From: Ruminococcus sp. HUN007
GTDB lineage: Bacteria > Bacillota > Clostridia > Oscillospirales > Ruminococcaceae
Assembly: GCF_000712055.1 (NCBI RefSeq)
Contig: NZ_JOOA01000001.1
Location: 310,001-374,000 of the forward strand
DNA length: 64,000 nt
Direction: 5' to 3'
The notes below the pieces were generated by a model. That model saw only the letters and a program-made list of their open reading frames with translations. It was not told the origin of the DNA and did not search any database. Position numbers and translations under genes: made by a program. Shown here one piece after another: positions 1-64,000 of this stretch; positions within the stretch are counted from its first letter, which is position 1; each line of letters begins with the position of its first letter.

Positions 1-294
1 ATGGAAGATCTTTTCTTCAATGACTGAATGGCTGTTTTCAAAAGCTTCATCAAGCTGCTTAAGTTTCTGAGAACATTCGTCGTTTATACGGTTTACGTCT
101 GTCTCAGTTTCTCCGCGGTAGAAGCTTCGGACTTTATCCATTCTGCTTTCTGCTCTGGCCATAAGGTTTTCCTTAAGTTCCAGGGCTTCCTTTTCAGAAT
201 CCTCGACACGCTTTCTTCCCGCTTCTTCAGCTTCTGTAAGCCTTTTGTCAGCTTCATTGTCGATCTCAACGATCTTTGTAACTATATTTTCCAT
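1..294 (-). CDS. V-type ATPase subunit G/H-like stalk protein (partial, runs off the window)
   Basis: An open minus-strand frame starts at ATG 294 behind a GGGGTG ribosome site and is still open at base 1, giving 98 residues. The protein is almost all charged helix, rich in Glu, Lys, Arg and Ala, with no membrane segment, as expected for a long coiled coil. Length and composition resemble the short peripheral-stalk subunit (NtpF/AhaH, subunit G/H) that opens V-type ATPase operons in Firmicutes. It lies 35 bases after the UPF0210 gene on the same strand and may be co-transcribed with it. The ATPase assignment is an inference: the next genes would lie outside the window. A generic DivIVA- or SMC-like coiled coil cannot be excluded. 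Confidence 0.6.
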   Translation of the reverse strand, partial: MENIVTKIVEIDNEADKRLTEAEEAGRKRVEDSEKEALELKENLMARAESRMDKVRSFYRGETETDVNRINDECSQKLKQLDEAFENSHSVIEEKIFH

Positions 295-329
295 CACATC
301 ACCCCATTAACAGATCCGAACTGCAATGC

Positions 330-1688
330 TTAGTTCTTTACGCTGTGCATTGGTGCCGGAAGTCTGCCGCCTCGTGAAATAAATTTTTCTGCTGATCCGC
401 TGTGGAGCTTCATAATAGGAGCATGACCAAGAAGTCCGCCGAATTCGAGAGTATCTCCTTCCTTCTTGCCGATAGCAGGAATTACTCTTACAGCAGTTGT
501 TTTATTGTTAACCATACCGATACAAGCTTCGTCAGCAATGATAGCTGAAATTGTTGAAGCAGGAGTATCGCCAGGAATAACGATCATATCAAGACCAACT
601 GAACATACAGCAGTCATGGCTTCGAGTTTGTCAAGCTGAAGAACACCGGCTTCTGCTGAAGCGATCATACCTGCGTCTTCAGAAACAGGAATGAATGCAC
701 CTGAAAGTCCGCCAATGTGTGAGGAAGCCATTACGCCGCCCTTCTTAACTGCGTCGTTAAGGAGTGCAAGAGCTGCAGTTGTTCCGTGAATACCGCATGT
801 TTCAAGACCAAGTTCCTCAAGAATGTGAGCAACACTGTCGCCTACTGCCGGAGTCGGAGCAAGTGAAAGATCAACTATACCGAACGGAACGCCGAGCATC
901 TTGGAAGCTCTTGAACCGACGAGCTGTCCCATACGTGTGATCTTGAATGCTGTCTTCTTGATCACGTCTGCGATCTGCGAAATATCTGCATCAGGATACT
1001 TTGCTACTGCCGCACGCACAACACCAGGACCTGAAACGCCGACATTGATTACACAGTCAGGCTCGCCGACGCCGTGGAATGCACCTGCCATGAACGGATT
1101 GTCCTCAACTGCGTTGCAGAATACAACGAGCTTTGCAGGTCCGATACAGTCACGGTCTGCTGTAATTTCAGCGCTTTCCCTTACTATCTTACCCATGAGT
1201 GCAACAGCATCCATGTTGATACCTGTACGTGTTGAACCAACGTTTACTGATGAACAGATGTTTGAAGTTCTTGAAAGTGCTTCAGGAATCGAATTGATAA
1301 GTTCGAGGTCACCGGCACTGAATCCCTTCTGAACAAGAGCTGAATAACCGCCGATGAAGTTTACTCCGCACTGGTCAGCGGCCTTCTGGAGTGCAAGAGC
1401 AAATCTTACAGGATCTTTCTTATCGCACGCAGCGCTGATCATTGCGATCGGTGTTACGGAAATTCTCTTGTTGATTATCGGAATGCCGTATTCCTTTTCG
1501 ATCTGTTCGCCTGTCTTTACAAGATCCTTTGCCTTTGTAACGATCTTGTTGTAGACTTTATCGCATGCCTTGTCAATATCGCTGTCGATACAGTCAAGAA
1601 GCGAAATACCCATTGTTATCGTTCTGATGTCAAGACACTCGTCCTGGATCATGCGGATAGTTTCAAGTATGTCATATGCATTTAACAT
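330..1688 (-). CDS. UPF0210 / PFL-family protein (DUF711)
   Basis: A 452-residue cytoplasmic protein matching the UPF0210 (DUF711, PFL) family over its full length. It has the N-terminal [13 protein letters not shown] region, the Gly-rich segment [19 protein letters not shown] and the C-terminal [17 protein letters not shown]. Family members are distantly related to pyruvate formate-lyase-like folds, but their biochemical role is not settled. The ACT-domain gene just upstream (25-base gap) is its near-constant genomic partner in Firmicutes, so the pair probably acts together, perhaps with the ACT protein as the ligand sensor (inference). The ATG at 1688 has a good AAGGAGAAG site. The same transcript may continue into the stalk gene downstream. 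Confidence 0.9.
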
Positions 1689-1712
1689 TAATAACTTCTC
1701 CTTTTAAGAAAA

Positions 1713-1982
1713 TCAGATCTCGTGCATGGAATTAAAAATGTCCTCATGCATAGTGTGTATTGATAATTTAAGTTCATCACCCAGTGCTGCCATCTCATCA
1801 GCAAGCTTTGCAAAATCAGTGTTGAGTTTTGATATGTCAACGAGCATGATCATTGCGAAGAGCTCCTGAAGTACAGACTGTGTCACTTCAGTAACGTTTG
1901 CATTGTACTTTGCGCAAACTGAGCTGACTTTAGCAAGAATTCCAACATTATCTTTACCTATTACAGTAATAACTGCTCTCAT
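1713..1982 (-). CDS. UPF0237 ACT-domain protein
   Basis: An 89-residue single ACT domain of the UPF0237 family. It opens with MRAVITVIGKDNVGILAKVS, the strand-turn-helix that forms the amino-acid binding face in ACT proteins. ACT domains bind small ligands, usually amino acids, and regulate a partner; no catalytic residues are expected. It is the first gene after a near-consensus promoter at 2024-2052 and has a CCGGAGG site before ATG 1982. The UPF0210 gene follows directly, the usual arrangement for this pair. The ligand is not known from the sequence. Confidence 0.9.
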   Translation of the reverse strand: MRAVITVIGKDNVGILAKVSSVCAKYNANVTEVTQSVLQELFAMIMLVDISKLNTDFAKLADEMAALGDELKLSIHTMHEDIFNSMHEI

Positions 1983-2023
1983 AGTAAAAAACCTCCGGAT
2001 GTTTAGTATATTTTAACCTATTA

Positions 2024-2052
2024 ATTATAGCATATATAACTAATCAAGTCAA
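2024..2052 (-). promoter_or_regulatory. Sigma-A-type promoter of the UPF0237-UPF0210 operon
   Basis: On the minus strand TTGACT (2047-2052) and TATAAT (2024-2029) are separated by exactly 17 bases, about 40 bases upstream of the ribosome site of the ACT-domain gene. Confidence 0.85.
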
Positions 2053-2080
2053 TGAACTTCGTGAAATATTACTAACATTA

Positions 2081-4045
2081 TCACTTATCTTTATTTTCAA
2101 TAAGATCGATAAAATCTTTCTCGGAAAGCGGTTTCGAAAAATAGTATCCCTGCAGATAATCACAGCCAAGTTCACTCAGAAGATTTATCTGTTCCTCGGT
2201 CTCAACGCCTTCGCAGAGAGCTTTTTTCTTCATTTTATGTACCATATCAACGGAGACCTTAAGAAGCTCCATTCCTTCCTCGCTCTTTGAGGAATTCCAG
2301 AGAATGCTTTTGTCTATCTTGATTATATCGGCACCCAGTGAAAACATGGATGTAATATTGGAAAAACCTGTGCCGTAATCGTCAATTGAGAACTGGAAAC
2401 CCTGCGATTTGAGCTGTTCGATGACATCTGAAAGATGATCATAATCCTCGGCAGCTACAGATTCGGTTATCTCAAAATTGATCATATCTCTGCGGATACC
2501 AATGGAATCGACTATATTCTTTATGTTTTCAGCAAATCCGTCCTTCACGCATTCAAGAACGGAAAGGTTGACGTTGATACACTCCATTCCGTTTTTCTGA
2601 GGAATACCTGTGTCAATGAAACGGCATACTTCCTTAAGAACAAATTCATCAAGATTATCGATTATGCCAAGCTGTTCAGCAACCGGAATGAATTCATCCG
2701 GATAGATCATGCCCATGTTTCTGTCATTCATTCTGAGAAGTGCCTCAGCACCATGAAGTGACCTGTCAATATTGTAAGTCGCCTGATAATAAACCTCAAA
2801 GGCATTTTCATCAAGGCCGTGTGTCACAGCCTTTTCAACTGCTGCACGGCGAATGATACGTTCAAGTGATTTTTCGTCCACGATACCTGAACCGATATCC
2901 TTAGGCAGCATACATTCAGCAAAATAGAGGACTTCCTCGGCATTTGCGGCCAGTTCAGGAACATCTATAAGCAGAAATTTTGCAGAAAGGTGCAGGTTAA
3001 CACTGTCGAGTCTCCATGCAGATCTGAAACGGCTGCATATCTTTTCCTCGATCTCAGCTGCTTCATTTTTAGAGGTATTGTAAAGCGTAACGGCAAATCT
3101 CCTGTTACCTACTGCATAGATACAGTACTTGTCAACAACCGAAGCAAGATAGTCCGATACCATTCTGCAGGCAGCATCACGGTCGATCTTTACTGACACA
3201 ACAGAATTGGAATTACGGTCAAAGTCGATACTCCGGATTATAAGTACCTTAAGCGGAATATGGTTGCTTACAGCCGCACGTACATCAAGTGTGAATGCTG
3301 CGGAATTATATGCATCCAGTTCCACATTTCTTCTGTCATCCTCATTTTCGATAAACATAAGAACACCTGTTAAGCCGAGAGCTTCCAGGAGTATTTCCAC
3401 ACGATACTGTTTGAAAATAAGCTGAATGACTATTCCGCTGCACGCAAGCATGAAACAGATAGCTATCGAACGTTTTCTTCCCCTGGACAGAATACTCCAT
3501 GATTTCATAAACATGATAAAAGCATGTATCACCCAGACCGCTGAAAAGCCGTAGATGAAAATATATTCTCCCCATGACCTGTGAAACATCCTGTCTTCGC
3601 TGTAATACCAGCACCAGTTCGTCAGCGGATTTGTCAGAATCATAAGTTCAGTGATAACTGCCAGTATGACCGGCGACCTGCCGACAAAAGAATATTTTCT
3701 GATCCCCTGTGGCTTTCCGGGCGTATCTGTAACAACGAAACGGCCAATTACAAACGAAAGATAATAATAAAGCACCGGAGGGACAAGATTATGAGTAAAA
3801 AAATAGAAGAACTTTGATAGTCTCGAAGCAAGAAAAACTGAATCTGAAGCAACCGATGCATCACTGGTGCGGACATTTACAAGTTCACACACTGCATTGA
3901 TCCCGATAAGAACGAGAATAGTTATGTACAGCTTATTCTGTATTTTTCCGGTGTGACCGTCCAGAAGCGTAAAAAGAAGATTTGTCAGACAGATACACAA
4001 AACAGAAAGAGCTATACCGTAATCAAGGCTTGAATATACTACCAT
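2081..4045 (-). CDS. Membrane-bound EAL-domain c-di-GMP phosphodiesterase with degenerate GGDEF
   Basis: A 654-residue protein. The first ~230 residues hold about seven hydrophobic helices resembling a histidine-kinase-type 7TM sensor. A GGDEF-like domain follows (about 245-390) in which the signature is lost (GNRRF), so it should not make c-di-GMP. The C-terminal EAL domain (about 400-650) keeps the metal- and substrate-binding set: GAEALLR, VNLS, EITE, IDDYGTG, KIDKS, CEGVE and QGYYFSKP. It is therefore predicted to cleave c-di-GMP to pGpG in response to a membrane signal. An AAGGAGGGA site precedes ATG 4045. It has its own promoter and a roughly 150-base structured leader. Confidence 0.88.
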   Translation of the reverse strand: MVVYSSLDYGIALSVLCICLTNLLFTLLDGHTGKIQNKLYITILVLIGINAVCELVNVRTSDASVASDSVFLASRLSKFFYFFTHNLVPPVLYYYLSFVIGRFVVTDTPGKPQGIRKYSFVGRSPVILAVITELMILTNPLTNWCWYYSEDRMFHRSWGEYIFIYGFSAVWVIHAFIMFMKSWSILSRGRKRSIAICFMLACSGIVIQLIFKQYRVEILLEALGLTGVLMFIENEDDRRNVELDAYNSAAFTLDVRAAVSNHIPLKVLIIRSIDFDRNSNSVVSVKIDRDAACRMVSDYLASVVDKYCIYAVGNRRFAVTLYNTSKNEAAEIEEKICSRFRSAWRLDSVNLHLSAKFLLIDVPELAANAEEVLYFAECMLPKDIGSGIVDEKSLERIIRRAAVEKAVTHGLDENAFEVYYQATYNIDRSLHGAEALLRMNDRNMGMIYPDEFIPVAEQLGIIDNLDEFVLKEVCRFIDTGIPQKNGMECINVNLSVLECVKDGFAENIKNIVDSIGIRRDMINFEITESVAAEDYDHLSDVIEQLKSQGFQFSIDDYGTGFSNITSMFSLGADIIKIDKSILWNSSKSEEGMELLKVSVDMVHKMKKKALCEGVETEEQINLLSELGCDYLQGYYFSKPLSEKDFIDLIENKDK

Positions 4046-4106
4046 GTTTCCCGTAATCCCTCCTTTACATAAAATTCATGAAACATGTATTTCATGTAAA
4101 TATCAT

Positions 4107-4170
4107 AAACACCGGCCACCAGCCGACAGTTAAGTATCGGCCGCAACACCCCTGCGAAAGACCGGTGTTT
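4107..4170 (-). ncRNA. Structured 5' leader (three-way junction) of the EAL gene
   Basis: In the transcript of the EAL gene, nine perfectly paired bases close the element (AAACACCGG with CCGGTGTTT). They enclose two further hairpins: CGCA/TGCG around a GGGGTGT loop, and GCCGA/TCGGC around a ten-base loop. The start codon lies about 60 bases downstream. I do not recognise a known riboswitch; the conserved bases of the c-di-GMP-I and -II classes are absent. On the plus strand the closing stem is followed by a T run, so it could also act as a terminator there, although no plus-strand gene precedes it. Confidence 0.45.
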
Positions 4171-4199
4171 TTTTTAATTTCACGTCTATATTTATTGTT

Positions 4200-4228
4200 A
4201 TTATACCACACTTTTCACAGTATTTCAA
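4200..4228 (-). promoter_or_regulatory. Promoter of the EAL gene
   Basis: TTGAAA (4223-4228) and TATAAT (4200-4205) on the minus strand with a 17-base spacer. The predicted start near 4193 leaves a leader of about 150 bases carrying the three-way junction. Confidence 0.75.
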
Positions 4229-4246
4229 TCTAAATTACGAAAATAT

Positions 4247-4302
4247 AAAAGCACAGCCGTGACGAATCATGATTCTGACTTTCGCCGAAGCTGTGCTTTT
4301 TC
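4247..4302 (-). terminator. Terminator after the HTH-cupin-ligase gene
   Basis: AAAAGCACAGC pairs with GCTGTGCTTTT around an imperfect loop that contains a second inverted repeat (GAATCATGATTC). A/T runs on both flanks make it potentially bidirectional. It lies just after the stop at 4325. Confidence 0.8.
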
Positions 4303-4324
4303 CTGCTTTCAGAGTAAAAGCAGA

Positions 4325-6670
4325 TTATTTGTTCTTATTGTACTTTTCCATATCCATCTTGCGGATCTCTGAACGGCGGATCTTGCCGCTTCCTACAGTC
4401 TTAGGGAGATCTTCAACGAATTCAACTACTCTTGGATACTTGTAAGGAGCAGTTTCCTTCTTAACGTATTCCTGGATCTCCTTAACGAGTTCATCTGACG
4501 GAACTGTGCCCTTTGTGAGAACGATAGTAGCCTTTACTACCTGACCTCTGATATCATCAGGAACACCTGTTACAGCACATTCGAGAACGTAAGGGAGTTC
4601 CATAAGTACACTTTCAATCTCGAAAGGTCCGATACGGTAGCCTGATGACTTGATAACGTCATCAACTCGGCCAACATACCAGTAGAAGCCGTCTTCGTCT
4701 TCCCATGCTGTATCACCTGTATGATAGTAACCGTCGCGCCATGTATCCTTTGTCTGTTCTTCATTGCGGTAATATTCTATTGCAAGACCAGGGATCGGCT
4801 TGTCACCGAGCTTGACACAGATCTCACCTGTTTCACCAGGAGCAGCCGGTGTACCGTCAGGAAGAAGAATCTGCATATTGTACTGCGGATTCGGTTTGCC
4901 CATGCTGCCCGGCTTAGGTTCCATACCAACAAAGTTTGCAATAGTAAGAGTTGTTTCTGTCTGGCCGAAACCTTCCATTATCTTAAGACCTGTAGCCTTT
5001 TCAAAGAGATTGTAAACTTCAGGGTTAAGCGCTTCACCTGCTGTTGTTACGTACTTCAGTGAAGAGAAGTCATACTTTGAAAGATCTTCACGGATGAAGA
5101 AACGAAGCATTGTCGGAGGAGCACAGAATGTTGTGATGTTGTATTTCTTGAACATCGGCATGATGTCATCTGCATGGAAACGGTCAAAGTCATAAACAAA
5201 TACCGCACCTTCACACATCCACTGACCGTAAAGCTTGCCCCAGAGTGCCTTGCCCCAGCCTGTGTCAGCAATTGTGAAGTGGAGGCCGTTCGGATCAGCA
5301 TTGTGCCAGTATCTTGCTGTTGTGTAGTGACCAAGCGCATACTGGTAGCTGTGAAGTACCATTTTCGGATTGCCTGTTGTACCTGAACTGAAGAAGATGA
5401 GCATAGGATCTGTTCCGCACGGAGCATCTTCTGTACGTTCGTAGGTTGTATTGTATGCAGGAAGTTCAGAGTTGAAGTCATGCCATCCTTCACGTGTGCC
5501 GTTTACGATGACCTTTGTCTTAAGTGACGGCGCTTCCTCGCATGCCTTGTCAACTTCCTCTGTTACCCAGCTGTCTGCTGTACAAACGATAGCTGAAACA
5601 TCCGCTGCATTGAATCTGTATTTGTAGTCATGGGCACGGAACATGTTGCTTGCAGGGATGCCTACAGCACCTATACGGTGAAGGGCAAGGATGGAAAGCC
5701 AGAACTGGTAGTGACGCTTGAGAACGAGCATTACCTTGTCGCCGCGCTTGATTCCGAGTGACTTGAAGTAGTTTGCTGTCTGACATGAAAGCTTCATCAT
5801 ATCACTGAATGTGAAGATGCGTTCATTATGATCATGGTCAACATAGATCATAGCTGTCTTGTCAGGAGTCTTCTTTGCTATTTCATCAACAACGTCAAAT
5901 GCAAAGTTGAATTTTTCTTCGTTGTGATAATGTACACCTGTAAGGATTCCTTCGCTGTCTGTTTCACATGAAATGAACTTTTCCATTACCGGATGGAGAA
6001 TACCGGCCTTGTCGAAGTTTGTGTGATGATATTCTGAAATCTGTTCGTGATATTCAGGTGCATCAGTCTTTTCACCGTTAGGCGGCATGATCATTGCAAT
6101 GATCTCACATGATTCACCGCCAAGTGCGATGTCATCATGAGGGATAGAACTGTCGAAGTAAATACTGTCTCCTTCGTGAAGAGTTTCAGTGTGTGAACCG
6201 ATGACCATTCTGAGTGAACCCTTGAGAACGTAGTCAAATTCCTGTCCCTTGTGAGTAGACATGTGAAGCGGCTTTGAAAGTTCTTCCTCAGAGTAAGGGA
6301 TAACTACGTGGAAAGGTGTTGCGATCTTGTTTTTGAACATAGGAGCGAGCCGGTTGTATACAAAACCTTCTCTTCTTACGATAGGAGCCCCCTGTCCCTT
6401 TCTGGTTACAGTGTAGCTCTTGAGTGCCGGGCTGCTTCCTTCCATGAGGTCAGAAATTTCGACATTGAAAGCATTGGCACATTTATAAATGAAAGTAAAA
6501 CTGAAGTCCTTTTCGCCTGATTCAAACTGTCTGTACTCTTCTACCGAGTAATCAGTGAGTTCAGCCATTTTTTCCACTGAAAAGCCAAGATCGTCGCGAA
6601 GTCTTGAAATACGTTCAGCAACCTCTCTGATCTTGCTTTCGGCGCTACCGAGATTTTCCTGATTGTTCAT
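4325..6670 (-). CDS. HTH-cupin-acyl-CoA synthetase fusion (AMP-forming)
   Basis: A 781-residue three-part protein. Residues ~10-75 form an XRE helix-turn-helix. Residues ~110-195 form a cupin with the HKGQEFDYVLKG and HEGDSIYFDSSIPHD metal-site strands. From ~230 to the end is an AMP-forming ligase with FFSSGTTGNPKMV (P-loop), GFGQTET, YHTGDTAWEDEDG and the catalytic-lysine motif VGSGKIRRSEIR. The ligase should activate a carboxylic acid as acyl-AMP and load it on CoA; its pattern resembles the short/medium-chain group. HTH-cupin proteins usually sense a small molecule, so the fusion may also regulate. It is made from a T-box-controlled mRNA, which ties it to amino-acid supply. Ruminococci are known to build branched-chain and aromatic amino acids from volatile fatty or aryl acids, so such an acid is a plausible substrate (inference). 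Confidence 0.87.
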   Translation of the reverse strand: MNNQENLGSAESKIREVAERISRLRDDLGFSVEKMAELTDYSVEEYRQFESGEKDFSFTFIYKCANAFNVEISDLMEGSSPALKSYTVTRKGQGAPIVRREGFVYNRLAPMFKNKIATPFHVVIPYSEEELSKPLHMSTHKGQEFDYVLKGSLRMVIGSHTETLHEGDSIYFDSSIPHDDIALGGESCEIIAMIMPPNGEKTDAPEYHEQISEYHHTNFDKAGILHPVMEKFISCETDSEGILTGVHYHNEEKFNFAFDVVDEIAKKTPDKTAMIYVDHDHNERIFTFSDMMKLSCQTANYFKSLGIKRGDKVMLVLKRHYQFWLSILALHRIGAVGIPASNMFRAHDYKYRFNAADVSAIVCTADSWVTEEVDKACEEAPSLKTKVIVNGTREGWHDFNSELPAYNTTYERTEDAPCGTDPMLIFFSSGTTGNPKMVLHSYQYALGHYTTARYWHNADPNGLHFTIADTGWGKALWGKLYGQWMCEGAVFVYDFDRFHADDIMPMFKKYNITTFCAPPTMLRFFIREDLSKYDFSSLKYVTTAGEALNPEVYNLFEKATGLKIMEGFGQTETTLTIANFVGMEPKPGSMGKPNPQYNMQILLPDGTPAAPGETGEICVKLGDKPIPGLAIEYYRNEEQTKDTWRDGYYHTGDTAWEDEDGFYWYVGRVDDVIKSSGYRIGPFEIESVLMELPYVLECAVTGVPDDIRGQVVKATIVLTKGTVPSDELVKEIQEYVKKETAPYKYPRVVEFVEDLPKTVGSGKIRRSEIRKMDMEKYNKNK

Positions 6671-6710
6671 AATAACTACTCCTTTTTTAAGTCTGATTGT
6701 TCAGGACGAA

Positions 6711-6982
6711 ACTAAAAAAGCCCGTCCCAAAGCGTTTTAACTTTGAGACGAGCATCATATCGATTCCCGCGGTACCACTCAAATTGTGCTGCATTTCTGC
6801 AGTCACCACTTACAAGCTCGAATAAGCTTTTTACTTTTACGCAGCATCACGGGAACACTTACATAAATTTTCAGTGTTCCAGCTCAGAAGGGATACAAAT
6901 CATTGCTTATGTCCGGCTCACACCAGCCGCCGGCTCTCTGTACAAAGAGGCAATCATTTACCTGTCTTCTTCACAGCTATTA
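6711..6982 (-). promoter_or_regulatory. T-box riboswitch controlling the ligase fusion gene
   Basis: Minus-strand leader of about 270 bases. It contains the T-box core GTGGTACCGCGG (complement of the bases around 6767-6778), a long Stem I with an AGAGAGCCGG...GTGAGCCGG arm at about 6910-6950, and a terminal hairpin at 6714-6753 followed by a U run. T-box leaders bind uncharged tRNA and then form an antiterminator. I could not fix the specifier codon: the 3' side of the likely specifier bulge reads GATTTGTATCCC, allowing UUG (Leu), GUA (Val) or UAU (Tyr). Confidence 0.9.
6714..6753 (-). terminator. T-box regulated terminator
   Basis: GCTCGTCTCAAAG pairs with CTTTGGGACGGGC around a short A-rich loop, followed by TTTTTT on the minus strand. 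Its 5' arm lies just after the T-box sequence, as expected for the alternative to the antiterminator. Confidence 0.88.
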
Positions 6983-6987
6983 ATTTT

Positions 6988-7016
6988 ATAATATCACAAT
7001 ATTTTTTATTTGTCAA
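6988..7016 (-). promoter_or_regulatory. Promoter of the T-box leader
   Basis: TTGACA (7011-7016), 17 bases, TATTAT (6988-6993) on the minus strand, immediately upstream of Stem I of the T-box. Confidence 0.75.
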
Positions 7017-7034
7017 TAAGTATTTTCTATTTTT

Positions 7035-7712
7035 TTAAACTATTTTCGCATTCTTCAGAGTACAGTAGGTACTGTCTCCGTCCTTGTATGTATCGTATAC
7101 GCCAACGACGCAGATCTCGTCACCCTCGTAGGGATAATCCTTCGGATACTCATGTTCCCCTGCAAGCTGGAATTCTATTCCCTGTGCACAGCATGCTGTA
7201 GCATCCTTTACAATGCAGGCAAAGAAAAAATCACTTGATCCTTCATCATGAAAAACAGTAAAGGAACCTTTCATTTTTACCACTTTACCGATGTAGTTAT
7301 CCGGTTCTGTCATCATACTGTAGACTTCCGAATAGACCATCGTACTCGAAAGTGCTGTAAGATCAACATCCGGTTTGTCCATATTTACAGAAGCCATGTC
7401 AAAGTGAATGGACCTTTCCGGATCAGTATTCGGATCTTCGTCTTCTTCAGAAAGAGCTTTTTCTGTTACAGTGCTGTTTTCCCCATCTGAAACTGGATCT
7501 GCTTCATTTACTGTATCAGTTTCTTCTGCGGCTGCAGATTCATCCGGAATTTCGGCTGAAGTCTCTTCTGCAGATTTTTTTCCGGCTTCAAGTACGTCAT
7601 TTACTCCCTGTGCATTACCGGCTGTTCGGTTTGCATTTCCTTCTGCAGAACCGCATCCGGCTAAAGAAAGCACAAGCGAAGTACATACAAGCATTACTGA
7701 AATCTTTTTCAT
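7035..7712 (-). CDS. Lipoprotein at the end of the zinc uptake operon
   Basis: A 225-residue protein with a lipoprotein signal (LSLAGC, lipidated Cys near residue 20) and a long Glu/Ser/Asp-rich linker to ~110. The C-terminal domain contains a Cys-rich strand (ACIVKDATACCAQG) followed by a Gly-Asp turn. That pattern resembles the C-terminal part of the TIGR03943/COG3689 family, whose members often sit with zinc genes and carry a CC motif; this is an inference from the motif only. It overlaps the end of znuB by four bases and is last in the Zur operon, so it probably acts outside the membrane in zinc handling. The enzyme or chaperone role is unknown. Confidence 0.75.
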   Translation of the reverse strand: MKKISVMLVCTSLVLSLAGCGSAEGNANRTAGNAQGVNDVLEAGKKSAEETSAEIPDESAAAEETDTVNEADPVSDGENSTVTEKALSEEDEDPNTDPERSIHFDMASVNMDKPDVDLTALSSTMVYSEVYSMMTEPDNYIGKVVKMKGSFTVFHDEGSSDFFFACIVKDATACCAQGIEFQLAGEHEYPKDYPYEGDEICVVGVYDTYKDGDSTYCTLKNAKIV

Positions 7713-8554
7713 TTTCTTAAACCTCCGGTAAGAGCACCTGCACCGCAGCAGAGAACAAAAGCAGCAACGTCAACGGCAACGATAGTAGAACCTACCGGTG
7801 TTCCGGCAAGTATTGAAATTATCATACCTGAAAAAGCACACACTACTGACAGAACTGCTGAACAAATGGTTACGTTTCTGAAGCTTCTGAAAAGCCGCAT
7901 GGCTGACAAAGCCGGGAAAATCACAAGTGCTGATATAAGAAGCGATCCTACAAGGTTCATTGCAAGAACAATGATCACTGCAATAACAACAGCAATAAGA
8001 AGATTGTAGCCGTCAGCTTTTATTCCGGTAGCCTTCGCAAAATTCTCGTCAAATGTAACTGCGAGTATCTTGTTATAGAAGAAAATAAATATGAACAATA
8101 CTGCAAGCGAAAGAGCAATACAGAGGCCGACTTCCTTCTGTGTAAGAGTAAGAATTGATGTTGATCCGAAAAGTGTGCTGCATACATCTCCTGAAAGATT
8201 TGATGATGTGGAAAATATATTCATTATAAGATACCCGAACGCCAGCGCGCCGACTGATATCATCGCAATGGCAGCATCGCCTTTTATTTTCGCATTCTGC
8301 CCTGTCCTCAGAAGAAGAACTGCACTAATCACTGTAACGGGAAGAATAAGGAGCATTTCATTTGTAAGTCCGACAACCGCTGCTACCGACATTGCTCCAA
8401 AGGCTACGTGTGATAAACCGTCACCAATGAATGAGAATCTTTTAAGAACAAGAGTCACACCCAGAAGTGAGGAACAAAGAGCTATAAGCACGCCGACTAT
8501 AAGCGCATAGCGTACAAACGGATAATTCATGTACAGTGCAAGCTTTTCAAACAT
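7709..8554 (-). CDS. znuB: Zinc ABC transporter permease
   Basis: A 281-residue ABC-3 family permease with about eight hydrophobic helices. It begins MFEKLALYMNYPFVRYALIVG and contains the typical LKRFSFIGDGLSHVAFGA segment. Together with ZnuC it should form the membrane channel for zinc (or another divalent metal) delivered by ZnuA. Its start overlaps the end of znuC and its end overlaps the lipoprotein gene by four bases. Zinc rather than manganese is inferred from the His-rich loop of ZnuA and the linked Fur-family regulator. Confidence 0.9.
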   Translation of the reverse strand: MFEKLALYMNYPFVRYALIVGVLIALCSSLLGVTLVLKRFSFIGDGLSHVAFGAMSVAAVVGLTNEMLLILPVTVISAVLLLRTGQNAKIKGDAAIAMISVGALAFGYLIMNIFSTSSNLSGDVCSTLFGSTSILTLTQKEVGLCIALSLAVLFIFIFFYNKILAVTFDENFAKATGIKADGYNLLIAVVIAVIIVLAMNLVGSLLISALVIFPALSAMRLFRSFRNVTICSAVLSVVCAFSGMIISILAGTPVGSTIVAVDVAAFVLCCGAGALTGGLRK

Positions 8555-9264
8555 TATTCTTCACCGCCCTTCTGCTGTTTAAGAAAGAATTTTCCTGTTT
8601 CACTTTCAAGGTATTCTTCCTTTGTTCCGAAAAACACCGAGGAACCAATGTGAAGTATGTTCGTAGCGTAACGGATCGCTGCGGCTATGTCATGGGATAT
8701 CATAATTATTGTAATACCCTCATCATTCAGTTCTTTTATAAGCTCATACATCTCGGCTGTTACCTTCGGATCAAGACCTGATACAGGTTCATCAAGAAGA
8801 AGAACCTTTCTTGTGGCGCAAAGTGCTCTTGCAAGAAGAACACGCTGCTGCTGACCTCCTGACAGTTCACGGTAGCAGCGGTCTGCCAGATCGGTTATCC
8901 TCATCCTCTTCATATTTTCCGCAGCAAGAGCCTTTTCCTCTTTGTTATAGAAAGGTCTGAGACCGCATCTGCTCTGACATCCGGAAAGAACTATCTCACG
9001 GACTGAAGCAGGAAAATCACGCTGAACAACAGTCTGCTGAGGAAGATATCCTATCTCGTTGTTTTTAAGTCCGTCTCCCGGTATTATCTCACCTTTTATC
9101 GGAGGCTGCAGATGAAGCAGGGTTTTCATGAGTGTTGATTTACCCGATCCGTTTTCGCCGACTATACAAAGGTAATCCCCGGCGTTTACTGTAAAATTAA
9201 GATCTTCGGCTATTGTACGGTTGTCATAGCCGAGTGAAAGATCTTTTACTGTCAGCAGAGCCAT
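8554..9264 (-). CDS. znuC: Zinc ABC transporter ATP-binding protein
   Basis: A 236-residue ABC ATPase with Walker A GENGSGKSTLMKTL, signature LSGGQQQRVLLARAL, Walker B VLLLDEP and switch His in MISHD. It couples ATP hydrolysis to metal import through the ZnuB channel. The gene shares one base with both neighbours (znuA upstream, znuB downstream), pointing to translational coupling. Length is normal for the family. Confidence 0.92.
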   Translation of the reverse strand: MALLTVKDLSLGYDNRTIAEDLNFTVNAGDYLCIVGENGSGKSTLMKTLLHLQPPIKGEIIPGDGLKNNEIGYLPQQTVVQRDFPASVREIVLSGCQSRCGLRPFYNKEEKALAAENMKRMRITDLADRCYRELSGGQQQRVLLARALCATRKVLLLDEPVSGLDPKVTAEMYELIKELNDEGITIIMISHDIAAAIRYATNILHIGSSVFFGTKEEYLESETGKFFLKQQKGGEE

Positions 9265-10340
9265 TATTTTTCCTCCTGCTTAAGCGCTTCCTTAAGTGTT
9301 TCAAGGTTTTCAGTCATTACCGAAAGATAATCTTCTCCGTTTTTAATATCTTTTGACGTTACAGACTGCATTGAATTCATTGTAAGAACTTTCTGGTTTC
9401 TTTTCTTTGTGCTGTTTACGACAGTATCAGCTATTCTGTGATCGCTGCCTTCAATTGTAATAACTGAATCAAGTGAAAGCTCATCCACCTTGCCGGCAAG
9501 AAAAGTGATTGTTTCAAAGCTTGCCTCCGTTTCAGCTGAACATCCGACAAAAGCTGCATAATATGCAAGGCCGTAGTCATCGGTCATATAGCGGAACGGA
9601 AAACGGTCTCCGAAAAGAAGAGTCTTTACCGGAGCGGAATCTGTCACAGACTGGTACTCTGCATCAAGAGCATTTATTTTTGCGATATAGTCGTCTGCAT
9701 TCTTTCTGTAGACAGCAGAATTATCAGGATCTGCGTCGCTTACCGCTTTGGCGATGCTGTCAACGCACTTTGAGGCATTCTTAAGTGAGAGCCAGATATG
9801 CTCATCGTATTCTTTTTCTTCATCTTCGTGAGCATGCTCCTTCTCTTCATGAACACCGTCTTCATGTTCGTGTTCGTGGTCATGTTCATCTTCTTCCTGC
9901 ATGCCTTCAACAATTTCCTCTTCCTTTACTGATTCACCGAGGACATCCATCAGGTCAACAACGATCATATCACTGTTATTTGCTTCCTTTAGAACATCGT
10001 CCACCCATTTCTCAGATTCGCCGCCGATATATACAAAAACGTCACAATTCGATATGGTGAGAATGTCATCAGCTGAAGGCTGGTAGCTGTGAAGATCAAC
10101 GCCGCTGTCGAGAAGCATTGTAACTTCTGCGCCGGAAGCATCCTTTCCGAGAATATTTTTCGTCCAGTCATACTCCGGGAAAATACTTGTTACGATCTGC
10201 ACTTTACCGTCAGAAGATCCGTTTCCGGCTTCCGAAAATGAATCCGTTAAAGATATCGACTGTCCGTTGTCTGAAGAGCAGGCTGTCAGACACCCTGTTA
10301 ATACTGCTGATGCTGCTAAAAGTGATAATAATTTATTCAA
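9264..10340 (-). CDS. znuA: Zinc-binding lipoprotein of the ABC transporter
   Basis: A cluster A-I substrate-binding lipoprotein of about 358 residues. It has a signal peptide ending at an LTGC or LTAC lipobox. Metal-site histidines lie in DLHSYQPS and EYDEHIWLSLKN. Between them (about 150-185) is a loop very rich in His, Asp and Glu (EHDHEHEHEDG), typical of zinc-specific members. No ATG opens the frame. TTG at 10340 lies nine bases after a GGAGG site and is preferred over TTG 10346, which is only three bases from it. It lies 43 bases downstream of zur and is coupled to znuC. Confidence 0.9.
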   Translation of the reverse strand: MNKLLSLLAASAVLTGCLTACSSDNGQSISLTDSFSEAGNGSSDGKVQIVTSIFPEYDWTKNILGKDASGAEVTMLLDSGVDLHSYQPSADDILTISNCDVFVYIGGESEKWVDDVLKEANNSDMIVVDLMDVLGESVKEEEIVEGMQEEDEHDHEHEHEDGVHEEKEHAHEDEEKEYDEHIWLSLKNASKCVDSIAKAVSDADPDNSAVYRKNADDYIAKINALDAEYQSVTDSAPVKTLLFGDRFPFRYMTDDYGLAYYAAFVGCSAETEASFETITFLAGKVDELSLDSVITIEGSDHRIADTVVNSTKKRNQKVLTMNSMQSVTSKDIKNGEDYLSVMTENLETLKEALKQEEK

Positions 10341-10383
10341 AAACAAAACCTCCGTGTACTAATAAAACGTCAGGAAAACGCGG

Positions 10384-10800
10384 TTAAATACAGTTTTCAC
10401 AAAGTCCGTAAAATACCGTTCTTATCGGATCGAGTTTGAAACGGTGATCCTTGAAAAGATGTTCCTGTATTTCCTCGAGCTCATCGCAGTTAAGATGAAT
10501 AAGCTTCCCGCATTTCTGACATTTGCAGTGGTAGCAGACTTCCCCTCCGTCATGATGATGGTCTTTTCCTACATATTCAAAGCAGGCCGGACTGTTTCCG
10601 TCAATTATGTATTTGTTTATCATGCCCTCATCCACAAGGCTTTCGAGCTGGCGGTAAATGGTTGACTGACCGATAGATTCACCCTGTGATCTGAAGTACT
10701 CATAAACGTCACTTGCTGTAATATGCTTTCCCTGAAAGCTTTCAAGATATTCAAGCAGTATTTCACGCTGCTTTGTTTTATATTTTAAACGTGAATTCAT
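10384..10800 (-). CDS. zur: Fur-family zinc-responsive repressor
   Basis: A 138-residue Fur-family regulator: winged helix with GQSTIYRQLESLVDEGMI, then a metal-binding dimerisation domain with the HHHDGG segment and two CxxC-type pairs (CHKC-like CYHCKCQKCG and CENC), which hold structural zinc. It should bind its operator when zinc is plentiful and shut off the operon it heads. Zur rather than Fur or PerR is inferred from the znu genes that follow. Start ATG 10800 follows an AGAGGAG site. The operon promoter is flanked by two matching operator boxes. Confidence 0.9.
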   Translation of the reverse strand: MNSRLKYKTKQREILLEYLESFQGKHITASDVYEYFRSQGESIGQSTIYRQLESLVDEGMINKYIIDGNSPACFEYVGKDHHHDGGEVCYHCKCQKCGKLIHLNCDELEEIQEHLFKDHRFKLDPIRTVFYGLCENCI

Positions 10801-10825
10801 AAACCCAACTCCTCTTTAAAACAAA

Positions 10826-10889
10826 TGAGAACCATTCTCAATTATAGCATCGCATTTTCGCTTTGTCAATACATTTGAGAATGGTTCTT
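10826..10889 (-). promoter_or_regulatory. Zur operon promoter flanked by two Fur-type boxes
   Basis: On the minus strand TTGACA (10864-10869) and TATAAT (10841-10846) are 17 bases apart. A TGAGAACCATTCTCA box lies at 10826-10840, directly after the -10, and its inverted copy at about 10875-10889, just upstream of the -35. Both share AGAACCATTCTCAA. Occupation of either box would block RNA polymerase. Confidence 0.88.
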
Positions 10890-10967
10890 ATTTTTATTTT
10901 CATATTCAGTATAAAATTTTTCAGAAATACGCTGAATAATACAGCAGACCGGACTTGAGGCACATAA

Positions 10968-12131
10968 TTATCTCAGTTCAAAATCAATGTCAACGTGATA
11001 AATGATCTGCGAAACTGCAAGACCTTCTACTGTGGCATCCTTTTCCCTTGCCTGATCAACAACATTTTTAAGAGAGCTCATTGATACGAACTGGCTGAAA
11101 ACCTCATCTTTCTTCTTTGTGTCACCGAGAATATCTGAATTGAACACTCTGAAAACTGCATTCTGCAGAGGCAGATAGTCCGAAAGCTGTGAACGGAAAG
11201 CTTCAGCAGCCTGGTCATCCGGTCTTAAAAGGAGCATATCGTCACCAATGTGAAGAAAATCAGCAAAAACACGTTCCGCGCATATTTCCGGTATGAAGCA
11301 GTGGCATTCTTCAGCGAGGGTTCGGTCTCCGGTGATCTTTGCTGTATCGTCAACAATGCTCATGTACTCTTCTTCAGAGTTTATCTTACTGTAAAGCTTC
11401 ATGTACTCCGCTACTGCGTTAAACAGCTTTTCCCTGCCTTCTTTACCTGCATAACGGTACTTTCTCATGGTGTCGTCATCCTGAATTATGAAGAAAAACT
11501 GCTTTTCAGATACAAAACCGTCAACATTCCATTTTTCCGTTACCGTTTCGAGTTTTTTGCTGAGTACAGGTACCGGTACATCATTGATACGGCATTCGCA
11601 GATAACATTTGAACCGTTTCTGCTTGTATAGACCTTTACGTATGTGATCTTCTGGTCACCAAGCCTGCGCACGATATCTTTGCCTATGAGATCCCAGTAC
11701 TCTGATACTTCATTCGGTTTTCCTTTTCCGGCACCTGTAATATTGCTTGCATAAACAGTCCACTTATGCTCATTGCCTGCAAAGTATGAGGTAACATTTC
11801 CTGCCGGACGGTTATCTGCAACATTCTTAAGTCCGTTCATAAAAGAATATGCAAACATACCGAGTGCCATACCGAGAGCTGATTCAGTGTCTTTTCCCGC
11901 TCCCACGCTGCACTCGATCATTTCCGTTTCCCATTCATCACTCCAGACCGAGAAAACAATGTTCACAAAATTGTCCCTTGCTTCATGTACATTTGGGGTT
12001 ATGCTTATTTTAAGTTCAGGAATGTAAACTGAGTTTCCCTTTCTTTCAGACTTAAGTTCGATCAGTTCGGAAAGACCTCCGTCAAGTATTCTGTTCTTTA
12101 CTTCTTCTGCTGTTAAAACTGCTGATGCCAT
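10968..12131 (-). CDS. Conserved hypothetical protein, DUF6348-like
   Basis: A 387-residue soluble protein with no signal peptide or membrane segment. The N-terminal half (about 25-210) resembles the DUF6348 family in the pattern ITPNVHEARDNFVNIVFSVWSDEWETEMIECSVGAG (shown here only as a family-like segment), but I place it there with low certainty. The C-terminal half (about 220-387) has no recognisable motif. GGAAGGAG precedes the ATG at 12131. It lies 19 bases after the GNAT gene on the same strand and may share its transcript. No function can be assigned. Confidence 0.7.
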   Translation of the reverse strand: MASAVLTAEEVKNRILDGGLSELIELKSERKGNSVYIPELKISITPNVHEARDNFVNIVFSVWSDEWETEMIECSVGAGKDTESALGMALGMFAYSFMNGLKNVADNRPAGNVTSYFAGNEHKWTVYASNITGAGKGKPNEVSEYWDLIGKDIVRRLGDQKITYVKVYTSRNGSNVICECRINDVPVPVLSKKLETVTEKWNVDGFVSEKQFFFIIQDDDTMRKYRYAGKEGREKLFNAVAEYMKLYSKINSEEEYMSIVDDTAKITGDRTLAEECHCFIPEICAERVFADFLHIGDDMLLLRPDDQAAEAFRSQLSDYLPLQNAVFRVFNSDILGDTKKKDEVFSQFVSMSSLKNVVDQAREKDATVEGLAVSQIIYHVDIDFELR

Positions 12132-12150
12132 TATTAAAATTCTCCTTCCA

Positions 12151-12624
12151 TTAAAGTATAGTTTCCATTACGACCTTCTGAGCCTTCATTCCCATTGTCT
12201 CATAGAATTTCATTGCTCCGGGATTACAGCTCCATACATTCAGTGTTACATTGTAAAATTTATGTTCCCTTGCATATTCAAGTACATGATCGTAAAGAGA
12301 TCTGCCGACACCTTCGCCTCTGCTTGTTTCGTCAACACAGATATCATCAATATACAGCGTGGAAATGCTGGTCATAACGCTGTCTTCCTTCTGATATTTG
12401 TGAATACAGAAGGCATGCCCGATAACCCTGCCATCTTCATCTTCGCAGACAAATACAGGAGTTTTTTCGTCCCCTATTATTGCCTTAAGTTCCTCAGCAT
12501 TATACTTGGTAGCCGGACCTTTAAACAGGTCAGGACGGCCGTTATGATGAACCATATCCACCTGAACAAGAAGTTCGAGTATTCTGTCAATATCATTTTC
12601 CGCAGCTCTTCTGACTTTATTCAT
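12151..12624 (-). CDS. GNAT-family N-acetyltransferase
   Basis: A 157-residue single-domain GNAT protein. The acetyl-CoA pyrophosphate loop is seen in ETSRGEGVGRSLYDHVLEYA, followed by the NVTLNVWSCNPGAMKFYETMGM strand-helix of motif B. It should move an acetyl group from acetyl-CoA to an amine, but the substrate cannot be read. It is first in a two-gene unit with the hypothetical gene downstream. Its promoter is back to back with that of the helicase gene. Confidence 0.88.
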   Translation of the reverse strand: MNKVRRAAENDIDRILELLVQVDMVHHNGRPDLFKGPATKYNAEELKAIIGDEKTPVFVCEDEDGRVIGHAFCIHKYQKEDSVMTSISTLYIDDICVDETSRGEGVGRSLYDHVLEYAREHKFYNVTLNVWSCNPGAMKFYETMGMKAQKVVMETIL

Positions 12625-12655
12625 TTTTCATTTCTCCTTATTTCGATTATATAAA

Positions 12656-12684
12656 ATTATATCACAAATATCACCATCTATCAA
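12656..12684 (-). promoter_or_regulatory. Promoter of the GNAT gene
   Basis: TTGATA (12679-12684), 17 bases, TATAAT (12656-12661) on the minus strand, about 30 bases before ATG 12624. Confidence 0.8.
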
Positions 12685-12736
12685 TATTCCAAAAATCTTT
12701 TATTACTTTAAATGTTAAATAACGACATAGATTCGC

Positions 12737-12765
12737 TTGATTTTCACGGTAAAAAACAGTATAAT
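12737..12765 (+). promoter_or_regulatory. Promoter of the UvrD-like helicase gene
   Basis: TTGATT (12737-12742), 17 bases, TATAAT (12760-12765). It lies inside the longest open frame, which argues that the protein starts at ATG 12805 and not at ATG 12712. Confidence 0.78.
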
Positions 12766-12804
12766 GGTAAAGATAATATTTTGTTTAACAAGAACGGATG
12801 CAAA

Positions 12805-14964
12805 ATGGAATTTACTGAATTCAGAAAGAAATACAACATAACACTCAATCCCCAGCAGGAAAGTGCCGTTACCCGCGCAGACGGCCAGACCCTGCTTCTT
12901 GCTGTACCCGGAAGCGGAAAAACCACTGTTATTGTTGCAAGGCTCGGATACATGCTCTACTGCAAGGGCGTAAAGCCGGAAAACATACTTACAATGACAT
13001 ACAATGTTTCCGCTGCAGCAGATATGAAAAAACGATTCTTTGACAAATTCGGCTGTGAATTTGAAGGCAGAATTGAATTTCGTACCATCAACGGTTTCTG
13101 CGCCAAAGTTATAATGATGTATGAACGTACAAGAAATACATCCGCCTTCTCCCTGCTTGACGAAGGAAAAGTGACAAAAATAATAAAGGCACTGTACGTA
13201 AATATGACACGTGAATTTCCGTCTGAAAGTACTGTAAAGGAACTGAAGACCAAACTTATCTACTGTCGTAACATGATGCTGAAACCTGATGAGATCAGAA
13301 AGATAAAGGTTGGCGAGATCGATTTCTATTCATTTTTTACCGCTTACAGAAACTACAAAAGTGAAAACAGAGTCATGGACTTTGATGATCAGCTTGAATT
13401 TGCACTGAAGATCCTTTTAAAAAACCAGGACATTCTCACCTACTGCCAGAACAGATTCAGATATATAAGCATAGACGAGGCTCAGGACACCTCAAAGATA
13501 CAGCACATGATAATACGTCTGCTTGCAAGCCGCTATAAAAACATTTTCATGGTAGGCGACGAAGACCAGAGCATATACGGTTTCCGTGCCGCATATCCGC
13601 AGGCTCTCCTTGAATTCAATACCGTATATCCTGAAGGAAAAGTGCTTCTTATGGAGCAGAATTACCGTTCTTCAGCTGATATTGTAAACAAGGCGAACAG
13701 CTTTATAAAGCAGAACCGCTGCCGTCACGACAAGAACATGTTTACCGAAAATCCGGCCGGTCTTCCGGTGAGAAGGATCGTCCTCAAAGACTGTAAGTAT
13801 CAGTACAGCTATATCCAGAAAATGACCGAGGATTCTGACGACGAGCTTGCTGTTCTTTACAGGAACAATGAATCAGCGCTCCCGATAATAGATATTTTCG
13901 AGAAAAACGGAATCGGGTACCGTCTCAAGGAAAATGATGGCGTTTTCTTTTCAGTAAACTGCATTTACGACATTCTGAGCATTCTTCAGTTTGCATTTGC
14001 TCCCTGGGACGCCGCTCTCTTTCTTGAATTCTACTACAAGATCGGGCTCAAGATAAAAAAGGATATAGTCACTCGTTCGCTGGTAAAACATAAAAACAGC
14101 AATATCTCCTTTTTCCGTACCCTTGAAAAGGATGACGGCCTTGAAAAATGGCATTACAAGCTTCTGAAGGAAACTGAACATAACTTTAATCATTTAAGAA
14201 AACTTAACAGTTTCAGTGCAATAACTTTTATTCTTAGTAAAATGGAATACGGAAAGTTTATGAAAAGCCGCGGTCTCGATGAAACAAAGGTAAAAACACT
14301 TCTGGCACTGGCAAATCAGAATCCGGATCTCAGCCTTTTTCTTGCCCGCATGACTGAACTTAAGAATATTGTAACAAACGGCTCATCTGATCCGGACAGC
14401 AAAATCATTCTTTCAACTATCCACTCAAGCAAGGGACTTGAATATGACAATGTTCTGCTTATCGATGTCCGCGACGGTATTATGCCGTCTTCATCAGTCT
14501 GCGGCGAAGATGAAGAGGACATGACCGAATCACAGCGAAATGATCTTGAAGAAGAACGAAGACTGTTTTACGTTGGTGTCACAAGGGCAAAACACTCACT
14601 TGCGATATTTGACTACGAAGCCGCATACGGCGTAAAAAATGAAACCGCAGCTTTCACCCGTCAGCTCTTCGGCATTGAAACAGATAAAAAGAAAAAATCC
14701 CAGAAGTCCGAAAAAACAAGCACACTGAAAATCAAAGCACCCTCTGCTGCCGATAAAGCAAAAGTCAGAAAAAAGGAAGAAGATGCACTGAAAGTTTTAA
14801 AGAAATACAAACCGGGAACAAGAATAAACCACCGTGTTTACGGCACCGGAGTAATAGAGGAAATCAAAGCCCCTATATGCCGCGTCCTTATCGACGGCGG
14901 CGACATACATTCGTTTGATATTGTCTATTGCATTTCAAATGATATTGTTTCAATAGCAAAATAA
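12805..14964 (+). CDS. UvrD/Rep-family superfamily 1 DNA helicase
   Basis: An SF1A helicase of 719 residues from ATG 12805. Helicase motifs appear in order: Q-motif LNPQQESAV, Walker A AVPGSGKTT, Walker B ISIDEAQD, motif III VGDEDQSIYGFRAA, motif IV EQNYRSS, motif V STIHSSKGLEYDNV and motif VI RRLFYVGVTRAK. The C-terminus (about 660-715) ends in a Lys-rich linker and a small domain, GTRINHRVYGTGVIEEI, of the type seen at the end of UvrD/PcrA. It unwinds DNA 3' to 5' in repair or replication restart. It is shorter than canonical PcrA, so it may be an accessory paralogue. The promoter inside the longer frame fixes the start. Confidence 0.88.
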   Translation: MEFTEFRKKYNITLNPQQESAVTRADGQTLLLAVPGSGKTTVIVARLGYMLYCKGVKPENILTMTYNVSAAADMKKRFFDKFGCEFEGRIEFRTINGFCAKVIMMYERTRNTSAFSLLDEGKVTKIIKALYVNMTREFPSESTVKELKTKLIYCRNMMLKPDEIRKIKVGEIDFYSFFTAYRNYKSENRVMDFDDQLEFALKILLKNQDILTYCQNRFRYISIDEAQDTSKIQHMIIRLLASRYKNIFMVGDEDQSIYGFRAAYPQALLEFNTVYPEGKVLLMEQNYRSSADIVNKANSFIKQNRCRHDKNMFTENPAGLPVRRIVLKDCKYQYSYIQKMTEDSDDELAVLYRNNESALPIIDIFEKNGIGYRLKENDGVFFSVNCIYDILSILQFAFAPWDAALFLEFYYKIGLKIKKDIVTRSLVKHKNSNISFFRTLEKDDGLEKWHYKLLKETEHNFNHLRKLNSFSAITFILSKMEYGKFMKSRGLDETKVKTLLALANQNPDLSLFLARMTELKNIVTNGSSDPDSKIILSTIHSSKGLEYDNVLLIDVRDGIMPSSSVCGEDEEDMTESQRNDLEEERRLFYVGVTRAKHSLAIFDYEAAYGVKNETAAFTRQLFGIETDKKKKSQKSEKTSTLKIKAPSAADKAKVRKKEEDALKVLKKYKPGTRINHRVYGTGVIEEIKAPICRVLIDGGDIHSFDIVYCISNDIVSIAK

Positions 14965-14988
14965 TGCGATGTTCATAAGCTGCATAAC

Positions 14989-15037
14989 AAAACACACCTT
15001 TCGTGAACCGTTCGTTCACTGAAAGGTGTGTTTTTAT
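14989..15037. terminator. Bidirectional terminator between the helicase gene and polC
   Basis: AAACACACCTTTC pairs with GAAAGGTGTGTTT around a loop with a smaller inverted repeat (GTGAACcgttcgTTCAC). A and T runs on the two flanks serve both convergent genes. Confidence 0.9.
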
Positions 15038-15072
15038 TATATTTCGAGTCTGAAAGTCATCCGAAAGAATCA

Positions 15073-18000
15073 TCAGAACAGCGTCATCTGGCTGGACTTC
15101 GGAAGGTCGCCGAATGTGCCCATCTTTTCGAAAAGTTCAATAACCGACTTGGAAGCACCGCTGTTTGCCTGGAATTCCTCAATGGAAATGAAGTTTCTTT
15201 CCTGTGCAGCCTTGTAAAGGTTGTTTGCAGCTGAACCGCCGATGCCCGGGATCGAGCTAAACGGAATTCTTATCTTTCCGTCTTCGATAAGGAACTTGTA
15301 GGCATGTGACTTGTAAAGGTCAAGCGGAAGGAATGAAAAACCGCGGACAAGCATCTCATTAATGATGTAAAGAGTATCAAGTGTGGCACTTTCCTTTGCT
15401 GAACGCTCATTTCCCATCTCACGTAGTGCAATGATCTTGTCATGTACCGCTTCCCTGCCGAGTACAGCAGTGGTCGCGTCAAAGTCCGTGCCTCGTACTG
15501 TGAAGTAGGTAGCATAGAATTCAAGCGGCATGTGAAGCTTGAACCAGGCAAGCTTGATAGCAGCAATAACGTAGGCCGCCGCATGAGCTTTCGGGAACAT
15601 GTACTTGATCTTGAGACAGCTTTCGATGTACCATTCAGGAACATCGTGATCGCGGAGCATCTGTATTCTCTCCGGAGTAAAAGTCTTAGGAGCCTTACCC
15701 TTTCGTGTATCCTCCATGATCTGGAATGCCTGTTTCGGTTCAACTCCCTTGTAAAGCAGATAAGTCATGATACTGTCTCGTGTACCGATAACGTCAGAAA
15801 TCGTACATGTGCCGGAATCGATAAGATCCTTGGCATTTCCGAGCCATACGTCCGTACCGTGCGAAAGTCCTGATACCTGAAGAAAGTCACTGAACTTTGT
15901 CGGTCTTGAGTCCATGAGCATCTGGATGGTAAATCCGGTACCCATTTCAGGAATACCAAGACTTCCTGTAGGACAGAAAATATCCTCACCGTCAACCCCG
16001 AGAACGGAAGCGTCGGTGATCATTCTTATAACGTCAGGATCAGATGTAGGAACATCCTTGATAAGCATTCCCGTCATATCTTCAAGATGCTTGTAAAGAG
16101 TCGGAACGACATGTCCGAGTTCGTCAAGCTTAAGAATAGTATCGTGCAGTGAATGGAAGTCGAAGTGGGTGGTAATAACATCACTGTCGGCAGAATCAGC
16201 CGGATGCTGAACCGGTGTGAAATCATATACCTCATAATCGTTAGGAACAACGACCATTCCTCCCGGATGCTGACCGGTAGTCTTTTTAACGCCGGTACAG
16301 CCCTTGGCAAGTCTGAGTATTTCTGCTGTATTAACTTCGAGTCCCATGTCCTGGCAGTAACCCTTGGCATAACCAAAGGCAGTTTTTTCAGCTACGGTCG
16401 AGATAGTACCGGCCTTGAACACGTTGTCACGTCCGAAAAGCTGTTCAGTATAACGGTGGGCTGAGGACTGATATTCGCCCGAGAAGTTAAGGTCGATATC
16501 CGGTGCCTTGTCGCCGTCGAATCCAAGGAAGGTTTCGAACGGAATGTCGTGTCCTTCCCTGAGCATGTCGGTACCACACTTCGGACAGAATTTCTGCGGA
16601 AGGTCAAAGCCTGATCCGTATGTACCTGAAGTATCAAATTCACTGTACTTGCACTTCGGACAGATGTAATGCGGACAAAGCGGATTTACTTCTGAAATAC
16701 CCGCCATGGAAGCAACGAATGATGAGCCAACTGATCCTCGTGAACCAACCTGATATCCGTGCTCGACCGAGTTCCATACAAGCTTCTGGGCAATGATGTA
16801 AAGTACGGCAAATCCGTGCTTGATGATAGATGAAAGCTCACGGTCAAGTCGTTTTTCTACTATTTCAGGAAGCGGATCACCGTAAATTTCATGAGCCTTG
16901 TCATGAGTTATACGTACAAGATCCTCTTCGGCTCCGTCAATGGTAGGCGTATAGGTTCCCTTCGGGATCGGTCGGACTTCCTCAATCATGTCGGCAATAA
17001 GGTTTGTGTTTTTTACAACTACCTCATAGGCTTTTTCCTCACCGAGATAAGTAAATTCGCCGAGCATCTCGTCAGTGGTGCGCAGGAAAAGCGGAGGCTG
17101 GTCATTGTCCTTGAAGCCGTTTCCGGTCTGAAGTACCTTACGGAAAATATCATCTTCCTTATCCATGAAATGAACGTCGCATGTTGCAACTACCGGAAGA
17201 CCAAGTTCCTCACCGAGAGCGACTATCTTCTTATTGTAATCGATAAGTTCTTCTTCACTCTTGGCTGTACCGCTTCTCAGCATAAAAGCATTATTTGCAT
17301 GCGGCTGTATCTCGAGATAATCGTAGAACTTTGCAAGTTCCACTACCTTTTCGTGCGGCTGGTTCTCCACAAGAGCCTGGAAGAGTTCACCTGCCTCGCA
17401 GGCGCTTCCGAAAATAAGACCTTCCCTGTGTTTTTCGAGAACAGACTTCGGCATAAGAGGCTTCTTGTAGAAATAGTCAAGATGGCCGTAAGATACCATT
17501 TTATAAAGATTCTTAAGTCCGAGCTGATTTTTTACGAGAATGATCTGGTGATATGACTTGAGTTTCTTTACGTCGATTTTTTCAATGTTTGAATTAAGAT
17601 CAGAAAGAACCTTTATGTTATTTTCATTCTTTATGTTTTCAATTATTTTTATATAGATCTTTGCAAGAATTCTTGCATCGTCGGCTGCCCTGTGGTGTTC
17701 GAACTTGCCTAGCTTAAGATGCTTGGCTACCGTATCGAGCTTGTGCTTTGCAAGATCCTTGAGTACTGCTCTGCAGAGATAAAGCGTATCGATAAACTTG
17801 TATTCAAAGCTGATGCCGTTACGCTTTGCACATTCATTGATAAATGATGTATCGAACTGAGCGTTGTGGGCAACGAGTACCGGTCTGTCACCGCAGTATT
17901 CCATGAACTGACGAAGTGCTTCGGCTTCATCAGGAGCATTTTCCACCATGGCACCTGTAATACCGGTTAGTTCAGTTATATTCGGCGGTATAGGTCTGCC

Positions 18001-19419
18001 CGGATTTACAAATATATCGAATTCGTCGATTATCTGGAGATCCTTCACCCTGACTGCGCCTATTTCAATGAGACGGTCGCTTCTGGAACTCAGTCCGGTA
18101 GTCTCTACGTCAAATATGATTATCTCATCGTTGATACTGCGGTCATCGTCTTTATTGAGTATTCTCGGAATGTCGATATCATTTACAACATAGGCCTCAC
18201 AGCCGTAGATTATCTTGAAATCATCCTTGAAACCGGCTACGGTATTCATTGCTTCAGGGAAAGCCTGTACGTTACCGTGATCAGTTATGGCAACAGCAGG
18301 ATGTCCCCAGTCATGAGCACGCTTTACAAGCAGTTCAGCCGGTGTGACAGCATCCATTGAAGACATGGATGTATGCATGTGAAGTTCAACACGCTTGACT
18401 TCAGCCTTATCCTTTCTCATTACGCGCTTTGCAGTAATGATCGAATCAGCCATAATTGTGATATCCTTGGCAAAGTTGTCAAAATCGATGCGTCCGTTGA
18501 CAACAAGACTTGTTCCCTTCTTAACCGTGTCAAGTCCCGATGAGGATATTTTGTCATTCTTTTCAAACACCTTGACAAGGAGTGAACCTGTATAGTCGGT
18601 TACCGTAAAAGTGAATACTGTTCTGTCGCCTTTGATTTCCTTGCTTTCAAGCTCGAAAACGTCGCCCCAGACAGTGACTTTGGTGCCAAGTGTCTTTATG
18701 GCTTCACGTATCGGCATAGCCGGATCTCTTATTTCACGGCCTCTTATGAGTTTTCCGAGACCGTCTTCAAAATCAGCACCAAGTCCGAGTCCGCCGAGCT
18801 GTACTTCACGGAACGATGCCGGTTTAGCAGCGTCCTTGGATCCTCCTACGGAAGGAGCTGGCGAAGGACTTGCTGCAAACTGTCCGGAATGATCAGGCAG
18901 TGAAGCAAGTGTTTCCCCGATCAGCTGATCATGATGTTCCTTTGTTACTTCAAGTTCACCGGTGAGCTTTACCTTATAGTCAAGATCAAACTCTTCCTTT
19001 ATAAGAGCGGACATCTCACGGGTGAAATGTGATTTTTCGAGAAGTTCCGCACCGCCGTGCTTAAGATCAATAGTGATCGTATCTCCGTCCATGGAAACAT
19101 CACAGTTGTCGAGAAATCCGTTAACTGCCGATATTTTTCTTTTGAGTTTCCATTTAAGTGTCTCAAAATATTCAAGTGTGAAAAGCTCGGAAGGATAACG
19201 GCATACTATGCTCACATTATCCGCCGAAAGGCATTTGCACATATTTCTTTCGAACTTCATTGTACTTTCAGCGTCAATGAGTTCCTCAAATTTCAGATAA
19301 AAGCAGAATGTACGATAATCTGAGGTATATGTGATCCTGAAAAGGCTTCCCTTTGAGATGTTTTCAGGTATTTCAACATTAAAATCTTTCAGAAATTCAA
19401 GTACATTAAATTCGTTCAT
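15073..19419 (-). CDS. polC: DNA polymerase III alpha subunit, PolC type
   Basis: A 1,448-residue replicative polymerase of the gram-positive PolC class. Order of parts: N-terminal domain; OB fold (about 240-330); PHP domain beginning VELHMHTSMSSMDAVTPAEL, interrupted by the DEDD 3'-5' exonuclease with IFDVETTGLSSRSDRLIEIG (about 430-590); a zinc finger with two CPKC pairs (about 910-950); and the polymerase palm with APDIDLNFSGEY. The inserted exonuclease distinguishes PolC from DnaE. It is the last gene of the lipid/isoprenoid operon, 15 bases after ispG, an order common in Clostridia. No frame damage is seen despite its length. Confidence 0.97.
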   Translation of the reverse strand: MNEFNVLEFLKDFNVEIPENISKGSLFRITYTSDYRTFCFYLKFEELIDAESTMKFERNMCKCLSADNVSIVCRYPSELFTLEYFETLKWKLKRKISAVNGFLDNCDVSMDGDTITIDLKHGGAELLEKSHFTREMSALIKEEFDLDYKVKLTGELEVTKEHHDQLIGETLASLPDHSGQFAASPSPAPSVGGSKDAAKPASFREVQLGGLGLGADFEDGLGKLIRGREIRDPAMPIREAIKTLGTKVTVWGDVFELESKEIKGDRTVFTFTVTDYTGSLLVKVFEKNDKISSSGLDTVKKGTSLVVNGRIDFDNFAKDITIMADSIITAKRVMRKDKAEVKRVELHMHTSMSSMDAVTPAELLVKRAHDWGHPAVAITDHGNVQAFPEAMNTVAGFKDDFKIIYGCEAYVVNDIDIPRILNKDDDRSINDEIIIFDVETTGLSSRSDRLIEIGAVRVKDLQIIDEFDIFVNPGRPIPPNITELTGITGAMVENAPDEAEALRQFMEYCGDRPVLVAHNAQFDTSFINECAKRNGISFEYKFIDTLYLCRAVLKDLAKHKLDTVAKHLKLGKFEHHRAADDARILAKIYIKIIENIKNENNIKVLSDLNSNIEKIDVKKLKSYHQIILVKNQLGLKNLYKMVSYGHLDYFYKKPLMPKSVLEKHREGLIFGSACEAGELFQALVENQPHEKVVELAKFYDYLEIQPHANNAFMLRSGTAKSEEELIDYNKKIVALGEELGLPVVATCDVHFMDKEDDIFRKVLQTGNGFKDNDQPPLFLRTTDEMLGEFTYLGEEKAYEVVVKNTNLIADMIEEVRPIPKGTYTPTIDGAEEDLVRITHDKAHEIYGDPLPEIVEKRLDRELSSIIKHGFAVLYIIAQKLVWNSVEHGYQVGSRGSVGSSFVASMAGISEVNPLCPHYICPKCKYSEFDTSGTYGSGFDLPQKFCPKCGTDMLREGHDIPFETFLGFDGDKAPDIDLNFSGEYQSSAHRYTEQLFGRDNVFKAGTISTVAEKTAFGYAKGYCQDMGLEVNTAEILRLAKGCTGVKKTTGQHPGGMVVVPNDYEVYDFTPVQHPADSADSDVITTHFDFHSLHDTILKLDELGHVVPTLYKHLEDMTGMLIKDVPTSDPDVIRMITDASVLGVDGEDIFCPTGSLGIPEMGTGFTIQMLMDSRPTKFSDFLQVSGLSHGTDVWLGNAKDLIDSGTCTISDVIGTRDSIMTYLLYKGVEPKQAFQIMEDTRKGKAPKTFTPERIQMLRDHDVPEWYIESCLKIKYMFPKAHAAAYVIAAIKLAWFKLHMPLEFYATYFTVRGTDFDATTAVLGREAVHDKIIALREMGNERSAKESATLDTLYIINEMLVRGFSFLPLDLYKSHAYKFLIEDGKIRIPFSSIPGIGGSAANNLYKAAQERNFISIEEFQANSGASKSVIELFEKMGTFGDLPKSSQMTLF

Positions 19420-19434
19420 CCGGCTTCTCCGTTC

Positions 19435-20472
19435 TTATAGTTTTTCAATTTCTTTTAAAAGTTCCTCAACGATGCTGTCCTCAGGGATCTTCCTCAGGAT
19501 CTCACCTTTTCTGAACATAACTGCGCATCCGTCTCCACCAGCAATTCCGATATCGGCTTCCTTTGCTTCACCCGGGCCGTTGACAACGCATCCCATTACA
19601 GCAACCTTTATGTTCTTTTTAACACCGGCAAGAGCTTCCTCAACTTCACCGGCAACCTTGATAAGATCGATCCTTGTTCTTCCGCATGTCGGACAGGACA
19701 CGAACTCAACTCCGTCAGTAAGACCAAGTCCTTTCAGAATATCGCGCGCAGCGTAAACTTCCCTTACAGGATCACCGGTAAGGGATACTCTGATCGTTTC
19801 TCCTATTCCGTCAGCCAGCAGTGAACCGATTCCGATAGAGGACTTGATTATTCCCATACGTTCAGTACCCGCCTCGGTAACTCCTAAATGAAGAGGATAA
19901 TCCGCTGTTTCGCTCATTTTTCTGTATGCTGCGATCATATTTTTTACATTTGAGGACTTGATGGATATAACAATGTCATCAAAATCATATCGGTTAAGCA
20001 GCTTTACATGATTCATTGCACTTTCCACGAGTGCATCAGGTGTAGGTCCGCCGTATTTTGCAAGTACTTCTTTTTCAACCGAACCGGAGTTCACGCCGAT
20101 TCTTATCGGTATTCCCCTGTTTGCACATGCATCCGCAACAGCTTTTACCCTGTCCATTCCGCCGATGTTGCCGGGATTGATCCTTATCTTGTCTATCCCT
20201 GCTTCCGCCGCCATCAGTGCAAGACGGTAATCAAAATGGATGTCTGCAACAAGCGGAATATTTACAGCTTCCTTAATTGCAGGAATAAGTGCTACTGCAT
20301 TTTTGTCAGGGATAGCAGCACGTATGATCTCGCATCCTGCCTTCTCAAGTTCAACTGCCTGTTTTACGCTTCCTTCTATATCATCAGAACTGACATTGAG
20401 CATGGACTGTATGTATATGTGGCCGTCGCCGAATGTCAGGTCACCAAGCTTTACCTTTTTTACATTTCTCAT
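19435..20472 (-). CDS. ispG: 4-hydroxy-3-methylbut-2-en-1-yl diphosphate synthase
   Basis: About 345 residues. It catalyses the reductive step from MEcPP to HMBPP in the non-mevalonate isoprenoid pathway. A TIM barrel (ADIHFDYRLALMAAEAGIDK, RINPGN) is followed by the iron-sulfur domain with CPTCGRTR and CVVNGPGEAKEADIG, carrying the [4Fe-4S] cysteines. The open frame extends 23 codons upstream into rseP, but ATG 20472 has a strong CCGGAGG site and matches the family N-terminus (MRNVKKVKLGD). Dxr of the same pathway is encoded two genes upstream. Confidence 0.95.
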   Translation of the reverse strand: MRNVKKVKLGDLTFGDGHIYIQSMLNVSSDDIEGSVKQAVELEKAGCEIIRAAIPDKNAVALIPAIKEAVNIPLVADIHFDYRLALMAAEAGIDKIRINPGNIGGMDRVKAVADACANRGIPIRIGVNSGSVEKEVLAKYGGPTPDALVESAMNHVKLLNRYDFDDIVISIKSSNVKNMIAAYRKMSETADYPLHLGVTEAGTERMGIIKSSIGIGSLLADGIGETIRVSLTGDPVREVYAARDILKGLGLTDGVEFVSCPTCGRTRIDLIKVAGEVEEALAGVKKNIKVAVMGCVVNGPGEAKEADIGIAGGDGCAVMFRKGEILRKIPEDSIVEELLKEIEKL

Positions 20473-20530
20473 GTGAAATACCTCCGGAATTTTAAATACT
20501 GACTCATTGATCTGCCAGGTAAATTTCCTG

Positions 20531-21652
20531 TCACTTTGCAAATATCTTTGAGATGTCTCCTACTGTTATGATTACCATGAGAACCATCAGGCAGGCAATG
20601 CCTACAAAGTGGACCATGCCTTCCTTTTCAGGCGGTACAGGTTTTCTTCTGATACCTTCAATAATAAGAAATACCATTCTGCCGCCGTCAAGTGCAGGAA
20701 GAGGGAGAAGATTGAATATACCCAGATTTACCGATATCATCATAATAAGTGACATAAGGCTTTCAAGTCCGTATGCTCTTACTGTTCCTATGGCAGAAAC
20801 TATACCAACCGGACCTGAAAGATCGTTTAATCCGTACTGACCTCTTACAAGATCAATAAACGATATCCAGATAAGTCTTGCGGTACTGAGGGTATCTCTG
20901 AATCCGTAACTTATAACACTGAAGAAGTTTCTGTTTTCGACTCTGCAGACTCTGAAATCAACGTTCGTCTCAGCTTCCTTCAGTTCCTCATCACCGTCAT
21001 ACTCTTCCCTTGTATCAAATGTCACATAGTGTTCATATGGTATTTCTTCGGTCGGAGCTTCAATATAGTAAAAATATTTTCTGTAGAATTTTACATTATC
21101 AAGGGCTACTTTTTTTCCGTCACGCTTTACAACAAGGTCAAAAACTCCGTCCCTGCTGTTTGCAAATTTATAGTTTATATCACTGGTCGTAAAGATGTGC
21201 ATGCCATCCATACTCAGAATTTCGTCCCCGACCATAAGACCGGTCTGCGAGCTTTCAGCACCCGGATAGAACTCACGTACAGTATTGGTTTTGATTACAT
21301 CTGAAATGAACCCTGCTGTAAATGCAGCAATGAGAAATCCGAGAATCAGATTCATCACAGGACCTGCAACAACAACTGCCATTCTGTGTCTGACCGGCTT
21401 CTTTCTGAAAGCACGGCAGTCATCACTGTCGTCATCCTCGCCTTCCATTGCACAGAATCCGCCTACAGGAAACAGTCTGAGAGAATATTCAGTCTCACCT
21501 TTAACGAACCGGAAAATACTCGGTCCCATTCCTATGGCAAATTTGTTTACCTTAATGCCGCACAACTTTGCAACGGCGAAATGTCCGAATTCATGAAAAG
21601 CTACTAAGAAGCTGAACATGAGCAGGGCAATAAGTATGTTGATAATATTCAT
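20531..21652 (-). CDS. rseP: RIP metalloprotease RseP (site-2 protease family)
   Basis: A 373-residue membrane protease. The first helix carries the zinc motif HEFGHF (about residue 21), a PDZ domain lies at ~120-200, and the last membrane part holds LLPLPALDGGR, which supplies the third zinc ligand. It cuts membrane-spanning segments of anti-sigma factors or signal peptides. Its place between dxr and ispG follows the conserved order of this operon. The protein is intact and of normal length. Confidence 0.94.
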   Translation of the reverse strand: MNIINILIALLMFSFLVAFHEFGHFAVAKLCGIKVNKFAIGMGPSIFRFVKGETEYSLRLFPVGGFCAMEGEDDDSDDCRAFRKKPVRHRMAVVVAGPVMNLILGFLIAAFTAGFISDVIKTNTVREFYPGAESSQTGLMVGDEILSMDGMHIFTTSDINYKFANSRDGVFDLVVKRDGKKVALDNVKFYRKYFYYIEAPTEEIPYEHYVTFDTREEYDGDEELKEAETNVDFRVCRVENRNFFSVISYGFRDTLSTARLIWISFIDLVRGQYGLNDLSGPVGIVSAIGTVRAYGLESLMSLIMMISVNLGIFNLLPLPALDGGRMVFLIIEGIRRKPVPPEKEGMVHFVGIACLMVLMVIITVGDISKIFAK

Positions 21653-21669
21653 TTCATTCCTCTATTTCT

Positions 21670-22812
21670 TTATTCCACAGAATTTCTTACGTATTCTCTT
21701 GCGGCTGTATCAGCTGCGATCACGTCTTCATAGTTATTTATTTCTTTAAATCTGAAATGCTCATAAGCACTTCTTACAAGTTCTCCTATCTGAAGGAAAC
21801 GGATCTTTCCGTTAAGGAAAAGACTCACAGCAACTTCGTTTGCAGCATTTACTATACACGGATAAGTTCCGCCCTTTGTTATTGCTTCAATACAGAGAGC
21901 AAGGCAGTCAAATGTTTCAAGGTCCGGCTTTTCAAATGTAAGTGTACCGTAGTCAGTAAGCGAAAGCGGCTTTGTCGGGCATTCTTTTCTCTCAGGATAA
22001 AGAAGTGCGTACTGTATCGGTATTCTCATATCAGGAACTCCCATCTGACCGATAACTGAAAAGTCTTCGAACTGTACAGCTGAGTGAAGCACGCTTTGTC
22101 TGTGAACAACTACCTCAATCTGATCCGGTTCAAGGTCGAACAGCCATTTTGCTTCAATGAATTCAAAGCCCTTGTTCATAAGTGTACTTGAATCGATGGT
22201 AATTTTATTACCCATGCTCCAGTTAGGATGATTGAGCGCTTCAGCTACTGTGACGTTCTCAAGGTCAGCCTTTTTCTTTCCGAAGAAAGGACCGCCTGAA
22301 GCTGTAAGGATGATCTTGCTTATACGGTTCATGCTGTTGCCCTGAAGGCACTGAAAAATAGCCGAATGTTCGGAATCAACAGGATAGATCTTTACTCCCT
22401 TTTCAGCAGCTGCATCCATAACTATTCTTCCGCCGGCAACAAGAGTTTCCTTGTTTGCCAGAGCGATGTCCTTGCCGTTTTCTATAGCTGTGAGTGTCGG
22501 CAGAAGTCCTACCATTCCGACAACGGAATTGAGTAAAATGTCATTTCCTTTGTCAGCGGCGATCTCACAGAGACCGTCCATGCCGCAGAGGACTTTTATG
22601 TTCGTGTCGGCAAGTTCCGATTTCAGAGCGCTGTAGTATTTGTCATCAAAGATACATACCATCTCAGGTGAAAACTCTCTTGCCTGTTCAGCGAGTTTTG
22701 CATAGTTGCTGTTCGCAGCAAGAGCCTGAATATCAAGTCCGTGCTTACGGGCCACATCCATGGACTGAAGTCCGATGGAACCGGTAGAACCTAACACAGA
22801 TACCCTTTTCAT
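21670..22812 (-). CDS. dxr: 1-deoxy-D-xylulose 5-phosphate reductoisomerase
   Basis: About 380 residues. The first committed enzyme of the MEP isoprenoid route, converting DXP to MEP with NADPH and a divalent metal. Visible are the NADPH fold (SVLGSTGSIGLQ), ALANKETLVAGG, PVDSEHSAIFQCL and the flexible-loop and metal residues near NHPNWSMGNKITIDSSTLMNKG. The frame could begin at TTG 22827, but ATG 22812 sits seven bases after GGAGG and fits the family start (MKRVSVLG). It lies 18 bases before rseP. Confidence 0.96.
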   Translation of the reverse strand: MKRVSVLGSTGSIGLQSMDVARKHGLDIQALAANSNYAKLAEQAREFSPEMVCIFDDKYYSALKSELADTNIKVLCGMDGLCEIAADKGNDILLNSVVGMVGLLPTLTAIENGKDIALANKETLVAGGRIVMDAAAEKGVKIYPVDSEHSAIFQCLQGNSMNRISKIILTASGGPFFGKKKADLENVTVAEALNHPNWSMGNKITIDSSTLMNKGFEFIEAKWLFDLEPDQIEVVVHRQSVLHSAVQFEDFSVIGQMGVPDMRIPIQYALLYPERKECPTKPLSLTDYGTLTFEKPDLETFDCLALCIEAITKGGTYPCIVNAANEVAVSLFLNGKIRFLQIGELVRSAYEHFRFKEINNYEDVIAADTAAREYVRNSVE

Positions 22813-22920
22813 TATCAATTCCTCCAAAATCTAAATAGAAAATTCAAAGGCTAACAATTTTTGTTGTTAGCCCTCGTAATATGTCATAATAATGCCCGGA
22901 TAAAGTCTGTACAGAAAGTA

Positions 22921-23742
22921 TCAGACATACATATCCATAACTGATAAATACGCATACATAAACGGAGCAACAAAGAGGACGCTGTCAAAACGATCCATAA
23001 ATCCGCCGTGTCCCGGCATTATTTTTCCGTAATCCTTGATACCGCACTGACGCTTGATAAGTGAAGCTGTAAGATCACCAAGAGTACCAAGCCCGGCACA
23101 TATCATGCCGAGGAAAAATGAAACAAAATAGTTCACTCCGCATTCCTTTGCAAAAAAGGAAACGTATACCAAATTAAAAATTACAAAGAACAAACCGTCA
23201 AAAATGACACCACCGATAAATCCTTCAACGGTCTTTTTAGGGCTTATCTCGGGACAGAGTTTGTGCTTTCCGAGAAATGTACCGGTAAAATAAGCTGCAG
23301 AATCAGCTGTCCATGCCCCGCACAGAGTAAGAAGCAAGAGAACCTTACCGTGTTTTTCCGTCAAAACATTGAGCTTGCACAGACTTGCCATGGAAAGGCT
23401 CAGAAGAAGAGGTACCATGACTGCAAATGAAAGCTTTTCGAAGCTCATTTTTTTGTAGTAAAGCAGGTAGGAAGCAAACAGAGCCATTATCACTGCAGTT
23501 GTGACCAGCAGTATTATATGTTCACTTCCGTACAGAACCAGAAAAGGATAAACTCCTGAAAAAGCAAGAGCAATGGCTGTCATAAATTTGTTTTCATGAC
23601 AGCCGGCCGCCCTGTAGAGCTCATACACACCAAGCATGGAAAGAAGAGCAACAGCAGCAGGCAGCGCGGCTGTATCAGCAAAAATTATAACCGTTATTCC
23701 GATGGCAGCAGCAACAACTGCTGAAATTATTCTTGTAAGCAA
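22921..23742 (-). CDS. cdsA: Phosphatidate cytidylyltransferase
   Basis: A 273-residue integral membrane enzyme that makes CDP-diacylglycerol from phosphatidic acid and CTP. About seven or eight hydrophobic helices are visible. The family signature is complete near the C-terminus: SLIKRQCGIKDYGK then MPGHGGFMDRFDS. The start codon is TTG at 23742, about eight bases after a CGGAGGTG site; no ATG is better placed. It follows uppS with a three-base gap. The 108 bases downstream, before dxr, contain a short inverted repeat (GGGCTAACAAcaaaaatTGTTAGCC) that may moderate read-through. Confidence 0.95.
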   Translation of the reverse strand: MLTRIISAVVAAAIGITVIIFADTAALPAAVALLSMLGVYELYRAAGCHENKFMTAIALAFSGVYPFLVLYGSEHIILLVTTAVIMALFASYLLYYKKMSFEKLSFAVMVPLLLSLSMASLCKLNVLTEKHGKVLLLLTLCGAWTADSAAYFTGTFLGKHKLCPEISPKKTVEGFIGGVIFDGLFFVIFNLVYVSFFAKECGVNYFVSFFLGMICAGLGTLGDLTASLIKRQCGIKDYGKIMPGHGGFMDRFDSVLFVAPFMYAYLSVMDMYV

Positions 23743-23745
23743 TGA

Positions 23746-24477
23746 TCAGACACCTCCGAAGCGTCTCTGCCTGCCGGCATATGCCCATAGCGCTTTATCC
23801 AGTTCCTCAGGCAGGAAATCCGGCCAGAGAACATCTGAGAAATAAAGTTCAGCGTAGGCGCACTGCCAGATAAGGAAGTTGGATGTACGTAATTCACCGC
23901 TTGGTCTGATCAGAAGATCGACGTCAGGAATACCTTTTGTATACAGATTGTCCGCAACCGTCTGTTCAGTAATATCATCAATACTGAGTTCGCCTTTCTG
24001 TACGCTGGCAGCGATCTTCTTTGCAGCATTTCTGATCTCATCACGTCCGCCGTAATTAAGCGCAACGATCATAGTCATCTTGTCAAAGTCTTTTGTATCA
24101 TTCTCTACCTTGTTCATAAGTTCGACCAGTTCAGGTGCGAATGCACTGCGGTCACCTATGAAAACCATGCGTACTTCTTCCTTGTAATAGTTCTGTACCT
24201 TTGCAAGATACTGCTTGAAAAGAACCATTAACGCGGAGATCTCTTCGCTTGATCTTTTCCAGTTTTCAGTGGAAAAAGCATAGAATGAAATATATTTGAT
24301 ACCGATGTCACGACAGTAGCGGACTATCTTTTCATAAGTCTTTCCGCCTTCGGCGTGTCCGAATGAACGCGGCATATGACGCTGTTTTGCCCATCTGCCG
24401 TTTCCGTCCATAATAAAACCTATATGTTCAGGCAGGATCTCCGGAAGATCCCTTTTGTTATTATCTTTTGTAGCCAT
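23746..24477 (-). CDS. uppS: Undecaprenyl diphosphate synthase
   Basis: A 243-residue cis-prenyltransferase that makes the C55 lipid carrier for cell-wall synthesis. The catalytic region HIGFIMDGNGRWAKQRHMPR (Asp near residue 25), the SFYAFSTENWKRS segment and the C-terminal pair DLLIRPSGELRTSNFL and ELYFSDVLWPDF are all present. It lies 17 bases after frr and three before cdsA in the conserved operon. Confidence 0.96.
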   Translation of the reverse strand: MATKDNNKRDLPEILPEHIGFIMDGNGRWAKQRHMPRSFGHAEGGKTYEKIVRYCRDIGIKYISFYAFSTENWKRSSEEISALMVLFKQYLAKVQNYYKEEVRMVFIGDRSAFAPELVELMNKVENDTKDFDKMTMIVALNYGGRDEIRNAAKKIAASVQKGELSIDDITEQTVADNLYTKGIPDVDLLIRPSGELRTSNFLIWQCAYAELYFSDVLWPDFLPEELDKALWAYAGRQRRFGGV

Positions 24478-24494
24478 ATTTCTCCTGTTACTGA

Positions 24495-25049
24495 TCAGAT
24501 AGTTGTAACTTCCTTTTCCTTTTCTGCAACCAGACTGTCAATCTCAGCACAGAATTTGTCAACGACTTTCTGAAGATCAGTTTCGCACTGCTTGAGATCA
24601 TCTTCAGTGATTTCTGAATTCTTCTTCATTGTCTTGAATTTATCCATTGTATCACGTCTTACTGAACGAACTGATACCTTGGCTTCTTCACCATACTTCT
24701 TAACTGTCTTGCAGAGTTCCTTACGCTTTTCTTCAGTTGGCTGAGGAACAGTAAGACGGATAGCCTTTCCGTCATTGATAGGTGTGATACCGATATCTGA
24801 AGCAAGAATAGCCTTTTCTATTGATTTAAATGCAGATGCATCGTATGGTGTGATAACGAGTGTACGGCCTTCTGATACCTTGATCTGAGCAAGCTGGCTT
24901 ACAGGAGTCATTGTTCCGTAGTATTCAGCTGAAACTCTGTTGAGCAGATCAGGATTCGCGCGTCCTGCTCTTATAGTTACAAATTCTCTTGAAAGAGAAT
25001 CAATTGTCTTCTGCATTTTTTCCTTAGCTGCATTTATTGTATCTTTCAT
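24495..25049 (-). CDS. frr: Ribosome recycling factor
   Basis: A 184-residue protein of standard length. It has the N-terminal FVTIRAGRANPDLL and VSRVSAEYYG-like (RVSAEYYGTMTPVSQLAQI) segments and the C-terminal three-helix bundle with KDxxK-type charged repeats. With EF-G it splits the ribosome after termination. An AAGAGGAG site precedes ATG 25049. The gap to pyrH (125 bases) is unusually long because repeat copy A is inserted there. Confidence 0.96.
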   Translation of the reverse strand: MKDTINAAKEKMQKTIDSLSREFVTIRAGRANPDLLNRVSAEYYGTMTPVSQLAQIKVSEGRTLVITPYDASAFKSIEKAILASDIGITPINDGKAIRLTVPQPTEEKRKELCKTVKKYGEEAKVSVRSVRRDTMDKFKTMKKNSEITEDDLKQCETDLQKVVDKFCAEIDSLVAEKEKEVTTI

Positions 25050-25075
25050 ATTTTTCTCCTCTTTTCTATTGATTT

Positions 25076-25157
25076 AAGGAAACACTGATTAAACCGGAAA
25101 TCCGGCTTCGCACCGGAGTCCCACGCTGATTTATGAATAAACCAGCATTTCCTTAAG
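25076..25157 (+). repeat. MITE/REP-like element, copy A (short form)
   Basis: Starts AAGGAAACACTGATTAAAC, has a CGGAAATCCGG arm and ends CCAGCATTTCCTTAAG, forming imperfect terminal inverted repeats (about 13 of 16 bases). Compared with the copies near 27.2 kb and 50.4 kb it lacks about 25 bases of the central hairpin region. It lies between pyrH and frr inside the operon and does not interrupt either gene. Confidence 0.75.
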
Positions 25158-25174
25158 AATAAACAAATGTTTCC

Positions 25175-25883
25175 TTACGCTTCAACTACTGTACCGACAT
25201 TCTTTCCGAGAACAGCATCAACGATGTTGTCCGGTCTGCCGAGATCAAATACGAGTACAGGCATCGTGTTGTCCCTGCACATTGAAGCTGCTGTTGCATC
25301 CATTACACCAAGGTTCTTTTCAAGTACTTCAGTAAATGAAAGTGTGTCATATTTTACAGCGTCATCAAACTTATGAGGATCCTTGTCGTAAACGCCGTCA
25401 ACCATTGTTGCCTTGAATACGATATCACACTTTGTTTCCAATGCTCTGAGAACCGCAGCTGTATCAGTTGAGAAGAACGGATTACCGGTTCCGCAGCCGA
25501 ATATAACTACTTTTCCCTTTTCAAGATGTCTGATTGCCTTGTTTATAATAAGTGGTTCTGCGACTTCAGCCATATTGATAGCTGTCTGAACTCTGACATC
25601 AACACCCAGGCTTCTGAGTGTATCTCCTACTGTAAGTGCATTCATTGCTGTTGCCAGCATACCGATGTGGTCGGCAGTCAGTCTGTCCATATCTCCGCAT
25701 GAACGTCCTCTCCAGAAGTTTCCGCCGCCAACTACGATGCCGATCTGAACTCCTGTATCAGCAGCTTTTTTTTATGCTTCTGCAGATATTTGCAATAACA
25801 TCAAAATCGAGACCTGTCGACTTACTGCCTGCAAGTGCCTCGCCGCTGAGTTTTATAAGTATACGATCATATTTTCTGTCCAT
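25175..25883 (-). pseudogene. pyrH: UMP kinase, broken by a +1 in an A8 run (possible sequence error)
   Basis: UMP kinase makes UDP from UMP and heads this operon. The start at ATG 25883 (GAGGTG site) gives MDRKYDRILIKLSGEAL, the family N-terminus, but the frame stops about 42 codons in. Removing one base from the run of eight T (25766-25773; A8 in the coding strand) restores a full-length 235-residue protein with [33 protein letters not shown] and the [16 protein letters not shown] nucleotide site. As found, only the downstream ORF from ATG 25690 is open. PyrH is usually essential, so a homopolymer sequencing error is likeliest; slippage during transcription is the alternative. Confidence 0.85.
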
Positions 25884-25917
25884 TATGAGCACCTCGCAAA
25901 AATTTCATACTCTATTT

Positions 25918-25946
25918 ATTTTACACTATTATTCTCAATATGTAAA
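25918..25946 (-). promoter_or_regulatory. Promoter of the pyrH-frr-...-polC operon
   Basis: TTTACA (25941-25946), 17 bases, TAAAAT (25918-25923) on the minus strand, 35 bases upstream of the pyrH start. Confidence 0.65.
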
Positions 25947-26009
25947 TAGTTAATAATATTTTTTTATATTCAGCTATAGAGTTTTCATCTGTTTTTTATT
26001 CATTTATCA

Positions 26010-26038
26010 TTGACTTGTAATGGCAGTTGAAGTATAAT
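26010..26038 (+). promoter_or_regulatory. Promoter of the cyclophilin lipoprotein gene
   Basis: TTGACT (26010-26015), 17 bases, TATAAT (26033-26038). It leaves a leader of about 120 bases, in which I see nothing distinctive, before the AAGGAG site of the gene. Confidence 0.8.
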
Positions 26039-26163
26039 AATAATCGTGTGAAAAGCGCACTATAAGTATGCATTGCTTAAGAAACAGATTTTTCTCTCTG
26101 ATTTTCAGCTCATTCTTATAAACTTATAACTGACAGACCCTATTTTACAAGGAGAAGATTTTA

Positions 26164-27054
26164 ATGAACAAAAAAATTACAGCTTTTTTAGCTTCATTCG
26201 CAATGCTTTCTGCTGCCGTTACAGGATGCGGCCCTGCTGAAGGCACTACAACTACTACTGAAAAAGACCCGGTAACAACAGAAGTAACTGCATCAGCTGA
26301 TGCTTCAGAAACTGAAGCCGTTCAGACTGAAGCAGAACCGGAAATTCCTGTATTCGAAACAGTTTCGCCGGTTCCGGCTGCTTCAACTGAGATCACTGAC
26401 AGAAGAGATTTCATTGTTACACTTTATCCTGAATACGCACCGGTTACATGTGAAAACTTCGAAAAGCTTGTTAAGGAAGGTTTTTACAACGGTCTTTCTT
26501 TCCACAGAATAGTAGACGGTTTCATGGCTCAGGGCGGTGATCCAAGCGGCGACGGTACCGGAGGAAGCAAGGATACCATTAAAGGCGAATTTATAAGCAA
26601 TGGTGTTAACAACACGCTCTCTCACACAAGAGGCGTTCTTTCAATGGCAAGGACTCCGGAACCGAACAGCGCATCCAGCCAGTTCTTCATCTGCTATACA
26701 GACTTCTGCTCACAGCTTGACGGAGATTATGCAGCTTTCGGTTCAGTAACGGAAGGCATGGAAGTTGTAGATGCATTCCTCGCTGTACCGCGCGATTATA
26801 ATAACGGCGGCGAATTAGCAGCGCCTTTATCGCCTGTATTGATTAAGGAAGCAGTAATGATTGATCCTGATGAAAGCGGCCACCCGAGAGTTAAAATAAC
26901 AATGAATGATTTTATCAAAGCAGAAAAAAAATCTGATGACGCCTCAGGTGAAGCAGCAGAAACTGAAGAGGCCGCAGCTGATGAAGCTGCACAGAACGAT
27001 GTAACAGAAGCTGAAACAAACGCTGATACTCTCAGCGACGGATCAGAAGAATAA
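26164..27054 (+). CDS. Cyclophilin-type peptidyl-prolyl isomerase lipoprotein
   Basis: A 296-residue extracytoplasmic protein. Its lipoprotein signal ends at AVTGC (Cys near residue 22) and is followed by a Thr/Glu-rich spacer. The cyclophilin domain (about 75-235) has FHRIVDGFMAQGGDPSGDGTGG and GVLSMARTPEPNSASSQFFI, with the catalytic Arg and the Gln/Phe pocket residues. The C-terminal ~45 residues are an acidic Ala/Glu-rich tail. It should speed proline isomerisation in exported proteins at the outer face of the membrane. It has its own promoter and an AAGGAG site. Confidence 0.93.
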   Translation: MNKKITAFLASFAMLSAAVTGCGPAEGTTTTTEKDPVTTEVTASADASETEAVQTEAEPEIPVFETVSPVPAASTEITDRRDFIVTLYPEYAPVTCENFEKLVKEGFYNGLSFHRIVDGFMAQGGDPSGDGTGGSKDTIKGEFISNGVNNTLSHTRGVLSMARTPEPNSASSQFFICYTDFCSQLDGDYAAFGSVTEGMEVVDAFLAVPRDYNNGGELAAPLSPVLIKEAVMIDPDESGHPRVKITMNDFIKAEKKSDDASGEAAETEEAAADEAAQNDVTEAETNADTLSDGSEE

Positions 27055-27100
27055 TCCAGATCATTTTTCTTTTATATCTATTATATTTTTATATTTTCAG

Positions 27101-27130
27101 GACAGATCTGTATTTCAGGTCTGCTTTTCT
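27101..27130 (+). terminator. Possible terminator of the cyclophilin gene
   Basis: ACAGATC pairs imperfectly with GGTCTGC across a nine-base loop, followed by a T-rich stretch broken by C. Moderate support only. Confidence 0.45.
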
Positions 27131-27139
27131 TTATGAAAA

Positions 27140-27246
27140 CGCGATTTATTCATAAATCAGCGTGGGGTTCCGGGGCGAAGCCCCGCAAATCCCACCTCCG
27201 GAAATCCGGCGAAGCCGGATTTCCGCTTTAATCATTGTTTCCTTAA
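27140..27246 (-). repeat. MITE/REP-like element, copy B (inverted)
   Basis: The reverse complement starts AAGGAAACAATGATTAAAG and ends CTGATTTATGAATAAATCGC. Inside are two strong palindromes: GGAAATCCGGcttcgCCGGATTTCC and GCGGGGCttcGCCCCG. It matches copy C at about 50.4 kb over its whole length and lies between the cyclophilin gene and the promoter of the next gene. Confidence 0.78.
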
Positions 27247-27280
27247 TTATTCAGAACTGATAAAACAATTTCATTTAGTA

Positions 27281-27310
27281 TTGACAAAATTATATAAAAT
27301 ACTGTATAAT
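27281..27310 (+). promoter_or_regulatory. Promoter of the second EAL gene and its leader
   Basis: TTGACA (27281-27286), 18 bases, TATAAT (27305-27310). The leader to ATG 27458 is about 140 bases. It contains a GGTCACttcGTGACG hairpin near 27360, but I recognise no riboswitch class in it. Confidence 0.78.
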
Positions 27311-27457
27311 TAATATAAATAATGATACGATTTCACAAAGTGATCATCGGGGCTTATCACGGTCACTTCGTGACGGCAGACGTAAATTTCATTTATTTCT
27401 GCTTTTGCTTTAACGGGGAAGGATTAATTATTATTATGATAAAGAGGATCTGAATTT

Positions 27458-29433
27458 ATGAAACAAAGAAAAGAAAGATCCAAGGGGATTATAAAAAAGA
27501 AACGAATGTCTTTCGCGATACGTTTTTCTGTTATTTTACTGTCATTTATTACTATATTCTCAATAGTACATCTTTTAAATCGTCTGAGCACCATAACCGA
27601 ACAGTACAGATTTCTTATGATCCAGGAAACAAAGCGTACAGACACTGTAAGTTCTATAGGAACTCTCCTTGCAGATCATCAGACTTATATTTTTTGAACA
27701 CGTGATCTCTACCTCTGACGAAGAGAGAAAAGATCTCGAAATAAAGGCTCAGAGCGCAAAGAAAGAACTCATGAGTGAAATTCAGGATCTCCGGTCGGAA
27801 TTCAAGGACACAAAATACGATATACGTTACAAGAGTCTTGCCTCCAATGTCATCAATTATCTTATTGATTCGGAAAAATGTGTTCACAATCAGTCACAAC
27901 GGCGAGTACGATCAGGTAAATTCCTACATGGAGCAAACCCTTGTTGACTACATAAACTCAGTAAACAGTAATCTGTCAAGCTTTAAAAACATGCTTCATG
28001 AAGATATGGCAGAAACCAGAACTGACCTTGAGAAAAGTGTAAAAGTTATTTACATGCAGGTTCTTATAATTCTTATCATTCTCATCGCCTGTTCAGTATT
28101 CTGTCTAATCATCAGTTTCAGGCTTTCGCATGAGATCATAAACATTGATCCGCTTACGCAGATACCGAACTTCGATTATTTCCTTGACTACTGTCAGAAA
28201 CCTTTTATCCGCAAAAACTTAACGAACTATTCGATAATGAGTATAGACATCAAAGGCTTCCAGTATTTCAATCAGCAGCTCGGTACAGGCTTTGGTGACG
28301 CACTTCTTCTGGAATACGCCGCACAGCTTAAGAAAAACAAGTCACGTAAAAGATACCGTGAATTCATTGCCCGCGTCAACGGTGACTCATTTATCGCTCT
28401 TCACAGGACCGACAGAATTCCCGTAATCACGGACTACTTAAGACAGGTTGACATGAACGTACGTTTCAATGACAGCATACAGAAAGTATCTGTAAACTCA
28501 AGATGCGGTGTCTGTCCTCTGGATAAAGGCATAAGCGTCATGGCAGCTGTTGAGAATTCACGTACGGCACTTAAGGAAGCAAAAAAACTCTCAAACACCA
28601 GCTGTGTATGGTATTCGCCGAAAATGAGCGAAAAGGAAAGAAATTCAAAGGAAACCATCGCAATGTTTTCTGAGGCGATCAAAAACAAAGAGTTCCTTGT
28701 CTATTACCAGCCCAAGGTCGACATGAACACAAACAGACTCTGCGGCTGCGAAGCTCTTGTACGATGGATGCATGACGGAAAGCTTATCCCGCCGTTCAGT
28801 TTCATTCCAATCCTTGAAGATGAAGGATACGTAACTGTACTGGACTTCTATGTTTTTGAAAAAGTCTGTGAAGACCTTTCGGCATGGATAAGTCAGGGTA
28901 TTGAACCGGTAAGAATATCCTCCAATTTCTCAAAGCTTCATCTTAAAAACAAGAGACTTGCCGAAGACATTCTCGAAATTATCAGCCAGTACAATGTTGA
29001 TAAAAAATATATCGAGATCGAGCTCACTGAATCATCCGGTTACGATGATTTTGACGCAATGACGCAGTTCGTAAACAAGATGAAAAACGAAAATATACAC
29101 ACTGCTATAGACGATTTCGGTACCGGATATTCGTCACTGTCACTTCTTAAAGATCTGGACATCGATGTTGTAAAGCTCGATAAGTCGTTCCTGAACGGTG
29201 CAAATACGGATCTTCAGAAGCAGATGATCGAAAACATAATCAAAATGATACGCGACCTTCATCACGACGTTATCTGTGAAGGCGTTGAAACAAAACAGCA
29301 GGTACAGTTTCTTAAGAGCGTTAACTGTTTCATGGCACAGGGTTATCTTTATGACAAGCCTCTGCCGCATGACGACTTTGAAAAACGTCTTGTAGACCCT
29401 GTTTACGTACTTAAAGAAACTGAAAAAAATTAA
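27458..29433 (+). pseudogene. Membrane GGDEF(degenerate)-EAL phosphodiesterase, split by two +1 frameshifts
   Basis: Three overlapping frames together encode one protein of about 657 residues. The order is a basic N-terminus, a membrane helix (about 20-40), an extracytoplasmic coiled-coil sensor, a second membrane helix (IILIILIACSVFCLI), a GGDEF-like domain with NGDSF in place of the signature, and an EAL domain with CEALVRW, IELTESS, IDDFGTGYS, VKLDKS, CEGVETKQQ and AQGYLYDKP. Dropping one T from the run 27690-27695 and one A from 27874-27878 joins the frames cleanly. The EAL residues look active, so the restored protein should cleave c-di-GMP. An AAAGAGGA site precedes ATG 27458. Sequencing error or true decay both fit. 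Confidence 0.8.
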
Positions 29434-29450
29434 CTGAACACGATGCAAGT

Positions 29451-29506
29451 TCCCTCCTGACAGTACACGCAATGAATGAAATTCGGACTGTCCGGAGGGA
29501 TTTTTT
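29451..29506 (+). terminator. Terminator of the second EAL gene
   Basis: CCCTCCTGACAGT pairs with ACTGTCCGGAGGG around an A-rich loop, followed by ATTTTTT. Confidence 0.88.
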
Positions 29507-29574
29507 ATGGAAAAACGGCTGCGTATAATACCGCTATATCTTTTTAAGGGACAATACCGCAGGTATTAAAAAAC

Positions 29575-29610
29575 AACAAAAAAGCAGGTACAGTAAAACC
29601 CATACCTGCT
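29575..29610 (-). terminator. Terminator of the AbrB-like gene
   Basis: On the minus strand AGCAGGTATGG pairs with CTGTACCTGCT (one mismatch), followed by TTTTTTG. It lies about 30 bases after the AbrB stop. Confidence 0.85.
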
Positions 29611-29643
29611 AATCTGTGAACTATTAAAACAATTATCTGTTAA

Positions 29644-29883
29644 TTACTTTCTGAGTTCATTCATGCACTTCTGGCAGATGCTCTTGCCCTTGAAGTCGAG
29701 AAGATCTTCGTTGTCGCCGCAGAGAACGCATGTTGACTTGAACTTCTTGAGGATGATAGCATCCTGGTCAACGTAGATTTCTACGCTTTCTCTGTCATTA
29801 AGACCAAGAGTTCTTCTGAGTTCCTTTGGTAATACGATTCTGCCGAGTTCGTCGATTTTTCTTACAATACCTGTTGATTTCAT
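29644..29883 (-). CDS. AbrB/SpoVT-family transition regulator with C-terminal zinc ribbon
   Basis: A 79-residue DNA-binding protein. The N-terminal swapped-hairpin AbrB domain (residues 1-47) has the standard GIVRKIDELGRIVLPKELRR. A short Cys4 motif follows: CVLCG near 53-57 and CQKC near 71-74, probably a zinc ribbon. Family members are dimeric or tetrameric regulators of the shift out of exponential growth. An ATTTCCTCC-complement ribosome site precedes ATG 29883. Its promoter lies within a perfect 14-base inverted repeat, which suggests that it controls itself. Confidence 0.92.
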   Translation of the reverse strand: MKSTGIVRKIDELGRIVLPKELRRTLGLNDRESVEIYVDQDAIILKKFKSTCVLCGDNEDLLDFKGKSICQKCMNELRK

Positions 29884-29911
29884 CTTTATTATTTCCTCCT
29901 GAGATAAATAT

Positions 29912-29963
29912 TATCTGTTATTATTATATATTATTAGTAGGATTATGTCAATAATAACAGATA
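29912..29963 (-). promoter_or_regulatory. AbrB-like gene promoter inside a perfect 14-bp inverted repeat
   Basis: TATCTGTTATTATT (29912-29925) and AATAATAACAGATA (29950-29963) are exact inverted copies. They cover the -10 TATAAT (29923-29928) and -35 TTGACA (29946-29951) elements, which are 17 bases apart on the minus strand. Confidence 0.82.
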
Positions 29964-30053
29964 TAAACTTGACATAAAATTTTACCTGTTAATTCTATGC
30001 ACAATTACCTGTACTAAAAAAAGTATATAAAATTCCGGTGCTTTTTGTGCGTT

Positions 30054-31430
30054 TTAGCATGAAATATCTGACTTTGCTATCTGCATCATAATTGCACATT
30101 CTATACGTTTTCTGAAAAGGCGGCAGCCCGGTTCATATATTCCTGTTATATCTCCTGCTGCATGGTATGCATTTGCCGCACATCCTCCTGAACAGTAAAG
30201 CTTAGCCCAGCAGTCAGCACAGTCAGGACGTGAATAGATATTGCACTTTCTGAATTTTTCACGCATTTCCGTGTTGGTTACACCGTCGTAAATATTACCC
30301 ATAAGATAATCCTCATCACCAACAAACTGATGACACGGATAAAGGTCTCCCCACGGTGTAACTGCAAGATATTCCGTACCGGAACCGCAGCCTGAAAGTC
30401 TTTTGTATATACACGGGCCGTTCTGAAGATCGATCATGTAATGATAGAAGGTAAATCCGTTTCCGTTTCTGTATCTTTTTATCATTTCCTTCGCAAGGAT
30501 CTCATACTGCTCAAACACCTTAACGATATCTTCCTCAGTAAGTGCCGAAGGATCATCAGGAGCACAGACTACCGGTTCCATGGACAGCTCCCTGAAACCG
30601 AGATCAGCCATATGGAAAATATCATTTGTAAAATCAGGGTTAAAATGAGTGAACGTACCTCTCATGTAATAATTCCTGTCGCCGCGTTTTTCAACAAAAT
30701 GCTTGAACTTCGGCACGATCGTGTCATAGCTTCCTTTTCCGGCATAGTCAACACGGAAGCGGTCGTGGACTTCCTTACGTCCGTCAAGGCTGAGAACTAC
30801 GTTATGCATTTCCTTATTGCAGAAATCGATAACCTCATCATCAACAAGAACACCGTTTGTAGTAAGCGTGAATCTGAAGTTCTTGCCTGCATCCTTCTCC
30901 ACTTCCCTTGCGTATTTTACAAGCTGCTTTACAACGTCCCAGTTCATTAAAGGTTCGCCGCCGAAAAAGTCCACTTCAAGATTTCTTCTGTTTCCTGAAT
31001 TTTCAATCAGGAAATCCAGTGCTCTTTTTCCTACTTCGAAGCTCATAAGGCCGCGTTCGCCCTGGTACTTGCCCTGACTTGCAAAACAGTAGGAACAGTT
31101 AAGGTTACATGTGTGTGCAACATGAAGGCAGAGAGCCTTTACGGTATTTGAATTATTCTTAAGCTTTGATGCTTTGTCTGCAAAAATATCTTCGGTAAAA
31201 AGTCTCTCATCGTTTTTCAGTGATTCCACATCATCGATATACATGAGAATATCCTTTTCAGTTACTCCGTTCTTTCCGTGCACAGGCAAAAGTTTTTCAA
31301 CGATCTGTTCCTTTGAATTTCCTTCAAATTCTGCTATAACATCGTATGCAACGTCATCTACCACGTGGATCGACCCACTGTAAACGTCAATAACGATATT
31401 GTATCCGTTAAGTTTATACTGATGAACCAT
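30054..31430 (-). CDS. scfB: SCIFF radical SAM maturase (thioether-forming)
   Basis: A 458-residue radical SAM/SPASM enzyme. The N-terminal ~90 residues form a peptide-recognition (RRE-like) domain. The SAM cluster motif is CNLNCSYC (C108, C112, C115). A SPASM domain follows from ~340, with CGSGTEYLAVTPWGDLYPCH, CADCWAKLYCSGGC and a late GCRLF cysteine, holding two auxiliary [4Fe-4S] clusters. Enzymes of this family (CteB, Tte1186) install Cys-to-Thr thioether bonds in the SCIFF peptide. The precursor gene lies 113 bases upstream on the same strand, so the two form one system. Length and motifs are normal. Confidence 0.95.
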   Translation of the reverse strand: MVHQYKLNGYNIVIDVYSGSIHVVDDVAYDVIAEFEGNSKEQIVEKLLPVHGKNGVTEKDILMYIDDVESLKNDERLFTEDIFADKASKLKNNSNTVKALCLHVAHTCNLNCSYCFASQGKYQGERGLMSFEVGKRALDFLIENSGNRRNLEVDFFGGEPLMNWDVVKQLVKYAREVEKDAGKNFRFTLTTNGVLVDDEVIDFCNKEMHNVVLSLDGRKEVHDRFRVDYAGKGSYDTIVPKFKHFVEKRGDRNYYMRGTFTHFNPDFTNDIFHMADLGFRELSMEPVVCAPDDPSALTEEDIVKVFEQYEILAKEMIKRYRNGNGFTFYHYMIDLQNGPCIYKRLSGCGSGTEYLAVTPWGDLYPCHQFVGDEDYLMGNIYDGVTNTEMREKFRKCNIYSRPDCADCWAKLYCSGGCAANAYHAAGDITGIYEPGCRLFRKRIECAIMMQIAKSDISC

Positions 31431-31453
31431 TAATACTCCTTATTACGTAAGTA

Positions 31454-31479
31454 AAGCCGAAGTCAGAGGGCTTCGGCTT
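31454..31479 (-). terminator. Intercistronic hairpin between SCIFF precursor and maturase genes
   Basis: A perfect nine-pair stem (AAGCCGAAG/CTTCGGCTT) with an eight-base loop, followed on the minus strand by TTTACTTACG. The short U tract suggests a leaky terminator or RNA-end stabiliser, which would give more precursor than maturase message. Confidence 0.65.
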
Positions 31480-31543
31480 ACTGTATTTTAATAATGCTGC
31501 AAATGACATAATGCTGTCATTTACTTAATTTTTTCAGAAACAA

Positions 31544-31807
31544 TCAGTTTCTTTCGCAAGGCTGGTTAGCAACACCGCATGATGTCTTGCATGCTGACTG
31601 GCATGATGTCTGGCATTCGCCGCATCCGCCTTCTGCATTTCTGAGGCCTCTTGTAGCGATAGTTCTGATTCTGCCTGTGCTTTCACATGGCTGATTAGCT
31701 ACACCACATGAAGTCTTGCATGCTGACTGACATGATGTCTGACATTCGCCGCATCCGCCTTCTGCATTTCTGAGATTTCTTGTTTCAATTGACTGTATTC
31801 TGTTCAT
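31544..31807 (-). CDS. scfA: SCIFF ranthipeptide precursor with two tandem copies
   Basis: An 87-residue peptide made of two near-identical 43-residue SCIFF units. Each has the family leader-like LRNAEGGCGEC stretch and the six-cysteine core CGECQTSCQSACKTSC then GVANQPC. In copy 1 the cysteines are at 19, 22, 26, 30, 34 and 41; copy 2 repeats them at +43. Normal SCIFF (six cysteines in forty-five residues) is a single unit, so this is a fused duplication giving twelve cysteines. The radical SAM maturase is encoded directly downstream. A strong promoter and an AAGGAAAAGGG site precede it. The mature product's function is unknown in the family. Confidence 0.93.
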   Translation of the reverse strand: MNRIQSIETRNLRNAEGGCGECQTSCQSACKTSCGVANQPCESTGRIRTIATRGLRNAEGGCGECQTSCQSACKTSCGVANQPCERN

Positions 31808-31843
31808 GATGATTACCCTTTTCCTTAATAATTTTATAATTCA

Positions 31844-31872
31844 ATTATACAATAACAGTAAAAGTTTGTCAA
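31844..31872 (-). promoter_or_regulatory. Promoter of the SCIFF operon
   Basis: A perfect consensus: TTGACA (31867-31872), 17 bases, TATAAT (31844-31849) on the minus strand. Confidence 0.87.
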
Positions 31873-31891
31873 GTCTATGAACGATCAATTA

Positions 31892-32896
31892 TCAGAGTTC
31901 ATCTATCTTCTTTGCAAGGAAACGCATAAGATGAGCTGCATCGGCAAGGTGGAATATTCCGTCGCCGTCCAGATCAGCATGATCGATCTGTGAATCGTCA
32001 AGATCTGCATCACCGAGAAGTCCAAGGCTCATGAGTGTAAGATCTGTAGTATCTACCTTACCGTCACCGCTTATATCGCCTTTTACGTTAATCTCAGTAA
32101 ACGGATAAGCACTAACAAGAGTCTCGCCGGTTGTATTGTCGGTAAGTACAAGATTTCTGAAACGGAGTTCTGTTCCTGCTGAAAAGCAGTCATTAGCTGT
32201 TGTGGAACCTGCACCTCCAAGGAAGAAGCACCATTCCGCTTCCGGTATATCTGCAATACCTGTAAAATTACAGCTTACATTCAGAGTGTCGCCCTTGCTG
32301 ATACTCTGGTTGTTCCATGCATCGCTGTATGTTGTTTCAGCATTTTCCCAGAGCGTACCGTCAACATAGCTTTTTACTGTGGATACACCGTACTGATTGT
32401 GCCATACTTCACCGGCAACAGCAGCACCTACGTCCTTCGAATCATAGTTTGCTATTTTAGTATAATAGCTTCCCAAATTGCTGGATGATATTGTATAGCG
32501 GATGGAATATTCATGATCCTTTACGATCGAGAAACCTCTTATTCTGAACTGAAGATCCCACTTGTCCGTACCGCCGCGTTTTTCACCACCCGGATTAATT
32601 ACTTTAAAAATGTATTCCCTGTTTTCTTCATCGTTAAAAAGTTCACCTTCTGCAGGATCCGTAGCATTCAAATGCCATACTGTAAAGTCTTTCTCCTCTT
32701 TTTCAGATGGTTCTTCCTTTTCGGATTCTGCTGGTTCTGAAGTTTTTTCACTGCTGTCATCAGCTTCTGCTTTATCAGCTTCTTCCGATACAGACACTTT
32801 TTCTTCTGCCGCTGTATCATCTTCAGCATATACAAACGGAACTGCCAGAGATGATACCATAAGCAGAGATGTTAAAAACGAAACTGCCTTTTTCAT
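31892..32896 (-). CDS. Secreted dockerin protein with a central beta-rich domain
   Basis: About 334 residues from ATG 32896. It has a signal peptide ending near PFVYAEDD, a Glu/Ser-rich linker (about 30-75), a domain of about 190 residues with KDHEYSIRYTISSSN and FRNLVLTDNTTGE reminiscent of a carbohydrate-binding module, and a C-terminal dockerin. The dockerin has two calcium loops, GDISGDGKVDTTDL and ADLDGDGIFHLADA. It should be exported and docked onto a cellulosome scaffold by a cohesin. The open frame extends to TTG 32920, but AAGAGGA lies nine bases before ATG 32896. The central domain was not matched to a named family. Confidence 0.88.
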   Translation of the reverse strand: MKKAVSFLTSLLMVSSLAVPFVYAEDDTAAEEKVSVSEEADKAEADDSSEKTSEPAESEKEEPSEKEEKDFTVWHLNATDPAEGELFNDEENREYIFKVINPGGEKRGGTDKWDLQFRIRGFSIVKDHEYSIRYTISSSNLGSYYTKIANYDSKDVGAAVAGEVWHNQYGVSTVKSYVDGTLWENAETTYSDAWNNQSISKGDTLNVSCNFTGIADIPEAEWCFFLGGAGSTTANDCFSAGTELRFRNLVLTDNTTGETLVSAYPFTEINVKGDISGDGKVDTTDLTLMSLGLLGDADLDDSQIDHADLDGDGIFHLADAAHLMRFLAKKIDEL

Positions 32897-32926
32897 AAAA
32901 ACCGTCCTCTTAAATTTCAACTCATT

Positions 32927-33346
32927 TCAAACTGAGTTTTTTCTGAACCCTAAATAGCTTTCAAGGATAATTGTTGCTGCAACAGCATCAACTACCGCTT
33001 TTCTTTTTTTGCCTCTTGTATTTGTCTGGTTAAGATAGTAATGAGCAGATACGGTAGTGCTTCTTTCATCCCAAAGTTTCACCGGAACTTCAACCAGTTC
33101 AGAAAGCTTCTGTGCGAAAAGTTCGCACTTCCGGGCACGTTCGCCTATAGTGCCGTTCATGTTTTTCGGATATCCGACAACTACTTCTTCGGCACCGTGT
33201 TCCTTTGCTGCAGCCGCTACCTTTTCAATACATCTTTCAAAATTCTTTTCTTCGATTACCCCTGCCGGAGATGCCAGAAATTCGGACTTGTCACATACGG
33301 CAAGTCCTGTTCTTGAATCCCCGAAATCAACTGACATTATTTTCAT
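32927..33346 (-). CDS. ruvX: RuvX/YqgF-family RNase H-fold nuclease
   Basis: A 139-residue protein with the RNase H fold of the YqgF family: N-terminal IMSVDFGDSRTGLAVCD (first catalytic Asp), VVVGYPKNMNGTIGERARKCE, then KLWDERSTTVSAHYYLNQ and a final DAVAATIILESYL. It takes part in pre-16S rRNA 5' processing in bacteria and was first proposed as a Holliday-junction resolvase. It lies 30 bases before the dockerin gene and 19 after pyrD on the same strand. Confidence 0.93.
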   Translation of the reverse strand: MKIMSVDFGDSRTGLAVCDKSEFLASPAGVIEEKNFERCIEKVAAAAKEHGAEEVVVGYPKNMNGTIGERARKCELFAQKLSELVEVPVKLWDERSTTVSAHYYLNQTNTRGKKRKAVVDAVAATIILESYLGFRKNSV

Positions 33347-33365
33347 GCGTTAATTTTCCTTGCAC

Positions 33366-34277
33366 TTACCATGGTTTAACTGCACCAATGATCTCGCTTA
33401 CTGATTTAATACCTTTTTCGTCGAGGAACTGGTTCATTTCGTCGATGATCTTTACAGGTGCGAAAGGATCTGTGATAACAGCAGCGCCTACCTGAACGGC
33501 AGAAGCTCCGGCCATCATCATCTCAATGGCATCACGTCCTGATGATATACCGCCCATTCCTATTACAGGGATCTTAACAGCATTAGCTACCTGCCATACC
33601 ATACGTACAGCTATCGGGAATACAGCCGGGCCGGACATACCGCCGCAGTTGTTTCTGAGTACAGGTCTGCGTGTATTTATGTCTATTCTCATTCCAAGAA
33701 GAGTATTGATAAGCGAAACGGAGTCCGCCCCCTCTGCCTCTACTGCTTTCGCAATTGAAGCAATATCCGTAACATTAGGTGAAAGCTTGACTATAAGCGG
33801 TTTACGTGTCGCATTTCTTACTACCTTTGTAACTGAAGCTGCACCTTCACAGCTTACACCAAAAGCTGCACCGCCGTGCTTGACATTAGGGCATGAAATG
33901 TTGAGTTCGATCATATGAACGTCAGTTGAATCAAGCTTTGCAGCAACTTCAGCGCATTCCTCAGGTGTTGAACCTGCAATATTCGCAATAATAACGGTAT
34001 CTTTTTTCATAAGGTTTGGAAGTTCACAGCTTATGAAATGATCTATTCCCGGATTCTGAAGTCCTACTGAATTGAGCATTCCCATAGGAGTTTCCGCAAT
34101 TCTCGGAGGAAGATTACCTGTTCTGAGTGTTCCTGTGGTACCCTTTGTTGCAATACCGCCGAGTCTTGAAAGAGAATAGAATTCCTCGTACTCACGTCCG
34201 TATCCGAATACGCCTGATGCAGGGATAACCGGATTTTTGAAATCCACACCCGCAACCTTTACTGAAAGATCAGCCAT
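33366..34277 (-). CDS. pyrD: Dihydroorotate dehydrogenase B, catalytic subunit
   Basis: A 303-residue FMN-binding TIM-barrel enzyme of class 1B. It oxidises dihydroorotate to orotate in pyrimidine synthesis and passes electrons to NAD through PyrK. Visible are the N-terminal GVDFKNPVIPASGVFGYG, ELNISCPNVKHGGAAFG with the catalytic-loop Cys, and the FMN phosphate region IGMGGISSGRDAIEMMMAGASAVQVG (cited as a region). It starts one base after the pyrK stop, consistent with an obligate complex. Confidence 0.95.
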   Translation of the reverse strand: MADLSVKVAGVDFKNPVIPASGVFGYGREYEEFYSLSRLGGIATKGTTGTLRTGNLPPRIAETPMGMLNSVGLQNPGIDHFISCELPNLMKKDTVIIANIAGSTPEECAEVAAKLDSTDVHMIELNISCPNVKHGGAAFGVSCEGAASVTKVVRNATRKPLIVKLSPNVTDIASIAKAVEAEGADSVSLINTLLGMRIDINTRRPVLRNNCGGMSGPAVFPIAVRMVWQVANAVKIPVIGMGGISSGRDAIEMMMAGASAVQVGAAVITDPFAPVKIIDEMNQFLDEKGIKSVSEIIGAVKPW

Positions 34278-35042
34278 TTACCAGTTCACCTCCTTTGAAT
34301 CAAATACCGGACCGTCCTTGCATACATGTCCGAAACGTTCTTCCCCGTTCTGCTTAAGTCTGCACGCACATACAAGACAGGCGCCTACGCCGCAGCCCAT
34401 TCTTTCTTCAAGAGAAACCTGACACGGTACGCCTTTTTCCTCAGCTATTGATGCTACTCCTTTGAGCATCGGAATAGGACCGCACGAAAGGACCTGTGAT
34501 GCACCGGCAATCTTTTCAGCGATTGGAACAGTGACAAGGCCATGCACACCGCATGAACCGTCATCAGTACAGATTATTACCTCAGCACCTGTTGCTTCGA
34601 AATCTTCTCTGAGGATAACTGCATCTGCACTTCTGAAACCGAGAATAACTACTGCATTCTTACCGTAGTGCTTTGCAAGCGGAAGAAGAGGAGGAACACC
34701 AATGCCGCCTCCTGTTATAATGGTCTTTCCGGATACTTCGTTCATGGTAAATCCATGACCAAGCGGACCAACTATATCAAGATTTGCGCCCTTAGGTGTA
34801 TCAGCAAGCTTAAGTGTGCCCTCACCCTTAGCCATAAAAACGATTCTTATTGTCCCTTTTTTCTTGTCGATCCCGCAAAGTGAGATCGGTCTTCTGAGAG
34901 TGTGTCCCTCAGGAAGAATATTTACAAACTGACCGATTTCCGCAGCCTGTGCAATTTCAGGACAAAGTATAGTAAAGTCAAATATCTGCTTTGCCAGATT
35001 CTTTTTTTCCAGCAGGAGATATTTTCCCTGATTATATTTCAT
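34278..35042 (-). CDS. pyrK: Dihydroorotate dehydrogenase B, electron transfer subunit
   Basis: About 254 residues of the ferredoxin-reductase type. An FAD-binding barrel with GHTLRRPISLCG is followed by an NAD-binding part (KTIITGGGIGVPPLLPLAKHYG). The C-terminal [2Fe-2S] loop is MGCGVGACLVCAC plus a later HVCKDG cysteine. It carries electrons from PyrD to NAD. Of two in-frame ATG codons, 35042 is nine bases after GGA and is preferred over 35051. Its stop directly abuts the pyrD start. Confidence 0.93.
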   Translation of the reverse strand: MKYNQGKYLLLEKKNLAKQIFDFTILCPEIAQAAEIGQFVNILPEGHTLRRPISLCGIDKKKGTIRIVFMAKGEGTLKLADTPKGANLDIVGPLGHGFTMNEVSGKTIITGGGIGVPPLLPLAKHYGKNAVVILGFRSADAVILREDFEATGAEVIICTDDGSCGVHGLVTVPIAEKIAGASQVLSCGPIPMLKGVASIAEEKGVPCQVSLEERMGCGVGACLVCACRLKQNGEERFGHVCKDGPVFDSKEVNW

Positions 35043-35120
35043 GGTTATCATTCCTTTTATTTATTATAAAGATATAAATATGTTAAAATGCTGTAATATC
35101 ATTATCAAGTGCTATTTTAA

Positions 35121-35149
35121 ATTATAACATATTACTATTTTTCAGTCAA
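35121..35149 (-). promoter_or_regulatory. Promoter of the pyrK-pyrD-ruvX unit
   Basis: TTGACT (35144-35149), 17 bases, TATAAT (35121-35126) on the minus strand. The rest of the gap up to 35298 is A/T-rich and holds nothing I can name. Confidence 0.8.
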
Positions 35150-35298
35150 CGATGTAACAGCTAAATCTGCAAAAATGAACTAACAGAAAGCCTTTACAGC
35201 GGCGAAATATGCCACCTGTCACAATTACTATAAAAAAAACAGCTTTATCGCGGACACTAATGTAAAACTGTCGTTTTTCTGCAGGAGATAAACGTCTT

Positions 35299-36405
35299 TT
35301 AATCTTCCTTTAAAAGTGAGAAATACATTCTGTCCTGATACTCTCCGTTTATACAGAAATACTCCGGAAGGACGCCGTCGAGTTTGAATCCGCATTTTTC
35401 AATGACCCTCTTGGATGGTATGTTCACAGGACGGGCGCATATCTGGATCTTATTGAAGCCGATCTTTTCGAATCCGTATTTTATAATTGCCCTGGTAGCT
35501 TCCGTGGCATAGCCCTTGCCCTGATAAGCGGTTCCTATGCAGTACTCGATCTCACCGAAATGGTTATTCGGATCAACAAGGAAATACGCTACCTGTCCGA
35601 TACACTCGCCGCTCTCCTTTTCCGTGACTGCCCATCTGAAATAGTATCCGCTCTGATAATAGCCTATATATTCATCAAGCAGACCCTTTACAGCTTCCGG
35701 TGTCTTGTAGGAAGGCTCGCCGTAATTGTTCTGTACCTCATCATCAGCTACCCAGTTTCTCATCATTGAATCGACATCATCAAAAGTAAACTTTCTGAGA
35801 ATGAGACGTTCAGTTTCAATGACCTGAGTGCCGCAGCCGGTAATGGCCTTTTTGTCAGGCACTTCCTTTTCCGCACCGTGTTTTCTTATCATGCTTACCG
35901 CTTCATCCATTGTAACGCATTTTGCATAACGTCCCGGCCACATTTTTTCGTTGTAGAATTTATAAATGTTTTCGCCGTCAAGATATTCGTTGCCGCGTGT
36001 AGTGTTGCACTTTTCCGGAACGATCATTTCAAAGTCATTTTCAAATCCGCTCTTTATGGTCGCATCGATACAGTAATCCGTCATGAGTCCGACTGCCATG
36101 ACTTTTTTAACATGCTTTACCTGCAGATATCTTAAAAGCCCTGTCGTTCTGTAAAAAGCACTGTTTACGTTCTTGTCAAACACCTTTTCACTGAGTTTCG
36201 GTGAAAACTCCTTAAATATTTCAAAATCATCGTCACCTACTGAAAAGCCGGTACCGGGGCCGTCATCATGACGGACAAAAATAACTTCCACGTTATTTTT
36301 ACGTGCTTCACTGATCAGAGTACCTGTGTTTTTCTTAAACTCATCAAAAGCGTACAGTCTGTCATCTGTGATACCATTCTGAATATCAACTACCAGTAAA
36401 ACCAT
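35299..36405 (-). CDS. Isochorismatase-family hydrolase fused to a GNAT acetyltransferase
   Basis: A 368-residue two-domain protein. Residues 1-180 are a cysteine hydrolase of the isochorismatase/nicotinamidase fold, with the triad Asp in LLVVDIQNG, Lys in DKNVNSAFY and Cys in GLMTDYCIDATI. After a 15-residue linker, residues ~195-368 are a RimJ/RimL-type GNAT (ETERLILRKFTFDDV, IEYCIGTAYQGKGYATEATRAI). ATG 36405 has a perfect AGGAGGAG site; the longer frame to 36465 is not used. Each domain is common alone, and the fusion is uncommon in my knowledge. Substrates are unknown. Confidence 0.87.
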   Translation of the reverse strand: MVLLVVDIQNGITDDRLYAFDEFKKNTGTLISEARKNNVEVIFVRHDDGPGTGFSVGDDDFEIFKEFSPKLSEKVFDKNVNSAFYRTTGLLRYLQVKHVKKVMAVGLMTDYCIDATIKSGFENDFEMIVPEKCNTTRGNEYLDGENIYKFYNEKMWPGRYAKCVTMDEAVSMIRKHGAEKEVPDKKAITGCGTQVIETERLILRKFTFDDVDSMMRNWVADDEVQNNYGEPSYKTPEAVKGLLDEYIGYYQSGYYFRWAVTEKESGECIGQVAYFLVDPNNHFGEIEYCIGTAYQGKGYATEATRAIIKYGFEKIGFNKIQICARPVNIPSKRVIEKCGFKLDGVLPEYFCINGEYQDRMYFSLLKED

Positions 36406-36542
36406 TTGTTTCTCCTCCTGTTTCAGTCCTTGTGTAGTCAGGAAAAACACTTCTGTGTATTCCATTTGTTTACATTATACCACAAAGTGCATTATCACGC
36501 AAGCAAAACAGAAGGACAGACCGTAATTGTTATCGGAAAATA

Positions 36543-38112
36543 TCAGCGCTTTTCAAGATTATGGCGTATGATCAGGGATGATATATTCATTTTATCATAG
36601 ATATCGAATCCTGCTTTTGAACTCAGTATCCAGTCAAAATTACCGTTGTCACTGTAAATATAATAATCGTCTTCTTTAGTCCATCCGCGTTCATTTTGAA
36701 TTATTTCCGTGATCATATCTCTGTATTCCGGAGAAGAGATCTCAGCTGCTGAATCAGCTGACAGACCTGCCATTTCTTCAATATCACTGTATTTCATCGA
36801 ATCGCTCATATAAGTCATATTATACTTAACGATAAGTGAATCAAACCGGCCGAAACATAAAAACGCAAACATTACTGTAAAAGCCGCTGCTGTCAGTTTT
36901 ACAAAACGGAATCCGGAATTAAACTGTTTTATTATAACGAGAACAAAAAACAAGTGCTGTCAGTATCATAAACCAGCTCGTTTCAAGACGCAGTCTGGTA
37001 AGGCCGTATACGTTCATATACATCACCATTTTGCTCAGGGCAGCTGCAGTTATAAGAAGCGTGAACACAGAGATTATTATGGTGTATACCTTAAGTCCTG
37101 TGCTTTTGTTCTTTCCTGAATTCTTTGCTGTGAAATTCATCAGAAAGATAACACCGGCATTTATAAGTTCAATGGTAAACAGTTCAAAAAATCCTTTGCG
37201 GGCGTATTCCGAATAGCTGTATTCAGCAGGCAATGTACCTGAAAATGCTGAAAGGAAGTAAGAAGCCTGTGAAATAAAGAAAATTATATACAGAATACAT
37301 ATTGGAGTTACAGTGCTGTAAACTATAATGTTATTCATTCCGCGGAAATTGCAGCAAACCGCCTCACACCGGTCTTCATCAGCTTTCAGGAAGAAATCAC
37401 TGTGCGTATGTGAATAAAAAAGTCCGAAAAGATACATAGCGCCGAAAAGAGTAAATATGCTCTCTGCAATAAGCTGAGTATAATCGCCGCTGGTCAGCCT
37501 GTCCGCTATAGAGCCAAGTATCCGTTCAACCCCGTCGTCAGCTGACATCAGCAGAGATCCGGTAACTATGGTAAGAGGTGTCGCAAGAATCAGTCCTGCT
37601 GTAACATAGAGGATGTTTTTAAATTTGTTTTTACTGCTGCTGAAACTTGCCGGAAAAATCTTTCCCAGACAGCTGAACGGATTGTTCAGCGTACCCTGTT
37701 TTATATCAAACAGTGCGTAGTCACGAAACAGTTCTGTCTGTCCTGTCGTGCAGTGCACAAGATAAGATCCGCCGATCATAAGAAATACAATATCAAGTCC
37801 CCTGGCCGTCGGATCCGCCGTCAGTGAAAATACTAAGCTGAAAGCGTACAGAACACCTGTCCAGATCTTGTGTCCTGTCTGAAAAGTACATCCGTTCTTC
37901 TTAAGAAGATGCAGGGTAAAGCTGATCACAGCAATATAGAAAAGAGTTGTTACATACCCCGTTGTATGCCATAAAACAAAATGAGCAAACATAGCTGCCG
38001 CTATCCATACGACAAGTGCAGTCTTTCTGTCAGCCGCGCTGAAAACTGCCTTCGGTTTCAGTGAAAAGGATCCAGCCGGATCAGGTGCAGTTAAATTCAT
38101 ATCTTCATTCAT
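36543..38112 (-). pseudogene. DUF4153/DUF4173-type polytopic membrane protein, split by a +1 frameshift
   Basis: The 5' part (to the stop at 36919) encodes about 397 residues with some ten hydrophobic helices in the pattern of DUF4153/DUF4173 proteins, ending abnormally in CSRYNKTV. The next frame (36543-36953) continues the sequence: FMILTALVF joins VLVIIKQFNSGFRFVKL when one base is removed from the A6 run at 36945-36950. The joined protein is about 522 residues with a soluble C-terminal domain of ~110. Its role is unknown. A GGAGAGAA site precedes ATG 38112. It has a strong promoter and a structured leader of about 130 bases. Confidence 0.75.
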
Positions 38113-38140
38113 AATCTTTCTCTCCTGTCATATTGAACGT

Positions 38141-38245
38141 ACCGGATGATCGGTCCGGTATTCAGGAAAACAGTGACCGGTAGGCTAAGGCACAGAGTCC
38201 TGATTCTGCCCGGTTACTGAATACCTGCTTCGAAACAGCTGTTTT
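38141..38245 (-). ncRNA. Structured 5' leader of the DUF4153-like gene
   Basis: The transcript contains a nine-pair closing stem (GGTATTCAG with CTGAATACC, 38157-38165 and 38217-38225) around an inner ACCGG/CCGGT helix and a CAGAaTCAGGActCTG hairpin. An ACCGGA/TCCGGT hairpin (38141-38159) follows just before the ribosome site. I do not recognise a known regulatory RNA class. Confidence 0.45.
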
Positions 38246-38256
38246 ATGTTATCTGT

Positions 38257-38285
38257 ATTATATCATGAAGAAAACTGCTTGTCAA
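38257..38285 (-). promoter_or_regulatory. Promoter of the DUF4153-like gene
   Basis: Perfect TTGACA (38280-38285), 17 bases, TATAAT (38257-38262) on the minus strand. Confidence 0.85.
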
Positions 38286-38353
38286 TATAAAATTATTGTT
38301 TTCCGATAAATTATTTTTATTTCACGGATATTAATTATTGTTTTGATATTTCA

Positions 38354-38422
38354 GGCAGCATTTATCTTACTGATCTTGCAACACTCAAGCAGTATCTTTC
38401 AAAGAAAATCACAAAGTTCTGA
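38354..38422 (+). pseudogene. 3' relic of a dockerin gene
   Basis: In one plus-strand frame the last 23 codons read as a dockerin end: a degenerate calcium loop (DISGSIYLTDLATL), then KQYLSKKITKF and a stop. The ending matches those of the intact dockerins here (FLAKKIDEL, FIAKKIEKF). No start codon, signal peptide or other domain lies upstream; the preceding 90 bases are A/T-rich and now hold the promoter of the opposite-strand gene. The relic is still followed by a strong terminator. It looks like the tail left after deletion or replacement of a dockerin gene. Confidence 0.65.
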
Positions 38423-38442
38423 TCATTAATACACCATAAACA

Positions 38443-38494
38443 AGCAGCATATCCGGATCACGTCCTGTGTAATCCGGATATGCTGCTCTTTTTG
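38443..38494 (+). terminator. Terminator after the dockerin relic
   Basis: A perfect 16-pair stem (AGCAGCATATCCGGAT with its complement) around a 13-base loop, followed by CTTTTTG. Confidence 0.85.
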
Positions 38495-38511
38495 TATACG
38501 GAACTGTATCA

Positions 38512-38541
38512 GAAAAGCATGCTGATCAAAGATCAGCATGC
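38512..38541 (-). terminator. Terminator of the poly-dockerin gene
   Basis: A perfect 11-pair stem (GCATGCTGATC/GATCAGCATGC) with a three-base loop, followed by TTTTCTG on the minus strand. It lies about 20 bases after the stop at 38563. Confidence 0.82.
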
Positions 38542-38562
38542 CCTCACTTTCAGTATTAACTT

Positions 38563-41500
38563 TTATGCCGGTGTTTGTGTCGGCGCTGCTGCTGCAGGCT
38601 GTGCTGACGCCGGAGCCTGTGTCGGCGCTGTTGCTGCAGGCTGCGCTGACGCCGGAGCCTGTGTCGGCGCTGTTGCTGCAGGCTGCGCTGACGCCGGAGC
38701 CTGTGTCGGCGCTGTTGCTGCAGGCTGCGCTGACGCCGGAGCCTGTGTCGGCGCTGTTGCTGCAGGCTGCGCTGACGCCGGAGTCTGGGTCGGCGCTGCT
38801 GTTGCCGGGGTCTGTGCTGGTGACGGATTCAGAATAAGGCCTGCAAGGAGTACGAAGTCGTATGTGCTGAATGATCCGTCTTCGTTTACGTCACATGTAT
38901 CCCTGTACTTTTCAGAACCGATGAGTACTTTTTTCAGGTAAAGCAGATCTTCGGTATTTATCTTTCCGTCTGCATTAACATCACCTTTAAGCTTCGAAAG
39001 ATCGATCTCTTCCTTTTCCTTCGGAGCAAGAAGTCCTGTCATTATTTTCAGATCGTCATAATTAAGTTCACTGTCATAACGTGTGACATTGGCATTCTTT
39101 TTTCCCTGTTCAGACGGAACATAGTCTGATATATTCGCAATGTACCTGTGTAACATTAATGCATCAAGTATATCAAATTTATTATCACAGTTAAAATCTC
39201 CGTACACCGGAACAAAATCCGAAGGAACATGTTCTTTCGCAGGAAGTGTGGTTTTACCGGCCAGAAAATCTTCAAGTACATGCAGATTATCACTGCCTCT
39301 ATCATCGGATTTTCCCCAGAATACATCGATATTCTCAAGGCCCTGTTTTGACGGATGATAATCTGATACGCCGTAAATATACTTAAAGTACATTGAAAGA
39401 TCGGTAATATCAACTTTATTGTCGCAGTTAAAGTCGCCTGAAAGGTGTTCATTATCGACCGTTGTAAGCTCGTCCGAATTCAGTTTGTTCTTTCCTGCAA
39501 AGAATTCTGCAAGCATCTGAAGGTCATCAATGTCGACCTCTGTCGAATCTTTCTTATATACATTAGCATTTGCAAGTCCCTGCTTTGAAGGCTGGTAATC
39601 TGATGTTTTTGTTATGTATTTGTAAAGCATTGAAAGATCGGCTATATTTACTGCATTGTCGCAGTTAAAGTCACCGGCAAGGTGTTCTGAATCCACCGTT
39701 GTCAGCTTGTCCGAATTCAGTTCATTTCTTTTTCCAAGGAATTCTGCAAGCACCTGAAGGTCATCAATGTCGACCTCTGTCGAATCTTTCTTATATACAT
39801 TAGCATTTGCAAGTCCCTGCTTTGAAGGCTGGTAATCTGATGTTTTTGTTATGTATTTGTAAAGCATTGAAAGATCGGCTATATTTACTGCATTGTCGCA
39901 GTTAAAATCGCCCGCAAGGTGTTCTGAATCCACCGTTGCCAGCTTGTCTGAATTCAGTTCATTCTTTGCGGCAAAGAATTCTGCAAGCACCTGAAGATCA
40001 TTAATGTCGACCTCCGTTGTATCTTTCTTATAAACATTAGCATTTGCAAGTCCCTGCTTTGAAGGCTGGTAATCTGATGTTTTTGTTATGTATTTGTAAA
40101 GCATTGAAAGATCAGCTATATTTACTGCATTGTCGCAGTTAAAGTCGCCCGCAAGGTGTTCTGAATCCACTGTTGTCAGCTTGTCTGCCGGAAGAGCAGT
40201 TTTTCCGCCTGCACACTCAGCAATAGCTGCTACGTCGTTCAGATCCAGTTCTGTTGATTCAGGTTTAAATACATTTGCATTTTTAAGTGCCTGTCCGGAC
40301 GGCTTATAGTCAGTTGCTCCGTTAATATAGCTGTTGAGCAGTACTGCATCTGCCACACTGACGACATTATCACAGTTGAAATCGCCGGCTGTAACTGCAT
40401 CTTCGAGTACGGAAGCATATGAAACCTGCACTTTTTCTCTGGTCCATAAATCTCTGAGGCCGGCCAGATTCTCTATTATTACCTGCAGATCATCATAATT
40501 CAGTTCGCTTCCCAGATAAAATGCATCCGCATTTATAATACCTTCCGGCGTAAGAGGATTCGCCTCTTTGTCTTTAAAATACTTATTCAGTGCGTCGACG
40601 TCATCAAAATCCACATCTCCGTCGCAGTCTGCATCTCCGTATATCGGCGCCGGTTTACTGTTATCTATCTCTCTGGTCCATAAAGGCCTGAATCCGGCAA
40701 GGTTTTCAACTATTACCTGACAGTCCTCTTTTGTCAGTTCATTTCCCGGATAAAATGCATCTGCATTTATAATTCCTTCCGGTGTAAGCGGATTTGCCTC
40801 TTTGTCTTTAAAATATGCGAGCAGTGCACTTACGTCATCGAAATCCACATCTCCGTCACAGTCTGCATCTCCGTATATTACTGCCGGTTTAGTGTTATCT
40901 ATGTCTCTGGTCCATAATTTTCTGAGATCAGCAAGGCTTTCTACTATAGCCTGCCCGTCTTCATATGTCAGTTCTATTCCCGGATAAAATGCATCTGCAT
41001 TTATGATTCCTTCCCGTGTAAGCGGATTTGCCTCTTTGTCTTTAAAATATGCAAGCAGTGCGCTTACGTCATCAAAATCCACATCTCCGTCACAATCGGC
41101 ATCTCCGTATATTACTGCCGGCTGACTGTTATCTTTATCTCTGGTCCATAAATCTCTGAATCCGGCAAGATTTTCAACTATTACCTGGCAGTCATCGTAC
41201 GTAAGTTCTATTCCCGGATAAAATGCATCTGCGTTTACTAATCCTTCCGGTGTAAGAGGCGGAGGTAAATATCTTTCAAATATATTACGCAGTAATTGTT
41301 CAGCCTCATCATCCGTCAGTTCATCTTCCGGAAATGCTTTCCTGACACGTTCCGGATCTTCCTTTGTAAACGTAAAATTTATTTCGCCACTCAGATGACT
41401 AAGCAATGCATCAACATCCGAAAAATCGACATCTCCGTCGCAGTCGGCATCTCCGTATATTACTGCAGGTTTGCCGTTATCTATTTCTCTGGTCCATAAA

Positions 41501-42063
41501 TCACGAAATCCGCCCAGATGTTCCGCTACAGCCTGTGCATCCTCGTATGTCAGTTCTATTCCCGGATAAAATACATCTGCATTTATAATTCCTTCCCGTG
41601 TAAGCGGATTTGCTTTGCTGTCTTTAAGATACTTTACTATCGCTTCAACATCATCATTATCAACATCTCCGTCGCAGTCAGCATCTCCGTATATTACTGC
41701 CGGTGCACTTTTAACTATTTCTCTGGTCCATAATTCGCGGCATCCGGCAAGATTTTCAATTATTGCCTGAACATCATCATAGTTCAGATCTATTCCCGGA
41801 TAATAAACATCTGCGTTTTTTAATCCCTGTTCCGAAGCCTTTACTGATTCAGGATCAGAAAGATATTTCGTCAGTTCACTGACATCAGTGATATCTACAG
41901 TACCGTCGCAGTTGAAATCACCGTAAAGAGAAGCTTCGACAGCTTTTACAGTACTGTCATTAACTGCGCCGTACCATCCTGCTGACAGGGAACCTCCTGC
42001 CAGGCACAGTGCTGAAATTCCGGCAGCTGTACGTCTGGAAGCTTTTTTTAAATCTGAACTCAT
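38563..42063 (-). CDS. Giant secreted protein of about 13 tandem dockerin-like modules
   Basis: About 1,166 residues. After an N-terminal signal-like segment (SALCLAGGSLSAGW) there is no catalytic domain, only repeats. Six modules of the type YGDADCDGDVDFDDV...NADAFYPGIELTYED...LWTRE (about 78 residues each) are followed by six of the type AGDFNCDNAVNIADLSMLYKYI...NANVYKKD (about 79 residues). A last canonical dockerin follows (GDVNADGKINTEDL plus DVNEDGSFSTYDF). In each module the first calcium loop is intact and has a Cys (GDxxCDxxVD), while the second is degenerate. The tail is a 14-residue Pro/Ala/Thr repeat. ATG 42063 is eight bases from GGAGG. It may serve as a multivalent cohesin-binding adaptor (inference). 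Confidence 0.85.
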   Translation of the reverse strand: MSSDLKKASRRTAAGISALCLAGGSLSAGWYGAVNDSTVKAVEASLYGDFNCDGTVDITDVSELTKYLSDPESVKASEQGLKNADVYYPGIDLNYDDVQAIIENLAGCRELWTREIVKSAPAVIYGDADCDGDVDNDDVEAIVKYLKDSKANPLTREGIINADVFYPGIELTYEDAQAVAEHLGGFRDLWTREIDNGKPAVIYGDADCDGDVDFSDVDALLSHLSGEINFTFTKEDPERVRKAFPEDELTDDEAEQLLRNIFERYLPPPLTPEGLVNADAFYPGIELTYDDCQVIVENLAGFRDLWTRDKDNSQPAVIYGDADCDGDVDFDDVSALLAYFKDKEANPLTREGIINADAFYPGIELTYEDGQAIVESLADLRKLWTRDIDNTKPAVIYGDADCDGDVDFDDVSALLAYFKDKEANPLTPEGIINADAFYPGNELTKEDCQVIVENLAGFRPLWTREIDNSKPAPIYGDADCDGDVDFDDVDALNKYFKDKEANPLTPEGIINADAFYLGSELNYDDLQVIIENLAGLRDLWTREKVQVSYASVLEDAVTAGDFNCDNVVSVADAVLLNSYINGATDYKPSGQALKNANVFKPESTELDLNDVAAIAECAGGKTALPADKLTTVDSEHLAGDFNCDNAVNIADLSMLYKYITKTSDYQPSKQGLANANVYKKDTTEVDINDLQVLAEFFAAKNELNSDKLATVDSEHLAGDFNCDNAVNIADLSMLYKYITKTSDYQPSKQGLANANVYKKDSTEVDIDDLQVLAEFLGKRNELNSDKLTTVDSEHLAGDFNCDNAVNIADLSMLYKYITKTSDYQPSKQGLANANVYKKDSTEVDIDDLQMLAEFFAGKNKLNSDELTTVDNEHLSGDFNCDNKVDITDLSMYFKYIYGVSDYHPSKQGLENIDVFWGKSDDRGSDNLHVLEDFLAGKTTLPAKEHVPSDFVPVYGDFNCDNKFDILDALMLHRYIANISDYVPSEQGKKNANVTRYDSELNYDDLKIMTGLLAPKEKEEIDLSKLKGDVNADGKINTEDLLYLKKVLIGSEKYRDTCDVNEDGSFSTYDFVLLAGLILNPSPAQTPATAAPTQTPASAQPAATAPTQAPASAQPAATAPTQAPASAQPAATAPTQAPASAQPAATAPTQAPASAQPAAAAPTQTPA
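38571..38812. repeat. 42-bp tandem repeat encoding the Pro/Ala/Thr tail
   Basis: About five and a half copies of a GC-rich 42-base unit, nearly identical at DNA level. It encodes TAPTQAPASAQPAA repeatedly at the C-terminus of the poly-dockerin protein. Such arrays change copy number by slippage. Confidence 0.9.
39541..40180. repeat. 237-bp near-identical dockerin-module repeats
   Basis: Three modules of the poly-dockerin gene repeat with a 237-base period (for example the ATCTTTCTTATA stretch at 39547, 39784 and 40021), with few base differences. This indicates recent duplication or gene conversion. The upstream modules (about 40440-41150) repeat less exactly with a 234-base period. Confidence 0.8.
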
Positions 42064-42117
42064 ACTCATAACCTCCGTTATTTACTGTTCATTATTTCAT
42101 ATCGTCCGGTATTATCA

Positions 42118-43087
42118 TCAGAAAGCAAACTCACGGGCAATGGCAAATGCCATATATCCGATGTACAGCACTGTAAGCGCTCCGCCTTCCGCTCTTGTTA
42201 TCTTTTTGCCTGTTATGCAGAAGATATAGGCAATGAAACTTATTGCAGCGAGAATACCGCAGTCTGTAAGAGTCTGAACTACATCTGTATGTCCTACCGT
42301 GATCGGCGAAATAGCACCTGATATTCCGAGAATACAGAGAATATTGAATATATTCGAACCGATAACGTTACCCATTGCCATATCATTTTCGCCGCGTCTT
42401 GCCGCTGTAACAGATGTAACAAGCTCAGGGAGCGAAGTTCCGACAGCGCAGATGGTCAGACCGATAAGTGCATCGCTCATTCCTGCAGCTGCTCCTATTG
42501 CGGAGGCACTGTTTACAACAAGATTACCGCCGAAAACAATTGCTGCTGATCCGCCGACTATGGAAAGAGCACATTTCCACCAGACAAACTCTGTTTTTTC
42601 CTCCTTCTTTTCGTCCTGATCCTTCATGGCACTTCTTACTGTCCATATCATATAGCCGATAAGCAAGAGAATAAGAATAAATGCTTCCGGTCTGGTAAGT
42701 GTTCCTGAACCGGAACCAAAAAGAAGCATAAGGCAGAAAATTACAGTTGATGCCAGAGTGACCGGATAGTCACGGAACAGAAGTTCCTTCGTAACTACCG
42801 ACGGAATAATAAGTGAGCATATGCCAAGCACTACAAGCAGATTGAACAAATTCGAACCGACAACATTGCTTATCGCCATGGAATTGGCGCCTTTAAGCGC
42901 AGCTGAAATACTTATGGCAAGTTCCGGGGCACTTGTACCGATGGAAACTATCGTAAGACCGACAATAAGCGACGGAATACCAAATTTCCGAGCAAGCGAT
43001 GAAGCTCCGCTGACAAAAAAAATCCGCACCTTTGATAAGCAGTATAAAACCTGCAATAAGAAGAACTATCTGTAAAATAACAGTCAT
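42118..43087 (-). pseudogene. Calcium/sodium:cation antiporter, split by a +1 frameshift
   Basis: Start ATG 43087 (GAGGGAG site) gives MTVILQIVLLIAGFILLIKGADFF, the family N-terminus, and the frame then derails. Removing one base from the A8 run at 43015-43022 joins it to VSGASSLARKFGIPSLIVGLTIVSIGTSAPELA in the large downstream frame, for a protein of about 322 residues. Two inverted alpha repeats are visible, GTSAPELA...NVVGSNLFNLL and GTSLPELV...GNVIGSNIFNIL, which carry the ion-binding Glu residues of the CaCA (YrbG) family. As sequenced, the first membrane helix is lost. The gene ends 55 bases before the poly-dockerin start. Confidence 0.85.
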
Positions 43088-43196
43088 CTGTAAACTCCCT
43101 CTTTTTTCAAAAATATAATCACAAATAACAGTATAACCTATTCCGGTAAAAAAAGCAAGAATTTTTCTGCCTTAACACACTTATCTCAGGAGACTC

Positions 43197-43233
43197 TGAT
43201 CAAAGGCATCCCGAAGGATGCCATCAGATCTTT
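43197..43233. terminator. Hairpin between the hypothetical gene and the antiporter gene
   Basis: TCTGAT pairs with ATCAGA around an inner perfect GGCATCC/GGATGCC stem with a CGAA loop. The U tract is poor on both strands, so it may be a weak terminator. Confidence 0.45.
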
Positions 43234-43270
43234 ATCCCCTTTTTTCAACGTAACTGCCTGCAGATGATAT

Positions 43271-43627
43271 TCAATTCAAAGGCTTATACTCGACCCATTC
43301 CCCGTCAACAATTGTTTCATATTTTCCCCATTCAGGATTACCGGTTTCACGCCCTTTTACACGAACCGGAATAAAAGCATCGTGCTGACAGTACGGCAGT
43401 GGATCATCAATGTCTATCCAGCCTCTCTCATCTATTTCATCATCCCAGTCTTCATATACATCTTCTATATCGTCATAGTATTGATCAAATGAACATTGGA
43501 TAGCATCAACGCTGCAATACTGAAAGAGAAATACACCATCTCTTTTAGTTTGATAAAGCATTATCTTGTAAATATAATCTTTTTTATTACACTTAAAAGG
43601 ATTCTTCAGATAAGCATATTTTCTCAC
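43271..43627 (-). CDS. Hypothetical acidic protein
   Basis: About 118 residues from GTG 43627, which lies six bases after a GGAGGG site; the frame upstream to 43663 is less likely coding. The protein has a basic N-terminal third and a very acidic middle (YYDDIEDVYEDWDDEIDERG, about 55-75), then a PVRVKGRETGNPEWGKYETI strand-rich end. No signal peptide, membrane helix or known motif. Immunity-like small acidic proteins look similar in composition, but no toxin partner is adjacent. Function unknown. Confidence 0.65.
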   Translation of the reverse strand: MRKYAYLKNPFKCNKKDYIYKIMLYQTKRDGVFLFQYCSVDAIQCSFDQYYDDIEDVYEDWDDEIDERGWIDIDDPLPYCQHDAFIPVRVKGRETGNPEWGKYETIVDGEWVEYKPLN

Positions 43628-43765
43628 GATAATCCCTCCGATTTTGCAAGATGTATTTATCAAATCATATCATAAATAACGCAATTATTCAACCATTTCA
43701 CATCAAATCATCGATGATTTTACCGAAAAATTCAGTTATACAACTATCCGATTTCAAAAATTGTT

Positions 43766-43821
43766 GCTGCCTTCGGCAGCATTATAGATAGCATTTTTCA
43801 TCACAAGTGATGAAAAATACC
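43766..43821. repeat. Pair of small perfect palindromes
   Basis: GCTGCCttcGGCAGC (about 43767-43781) and GCATTTTTCATCA...TGATGAAAAATAC (about 43792-43820) lie close together in an otherwise featureless A/T-rich gap between two minus-strand genes. Their purpose is unclear. Confidence 0.5.
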
Positions 43822-43845
43822 TTTTCAAGAAGACGCAAATAACCT

Positions 43846-43888
43846 TCCGTCAGACGAAACCTCTGATGACGGAAGGTTATATTTTTTT
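43846..43888. terminator. Terminator hairpin after the anti-sigma-like gene
   Basis: ATAACCTTCCGTCA pairs with TGACGGAAGGTTAT around a 14-base loop. The T run (ATTTTTTT) is on the plus-strand side, and the minus-strand side has a weaker TTATTTG. It lies next to the stop at 43890. Confidence 0.75.
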
Positions 43889-43889
43889 A

Positions 43890-44849
43890 TTAATTAAGCA
43901 CCATACTCATCCGTTCATCGAAAACGCTGTCCGGTACGAAGTAAAGCGATACTGAAAAGTTCATCTCTGACTCCGGAATATCTATAATTATTTTGGTACA
44001 TTCATCGGTGATAAGTGTTTTCCAGTCGTCCGGAACTACATATCCGCCGTCAACCTTCTCGATCTGCGGATGGAACGGATAATATGTGTAGTATTCGCTT
44101 TCAAGGACGTTGCTTCCGCTCTTAATTTCACCGCCGGCATACAGCAGTCCTTCGCCTTTGATTATCGGGATAACGTAGGTACTGCCTTTTTTCACTGATA
44201 CTATTCTGTCAATCGGGTAATTCACGTCTTCTACGGTTATCTCGTCACCGGCAGAAAAATCTCCGCTTAAAACTCTGTTCACTTTTATCTTATAAGCCAC
44301 AGTTGACTGCTTATAATTCATTACGCCGTCCGGTTCAAATTTATCAAAAGCATAGGAATACTCGTAGTTATTCACCCACATATCGAGAATTTCACCCTCG
44401 ACCACAGAAGAATCATTACGGGTGATATCTTCATGGAATACATCAATGTCAAAAGCCAGATAACTCGCCTCTGCTGTCTGTTCATATCCATCAATATCCG
44501 GCATTTCATTATTCTTAACCAGTTTGCTGTAAAGCATCGGTGCACCGGAACGTTCTTCTGTTTCAGATGTTCCCGTATCTGTTGCGGTACTCTCCGAAGA
44601 TATTTCAGTCGTGATATCCGGATAAACATGAATCTCTTCAGTATGAAGATCTTTTCTGAACAGTCCAGCTTTTTCTGCTCCAAACAGCCCAGCACCGACT
44701 ATAGCAAGGCACAGAGCCGATGAAACGGTACGAACTTTTCTGTTTTTCGCTTTTCTGAAATCTGCCGAAACTGCTTTGAAATTATCAGATTCTGCTATGT
44801 AATCACGGTCGATACCAGATAAAGCATCACGTAAATCATTCTTTTTCAT
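43890..44849 (-). CDS. Single-pass membrane protein paired with an XRE/sigma-4 regulator
   Basis: A 319-residue protein: a cytoplasmic N-terminus of about 40 basic/acidic residues beginning MKKNDLRDALSGIDRDYI, one membrane helix (about 41-60, SALCLAIVGAGLFGA), a Ser/Thr/Glu spacer and an outside domain of about 210 residues of beta character (VNRVLSGDFSAGDEITVEDV). The layout resembles anti-sigma or sensor partners of small regulators. It overlaps the regulator gene upstream by four bases (ATGA), so the two are translationally coupled. Binding of the regulator by the N-terminal tail is an inference. Confidence 0.72.
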   Translation of the reverse strand: MKKNDLRDALSGIDRDYIAESDNFKAVSADFRKAKNRKVRTVSSALCLAIVGAGLFGAEKAGLFRKDLHTEEIHVYPDITTEISSESTATDTGTSETEERSGAPMLYSKLVKNNEMPDIDGYEQTAEASYLAFDIDVFHEDITRNDSSVVEGEILDMWVNNYEYSYAFDKFEPDGVMNYKQSTVAYKIKVNRVLSGDFSAGDEITVEDVNYPIDRIVSVKKGSTYVIPIIKGEGLLYAGGEIKSGSNVLESEYYTYYPFHPQIEKVDGGYVVPDDWKTLITDECTKIIIDIPESEMNFSVSLYFVPDSVFDERMSMVLN

Positions 44850-45298
44850 CTGATCATCCCCTCAAGGTGTTTTCTGAATTTCTTTCGTGTACGCATAAGA
44901 ACAGTCCTGACATTCCCTTCTTTTATGCCGTAGTTTTCAGCAATTACGCTGATATCCTCGAAATAGTAATACCGCCTGATAAATACGCTTCTGTCGCGGC
45001 TGTTCAGTGTTGACAGAAATTCATTCAGATCTTTAAGAAGATCCCTGCTGTCAGTGTCCGAAACAAGCTTAAACAATTCATTTATTACCGCATCTTCGAC
45101 ACTCATGATCTCATCCGGCGATACCGAAAATATATCAGCCATTTTCAGAATAGTATTACGATCCGGCTGGCAGATATCCCTCTCCCATTTGGATACCATC
45201 GTTCTGGTAACATACAGCCTGTCTGCAAGCTGCTCCTGCGTTAATCCTGCTTTTATCCTTAATTCTGCAATTTTCTGACCGGTCAGCATATCTGTCAT
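44846..45298 (-). CDS. XRE helix-turn-helix joined to a sigma-70 region 4 domain
   Basis: About 150 residues. Residues ~8-65 are an XRE HTH (ELRIKAGLTQEQLADRLYVTRTMVSKWERD). Residues ~95-150 look like sigma-70 region 4 (LNSRDRSVFIRRYYYFEDISVIAENYGIKEGNVRTVL, cited as a region). There is no region 2, so it should not act as a whole sigma factor; it more likely binds a promoter and contacts polymerase. The membrane protein downstream overlaps it by four bases. ATG 45298 is close to the GAGG site; ATG 45289 is an alternative with better spacing. The promoter TTTACT-17-TATAAT lies about 25 bases upstream. Confidence 0.8.
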   Translation of the reverse strand: MTDMLTGQKIAELRIKAGLTQEQLADRLYVTRTMVSKWERDICQPDRNTILKMADIFSVSPDEIMSVEDAVINELFKLVSDTDSRDLLKDLNEFLSTLNSRDRSVFIRRYYYFEDISVIAENYGIKEGNVRTVLMRTRKKFRKHLEGMIR

Positions 45299-45319
45299 CA
45301 CCTCATCTCTCTGATTACA

Positions 45320-45352
45320 TTATAACCGATGAATGCACAACAGTAAAGAAAC
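45320..45352 (-). promoter_or_regulatory. Promoter of the XRE/sigma-4 gene pair
   Basis: TATAAT (about 45320-45325) with TTTACT 17 bases upstream on the minus strand. Coordinates are approximate. Confidence 0.6.
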
Positions 45353-45388
45353 CATTTGTGACACACAGGAATACCAATATAAAAGAAC

Positions 45389-45426
45389 AAAGGCAGAAGT
45401 TTAATCAAAGCCTCTGCCTTTTTATA
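45389..45426 (-). terminator. Terminator of the DUF6273-LRR gene
   Basis: AAAGGCAGA pairs with TCTGCCTTT with an inner GGCTTTGATTAA(A)CT loop and T/A runs on both sides. It lies 16 bases after the stop at 45442. Confidence 0.75.
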
Positions 45427-45441
45427 ATATGTGATGAAAAA

Positions 45442-47751
45442 TTATCTTATAGCAAATTCCGACAGTTTAACTTCTTCGTTTCCTTTCATGATACTGTGAA
45501 TTCCAGTACATCCATTGAAAGCATATTTTCCTACTTCAGAAATGCCTGCCGGAAGTCTGATCTCAGAAAGACCGGAACAATTATAAAAAGCAAAATTTTC
45601 AATTACCTTCAGACTTTCGGGAAAAACAACATTCTTTATTCTGCACTTTTCAAATGCATTACCGGTAATTACAGTTACTCCGTCAGGAATAACAACTTCA
45701 TCAGCATCTTTGCTTCCTTCAACAACTATGCCGTTTACAACTACTACGGGATGTTTCTTCAGCTGCTCTGTTATCCATGCATTATTTTTTAAAGCGCCGT
45801 TATATATGCTTGTGATACTCTTCGGCAGACTTATGTCTTTCAAAACTTTGCATCCGTCAAACACACTATATCCAAGATGCTCGGTACCATCCGGAATAAC
45901 TATTTCTGCCAAAGCAGAACAGTATCTGAATGCATATGATTTTATGCGCTTTAAGCCGGAGTTAAGCTCTATTTTTTTCATGCCTGTATTACCTTCAAAA
46001 GCATTTTCACCTATCTCGGTAACTCCTTCAGGAATACGTACTTCCTCTATACTTGTGCAGGCGGATAAAACACGGAATTCCACGATATCAAGTTTTTCAG
46101 GGAAAATATATTCCTTCAGACTGCTGCATCCGTAGAACGCACATTTTCCAATCGTATTCAGACTTTCCGGCGTATTGATTTCGATAAGAGCCGAACAGCC
46201 ACTGAAAGCATAATCACATATTTCCGTAATATTTTTTCCGAGGTGAACAGATGTTATTTTCTTAAAACGTTCTTTATCATCGGCTTTTGTTCCTCTTTTA
46301 TCAGGAGAAAACGCATAGGTTCCAATAGCAGTCACAGGCTTGTTTCCTATCATATCAGGAACTGTAACTACTGTATCATCGCCCTTGTATTTACTTATGG
46401 TAATGTTTCCGCCGACAGTTTTACAGCTGAAGATCGCTTTCCAGTCTTTTTCGGTCATCTCCGCAAGACCGGTTTTCTTTTCGAAGATCTCAGTACGAAT
46501 TTCCTCAAGCTGCTCATCAGAAAAATATTTATTTCTGTAATCCAGAACAAGTGCTGTTATTTCTTCGTTTCCGGATGCATATTTCAGATATTTTTCGGTC
46601 TCATCGTATTTAAATTTATCAAGTTTGTCTTTGTATTCCAGAAGCATCGGAACGACATCGAAATACTTTTTCTCAAATACAGTTGTCAGAAGTTTATTTA
46701 CATTTTTCTTTTCGATAAACTGATCTGTTTTAACAAGAGAGCAAATTCTTTCTGCATCATCAGCTTTAATAAAAGTGTTGACCATTTTAGGAAATTCGCT
46801 TTTTATATATTCCTTAGCCTCACTGTTTCCTGAAATGAGAAAATAGTCAGTCAGATATCTGTATTTAAGATATTTGTCGCACTCGACAGTAAAATCATTT
46901 GTAATAAGCATGTTCAGAATGGTATCAAGATCTCTGTCAGGATCTTTCAGATCTGACAGTTCTATCTCCAGACCTTTAAAGCACACAGACTTCATGTTTT
47001 TACAGTAGAAAAACATGCTTGGCTGCAAAGTTTTAAGTCCATCCGGAAGCACCACTCTTGTAAGAAGGCTGCATCCGTTGAAAGCAACAACCCCTATTTT
47101 ATTTACTTCCCCGGGAATAAACGCTTCAGAAAGATTTTTGCTGACACCATACAGAACACCATTTTCCACATCGTAATCATCTGTATTTATCTCTTCGTCA
47201 CTTCCATATCTTTCTGCTGTTTTCAGATCAATATAAATTGCAGGTCTGATACCACATGCGCTGCTCATCATTGTACTGTCTGTGTAGCCGTATTTATTAA
47301 CAACAGCTATATCCCTGTCATAAAATGTCGAACCTGCAGAACGGAGCCACCAGTCAACACCGCGCTTTTTATCATTCACCGAAATCAGGGTTTCAGCTTC
47401 TTTTTTTGTCAATAATGTTACTTTGTCTTTCTTAACAGTTTTTATTAAATTCTTTTCTTCTTCGCTGAAAGCGTTTTCGTAAAATTCTTCATTAAGCCAT
47501 TTTCTTGCTTCACTGACTTCCCACTTTCTGTCTTTGCCTTTTGAAAAAGATGCGTAATCAACCAGATGATAAGAAAGAGCAAAAATGTGATCATCGGTCT
47601 TTTCAATAATTCTCCACACAAGTTTTCCCGGATCCGGCAAACCTATCAGAAAATTCACAGTTGAATTAATATGGTACTTTCCGAACCAAAACATGTCTCC
47701 CACATTAAGTGTGACTACATCACGAAATTTTAAATGTCTGATTTTTCTCAT
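45442..47751 (-). CDS. DUF6273-LRR_5 (BspA-like) protein without a signal peptide
   Basis: A 769-residue protein. The N-terminal ~180 residues match the DUF6273 pattern (VWRIIEKTDDHIFALS, WWLRSAGSTF, CGIRPAIYIDL). A first LRR_5 block follows (about 205-265), then a helical middle of ~200 residues, then a long BspA-type LRR_5 array (about 480-745) with repeats such as ITEICDYAFSGCSALIEI and YAFRYCSALAEIVIP. No signal peptide or membrane helix is seen, so export is uncertain. AAGGGGA precedes ATG 47751. Paired CATGCA/CGTGCA motifs upstream resemble those at the adjacent response-regulator promoter. Confidence 0.83.
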   Translation of the reverse strand: MRKIRHLKFRDVVTLNVGDMFWFGKYHINSTVNFLIGLPDPGKLVWRIIEKTDDHIFALSYHLVDYASFSKGKDRKWEVSEARKWLNEEFYENAFSEEEKNLIKTVKKDKVTLLTKKEAETLISVNDKKRGVDWWLRSAGSTFYDRDIAVVNKYGYTDSTMMSSACGIRPAIYIDLKTAERYGSDEEINTDDYDVENGVLYGVSKNLSEAFIPGEVNKIGVVAFNGCSLLTRVVLPDGLKTLQPSMFFYCKNMKSVCFKGLEIELSDLKDPDRDLDTILNMLITNDFTVECDKYLKYRYLTDYFLISGNSEAKEYIKSEFPKMVNTFIKADDAERICSLVKTDQFIEKKNVNKLLTTVFEKKYFDVVPMLLEYKDKLDKFKYDETEKYLKYASGNEEITALVLDYRNKYFSDEQLEEIRTEIFEKKTGLAEMTEKDWKAIFSCKTVGGNITISKYKGDDTVVTVPDMIGNKPVTAIGTYAFSPDKRGTKADDKERFKKITSVHLGKNITEICDYAFSGCSALIEINTPESLNTIGKCAFYGCSSLKEYIFPEKLDIVEFRVLSACTSIEEVRIPEGVTEIGENAFEGNTGMKKIELNSGLKRIKSYAFRYCSALAEIVIPDGTEHLGYSVFDGCKVLKDISLPKSITSIYNGALKNNAWITEQLKKHPVVVVNGIVVEGSKDADEVVIPDGVTVITGNAFEKCRIKNVVFPESLKVIENFAFYNCSGLSEIRLPAGISEVGKYAFNGCTGIHSIMKGNEEVKLSEFAIR

Positions 47752-47785
47752 AATTTACAATCCCCTTATAAGAAATAATTATTGC

Positions 47786-47917
47786 CATGCACATCCGCTA
47801 AATACATTAGTTCCGTGCATATCGGCTAATAGCAAAATAGATTTTTTTATAGTAAATATGCCTCCAGTTATTTCATCATAATATGCACATCTTAAACTGA
47901 TTTCCGAATGTGCACAT
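47786..47917. promoter_or_regulatory. Two pairs of ATGCACAT-like motifs upstream of the LRR gene
   Basis: CATGCACAT at 47786-47794 and CGTGCATAT at 47814-47822 are 28 bases apart. ATATGCACAT at 47881-47890 and ATGTGCACAT at 47908-47917 are 27 apart. They share the C(A/G)TGCA core with the repeats before the response-regulator gene. Confidence 0.45.
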
Positions 47918-47999
47918 TTCATCGAAAAATAGATTTATCGTTTAAAAATATTATAGCACTGAATGAATATTCCTAAAGCACGTAATCTTCGTCATAAGA

Positions 48000-49376
48000 T
48001 CATTCATAAAGTATCACCGAAACAGTGAATACACTGCCATCCGGTCTGAAGGAGCAGGTGCCGTCATATTTTTTTGAAATGATCTCTACAGAGCCGGTTC
48101 CGATGCCTTCGCCGACGTGCTTGGTGGATTTGAAAAGCCCGTTTTCGGTTCTTGTCGGCGCTGTGACAAAGCTGTTTTTTATGATGACCGAAAGGCTGTG
48201 TTTTCCCTGACTCGTTGTTTTATATGTGGAAGTCAGGTCGATAAATCTGCCGTCTTCGACCTCCGTACATGCATCAGCTGCATTTTCAAGAAGATTTCCG
48301 AACAATACGGCAAGGTCTTTCCTGTCGGCAAAAATATCTTCCGGAATATCGGCTTTCACGGAAAATGCGATATTGTTTTTATACGCCCTTTCAGAATAAA
48401 ACGCCAGCACGATATTTACAGTTTCATTCTCGCAGAAGACCAGCGGCTGATCAAGGCAATTCTCCTCAGTGTATGTATCTATAAGTTCGTCAAGTGCGGA
48501 AATATCTCCGCTTTGGCGTATCTGTCTGAGCAGTGCTGTGTGGTGACGCAGATCGTGCCTTGTACGGCGCATATTTTCAAGGCGTTCATTCAGACTGTCA
48601 TACTGCAGTCTTTGTATGGAAAGAACATGATTTTCCGTAAGCAGTGCAGTGTTCCTTTTGTAGAGTTCAGCAGTCTGGATGATAATACGGTAAATGATCA
48701 CCGTACCAACGTCAATAATAAGCAGATACAGATTATTGATCAGGCTCATAAAGCTCTCAAACCCCTGAAGATGTGAAGCATAGAAAAACTGTGCCTCTAT
48801 TAAATAAAAGACTGCAGGAACTATCCAGAGATACCGCCAGAGATAATTTCCGATATTTTCGTGATCTGCCGTATCATTTTCTGCTGCGTCATGTGAACAG
48901 ATATTCCGGAATACAAACAGATAAATAAGCGGCAGCTCGACTAACAGTATCAGCATCATAAAAAGAGGATAGGTAAAGTGATACTGAAGTTTCGCACATT
49001 CCGGGAAAAACAGGTTTTCGAGAAACTTTCCGCAGTAAACTGAAAAATCCCCGAGATTACTTAAAACAAGAACGGTAAAAATCAGCTTTCCGATATGTTC
49101 TTTCAGCGCAATGAAAATAAACAGGATATAGAAAACAGCTATTATCATATCACATAACGAACTGTATGATTCAGATACCATATAAAACTGTATCTCGCGG
49201 AGAATCGTCTGAACAACCAAAATGATTCCGGAAAATGCAAATGTGACTTTTTTCCCGAAACGCCAGTGCCCTCTGAAAGTATACAATACCAGCGGGATGA
49301 ACGGAAACGAAGTTACTAATGACCACAGAACAGTTTCCCATATATGATACGGATATTGATTCACAGTAATATGCAA
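48000..49376 (-). CDS. AgrC-like sensor histidine kinase (GHKL)
   Basis: About 458 residues. Six or seven hydrophobic helices fill the first ~225 residues, then a dimerisation helix with the H-box RRTRHDLRHH (phospho-accepting His near 281), then a GHKL ATPase with the N-box LFGNLLENAADAC and the G-box GEGIGTGSVEII. This is the layout of the AgrC/peptide-sensing group. The start is uncertain: the frame opens at TTG 49376 directly after GGGGA, and GTG 49364 is 12 bases from it. The cognate response regulator is divergent on the other side of the shared promoter region. No AgrD-like peptide gene was recognised. Confidence 0.88.
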   Translation of the reverse strand: MHITVNQYPYHIWETVLWSLVTSFPFIPLVLYTFRGHWRFGKKVTFAFSGIILVVQTILREIQFYMVSESYSSLCDMIIAVFYILFIFIALKEHIGKLIFTVLVLSNLGDFSVYCGKFLENLFFPECAKLQYHFTYPLFMMLILLVELPLIYLFVFRNICSHDAAENDTADHENIGNYLWRYLWIVPAVFYLIEAQFFYASHLQGFESFMSLINNLYLLIIDVGTVIIYRIIIQTAELYKRNTALLTENHVLSIQRLQYDSLNERLENMRRTRHDLRHHTALLRQIRQSGDISALDELIDTYTEENCLDQPLVFCENETVNIVLAFYSERAYKNNIAFSVKADIPEDIFADRKDLAVLFGNLLENAADACTEVEDGRFIDLTSTYKTTSQGKHSLSVIIKNSFVTAPTRTENGLFKSTKHVGEGIGTGSVEIISKKYDGTCSFRPDGSVFTVSVILYE

Positions 49377-49485
49377 TCCCCTTTGTATTTTGATTTAAGC
49401 CGGCATACAGCCAGCAAACATAGTTTGCAGATATGCAAAGTAACATTAATATTTTATCATAGAAATCAAGCTTCGGCAAGTGGAA

Positions 49486-49549
49486 ATTCATGCATTAAAC
49501 AGAATAATTCGTGCATGGAATTTTCACAGTAAAAAAAATATGGTATAAT
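49486..49549 (+). promoter_or_regulatory. Response-regulator promoter with LytTR-type direct repeats
   Basis: ATTCATGCAT (49486-49495) and ATTCGTGCAT (49507-49516) are direct repeats 21 bases (two helical turns) apart. They lie immediately before a weak -35 (TTTTCA, 49521-49526) and a perfect -10 TATAAT (49544-49549) with a 17-base spacer. This is the classic layout for LytTR/AgrA activation. Confidence 0.72.
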
Positions 49550-49617
49550 TAAAAGGAAACGCATAAAAGGTTTTTGCGGTTACTACAATAGTAAAGATAC
49601 AAAAAGGAGTTTCCCTT

Positions 49618-50325
49618 ATGCTTATAGCGATATGCGATGACAGCAAAAAAGATGCCGAAATGATAAAATTTTCGCTTATGGACATTACCGATGAAATTGA
49701 AATCTTTTGGTTCAGTACAGGAGCCGAACTTATAGACAGCATAAAAAGCGGCACATTTTACACTCTGATCTTTCAGGACGTTTATCTTGAAAATGAGATT
49801 GGTGTGGATATAGCAAAAACCGTGAAGGAACTGTCTCCGGACACACAGATCATTTTTGTCACGACAAGTCTTGATCACGCAATAGACGCTTTCAGAGTAC
49901 AGGCAATCGACTATCTTGTGAAGCCATGCTCTGAAGCAGAAGTAGTAAAGGCGTTCAGCCGCGTGACCATGCGGATAAACAAACCTTCATCCTCATCCGT
50001 TGTGCTGAATTCAGGAAAAAATATTCGTATATTCTATCCGGAAAATGTCATCAAAATTGAAAGTGACCGCCATTATACCAATATATACTGTAAGAACAAA
50101 AAAACAGAACGTTTACTCATCAAGTTTTCAAGAGTGGCGGAGTCGTTTGATAAGAATTTTATAGAAATACGCAGAGGACTTCTTGTCAATCCGGAATTTA
50201 TCGAGCGAATCACCGGAGCAACGGTTATACTCTCTGACGGAAGCACGTATATACTGCCAAAAGCGAAAAAGGACAGTGTAATAACACAGTACACTGATTA
50301 TGTTACTAATCAGTCTGGTATATAA
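49618..50325 (+). CDS. LytTR response regulator (AgrA/LytR type)
   Basis: A 235-residue regulator. The receiver domain (1-120) has the acidic pair IAICDDS, the phospho-acceptor Asp54 in IFQDVYL and Lys in YLVKPC. The LytTR DNA-binding domain (about 135-230) has RIFYPENVIKIESDRHYTNIY and FIEIRRGLLVNPEFIERI. The kinase is divergently encoded. An AAGGAGT site precedes ATG 49618. The direct repeats in front of its promoter suggest that it activates its own gene. Confidence 0.92.
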   Translation: MLIAICDDSKKDAEMIKFSLMDITDEIEIFWFSTGAELIDSIKSGTFYTLIFQDVYLENEIGVDIAKTVKELSPDTQIIFVTTSLDHAIDAFRVQAIDYLVKPCSEAEVVKAFSRVTMRINKPSSSSVVLNSGKNIRIFYPENVIKIESDRHYTNIYCKNKKTERLLIKFSRVAESFDKNFIEIRRGLLVNPEFIERITGATVILSDGSTYILPKAKKDSVITQYTDYVTNQSGI

Positions 50326-50436
50326 GGAAACAATGATTAAATCGGAAATCCGGTGAAGCAGGATTTCCGGAGATGGGATTTGCGTGGCTTCGCCCCCGGA
50401 CCCCGATGCTGATTATGAATAAATCAGCGTTTCCGC
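50323..50436 (+). repeat. MITE/REP-like element, copy C
   Basis: Starts AAGGAAACAATGATTAAATC and ends AATAAATCAGCGTTTCC. The ends pair as imperfect terminal inverted repeats (GGAAAC(A/G)(A/C)TGATT). Internal arms GGAAATCCGG and GGATTTCCGG match copy B. Its first bases overlap the stop codon of the response-regulator gene, so insertion may have set the present end of that gene. Confidence 0.78.
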
Positions 50437-50446
50437 AGATAATACA

Positions 50447-50479
50447 ACGGCCGCCTCATTCGGGACGGCCGCTGCTTTT
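50447..50479 (+). terminator. Terminator between the response regulator and alkD
   Basis: CGGCCG pairs with CGGCCG around CCTCATTCGGGA, with further CCTC/GGGA-type pairing, followed by CTGCTTTTT. It serves the plus-strand gene and perhaps alkD from the other side. Confidence 0.8.
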
Positions 50480-50489
50480 TATATTGGAA

Positions 50490-51173
50490 TCAGTATTTAA
50501 GCGCCTTCAGATAAGCTTTCTGTTCCGGTGTTATTCTTAAGCTTTCGACACTCTTCTGTATCGCTTTGTTATGTGTCCATTTATCCAGCTTTTTTTCTTC
50601 GATATATGGAAGAACAGAATCATACTGTTTGGCAAGAGCTGTTGCAAAGTACCAGGCGATCATCATGTTGATGTAGTATTCATCCGACCGGATCTCTGAA
50701 ACCATTTCCGGATATCCGGTGTCAAAATCCTCATCGAGGAAATGCTCCATCAGCATGCCGACTGCAAACCTTACGGTAAAGGTGTCCTTCGATTTTATCC
50801 ATTTCTTTATCTGCCTGAAAAGCTCCGGACGATGCTTTTTAAAAACTTTCGGTGACATCTGGTCACAGGTAGCCCAGTTATCCACATACGGCAGAAAGCG
50901 ACAGAGTTCTTCCATGCATTTATCATAATCCTTCATACCCGAAATAATAAATGCATGAAGCTGGTTTTCATCGAAATACCTGTGCGGAAGTCCGGCAAGA
51001 AATTCGCCGACGTCCTCCCTTTTAAGCAGTTCCTTTGCATACTTCCGGAGTTCAGGAGTCCTTACGCCGATCATGTCATCGGCAGTTTTAGGCGGGATCA
51101 GTTTGCTCTGAAATTCCCTGTATTTTATATCCTGCATTTTAAACAGGTTTTCTGTAATTTCATCTCTTATCAT
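50490..51173 (-). CDS. DNA alkylation repair protein (AlkD-like HEAT-repeat glycosylase)
   Basis: About 227 residues of tandem HEAT-like helices, matching the AlkC/AlkD family: MIGVRTPELRKYAKELLKRE, FLPYVDNWATCDQMSPKVFKKH (Trp/Asp of the base-flipping site), FAVGMLMEHFLDEDF and MMIAWYFATALAKQYDSVLPY. Such enzymes remove alkylated purines from DNA. The second in-frame ATG (51173) is six bases after GAGGT and is favoured over 51179. It is divergent from the nine-gene operon, sharing a 130-base A/T-rich region. Confidence 0.9.
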   Translation of the reverse strand: MIRDEITENLFKMQDIKYREFQSKLIPPKTADDMIGVRTPELRKYAKELLKREDVGEFLAGLPHRYFDENQLHAFIISGMKDYDKCMEELCRFLPYVDNWATCDQMSPKVFKKHRPELFRQIKKWIKSKDTFTVRFAVGMLMEHFLDEDFDTGYPEMVSEIRSDEYYINMMIAWYFATALAKQYDSVLPYIEEKKLDKWTHNKAIQKSVESLRITPEQKAYLKALKY

Positions 51174-51220
51174 ACTCATACCTCATTTCATAAGTCATAT
51201 TATTTTCTGCACAGAAAAGA

Positions 51221-51249
51221 TAGACTTATTTTTAATATTATTATATAAT
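51221..51249 (+). promoter_or_regulatory. Likely promoter of the nine-gene acyl/radical SAM operon
   Basis: TAGACT (51221-51226), 17 bases, TATAAT (51244-51249), about 45 bases upstream of the GGAGG site at 51291. No operator or riboswitch was recognised. Confidence 0.65.
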
Positions 51250-51303
51250 AGAATAACAGGAAAAGCAAATGATTTCTTTCACGAAACCACGGAGGATACT
51301 TTA

Positions 51304-52869
51304 TTGGACTATCCATATCTTGATACAGTCATTTATGACAGCTTTTATGAAATGCTGAAAGGACGGTACGAAACAAGTTCTGACAATGTCGCCGTCCGCT
51401 TTATGTCAGGCAGCAGAATTACTGATATAACCTACCGGGAGCTTACCGGACACGTCGCTTCGCTGTACAGCTGGTTCCGTGAAAATGGTTATTCAGGCAA
51501 ACACATAGCGATCATCTCCGAAAACCGCTATGAATACATTGTTATTTATCTTGCTGCAGTTCTTGACAATGTCATTATACCGCTCGACCGTGAACTCGAC
51601 TCCGGAACACTTTTAAAATGCCTTGACGACTTTGATGCAGATCTTGTCTTCTGTACTGACAAAACAGCAGATAAAATACATGATACATCCGTAACAAAAG
51701 TAAATACCGACACTGAACTGCGTTCAGTTCTGGAAAAAGAATCTTCTGTTACGGAATTTTTTAAAAGTGCCTCAGGCACTGACAAGGACAGGTTTGCAGT
51801 GCTTGCCTCAACTTCCGGAACAGACGGAAACATAAAAGGTGTCATGCTCAGTCAGTATAACGTTATTGTAAACGTCCGCGGCACACTTGAAAACAACGTC
51901 CTGGGAAATCCGACACTGGCGTTTCTTCCGATGAACCACACATACGGATTCAACCCGTGTATGCTCGCAACTCTCTATAACGGGACAACACTCTGTCTGT
52001 GCACTCAGCTTAAGTACCTTATGCGTGACATAAAAACCTTCGACCCTTTCTTCTTCGGGGCTGTTCCTATGGTCATAGAAGGAATGTACGACGGTATTAT
52101 GCGTGAGATAAAACGCCGCGGAAAGGAAAAAGCTTTTGCCCGCATGGTCGCAGTAAGCAGATTCCTTCTGAAATTTAAAATAGACTTAAGGCATATTTTC
52201 TTCGGTAACTTCATTAACAAACGGCTGCGGCTTGTCGTAAACGGCGGTGCCGCACTTAACAGCGATCTGGTTGACAAATTCGGAGATCTGGGAATTACCA
52301 TACTCAACGGTTACGGACTCACCGAGTGCTCCCCTACCATCGCCGTCAGCAGAACCGGAAACAACGTAACCGGAAGTGCCGGAACTATAATGAAAAACAT
52401 AGATGTAAAAATCGCAGATGACGGTGAAATACTTGTAAAAGGACCGAACGTTATGCTCGGATACTACAAAAACAAAGAAGCGACTGATGCCTGTATGCAT
52501 GACGGGTATTTTGCCACAGGCGATATCGGCTATACCGAAGGCAGAGTAATTTTCGTAACGGGGCGCAAAAAAAATCTCATTATAACTGAAAACGGAAAAA
52601 ATGTTCCGCCTGAATATCTTGAAGCAAAACTCGCAAAGCTGCCGTACGTTGCAGAATCACTTGTGATCCCGTCACGTTCCGGAAAAACGACAGTTCTCAA
52701 AGCCCTTATCGTCTTAAAGGAAAATGAGGACGGAAAGACGCTTTCTGAAGACATAAAACGTATAAACTCTGAGCTTCCTGATTACATGCATATAGACGAA
52801 CATGAAATAATGAAAACAGGATTTGAAAAAAACAGCTCAAAAAAGATAAGGAGAAACCTGTATGTTTGA
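51304..52869 (+). CDS. Acyl-adenylating ligase (acyl-CoA/acyl-ACP synthetase)
   Basis: A 521-residue AMP-forming ligase and the first gene of the operon. Core motifs: LASTSGTDGNIKGVMLSQYN (P-loop, about 168-185), FLPMNHTYGF, NGYGLTECSPTIAV, YFATGDIGYTEG, RKKNLIITENGKNVPP and the catalytic-lysine end KNSSKKIRRNLYV. Overall it resembles long-chain fatty acyl ligases. The start is TTG 51304, eight bases after GGAGG; no ATG fits. The ACP gene overlaps its last eight bases, so acyl transfer to that carrier protein is the natural reading (inference). Without modelling, acyl-ACP and acyl-CoA formation cannot be told apart. Confidence 0.88.
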   Translation: MDYPYLDTVIYDSFYEMLKGRYETSSDNVAVRFMSGSRITDITYRELTGHVASLYSWFRENGYSGKHIAIISENRYEYIVIYLAAVLDNVIIPLDRELDSGTLLKCLDDFDADLVFCTDKTADKIHDTSVTKVNTDTELRSVLEKESSVTEFFKSASGTDKDRFAVLASTSGTDGNIKGVMLSQYNVIVNVRGTLENNVLGNPTLAFLPMNHTYGFNPCMLATLYNGTTLCLCTQLKYLMRDIKTFDPFFFGAVPMVIEGMYDGIMREIKRRGKEKAFARMVAVSRFLLKFKIDLRHIFFGNFINKRLRLVVNGGAALNSDLVDKFGDLGITILNGYGLTECSPTIAVSRTGNNVTGSAGTIMKNIDVKIADDGEILVKGPNVMLGYYKNKEATDACMHDGYFATGDIGYTEGRVIFVTGRKKNLIITENGKNVPPEYLEAKLAKLPYVAESLVIPSRSGKTTVLKALIVLKENEDGKTLSEDIKRINSELPDYMHIDEHEIMKTGFEKNSSKKIRRNLYV

Positions 52870-53092
52870 TGAAATAAAAAAACTGCTCTCAAAAGAGTAC
52901 GGAATAAATGATCTGTCACCGGAAATGAACTTCAAGACAGATCTCGGACTGAATTCCTTCGACCTTATGAACCTTCTGTGTATTGCCGAAGAGGAATTCG
53001 GGATCGAGATTGAAGAAGAAGAATACCGTCATCTGAATACAGTCGGAGAAATGAGTGCTCTTCTTGAAAAACTGACAGGACAGAAAAGATGA
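52862..53092 (+). CDS. Stand-alone acyl carrier protein
   Basis: A 76-residue acidic four-helix carrier protein. The phosphopantetheine serine is Ser32 in LGLNSFDLMNL, where the usual DSL reads NSF. Helix 2-3 (AEEEFGIEIEEEEY) has the typical negative face. It would carry an acyl or aminoacyl group as a thioester. The gene overlaps the ligase upstream by eight bases and the acyltransferase downstream by four, so the three are translationally coupled. It is not part of a fatty-acid synthesis cluster, which marks it as a pathway-specific carrier. Confidence 0.9.
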   Translation: MFDEIKKLLSKEYGINDLSPEMNFKTDLGLNSFDLMNLLCIAEEEFGIEIEEEEYRHLNTVGEMSALLEKLTGQKR

Positions 53093-54180
53093 CGGAAGTT
53101 ATCAGAGCAGACAGCAGAGCTCTTCAGAAAAAGCTTCTTGACTTCAGGAAAAAGCTGTATTCCGGTCAGGGTATTTATGTTGACAACAACTACTATATGC
53201 TTAAGGAGATCTTCTCGGGGAAACTGAATTTCATCAAAAACATGTCCGTCTGTCCCCTCATGGTAACTGAAAACGGGAAGATAATCTGCTGCGGGATCAC
53301 AGCTTATACAAAGGAGCTTCCGGAATACATACAGCTCTGTTTTTTCGAATCTCTGCCTGACAGAGCTGACGCAGCAGAAATGCTTGTCCGTGAAACTGAG
53401 AAAATCGGAAAGGAACACGGATGCAGCAAGGTCGTCATCGGTCTTTACGGCCATGTCAACTACGGACTCGGCCTTCTTGATTCCCATTTTGAAAAGAAGA
53501 ATTCCTTCTCATCCCCGGGCAATCCCGCTTACTACAACGACTACTTCCGCAGTCTTGGCTGCAGCGAGACCAGACTCAGTTCATACTTCACTTCAAAGCT
53601 CGATGACCGCCTTAAACGTTTCGACCGACTCATCGCAAAACTCGAACGTTCATACGAATTCCGCTGTTTCGACAAAAGCAGGTTCACTGAATATGCAAAG
53701 ATCTATACCGATCTTAACAACTCATGCTTTACGGAACACCGCTACTATTATAAACGCTGCTATGAAGATGACTGCGAAATGCTGAAAACTCTTTTCCTGT
53801 TCATGAAGGAGGATTCTCTTGTTTTCGCTTATCACAACGGCAAACCGGTCGGTTTTATCATGTGGTATCCCGACTGGAACGAACTTGCCGCCCCGGGAGA
53901 AGCATTCGGAACGAAACATTTTTTCCTTAACCTTCTTAAAGGAAAGAGCATCAGAACAGGCAAGGTAATGGAATACGGAGTACTTAAGGAATACCGGTCT
54001 TCCGGACTTCCGATGGCACTTATAAAACACGTTTACGACTCAATGAAAAAACAGGGATGCGTACAGATGGAAACTTCCTGGATACTCGATGAAAACACGG
54101 ACTCAAACAGTTTCTGCAAAGCACTCTGTGATGAAACGTATAAAAAATATGTTGTATATGAAAAAGACATTGTACAATGA
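53089..54180 (+). CDS. GNAT-fold N-acyltransferase (first of two)
   Basis: A 363-residue protein. The C-terminal half (about 205-350) has a GNAT-like core: KPVGFIMWYPDWNE, then EYGVLKEYRSSGLPMALIKHVYDSM, which looks like the pantetheine-binding loop and helix. The N-terminal half shows a similar but weaker fold (GKIICCGITAY), suggesting a tandem GNAT. Such proteins transfer acyl groups from CoA or ACP to amines. The four-base overlap with the ACP gene hints that acyl-ACP is the donor (inference). No signal peptide or membrane segment. Confidence 0.75.
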   Translation: MTEVIRADSRALQKKLLDFRKKLYSGQGIYVDNNYYMLKEIFSGKLNFIKNMSVCPLMVTENGKIICCGITAYTKELPEYIQLCFFESLPDRADAAEMLVRETEKIGKEHGCSKVVIGLYGHVNYGLGLLDSHFEKKNSFSSPGNPAYYNDYFRSLGCSETRLSSYFTSKLDDRLKRFDRLIAKLERSYEFRCFDKSRFTEYAKIYTDLNNSCFTEHRYYYKRCYEDDCEMLKTLFLFMKEDSLVFAYHNGKPVGFIMWYPDWNELAAPGEAFGTKHFFLNLLKGKSIRTGKVMEYGVLKEYRSSGLPMALIKHVYDSMKKQGCVQMETSWILDENTDSNSFCKALCDETYKKYVVYEKDIVQ

Positions 54181-55186
54181 CCTGAAAGCAAGCATAAGCG
54201 AATCACCGGAAGAAATATTCGGCATAATAGAAAAAAGCCCTGCTGTCAGAAAAGAATATCCTGATTCCCGGCTTCCGTGGCCTTTCACGCTGGAAATGCT
54301 TACTCTTCTCAGAACAGCCAATCCTCTGCCGCAGAAATATTATTTTCTGGAATGCGGTGAAAAATATGCTTTCTTCACCATGTATCTTAACCGCATGGAT
54401 CTTTTCACGTTCGGAAAAGCTAAATTTTTCATGAACATCCAGACGATAGCATTTCCCTGTTCACTCAGCACAGGCGGATACATAACAAACGACATTACAA
54501 TGATGCTTGAATACATAAAGAACATACGCGGATGCAAGCTGGTGCTCAATATTCCCGGGCAGGTTAAAGTCAGAGGCATGGCACACGGCGAAACTCTTCC
54601 GTCGTGTGTGCTGACAATACCGGAAAATATCAAAAGTACTGACGACTATCTTGCTTCCATGAGGAGCGCATACAGAAGGCGTATAAATCTGGCACTGAAA
54701 AGATGCAGTGATATAACTGTAAAACTGATCCATGACGGAAGCACAGATGTTCATCCGCTCTATCTTCAGACATTTGAACGTTCTGAATACAAACTCGAAT
54801 GTCTTGAAAAAGAATTCTTTGACCGTGTGCAGGGCGACAGGATCCTGTTTTTACGAAACGGAAAACCGGCGGGATTCGTTCTTCTGAAAAAGAACGGCAG
54901 TGAGCTGGTATTCATGCTCTGCGGCATGGACTACCATTATGATACAGCCGATCTCTACTTCCTTATGCTCTTCAAGATCGTGGAATACGCAATACAGAAC
55001 GGGTGCCGTACCGTTGATTTCGGTCAGACTTCGGAAACAACAAAGCTGAGGTTCGGCGCCCTGCTTAACAGACGCTATTTCTGCGCTCATCACACCAATA
55101 TTTTTCTCAATCTTTTTGCCATGGCAGGAAAACGCATTCTCGAATACAGATACAGCTTTCCTGATCACAAGGTTTTCAGCAAATAA
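54158..55186 (+). CDS. FemAB/BioF2-like GNAT acyltransferase (second of two)
   Basis: About 342 residues. The C-terminal part matches the GNAT 'Acetyltransf_6'/FemAB pattern: YLASMRSAYRRRINLALKR, KPAGFVLLKKNGSELVFM and the closing CRTVDFGQTSETTKLRFG. Family members make peptide bonds with aminoacyl or acyl donors. The start is uncertain: ATG 54158 (MKKTLYND) overlaps the previous gene by 23 bases and lacks a clear ribosome site, and in-frame ATG 54131 and 54089 also exist. Its place right after the first GNAT suggests that the product carries two acylated or amide-linked positions (inference). Confidence 0.75.
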   Translation: MKKTLYNDLKASISESPEEIFGIIEKSPAVRKEYPDSRLPWPFTLEMLTLLRTANPLPQKYYFLECGEKYAFFTMYLNRMDLFTFGKAKFFMNIQTIAFPCSLSTGGYITNDITMMLEYIKNIRGCKLVLNIPGQVKVRGMAHGETLPSCVLTIPENIKSTDDYLASMRSAYRRRINLALKRCSDITVKLIHDGSTDVHPLYLQTFERSEYKLECLEKEFFDRVQGDRILFLRNGKPAGFVLLKKNGSELVFMLCGMDYHYDTADLYFLMLFKIVEYAIQNGCRTVDFGQTSETTKLRFGALLNRRYFCAHHTNIFLNLFAMAGKRILEYRYSFPDHKVFSK

Positions 55187-55236
55187 CTTCCGCACGGTCA
55201 GTTTTTCTGAACGACGGAGAAATCAATGAGGTAATT

Positions 55237-56601
55237 ATGAAAGTACTGCTTTTCAGGCCAAGACCGGACAAGGAAACGATCGGACTTCAGAACGTCATGA
55301 TATGTGAGCCGCTTGAACTCGAATACATATCTGCAAACATTGAAGCTGCCGGACACGAATGCCGGATCATTGACATGATAATAGAAAAGAAAAGTGTCCG
55401 GTACTTCGTGGAGGAATTTCATCCTGACGTTGTGGGTATAACCGGATATATCTCGCATGTTAATATAATGAAATCGTACGCCCGCGAAGTCAAACTCTGC
55501 AACAGCCGTATCAAAACGATAATCGGCGGTGTTCACGCAGAAGTAAACCCGCAGGATTTTGAATCAGAATACGTTGACTTCATCATACGTGCAAACGGTA
55601 TACGTACATTTACCGAAATACTTGACAGTCTCGAAGGAAAGACCCCGGCCGGTGATATAGACTGCATTTATCACAGGGACAAACCGGCTCCGGAAAAGGA
55701 AACTACATTCCCCTACCTCTATCCGGACAGAAACAAGGTCAGTAAATACCGCAGACATTACTACTACATGTTTCACCGCAACTGCAGTCTTATCAAGACT
55801 TCATTCGGATGTCCGTACAACTGTAAATTCTGTTTCTGCCGTCAGATCATGGACGACAAATATTTTGCACGGTCTCTTGACGATATAGTAAATGAACTGT
55901 CTCAGATAAAGGAAACCGAGATATACATCGTTGACGATGACTTTCTCGTGGGACGTGAACGTATACTTCAGTTCTGCGATATGCTCGAAAAAAACGGCAT
56001 AGAGAAAAAATATCTCATCTACGGAAGAGCTGACTTTATTGCAGCCAACGAAGATGTGATCAGTCGCTTCAAGCAGGTCGGTCTGCGCGCAGTCATCGTC
56101 GGACTCGAATCATGCGACTCACGTCAGCTCGATGACTACAACAAGCGCACCAATGTTAATATAAACGAAAAAGCTGTAAGCATACTGTCAAAGTACGGTG
56201 TTGAATGCTATGGCACCTTCATTCTCGGACTGGACTGGACAAAGGAAGACTTTAATGCACTTTACCGCTGGATAAAAAAACTCGGCCTTGTGTTTGTAAA
56301 TCTGCAGCCGCTGACACCTCTGCGCGGCACGGAACTCTATGAAAAATACCGTCCGCGCTTTATTGTCCGGGAAGATGAATACGAAAAATGGGATCTTGCG
56401 CATCTTGTTGTAAAACCTGATAAGATCTCCGTACGACGCTATTACTGGTACACCATGGTGCTCTACTATAAAATCACTGCAAATCCTGTAAGCGCATGGT
56501 ATATGATAAAGAAGTATGGACTTCACGACACGCTCAAACTTACCTGGGGCGCAGCAAAAGTGAACACTCAGTACTGGAAAAAACTGATTGGAGGCAGATG
56601 A
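55237..56601 (+). CDS. B12-domain radical SAM enzyme 1
   Basis: A 454-residue enzyme. The N-terminal ~140 residues form a Rossmann-like B12-binding-type domain (FHPDVVGITGYIS, KTIIGGVHAEVNPQDF) without the DxHxxG loop. The radical SAM cluster motif is CPYNCKFC (C192, C196, C199), followed by IYIVDDDFLVGRERI, LIYGRADFIAANEDV, GLESCDSRQLDDYNKRT and LQPLTPLRGTELYE. The C-terminal ~90 residues are rich in Tyr and basic residues. Class B radical SAM enzymes use methylcobalamin for C-methylation, or do other C-C chemistry. GAGGT precedes ATG 55237. Paralogous to the next three genes. Confidence 0.88.
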   Translation: MKVLLFRPRPDKETIGLQNVMICEPLELEYISANIEAAGHECRIIDMIIEKKSVRYFVEEFHPDVVGITGYISHVNIMKSYAREVKLCNSRIKTIIGGVHAEVNPQDFESEYVDFIIRANGIRTFTEILDSLEGKTPAGDIDCIYHRDKPAPEKETTFPYLYPDRNKVSKYRRHYYYMFHRNCSLIKTSFGCPYNCKFCFCRQIMDDKYFARSLDDIVNELSQIKETEIYIVDDDFLVGRERILQFCDMLEKNGIEKKYLIYGRADFIAANEDVISRFKQVGLRAVIVGLESCDSRQLDDYNKRTNVNINEKAVSILSKYGVECYGTFILGLDWTKEDFNALYRWIKKLGLVFVNLQPLTPLRGTELYEKYRPRFIVREDEYEKWDLAHLVVKPDKISVRRYYWYTMVLYYKITANPVSAWYMIKKYGLHDTLKLTWGAAKVNTQYWKKLIGGR

Positions 56602-57935
56602 TGAAAAAGGCAGAAAAAAAGCTTAAAGTCCTTCTTATAAGGCCGAAATATTCTTCCATAGTTGCAAATCTTGAACCGCTCGGGCTCGAATACCTCGCAG
56701 GACTTGCGAATGAACTTAACATAGAATGCCGCATTCATGATGAATTCCAGTATCCGTGGACTTTCCGCTTTGAAAGGATGTGCCGGATCATTGAGGAAGG
56801 CGGATATAATTTCATCGGATTCAATTCAAATGCAAACACAGTGGATTATATAAAACTCCGCGCGTATCAGCTCAAGCAGAGATTTCCAGGCATTTTTATC
56901 ATGGTAGGCGGTCCGGAAGCAGAACTTAACTACCGTGATTTCTGTACAAAGTATACTGATCTCGTTTACCACGACAACGGACTTGCCACACTTAAAAATA
57001 TCTGGACTGAAGGGCTTACCAAAGAAGTTTTTTCCCGTCAGACCGGCATATGCTACCGCGGTGACAAAGGCTGGATCGTAAAGAAAAAAGGGGCTCCGGT
57101 GAACGGATTCATCGTAAAACCTGACAGAACTGCATTCTACAAGGGACTTAAAAAGAACTTCATCTTCATGAAAGGAAAGTACGCGCTCAGCAAAGCTTCC
57201 TTCTCATGTCCGTTCCGCTGCAGCTTCTGCTACTGCACAAAAATGAACAGCGGAAAGTACACTGAACGAAACATCATGGAAGTTGTCGATGAAATTCAGG
57301 AAATCAGGCACGACAGGATCTGGTTTGTAGACGACACCTTCTTCTTCGATGCAGACCGTGTTACAGCTTTCTGCCGCGAGGTTATCAGGCGCGGAATAAA
57401 AAAGAACTTTATGGCATATTCACGTGCCGACTTCCTTGCTGAACATCCGGAGGTCCTTCCCCTCGCCTACCGGGCTGGATTCCGTGATATTCTCGTCGGT
57501 CTTGAAGCTATTACAGACGACCAGCTCACTGACTACAACAAGCAGACTACCAGAGAAGAAAACATCGCAGCCATACGCAATCTTCATAAAAACCACATTG
57601 CGTGCAACGGACTTTTCGTTATCAGCCATACTGCAACACGCAAAGATTTCAGCAATCTTCTGAAGTTTATAAAGGAGAACAATCTTCTGTGGGTAGTTTT
57701 CGGGATTTTCACTCCGTACAAAGGTACTGACGCATATGATGAGTACAGGGATCAGCTCATAAACTTCAGGTCATGGAGGCTTGACGGAACCCATATAACC
57801 ATAAAACCCGAGAACATGTCATCCGTCGAATTCATGCTCCGCTACTATGCGCTCCACCTCATCACCTACCCTAAGATCATGACACGTACACTCACCGGTA
57901 CCGGTTATGATACAATGAAGAAAGGCTGGTTCTGA
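56601..57935 (+). CDS. B12-domain radical SAM enzyme 2
   Basis: A 444-residue paralogue of enzyme 1. The same order is seen: LLIRPKYSSIVANLEPLGLEYLA, FIGFNSNANTVDYI and GGPEAELNYRDF in the B12-type domain, then CPFRCSFC (SAM cluster), IWFVDDTFFFDADRV, MAYSRADFLAEHPEV and GLEAITDDQLTDYNKQT. ATG 56601 overlaps the previous stop (ATGA) and is six bases after GGAGG; the open frame 35 codons upstream is inside gene 1 and not used. The first part shares more with enzyme 3 than with enzyme 1. Confidence 0.88.
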   Translation: MKKAEKKLKVLLIRPKYSSIVANLEPLGLEYLAGLANELNIECRIHDEFQYPWTFRFERMCRIIEEGGYNFIGFNSNANTVDYIKLRAYQLKQRFPGIFIMVGGPEAELNYRDFCTKYTDLVYHDNGLATLKNIWTEGLTKEVFSRQTGICYRGDKGWIVKKKGAPVNGFIVKPDRTAFYKGLKKNFIFMKGKYALSKASFSCPFRCSFCYCTKMNSGKYTERNIMEVVDEIQEIRHDRIWFVDDTFFFDADRVTAFCREVIRRGIKKNFMAYSRADFLAEHPEVLPLAYRAGFRDILVGLEAITDDQLTDYNKQTTREENIAAIRNLHKNHIACNGLFVISHTATRKDFSNLLKFIKENNLLWVVFGIFTPYKGTDAYDEYRDQLINFRSWRLDGTHITIKPENMSSVEFMLRYYALHLITYPKIMTRTLTGTGYDTMKKGWF

Positions 57936-57936
57936 T

Positions 57937-59259
57937 ATGGAAAGATATTTATTTGTCCGTGTCCACTATGACACCCGTGTAGCCAGTCTTGAGCCTCTCG
58001 GTCTCGAATATCTCATGGCATGTGTCAAAGCTGAAGGAAGAGAATGCTGGATACATGACGAGGGCATCGAGGGTCCGTTCGGACGTTTCCGCCGTCTTCT
58101 TGAAAAGATAGACCGTCATAAAATTACATTCGTCGGTTTTTCCGTTATTTCCAATACTGCATGGTACGTACTCGACCTTATAGCAAAGCTGCGTGCCGCC
58201 CGCCCGAAGGTAAAGATCATGGTCGGAGGTCCCGAAGTTATAATCAACTACCGTGATTTCATGAAAAAAGGTATAGACTTTCTCTCATACGACAACGGTC
58301 TTGATTCCTTCCGCAAAGCTGTACGCGGTGATTTCAGGCCTGAGGTTATGAAAAAATGCACCGGTCACGCATTTCGTCTGAACGGAAAATGGGTGGCTAA
58401 TCCGAAAGGTGAACCGGTAAACAGCTATGGAATTTTCCCGGACAGAAGCCATTTCTATGACAACCAGGACAAGTTCCGCGTTCTTGCCAAGGGATGTTTT
58501 TCAGTAATGAAAACTTCTTTCTCATGTCCGCAGCAGTGTAAATTCTGCATTTCCCGTCAGTTCAACAGCTGCACATACAGGGAACGTGAGGACGGAGAGA
58601 TCATTGAAGAGATAATGAGTATAAAAAACGATAAAATATTCATTATAGACGATGATTTTCTTGTAAACCGTGAACGTGTCATCCGGATATGCAGAAAGCT
58701 TCTGGAACTCGGATGCAAAAAGACGTTTATGATATTTGCAAGAGCTGACAGTATAGTTCGCTGCCGCGATATCATGCCGCTTATCTACAAAGCCGGCTTC
58801 CGTGACATGCTTGTCGGACTGGAAGCTGTCGAGGATACTACTCTCGAAAAATACAACAAGAATTCAAGCGTTCATCTCAACAGACAGGCGATCAGTATCC
58901 TGCGCAGGCACAATATGGTCTGTGTCGGACTCTTCGTTATAAACTACGATTTTTCACATAAGGATTTCATGGCGATAAACAGGTTCATACGCGATGAAAA
59001 ACTTATCTGGGTGCTGTTCAGCATTCTCATTCCTTTCAAAGGAACTGCAATGTACGAGGAAAACAAGGACAGACTGTACAAGTACAAATACAAACGCACC
59101 GGCGGAACGAGCATTTTAATAAAGCCTTCAAAACTGCCGATGCTCCTTTTCAAAATGGAATTTGATTTTCTCTACTACGTAAACTATCCGCGTATCTACT
59201 GGGCCGGTATCACTGACCTGTTCAACAGGAAATACCGCAACGGCTCTGAAGAAAAATAG
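57937..59259 (+). CDS. B12-domain radical SAM enzyme 3
   Basis: 440 residues. ASLEPLGLEYLMACVKAEGRECWIHDE and GGPEVIINYRDFMKKGIDF (cited as regions) are nearly those of enzyme 2. The SAM motif is CPQQCKFC, followed by IFIIDDDFLVNRERV, MIFARADSIVRCRDI and GLEAVEDTTLEKYNKNS. It starts one base after the previous stop, with a GAAAGG site inside the upstream gene. Together with enzyme 2 it appears to be the most recent duplicate pair of the set. Confidence 0.88.
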   Translation: MERYLFVRVHYDTRVASLEPLGLEYLMACVKAEGRECWIHDEGIEGPFGRFRRLLEKIDRHKITFVGFSVISNTAWYVLDLIAKLRAARPKVKIMVGGPEVIINYRDFMKKGIDFLSYDNGLDSFRKAVRGDFRPEVMKKCTGHAFRLNGKWVANPKGEPVNSYGIFPDRSHFYDNQDKFRVLAKGCFSVMKTSFSCPQQCKFCISRQFNSCTYREREDGEIIEEIMSIKNDKIFIIDDDFLVNRERVIRICRKLLELGCKKTFMIFARADSIVRCRDIMPLIYKAGFRDMLVGLEAVEDTTLEKYNKNSSVHLNRQAISILRRHNMVCVGLFVINYDFSHKDFMAINRFIRDEKLIWVLFSILIPFKGTAMYEENKDRLYKYKYKRTGGTSILIKPSKLPMLLFKMEFDFLYYVNYPRIYWAGITDLFNRKYRNGSEEK

Positions 59260-59263
59260 TGCC

Positions 59264-60616
59264 ATGAAAATACTTCTTATCAAACCTGAGACTGTCGGGA
59301 TTTTCAGTTTCACCAATCTGGTTGATCACGAACCTCTTGAAATGGAATATCTCTTCACCGCTTTCAGAAACAGCGGTCATGAAGCTGTTATCTGGGACAG
59401 ACGATACGACATCACATCGCTCAGAAAGAAACTGAAAATAGAGAGACCCGATGTTGTATGCATAACCGGATACATCACCCAGCAGAAACTCATGATACGT
59501 TTCTGCAGTGAAATAAAGAAATACGACCCGCATATTAAAGTGATACTCGGCGGCTCCAATGTGGAAATCAATTACGAAAACTACTTCGGATCGGAAGCCG
59601 ATTATCTATATCATCTCAGCGGACTTGACAATCTTGTAAAGCTTTTAAATTGCATTGAGGAAAAAGGCTCACCGGATGATATTCCCGGAATATGTTTCCG
59701 AAAGGCCGGCTCATGGACAGTAAATCCCAAAGTGAAGGAGAGCCCTGAATCCCTTCCCGTTCCGGACAGAAGCTTTTTCTACAGCAACCGGAAACATTTC
59801 CGTTACCTCTGCTTCAGACCTCTTGCACTTGTCAAGAACTCCTTCAGCTGCCCGATGAAATGCAGTTTCTGTTTCTGTACCAATCGTAACGGCGGACACT
59901 ACGCATGCAGAAGCGCCGAAAGCCTTGTAAACGAAATCGCATCACTTGACGTCCCGAACGTACACATTACCGATGACAACTTTCTCGTAAGCCGTGAATA
60001 CCTCACGGAATTTATCCGTCTCATAAAGGAAAAAAATATTCATAAAAAATATCTCATCTACGGCAGAGCAGACTTTATAGCAAAGAACGCTGACATCATG
60101 AAGGAACTTGCCGGTATCGGTCTTGCTCTTGTCATGGTAGGCCTTGAATCAGCTGATGACGGAGAACTCGAATCCTACAACAAGCACACAACTGCAGATG
60201 AAAACCTTGAATGCATACGTATACTCAGTGAAAACAATATCCTTTGTGCGGGACTTTTCATCGTTCATCAGGGTATGAAAAAAGCAGATTTCGACCGGCT
60301 TTATAAATGGATAGCCGAGAAGGATATTATTCCGACTGTTTCAGTATTCACTCCGATGCAGGGATCAGCTGTCTACAAACAATACGAAGGAAAACTCATT
60401 ACAGACGACGTCACAAAACAGGATCTGTTCCACTGCCTTCTGAAACCCGAACACATGAGTACTGCGGCTTTCACATTCCAGTACTACAGGCTGTCACTGA
60501 AGCTTGCGTGGAAGAACAGAAACTCACCGCTTTACAGTGAAAATAATTATTTTCAAAGCACACTGTTTATTTTAAAGGTACTTCTGATCAGGCTGAAACG
60601 CCTGTTCAGTTTCTGA
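59264..60616 (+). CDS. B12-domain radical SAM enzyme 4
   Basis: 450 residues. The N-terminal domain has NLVDHEPLEMEYLFTAFRNSG and RPDVVCITGYITQQKL, closest to enzyme 1 (same ITGYI strand). The SAM motif is CPMKCSFC, then VHITDDNFLVSREYL, LIYGRADFIAKNADI and GLESADDGELESYNKHT. It begins four bases after gene 3 with little ribosome site of its own, so it probably depends on coupling. The C-terminal ~30 residues are hydrophobic and basic (LFILKVLLIRLKRLF), which might give membrane contact. Confidence 0.87.
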   Translation: MKILLIKPETVGIFSFTNLVDHEPLEMEYLFTAFRNSGHEAVIWDRRYDITSLRKKLKIERPDVVCITGYITQQKLMIRFCSEIKKYDPHIKVILGGSNVEINYENYFGSEADYLYHLSGLDNLVKLLNCIEEKGSPDDIPGICFRKAGSWTVNPKVKESPESLPVPDRSFFYSNRKHFRYLCFRPLALVKNSFSCPMKCSFCFCTNRNGGHYACRSAESLVNEIASLDVPNVHITDDNFLVSREYLTEFIRLIKEKNIHKKYLIYGRADFIAKNADIMKELAGIGLALVMVGLESADDGELESYNKHTTADENLECIRILSENNILCAGLFIVHQGMKKADFDRLYKWIAEKDIIPTVSVFTPMQGSAVYKQYEGKLITDDVTKQDLFHCLLKPEHMSTAAFTFQYYRLSLKLAWKNRNSPLYSENNYFQSTLFILKVLLIRLKRLFSF

Positions 60617-60633
60617 TAAAACAAGGGGGAAAA

Positions 60634-61953
60634 ATGAAAAAGAAAATATTGCTCATACAGCCTACACCATACGATCAGTACGGCAACCTTGTAAAAAAGA
60701 AAAGGCTCTACTTTGTCGGTCTGGCCCTCCCTCTTCTTGCCGCACTCACTCCTGATGATTTTGAAGTGGAACTGTGCTATGAAACCATCGAAAATGTTCC
60801 GTTCGACACCGATGCTGAACTCATCGGCATCAGCAGCATGGGTCATGCCGTTATGAGAACGATCGACATCGCAAAAAAATTCCGTGAACTCGGAAAGACC
60901 GTCATCCTCGGCGGATATATGGTATCCCTCATGCCGGAGGAAGCTCAGAAATACTGTGATGCGGTTATGATAGGTGATGCCGAGGAAACCTGGGGCGAAA
61001 TGATAAATGATTATCTGAACGGTACGCTGAAAAAAACATACCGGAAGAAACTCACCGAACTGGTAACGCCTCTTCCGCGGTATGAACTCCTGTTAAACAA
61101 AAAAATAGGAAACTTTCTCCCCGTTCAGGCCGGAAGAGGCTGCCCGAAGACATGCAGTTTCTGCTCCATCTACTGTCTCTACCACGGTCAGTATCTCAAA
61201 AGAAGCATTCCTGACGTGATCAGGGATATAAAACGGGTAAAGGAACTTGGTTTCAGACAGTTTCTCCTTCTCGATGACAACCTCTTTTCAAACCGCGACT
61301 ACGCGCTGGAGCTCTGTAATGAAATAAGGAAACTGAAAATGAAATGGATGACGCAGTGTTCCATCGACATCGCTGAAGACGAAGAACTGCTTAATGCTGT
61401 TCATGACAGCGGATGCTACGTACTGAGTTTCGGACTTGAAAGCATAAGCCGTGAAAGTCTTGTCGGCATGCAGAAAGCATGGGCACATCCGGACAGATAC
61501 AGCCGCCAGCTTGAAACAATACGAAAGCACGGCATTGACATTTCAACGGAAATGGTGGTAGGTGCGGAAGGCGACACACTCGAATCGATAAAAGCAACTG
61601 CCGGATTTGTTGAACGGAACCATATAACCGTTCCGCGCTTCTACATTTTAACGCCGATTCCGGGAACGCAGTATTACGATGAAATGAAAAAGCAGGACCG
61701 CATATATAACACTGATATGTACTCGTACAATTCATGTGAAGCGGTACACTACCCGAAAAACATGACCCCGGAACAGCTTACAAAAGCCTACTGGGATCTG
61801 TACAACGAAGTCTACTCCTACAGGTGCATACTGAAGCGGACGATATTTACAAGAAATTTCCTCATCCGTCCGTTTACATCCATGTTCTATTTCGGAGTGA
61901 ATGTTTTCTACCGTAATCACATCAAACACGGGATCGTTCCGAATATTATTTAA
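60634..61953 (+). CDS. B12-domain radical SAM enzyme 5 (divergent, BchE/DUF4070-like)
   Basis: 439 residues. It is clearly a different subgroup from the four before it. The N-terminal domain has IQPTPYDQYG, AELIGISSMGHAVMRTIDIAK and VILGGYMVSLMPEEAQKYCD; the SAM motif is GRGCPKTCSFCSIYC, and then FLLLDDNLFSNRDYA, SFGLESISRESLVGMQK and YILTPIPGTQYYDEM. This resembles the B12-binding/radical SAM/DUF4070 proteins. It has the strongest ribosome site of the operon interior (AAGGGGGA). Its product may act at a distinct step. It ends just before the operon terminator. Confidence 0.88.
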   Translation: MKKKILLIQPTPYDQYGNLVKKKRLYFVGLALPLLAALTPDDFEVELCYETIENVPFDTDAELIGISSMGHAVMRTIDIAKKFRELGKTVILGGYMVSLMPEEAQKYCDAVMIGDAEETWGEMINDYLNGTLKKTYRKKLTELVTPLPRYELLLNKKIGNFLPVQAGRGCPKTCSFCSIYCLYHGQYLKRSIPDVIRDIKRVKELGFRQFLLLDDNLFSNRDYALELCNEIRKLKMKWMTQCSIDIAEDEELLNAVHDSGCYVLSFGLESISRESLVGMQKAWAHPDRYSRQLETIRKHGIDISTEMVVGAEGDTLESIKATAGFVERNHITVPRFYILTPIPGTQYYDEMKKQDRIYNTDMYSYNSCEAVHYPKNMTPEQLTKAYWDLYNEVYSYRCILKRTIFTRNFLIRPFTSMFYFGVNVFYRNHIKHGIVPNII

Positions 61954-61957
61954 CACA

Positions 61958-61985
61958 CAAAAGGCACCCTCCGGGTGCCTTTATA
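61958..61985. terminator. Terminator of the acyl/radical SAM operon
   Basis: AAAAGGCACCC pairs with GGGTGCCTTT around a three-base loop. A and T flanks let it serve the convergent LRR-dockerin gene too. Confidence 0.88.
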
Positions 61986-62035
61986 ATCTGTATACTAATG
62001 AATCTATTTGATACAAACGAATATACCAGACTGGA

Positions 62036-63862
62036 TCAAAACTTCTCTATCTTCTTTGCAATAAATTGTCTGAGTCCTGCAAGGTCTGCAAGATCTACGT
62101 TTCCGTTGCTGTCAACGTCGGCTGCCTTACGCGCTGCTGCTGTTAATTCGTTCTTGTCAAGAAGATGGACAGAAAGAATTGAAAGGTCTGTTACATCGAT
62201 TTTTCCGTCGCTGTTCAGGTCGCCGGGGATGGGGTTGCTGAGAGCAACAAATCCGCGCCCGTTGTTCTTCGCATAATCCTGGGTGGTACTGCCCTCGTAT
62301 CCGTGAAAAACTCCAATGAAAAAATCGCCCTGGGAAGCGAACGTATTTTTTCCCTCAGCTATTTGGCACTCCGGGTTCAGGATCGTAACGGAGGACAGTT
62401 TCTGACACTTCTCGAAAGCACCTTCCTGGATCATTATCACACTTTCCGGAATCGTCACTGATTTCAGACTCGTGCAGCCTGAAAAAGCACCCTTGCAAAT
62501 ACCTATCAATGTGTCCGGTAAGTTCACGGAAGCCAGACTTGTACAGTCTTCAAAAACAAAGTCACTGATGGCGGTTTCGCCTTTCGGAATATTCACTGTC
62601 TGCAGACTAGTGCAGTGCGCAAACGCACCTTTATCGATCGCTGACACAGAATCCGGAATGAACACAGAGGTCAGATTTCCGCATTCACAGAAAGCAAATT
62701 CCTCGATTCTCCACACACTATCCGGAATTTTAACAGATGTCACACCCATACAGCCATAGAAAGAATACTGGTTAATATGCGTCACAGTTGACGGAACAGT
62801 AAATGCGCCTTTTTTGCCTCCAGGATAGAATTCCAGTTCTTTTTTATCTTTTGTATAGACAACACCGTCAATGCTGGTATATTCCGCATTCTTTGCAGAA
62901 ACATTAATTGCTGTAAGACCAGGACATTGAGCAAACGCCCAGTTTCCGATCAAATACACGTTAGCTGGAATGTTCACAGATGTCAGGCTGGAACATTTTT
63001 TGAAAGCCGAACCTCCTATCCATTTTACACTATCCGGAATTTTTATAGATTTCAGGTTCGTACATTCCGTGAATGCGCGGTCCGCTATGAATTCTAAATT
63101 GTCCGGAAGCGTCACGGATTTTAGATTTGAGCAGCAACCGAAACACTGAGTTTCAATCCCTTTTACACTGTTCGGTATGCTCACAGAAGTCAGGGATTTA
63201 CAAGAATCGAAAGCAAATTCTCCAATGCTTGTCACACCCTCGGGGATTGTCAGCGAAGTCAGACCAATACAGCCACAGAAAGCCCATTCTCCAATGCTTG
63301 TCACACCCTCAGGGATCGTCAGCGAAGTCAGACCACCACAGCCAGAGAAAGTCCATTCTCCAATGCTTGTCACACCCTCAGGGATCGTCAGCGAAGTCAG
63401 ACCACCACAGCCACGGAAAGCCTCGTTATTGATGACAGTCACTTTGGAGGGAATCTTGAAATTGGTCATTTTGCAGCAGTCAGCAAATGCACGATATCCG
63501 ATACTCATAACACTGTCCGGAAGTGTCACAGTTACTGCATCCTGGCAGCTTTCAAATGCACTGTCCCCGATATGAGTCACCTTACCCTGAACGATAATCT
63601 TCTTAATGTACGGATAATAGTCACCTAAAAAGGGAGTCGGGTTATCTTTGTCATAGTCATACATTTTTCCTGATCCGCTGATGGTCAGTGTCCCGTTTGT
63701 GTCGAGTACCCATGTTATATTATCTCCGCAGGTTCCTGACTTTTCTGTGACACGCACCCAACCCTCTCGCGTGTCAAGTGCATATGCGGTGATCGCCGCA
63801 GGTCCGCACAGGAATGCCGTGAACATACATAGTCCCGTCAGGACTGAGATTATTCTTTTCAT
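62036..63862 (-). CDS. Secreted LRR_5 (BspA-like) dockerin protein
   Basis: A 608-residue exported protein: a signal peptide (about 1-28, ending ITAYA), a short N-terminal domain ending in GTLTISGSGKMYDYD, and then about 18 LRR_5 repeats (about 85-525) of the type LTSLTIPEGVTSIGEWAFCGC. The C-terminal dockerin has two calcium loops, GDLNSDGKIDVTDL and ADVDSNGNVDLADL, and ends FIAKKIEKF. It should be held on the cellulosome or cell surface by a cohesin, with the LRR face free for binding a partner or fibre. Three neighbouring repeats are almost identical in DNA. GAGGAAAG precedes ATG 63862. Confidence 0.92.
   Translation of the reverse strand: MKRIISVLTGLCMFTAFLCGPAAITAYALDTREGWVRVTEKSGTCGDNITWVLDTNGTLTISGSGKMYDYDKDNPTPFLGDYYPYIKKIIVQGKVTHIGDSAFESCQDAVTVTLPDSVMSIGYRAFADCCKMTNFKIPSKVTVINNEAFRGCGGLTSLTIPEGVTSIGEWTFSGCGGLTSLTIPEGVTSIGEWAFCGCIGLTSLTIPEGVTSIGEFAFDSCKSLTSVSIPNSVKGIETQCFGCCSNLKSVTLPDNLEFIADRAFTECTNLKSIKIPDSVKWIGGSAFKKCSSLTSVNIPANVYLIGNWAFAQCPGLTAINVSAKNAEYTSIDGVVYTKDKKELEFYPGGKKGAFTVPSTVTHINQYSFYGCMGVTSVKIPDSVWRIEEFAFCECGNLTSVFIPDSVSAIDKGAFAHCTSLQTVNIPKGETAISDFVFEDCTSLASVNLPDTLIGICKGAFSGCTSLKSVTIPESVIMIQEGAFEKCQKLSSVTILNPECQIAEGKNTFASQGDFFIGVFHGYEGSTTQDYAKNNGRGFVALSNPIPGDLNSDGKIDVTDLSILSVHLLDKNELTAAARKAADVDSNGNVDLADLAGLRQFIAKKIEKF
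63222..63428. repeat. Three 69-bp tandem LRR repeats
   Basis: CCAATGCTTGTCACACCCT recurs at 63222, 63291 and 63360, and the whole 69-base unit is nearly unchanged, encoding LTIPEGVTSIGEW-type repeats. The other repeats of the gene are far more diverged, so this block is a recent expansion. Confidence 0.88.
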
Positions 63863-63926
63863 TTTTCTTTCCTCATTTCGTACTTTTCTTTACAACTGTA
63901 TTCCAAAGTTATTATTCATCTATGAA

Positions 63927-63955
63927 ATCATAACATTTATTATTATGTAAGTCAA
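63927..63955 (-). promoter_or_regulatory. Promoter of the LRR-dockerin gene
   Basis: TTGACT (63950-63955), 17 bases, TATGAT (63927-63932) on the minus strand. A GTCAAG/CTTGAC inverted pair (63951-63978) overlaps the -35 and may be an operator. Confidence 0.7.
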
Positions 63956-64000
63956 GGATGAATATTGTTATTCTTGACTTTGTTGAATGTATAAAAAAAT

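Follow-up and report, generated by a model that had tools for sequence, protein, structure and literature searches.

An operon encoding two GNAT-fold and five B12-binding radical SAM proteins in Ruminococcus sp. HUN007, apparently a member of a widespread and undescribed gene cluster family

The locus examined here raises the question of whether its nine closely spaced genes belong to a known pathway and, if they do not, what they might produce together. In the window—the whole stretch of 64,000 nucleotides that we analyzed—the list of open reading frames (ORFs) contains nine ORFs on a single strand, at 51304-61953 (+), in the positions given by the first-pass annotation and in the 5' to 3' order lig, acp, gnat1, gnat2, rs1, rs2, rs3, rs4, and rs5 (Table 1). 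With the likely starts, the intergenic distances range from a 32-base overlap to a 50-base gap: the TTG of lig is preceded by GGAGG; the gnat2 ORF opens at 54089, with 54158 or 54149 as the likelier start; and the rs2 ORF opens at 56496, with a likely start, in an ATGA overlap, at 56598. The nine genes thus appear, as had been claimed, as one tight operon, being closely packed on the plus strand with a hairpin at the end. In the scan as a whole, terminator-like sites numbered 18, versus 11.6 expected. A TAGACT-17-TATAAT promoter candidate at 51221-51249 was discounted and not used as evidence because the scan found 27 such sites against 23.7 expected. An Rfam scan of the window detected no riboswitch near the operon, its sole match being a T-box at 6741-6983, and no precursor-peptide gene occurs within the operon, whose inter-gene spaces are too small for one.

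Table 1. Features of the operon in the window.
Feature	Position	Strand	Description	Evidence
lig	51304..52869	+	Acyl-adenylating ligase, 521 aa, TTG start; optional loading module	AMP-binding, PF00501, 181.7 bits; conserved motifs
acp	52862..53092	+	Carrier protein, stand-alone, 76 aa	PP-binding, PF00550; invariant Ser32
gnat1	53089..54180	+	Tandem GNAT acyltransferase; core	
gnat2	54158..55186	+	Double-GNAT FemX-like transferase; near-universal core	
rs1	55237..56601	+	B12-binding radical SAM, HpnR/BchE-like; core	PF02310, PF04055
rs2	56598..57935	+	B12-binding radical SAM; tailoring	Pfam; own clade in tree
rs3	57937..59259	+	B12-binding radical SAM; tailoring	Pfam; own clade, sister to rs2
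rs4	59264..60616	+	B12-binding radical SAM; tailoring	Pfam; clade includes rs4b-type proteins
rs5	60634..61953	+	B12-binding radical SAM, different subfamily; core	Pfam; separate deep clade
Hairpin	61960..61982	.	Terminator-like, 3' of rs5	10-pair stem, 6 G-C, listed on - strand

The Pfam searches likewise bore out the announced inventory of a ligase, an ACP, two GNAT-fold proteins, and five B12-domain radical SAM proteins, as well as the absence of polyketide-synthase and peptide-synthetase genes from the operon itself. Radical_SAM and B12-binding matches were present in all five of the latter proteins, though at PF02310 (cut-off 32.1 bits) rs2 fell just under the threshold, with 31.9 bits, and rs5 just over it, with 32.4. 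All five carry a CxxxCxxC motif and, with an N-terminal B12-binding domain, belong by sequence to the class B type of radical SAM enzymes, with predicted cobalamin binding. No D-x-H-x-x-G motif occurred in the copies inspected, which came from the window and as many as eight further loci. Cobalamin riboswitches were found in 8 of 8 core-bearing genomes versus 8 of 14 control genomes. The best NCBIfam matches of rs1-rs4 were to HpnR (TIGR04367) and BchE (TIGR02026): against the HpnR cut-off of 650 bits, rs1 scored 179.7, rs4 147.5, rs3 120.9, rs2 112.4, and rs5 60.3, while the BchE scores of rs1-rs4 were 93-135 bits (cut-off 481). The best match of rs5 was the RiPP enzyme ApyD (89 bits versus 750), and the ladderane-type model TIGR04072 gave 45-72 bits for rs1-rs5 (cut-off 360). 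Because all five lie far below every one of these cut-offs, the models do not distinguish methylation from cyclisation. In a tree built from 32 of the loci described below, the radical SAM proteins grouped by orthologue clade, with rs2 and rs3 as sisters, rs5 in a separate deep clade, and rs4 not cleanly separated from the rs4b-type proteins. A role in defence was set aside, PADLOC having given only weak PDC-M51A matches (the best with 47 bits) in rs1, rs3, rs4, and rs5.

Pfam assigned the two GNAT-fold proteins to Acetyltransf_1 (gnat1) and Acetyltransf_6 (gnat2). In gnat1, Pfam detected the C-terminal domain alone, yet the structure model and the fold matches span residues 1-363 and reveal two GNAT domains in one chain, whose nearest folds are tandem GNATs, including MshD and the clavulanic-acid tandem GNAT; the alignment contains an invariant Gly inside an R/Q-x-x-G stretch that we take to be the motif of the family. 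The double-GNAT fold of gnat2, in turn, is nearest to 9wqy/9wqx, FemX, FemA, and MprF, a group of aminoacyl-tRNA-dependent transferases. Both are double-GNAT-fold proteins, in keeping with the original description of two GNAT-fold acyltransferases, but the FemX-type fold of gnat2 raises the possibility that its cargo is an amino acid and not a fatty acyl chain. A common fold is nevertheless insufficient to show tRNA use by gnat2: no solved aminoacyl-tRNA transferase matched its sequence at E <=1, and the main Pfam match of its family is the generic PF13480 (19 of 20 members; PF04339 in 3 of 20). Its Lys319, invariant in the alignment, may correspond to the catalytic lysine of FemX, which we note as no more than a lead.

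To separate core from optional parts we assembled 56 loci (the window, L001-L046, L084, L087-L093, and L106), excluding L085 and L086, whose genomes are already represented by L040 and L041, as well as the weak matches L094-L097; 16 of the 56 had less than 700 bases beyond the operon on one side and were dropped, which left 40 complete loci. Among these, gnat1, rs1, and rs5 were present in 40/40—for rs1 partly by construction, 30 of them having been found through that gene—and gnat2 in 38/40, the exceptions being L023 and L046. The association is reciprocal, in that gnat1 accompanied rs1 in all 30 complete loci found via the latter; and in a sample of 391 Clostridia genomes, the 13 with a strong gnat1 match (E 1e-75 or better; the window's own genome and two from the named set included) all had gnat2 and an operon radical SAM gene nearby, G310 among them. 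L034, one of the loci dropped from the counts, had no rs5 within 8.6 kb after rsX, and L043 had broken frames. The tailoring genes were less constant, with rs2 in 27, rs3 in 22, and rs4 in 19 of the 40 (20 with L003, whose protein, below our 55% identity rule, was scored as rs4b but was placed with rs4 by the tree); rs2/rs3/rs4 and rs4b/methyltransferase/rsX were mostly alternative tailoring sets. The smallest version, in L090, had four genes. What the sequences and models show is the gene content, the division into core and optional parts, the orthology, and the predicted folds. Gene order was conserved in other genomes, so that the original proposal passes the test set to refute it, and conservation across 46 named loci and further genomes rules out a chance grouping.

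What did not withstand this comparison was the placement of the ligase and the ACP at the heart of the system. The TSGT, GYGLTEC, and GRKKNLI motifs of lig and its C-terminal Lys are conserved in 14 rows, with single-row departures, and Ser32 of acp, in LGLNSFD, is invariant in 16/16 rows, so that the adenylation motifs and the carrier serine are intact. The pair, however, was found in only 21 of the 40 complete loci and is therefore an optional loading module; furthermore, 5 of 10 core-bearing genomes had no ligase relative at E 1e-40, L018, one of the ten, having the operon ligase.

The named carriers are mainly Lachnospiraceae, whereas of 119 genomes sampled from the window's own family only two, both from the window's genus, contained gnat1, and the 13 strong genomes among the 391 Clostridia constitute a patchy distribution. 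For rs1 and rs5, identity to three Lachnospiraceae copies is 74-86%, against 61-63% for RpoB; together with the rarity of gnat1 in the family, this makes it likely that parts of the operon have moved between bacterial families by horizontal transfer. Against that interpretation, L009, L018, and L026 carry versions of lig, gnat1, and gnat2 with identities of only 42-63%, which values are not above RpoB. We did not score the 22 genomes with weaker gnat1 matches as carriers: on rematching, 14 loci gave 22-25% identity, and the partner genes were absent from those short loci and from four wider regions (L094-L097). The best match in the plasmid search was a 2.6 Mb record of Acetoanaerobium noterae labelled a plasmid but probably a chromosome, the other matches listed were 21-25% identical, and viral contigs contained no relative.

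Known systems resemble the operon in parts. HpnR, the hopanoid C-3 methylase, and BchE share the B12-binding and radical SAM regions over most of the length of rs1-rs4, but the scores (112-180 bits on HpnR) are low, and the operon lacks hopanoid or chlorophyll genes. The tandem GNATs MAB_4324, the Clostridium glucosamine N-acetyltransferase, MshD, and the clavulanic-acid enzyme are 12-15% identical to gnat1, and we know of no radical SAM setting for any of them. In butirosin biosynthesis BtrJ-BtrI-BtrK-BtrH activate an acid on a private ACP, and in that of mitomycin MmcB is reportedly involved in carrier-protein loading; this acid activation resembles that expected of lig and acp, and in L093 a LysA-like decarboxylase ORF even stands at the operon start, but the butirosin ligase belongs to a different family and sugar genes are absent here. 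Sba18/Sbb17 and the FemX group have a double-GNAT fold like that of gnat2, with no detectable sequence similarity in the solved members. Aminoacyl-tRNA-dependent GNAT-fold transferases also include DhpH, PacB, and VlmA, for which, in contrast to the present operon, the accessible part of the source names no partner B12 radical SAM enzymes (PMC12945691). For the candidate ladderane clusters of anammox bacteria, likewise anaerobes, it is proposed that an ACP cooperates with a methyltransferase and a B12 radical SAM enzyme (PMC2649909), a point of similarity, but those are fatty-acid-synthesis clusters, unlike the operon, and the ladderane-type scores are low. The family models and searches applied assigned the operon to no known pathway; nor was it found described in titles and abstract openings, most subscription papers lying outside that coverage, within which the claim of an undescribed combination stands. 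The operon belongs to a widespread gene cluster family that has apparently gone undescribed.

As to the product, the reading we prefer, though with less than an even share of our confidence, is a modular biosynthetic operon of anaerobes, spread horizontally, whose product would be a small molecule with an amide bond and perhaps a lipo-amide. In this scheme the reactions, the substrates, and the product are all inferred. The tandem GNAT gnat1 would take an acyl group off its pantetheine thioester, on CoA or an ACP, and join it to an amine, and gnat2 would add an aminoacyl unit, perhaps from aminoacyl-tRNA; rs1 and rs5 would act on carbon centres in nearly all versions, by methylation or by forming rings or C-C bonds; rs2, rs3, and rs4 here, and rs4b, the methyltransferase, and rsX elsewhere, would contribute lineage-specific decoration; and, in this operon as in roughly half of the loci, lig and its private ACP would activate a free carboxylic acid as the donor.

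In a version close to the original proposal, the ligase might instead attach a fatty acid to the ACP, the radical SAM enzymes change it at several of its carbons, and the chain then be moved to an amine or lipid to give an unusual membrane lipid or lipo-amide. The best NCBIfam model of the ligase is indeed a long-chain-fatty-acid-CoA ligase, even if its 176 bits fall far short of the 476 required; HpnR, the top match of rs1-rs4, acts on lipids; and the surroundings of most loci are free of transporters, as expected for a membrane component. Yet 19 of the 40 complete loci lack the ligase and the ACP, three of them (L013, L041, and L087) despite the rs2/rs3/rs4 set, the best folds of gnat2 are aminoacyl transferases, and the top HpnR score is remote from its cut-off, so that we regard this alternative as rather unlikely. 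Less probable still is a modification of the cell envelope, in which gnat2, in the manner of FemX or MprF, would attach amino acids to peptidoglycan, to the headgroup of a lipid, or to a polymer of the surface, and the radical SAM enzymes would modify that polymer or its precursor: the methyltransferase (13 loci) is the sole non-core gene common to more than six of the 46 named loci, so that no partner cell-wall enzyme was seen, and the patchiness among the Clostridia better fits an accessory product.

We assign a low probability to the tailoring of a RiPP peptide or an NRPS/PKS product encoded elsewhere. RiPP clusters can contain B12 radical SAM enzymes, and the best match of rs5 is ApyD; some 360 bases beyond rs5 in L044, genes begin for an NRPS protein and for an AMP-ligase/ACP/KS protein; and, although the stated absence of a transporter is correct for the window operon and for most loci, Pfam places a MatE transporter gene next to the operon in L011, L013, and L016, with an 82% identical copy beside L014, no transporter being generally shared. 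The window operon and L090, however, have no internal space for a precursor, and the L044 neighbor may be a chance one because that genome has 63 Condensation matches, while those of L018 and L038 have none. Finally, hopanoid methylation or another known HpnR-, BchE-, or ladderane-type pathway is hardly credible, even with HpnR and BchE as the top NCBIfam matches of rs1-rs4, as every score is far below its cut-off, Pfam detected in the operon no gene of the FabF, FabZ, or phytoene-desaturase type, and none of 10 genomes has a full-length squalene-hopene cyclase domain, the hopanoid route being rejected on this last point and the HpnR scores. Partial PF13243 matches did occur in 5 of those 10 genomes, 3 of them over the cut-off, the longest covering 150 of 319 positions and that of the window's genome 57 positions, below the cut-off.

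Returning to the amide-forming scheme, we can envisage, more speculatively and as less likely than not, that the operon is a large form of a hitherto unrecognised class of anaerobic biosynthesis. In such a class a tandem GNAT and a FemX-like enzyme, the second working with aminoacyl-tRNA, would form amides, two B12 radical SAM enzymes would supply the core reactions coupled to this, the decorating sets would be exchangeable, and loading by a ligase and an ACP would be optional. The gnat1-gnat2 pair itself extends to Bacteroidota and perhaps further phyla, with gnat1/gnat2 relatives in MAGs of Bacteroidota, Calditrichaeota, and Deltaproteobacteria; if the reading were true, the class could be common in anaerobic environments and its product family wholly new. 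The comparison of loci also corrects an easy error, namely that of taking the familiar ligase and ACP for the core when they are the optional part and the unfamiliar genes are the core. Since nature offers both a minimal version of four genes and large ones, and the window's family includes carriers as well as non-carriers, the product can be tested for directly. If our reading is right, this cluster family encodes a new B12-radical chemistry of gut and rumen anaerobes.

The nine-gene operon reported by the first-pass annotation proved correct: nine plus-strand genes encode an AMP-binding ligase (lig), a 76-aa carrier protein (acp), two GNAT-fold proteins (gnat1 and gnat2), and five fusions of B12-binding and radical SAM domains (rs1 to rs5), with neighbours separated, when the likely starts are chosen, by anything from an overlap of 32 bases to a gap of 50. 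A DNA-alkylation-repair homologue is the divergent gene upstream, and rs5 is followed by a 3' hairpin and then by a convergent leucine-rich-repeat/dockerin gene, which protein, with the window's other BspA-type repeat and dockerin proteins, indicates a cellulosome-type, Ruminococcus-like host.

Using rs1 as query against named genomes, we obtained 46 loci, mostly from Lachnospiraceae, with many rumen or gut samples, and also from Acetivibrio, Alkaliphilus, Epulonipiscium, and Defluviitaleaceae. The order lig-acp-gnat1-gnat2-rs1-rs2-rs3-rs4-rs5 turns up again in many of these loci, conservation of the order ligase-ACP-GNAT-radical SAM being a test that the first-pass annotation had set for its reading; the genes thus form a conserved operon rather than a local accident. 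The upstream sensor-kinase and regulator genes were absent from the ORF clusters common to at least four named loci. A gnat1 search of 391 sampled Clostridia genomes matched 35; the 13 with strong matches, among them the window's own genome and the two Acetivibrio genomes already in the named set, all carried both gnat2 and a radical SAM gene of the operon in the vicinity. Of 119 genomes sampled from the window's family, two matched, both members of its genus.

Features of the window and of other operon loci (L-numbers; coordinates within each locus)
Feature	Location	Orientation	Remark
Nine-gene operon	window 51304-61953	+	
GHKL sensor kinase, LytTR response regulator	window 48000-50325	divergent	upstream of operon
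Large protein, BspA-type leucine-rich repeats and dockerin	window 62036-63862	convergent	after rs5 hairpin
Dockerin protein	window 38563-42069		1168 aa
Large BspA-type repeat protein	window 45442-47751		
T-box leader RNA	window 6741-6983	-	116.5 bits
MatE transporter	L011:4483-5946; L014:4315-5775	operon strand	upstream
MatE transporter	L013:18863-20260; L016:16389-17807	convergent	downstream; ~25% identity to L011/L014 pair
rsX-rs5 module	L027:14116-17386; L035:7305-9432; L037:2460-4616		
AMP-ligase/ACP/ketosynthase and NRPS proteins	L044:13088-20952		
LysA-like PLP decarboxylase	L093:7736-8893		
Reverse-transcriptase protein	L091:12784-14130		
gnat1 gnat2 rs4b MT rs1 rs5 rsX	L106:9004-17032		

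Gene content was counted in the 40 of 56 loci whose contig continued beyond the operon on both sides. There gnat1, rs1, and rs5 were each present in 40/40, rs1 by construction in the 30 loci found through it and gnat1 in the nine found through it; the reverse association, free of that construction, held in 30/30 of the former (gnat1 present) and 9/9 of the latter (rs1 present). gnat2 occurred in 38 loci, rs2 in 27, rs3 in 22, rs4 in 19, and lig and acp in 21, while the alternative genes of other operons were found in 15 (rs4b, including L003, assigned by the identity rule but grouped with rs4 by the tree), 14 (a methyltransferase, MT), and 6 (rsX). Outside this count, rs5 was not found in the 8.6 kb after rsX in L034. 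In a tree built with 129 radical SAM proteins of 32 loci, apparent orthologue groups formed, with rs2 and rs3 as sisters, rs4 grouped together with rs4b-type proteins, rs1 near rsX, and rs5 distant from all others. The system thus has a core of gnat1, gnat2, rs1, and rs5, which four genes alone form the L090 operon, plus decorating sets that for the most part stand in for one another in different lineages, mixed loci (e.g., rs2 together with rs4b and the methyltransferase) also existing. Ligase and ACP are optional: of 10 core-bearing genomes five had no ligase-profile match at E 1e-40, and the remaining matches lay elsewhere in the genome, except for the operon copy of L018; five matches outside the operon measured 547-594 aa, both of the two scanned being AMP-binding proteins.

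The tree placed the window's radical SAM proteins among those of Lachnospiraceae. Against three carriers of that family (L009, L018, and L026) RpoB identity was 61.4, 61.8, and 63.3%, versus 86, 86, and 81% for rs5, 82, 79, and 74% for rs1, and 64-75% for rs2-rs4; lig, gnat1, and gnat2, at 42-63%, did not exceed RpoB. With the rarity of gnat1 in the window's family, these identities make horizontal transfer likely, although the case comes from only some of the operon's genes. The comparison with Acetivibrio (L041) ran the other way (RpoB 67.0%, rs5 61%, rs1 51%), so the divergence there is old.

Among relatives of the divergent gnat1 of L093 and of the gnat2 beside it (120 of 540 listed for gnat1, 120 of 414 for gnat2), the sources named in the matches listed were one Bacteroidota, one Calditrichaeota, and one Deltaproteobacteria MAG for gnat1, at about 50% identity, and Clostridia, Bacteroidota, and Bacteroidales for gnat2. 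Relatives outside Clostridia include P0132, P0135, P0173, P0259, and P0283; among the matches listed, the Calditrichaeota and Deltaproteobacteria MAGs were named for gnat1 alone. Between the two sets of 120, the length of the longest contig coincided exactly in 19 cases (about 1.3 expected), 17 of them at 5 kb or more (0.05 expected), from which coincidence gnat1 and gnat2 very probably share contigs in these relatives too, one of them in Bacteroidota.

When the remaining ORFs of the 46 named loci were clustered, the methyltransferase alone was common to more than six (13 loci); in one subgroup it immediately precedes rs1. An extra module between rsX and rs5 in three loci encodes an ABC-type ATPase, a HypB/CobW-like GTPase, and a CODH-gamma-like FeS protein (in L037 from similarity only), joined in L027 by a hypothetical 240-aa protein and a thioredoxin-like protein; the module may supply the radical SAM enzymes with a reductant for corrinoid or cluster. 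Individual loci offered further observations. In L044, from an NRPS-rich Alkaliphilus MAG, the AMP-ligase/ACP/ketosynthase and NRPS genes begin about 360 bases past rs5, which adjacency may be chance. The L093 decarboxylase ORF overlaps the start of the gnat1 ORF and resembles in this the carrier-bound amino acid decarboxylation of butirosin. The L091 reverse-transcriptase protein, between rs1 and rs4 in an otherwise operon-like run, is possibly a group II intron. The hardly annotated 2.6 Mb Acetoanaerobium noterae record bearing L106, labelled plasmid, is probably a mislabelled chromosome.

These parts suggest a pathway in which gnat1 and gnat2 would form amide bonds and the two core B12 radical SAM enzymes, rs1 and rs5, would alter carbon centres, with further steps differing by lineage and acid loading by ligase and ACP being optional. 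The donor may be a fatty acid, the chain may be altered while on the ACP, and the product may be a lipid. The few adjoining exporters and the high conservation of rs5 incline us towards an internal or membrane product; the MatE genes beside four loci count against it and make an exporter possible in some lineages. Literature searches in an open-licence library listed no description of this operon, and it is apparently as an undescribed family that it presents itself: real, modular, and biosynthetic, built from known kinds of enzyme.
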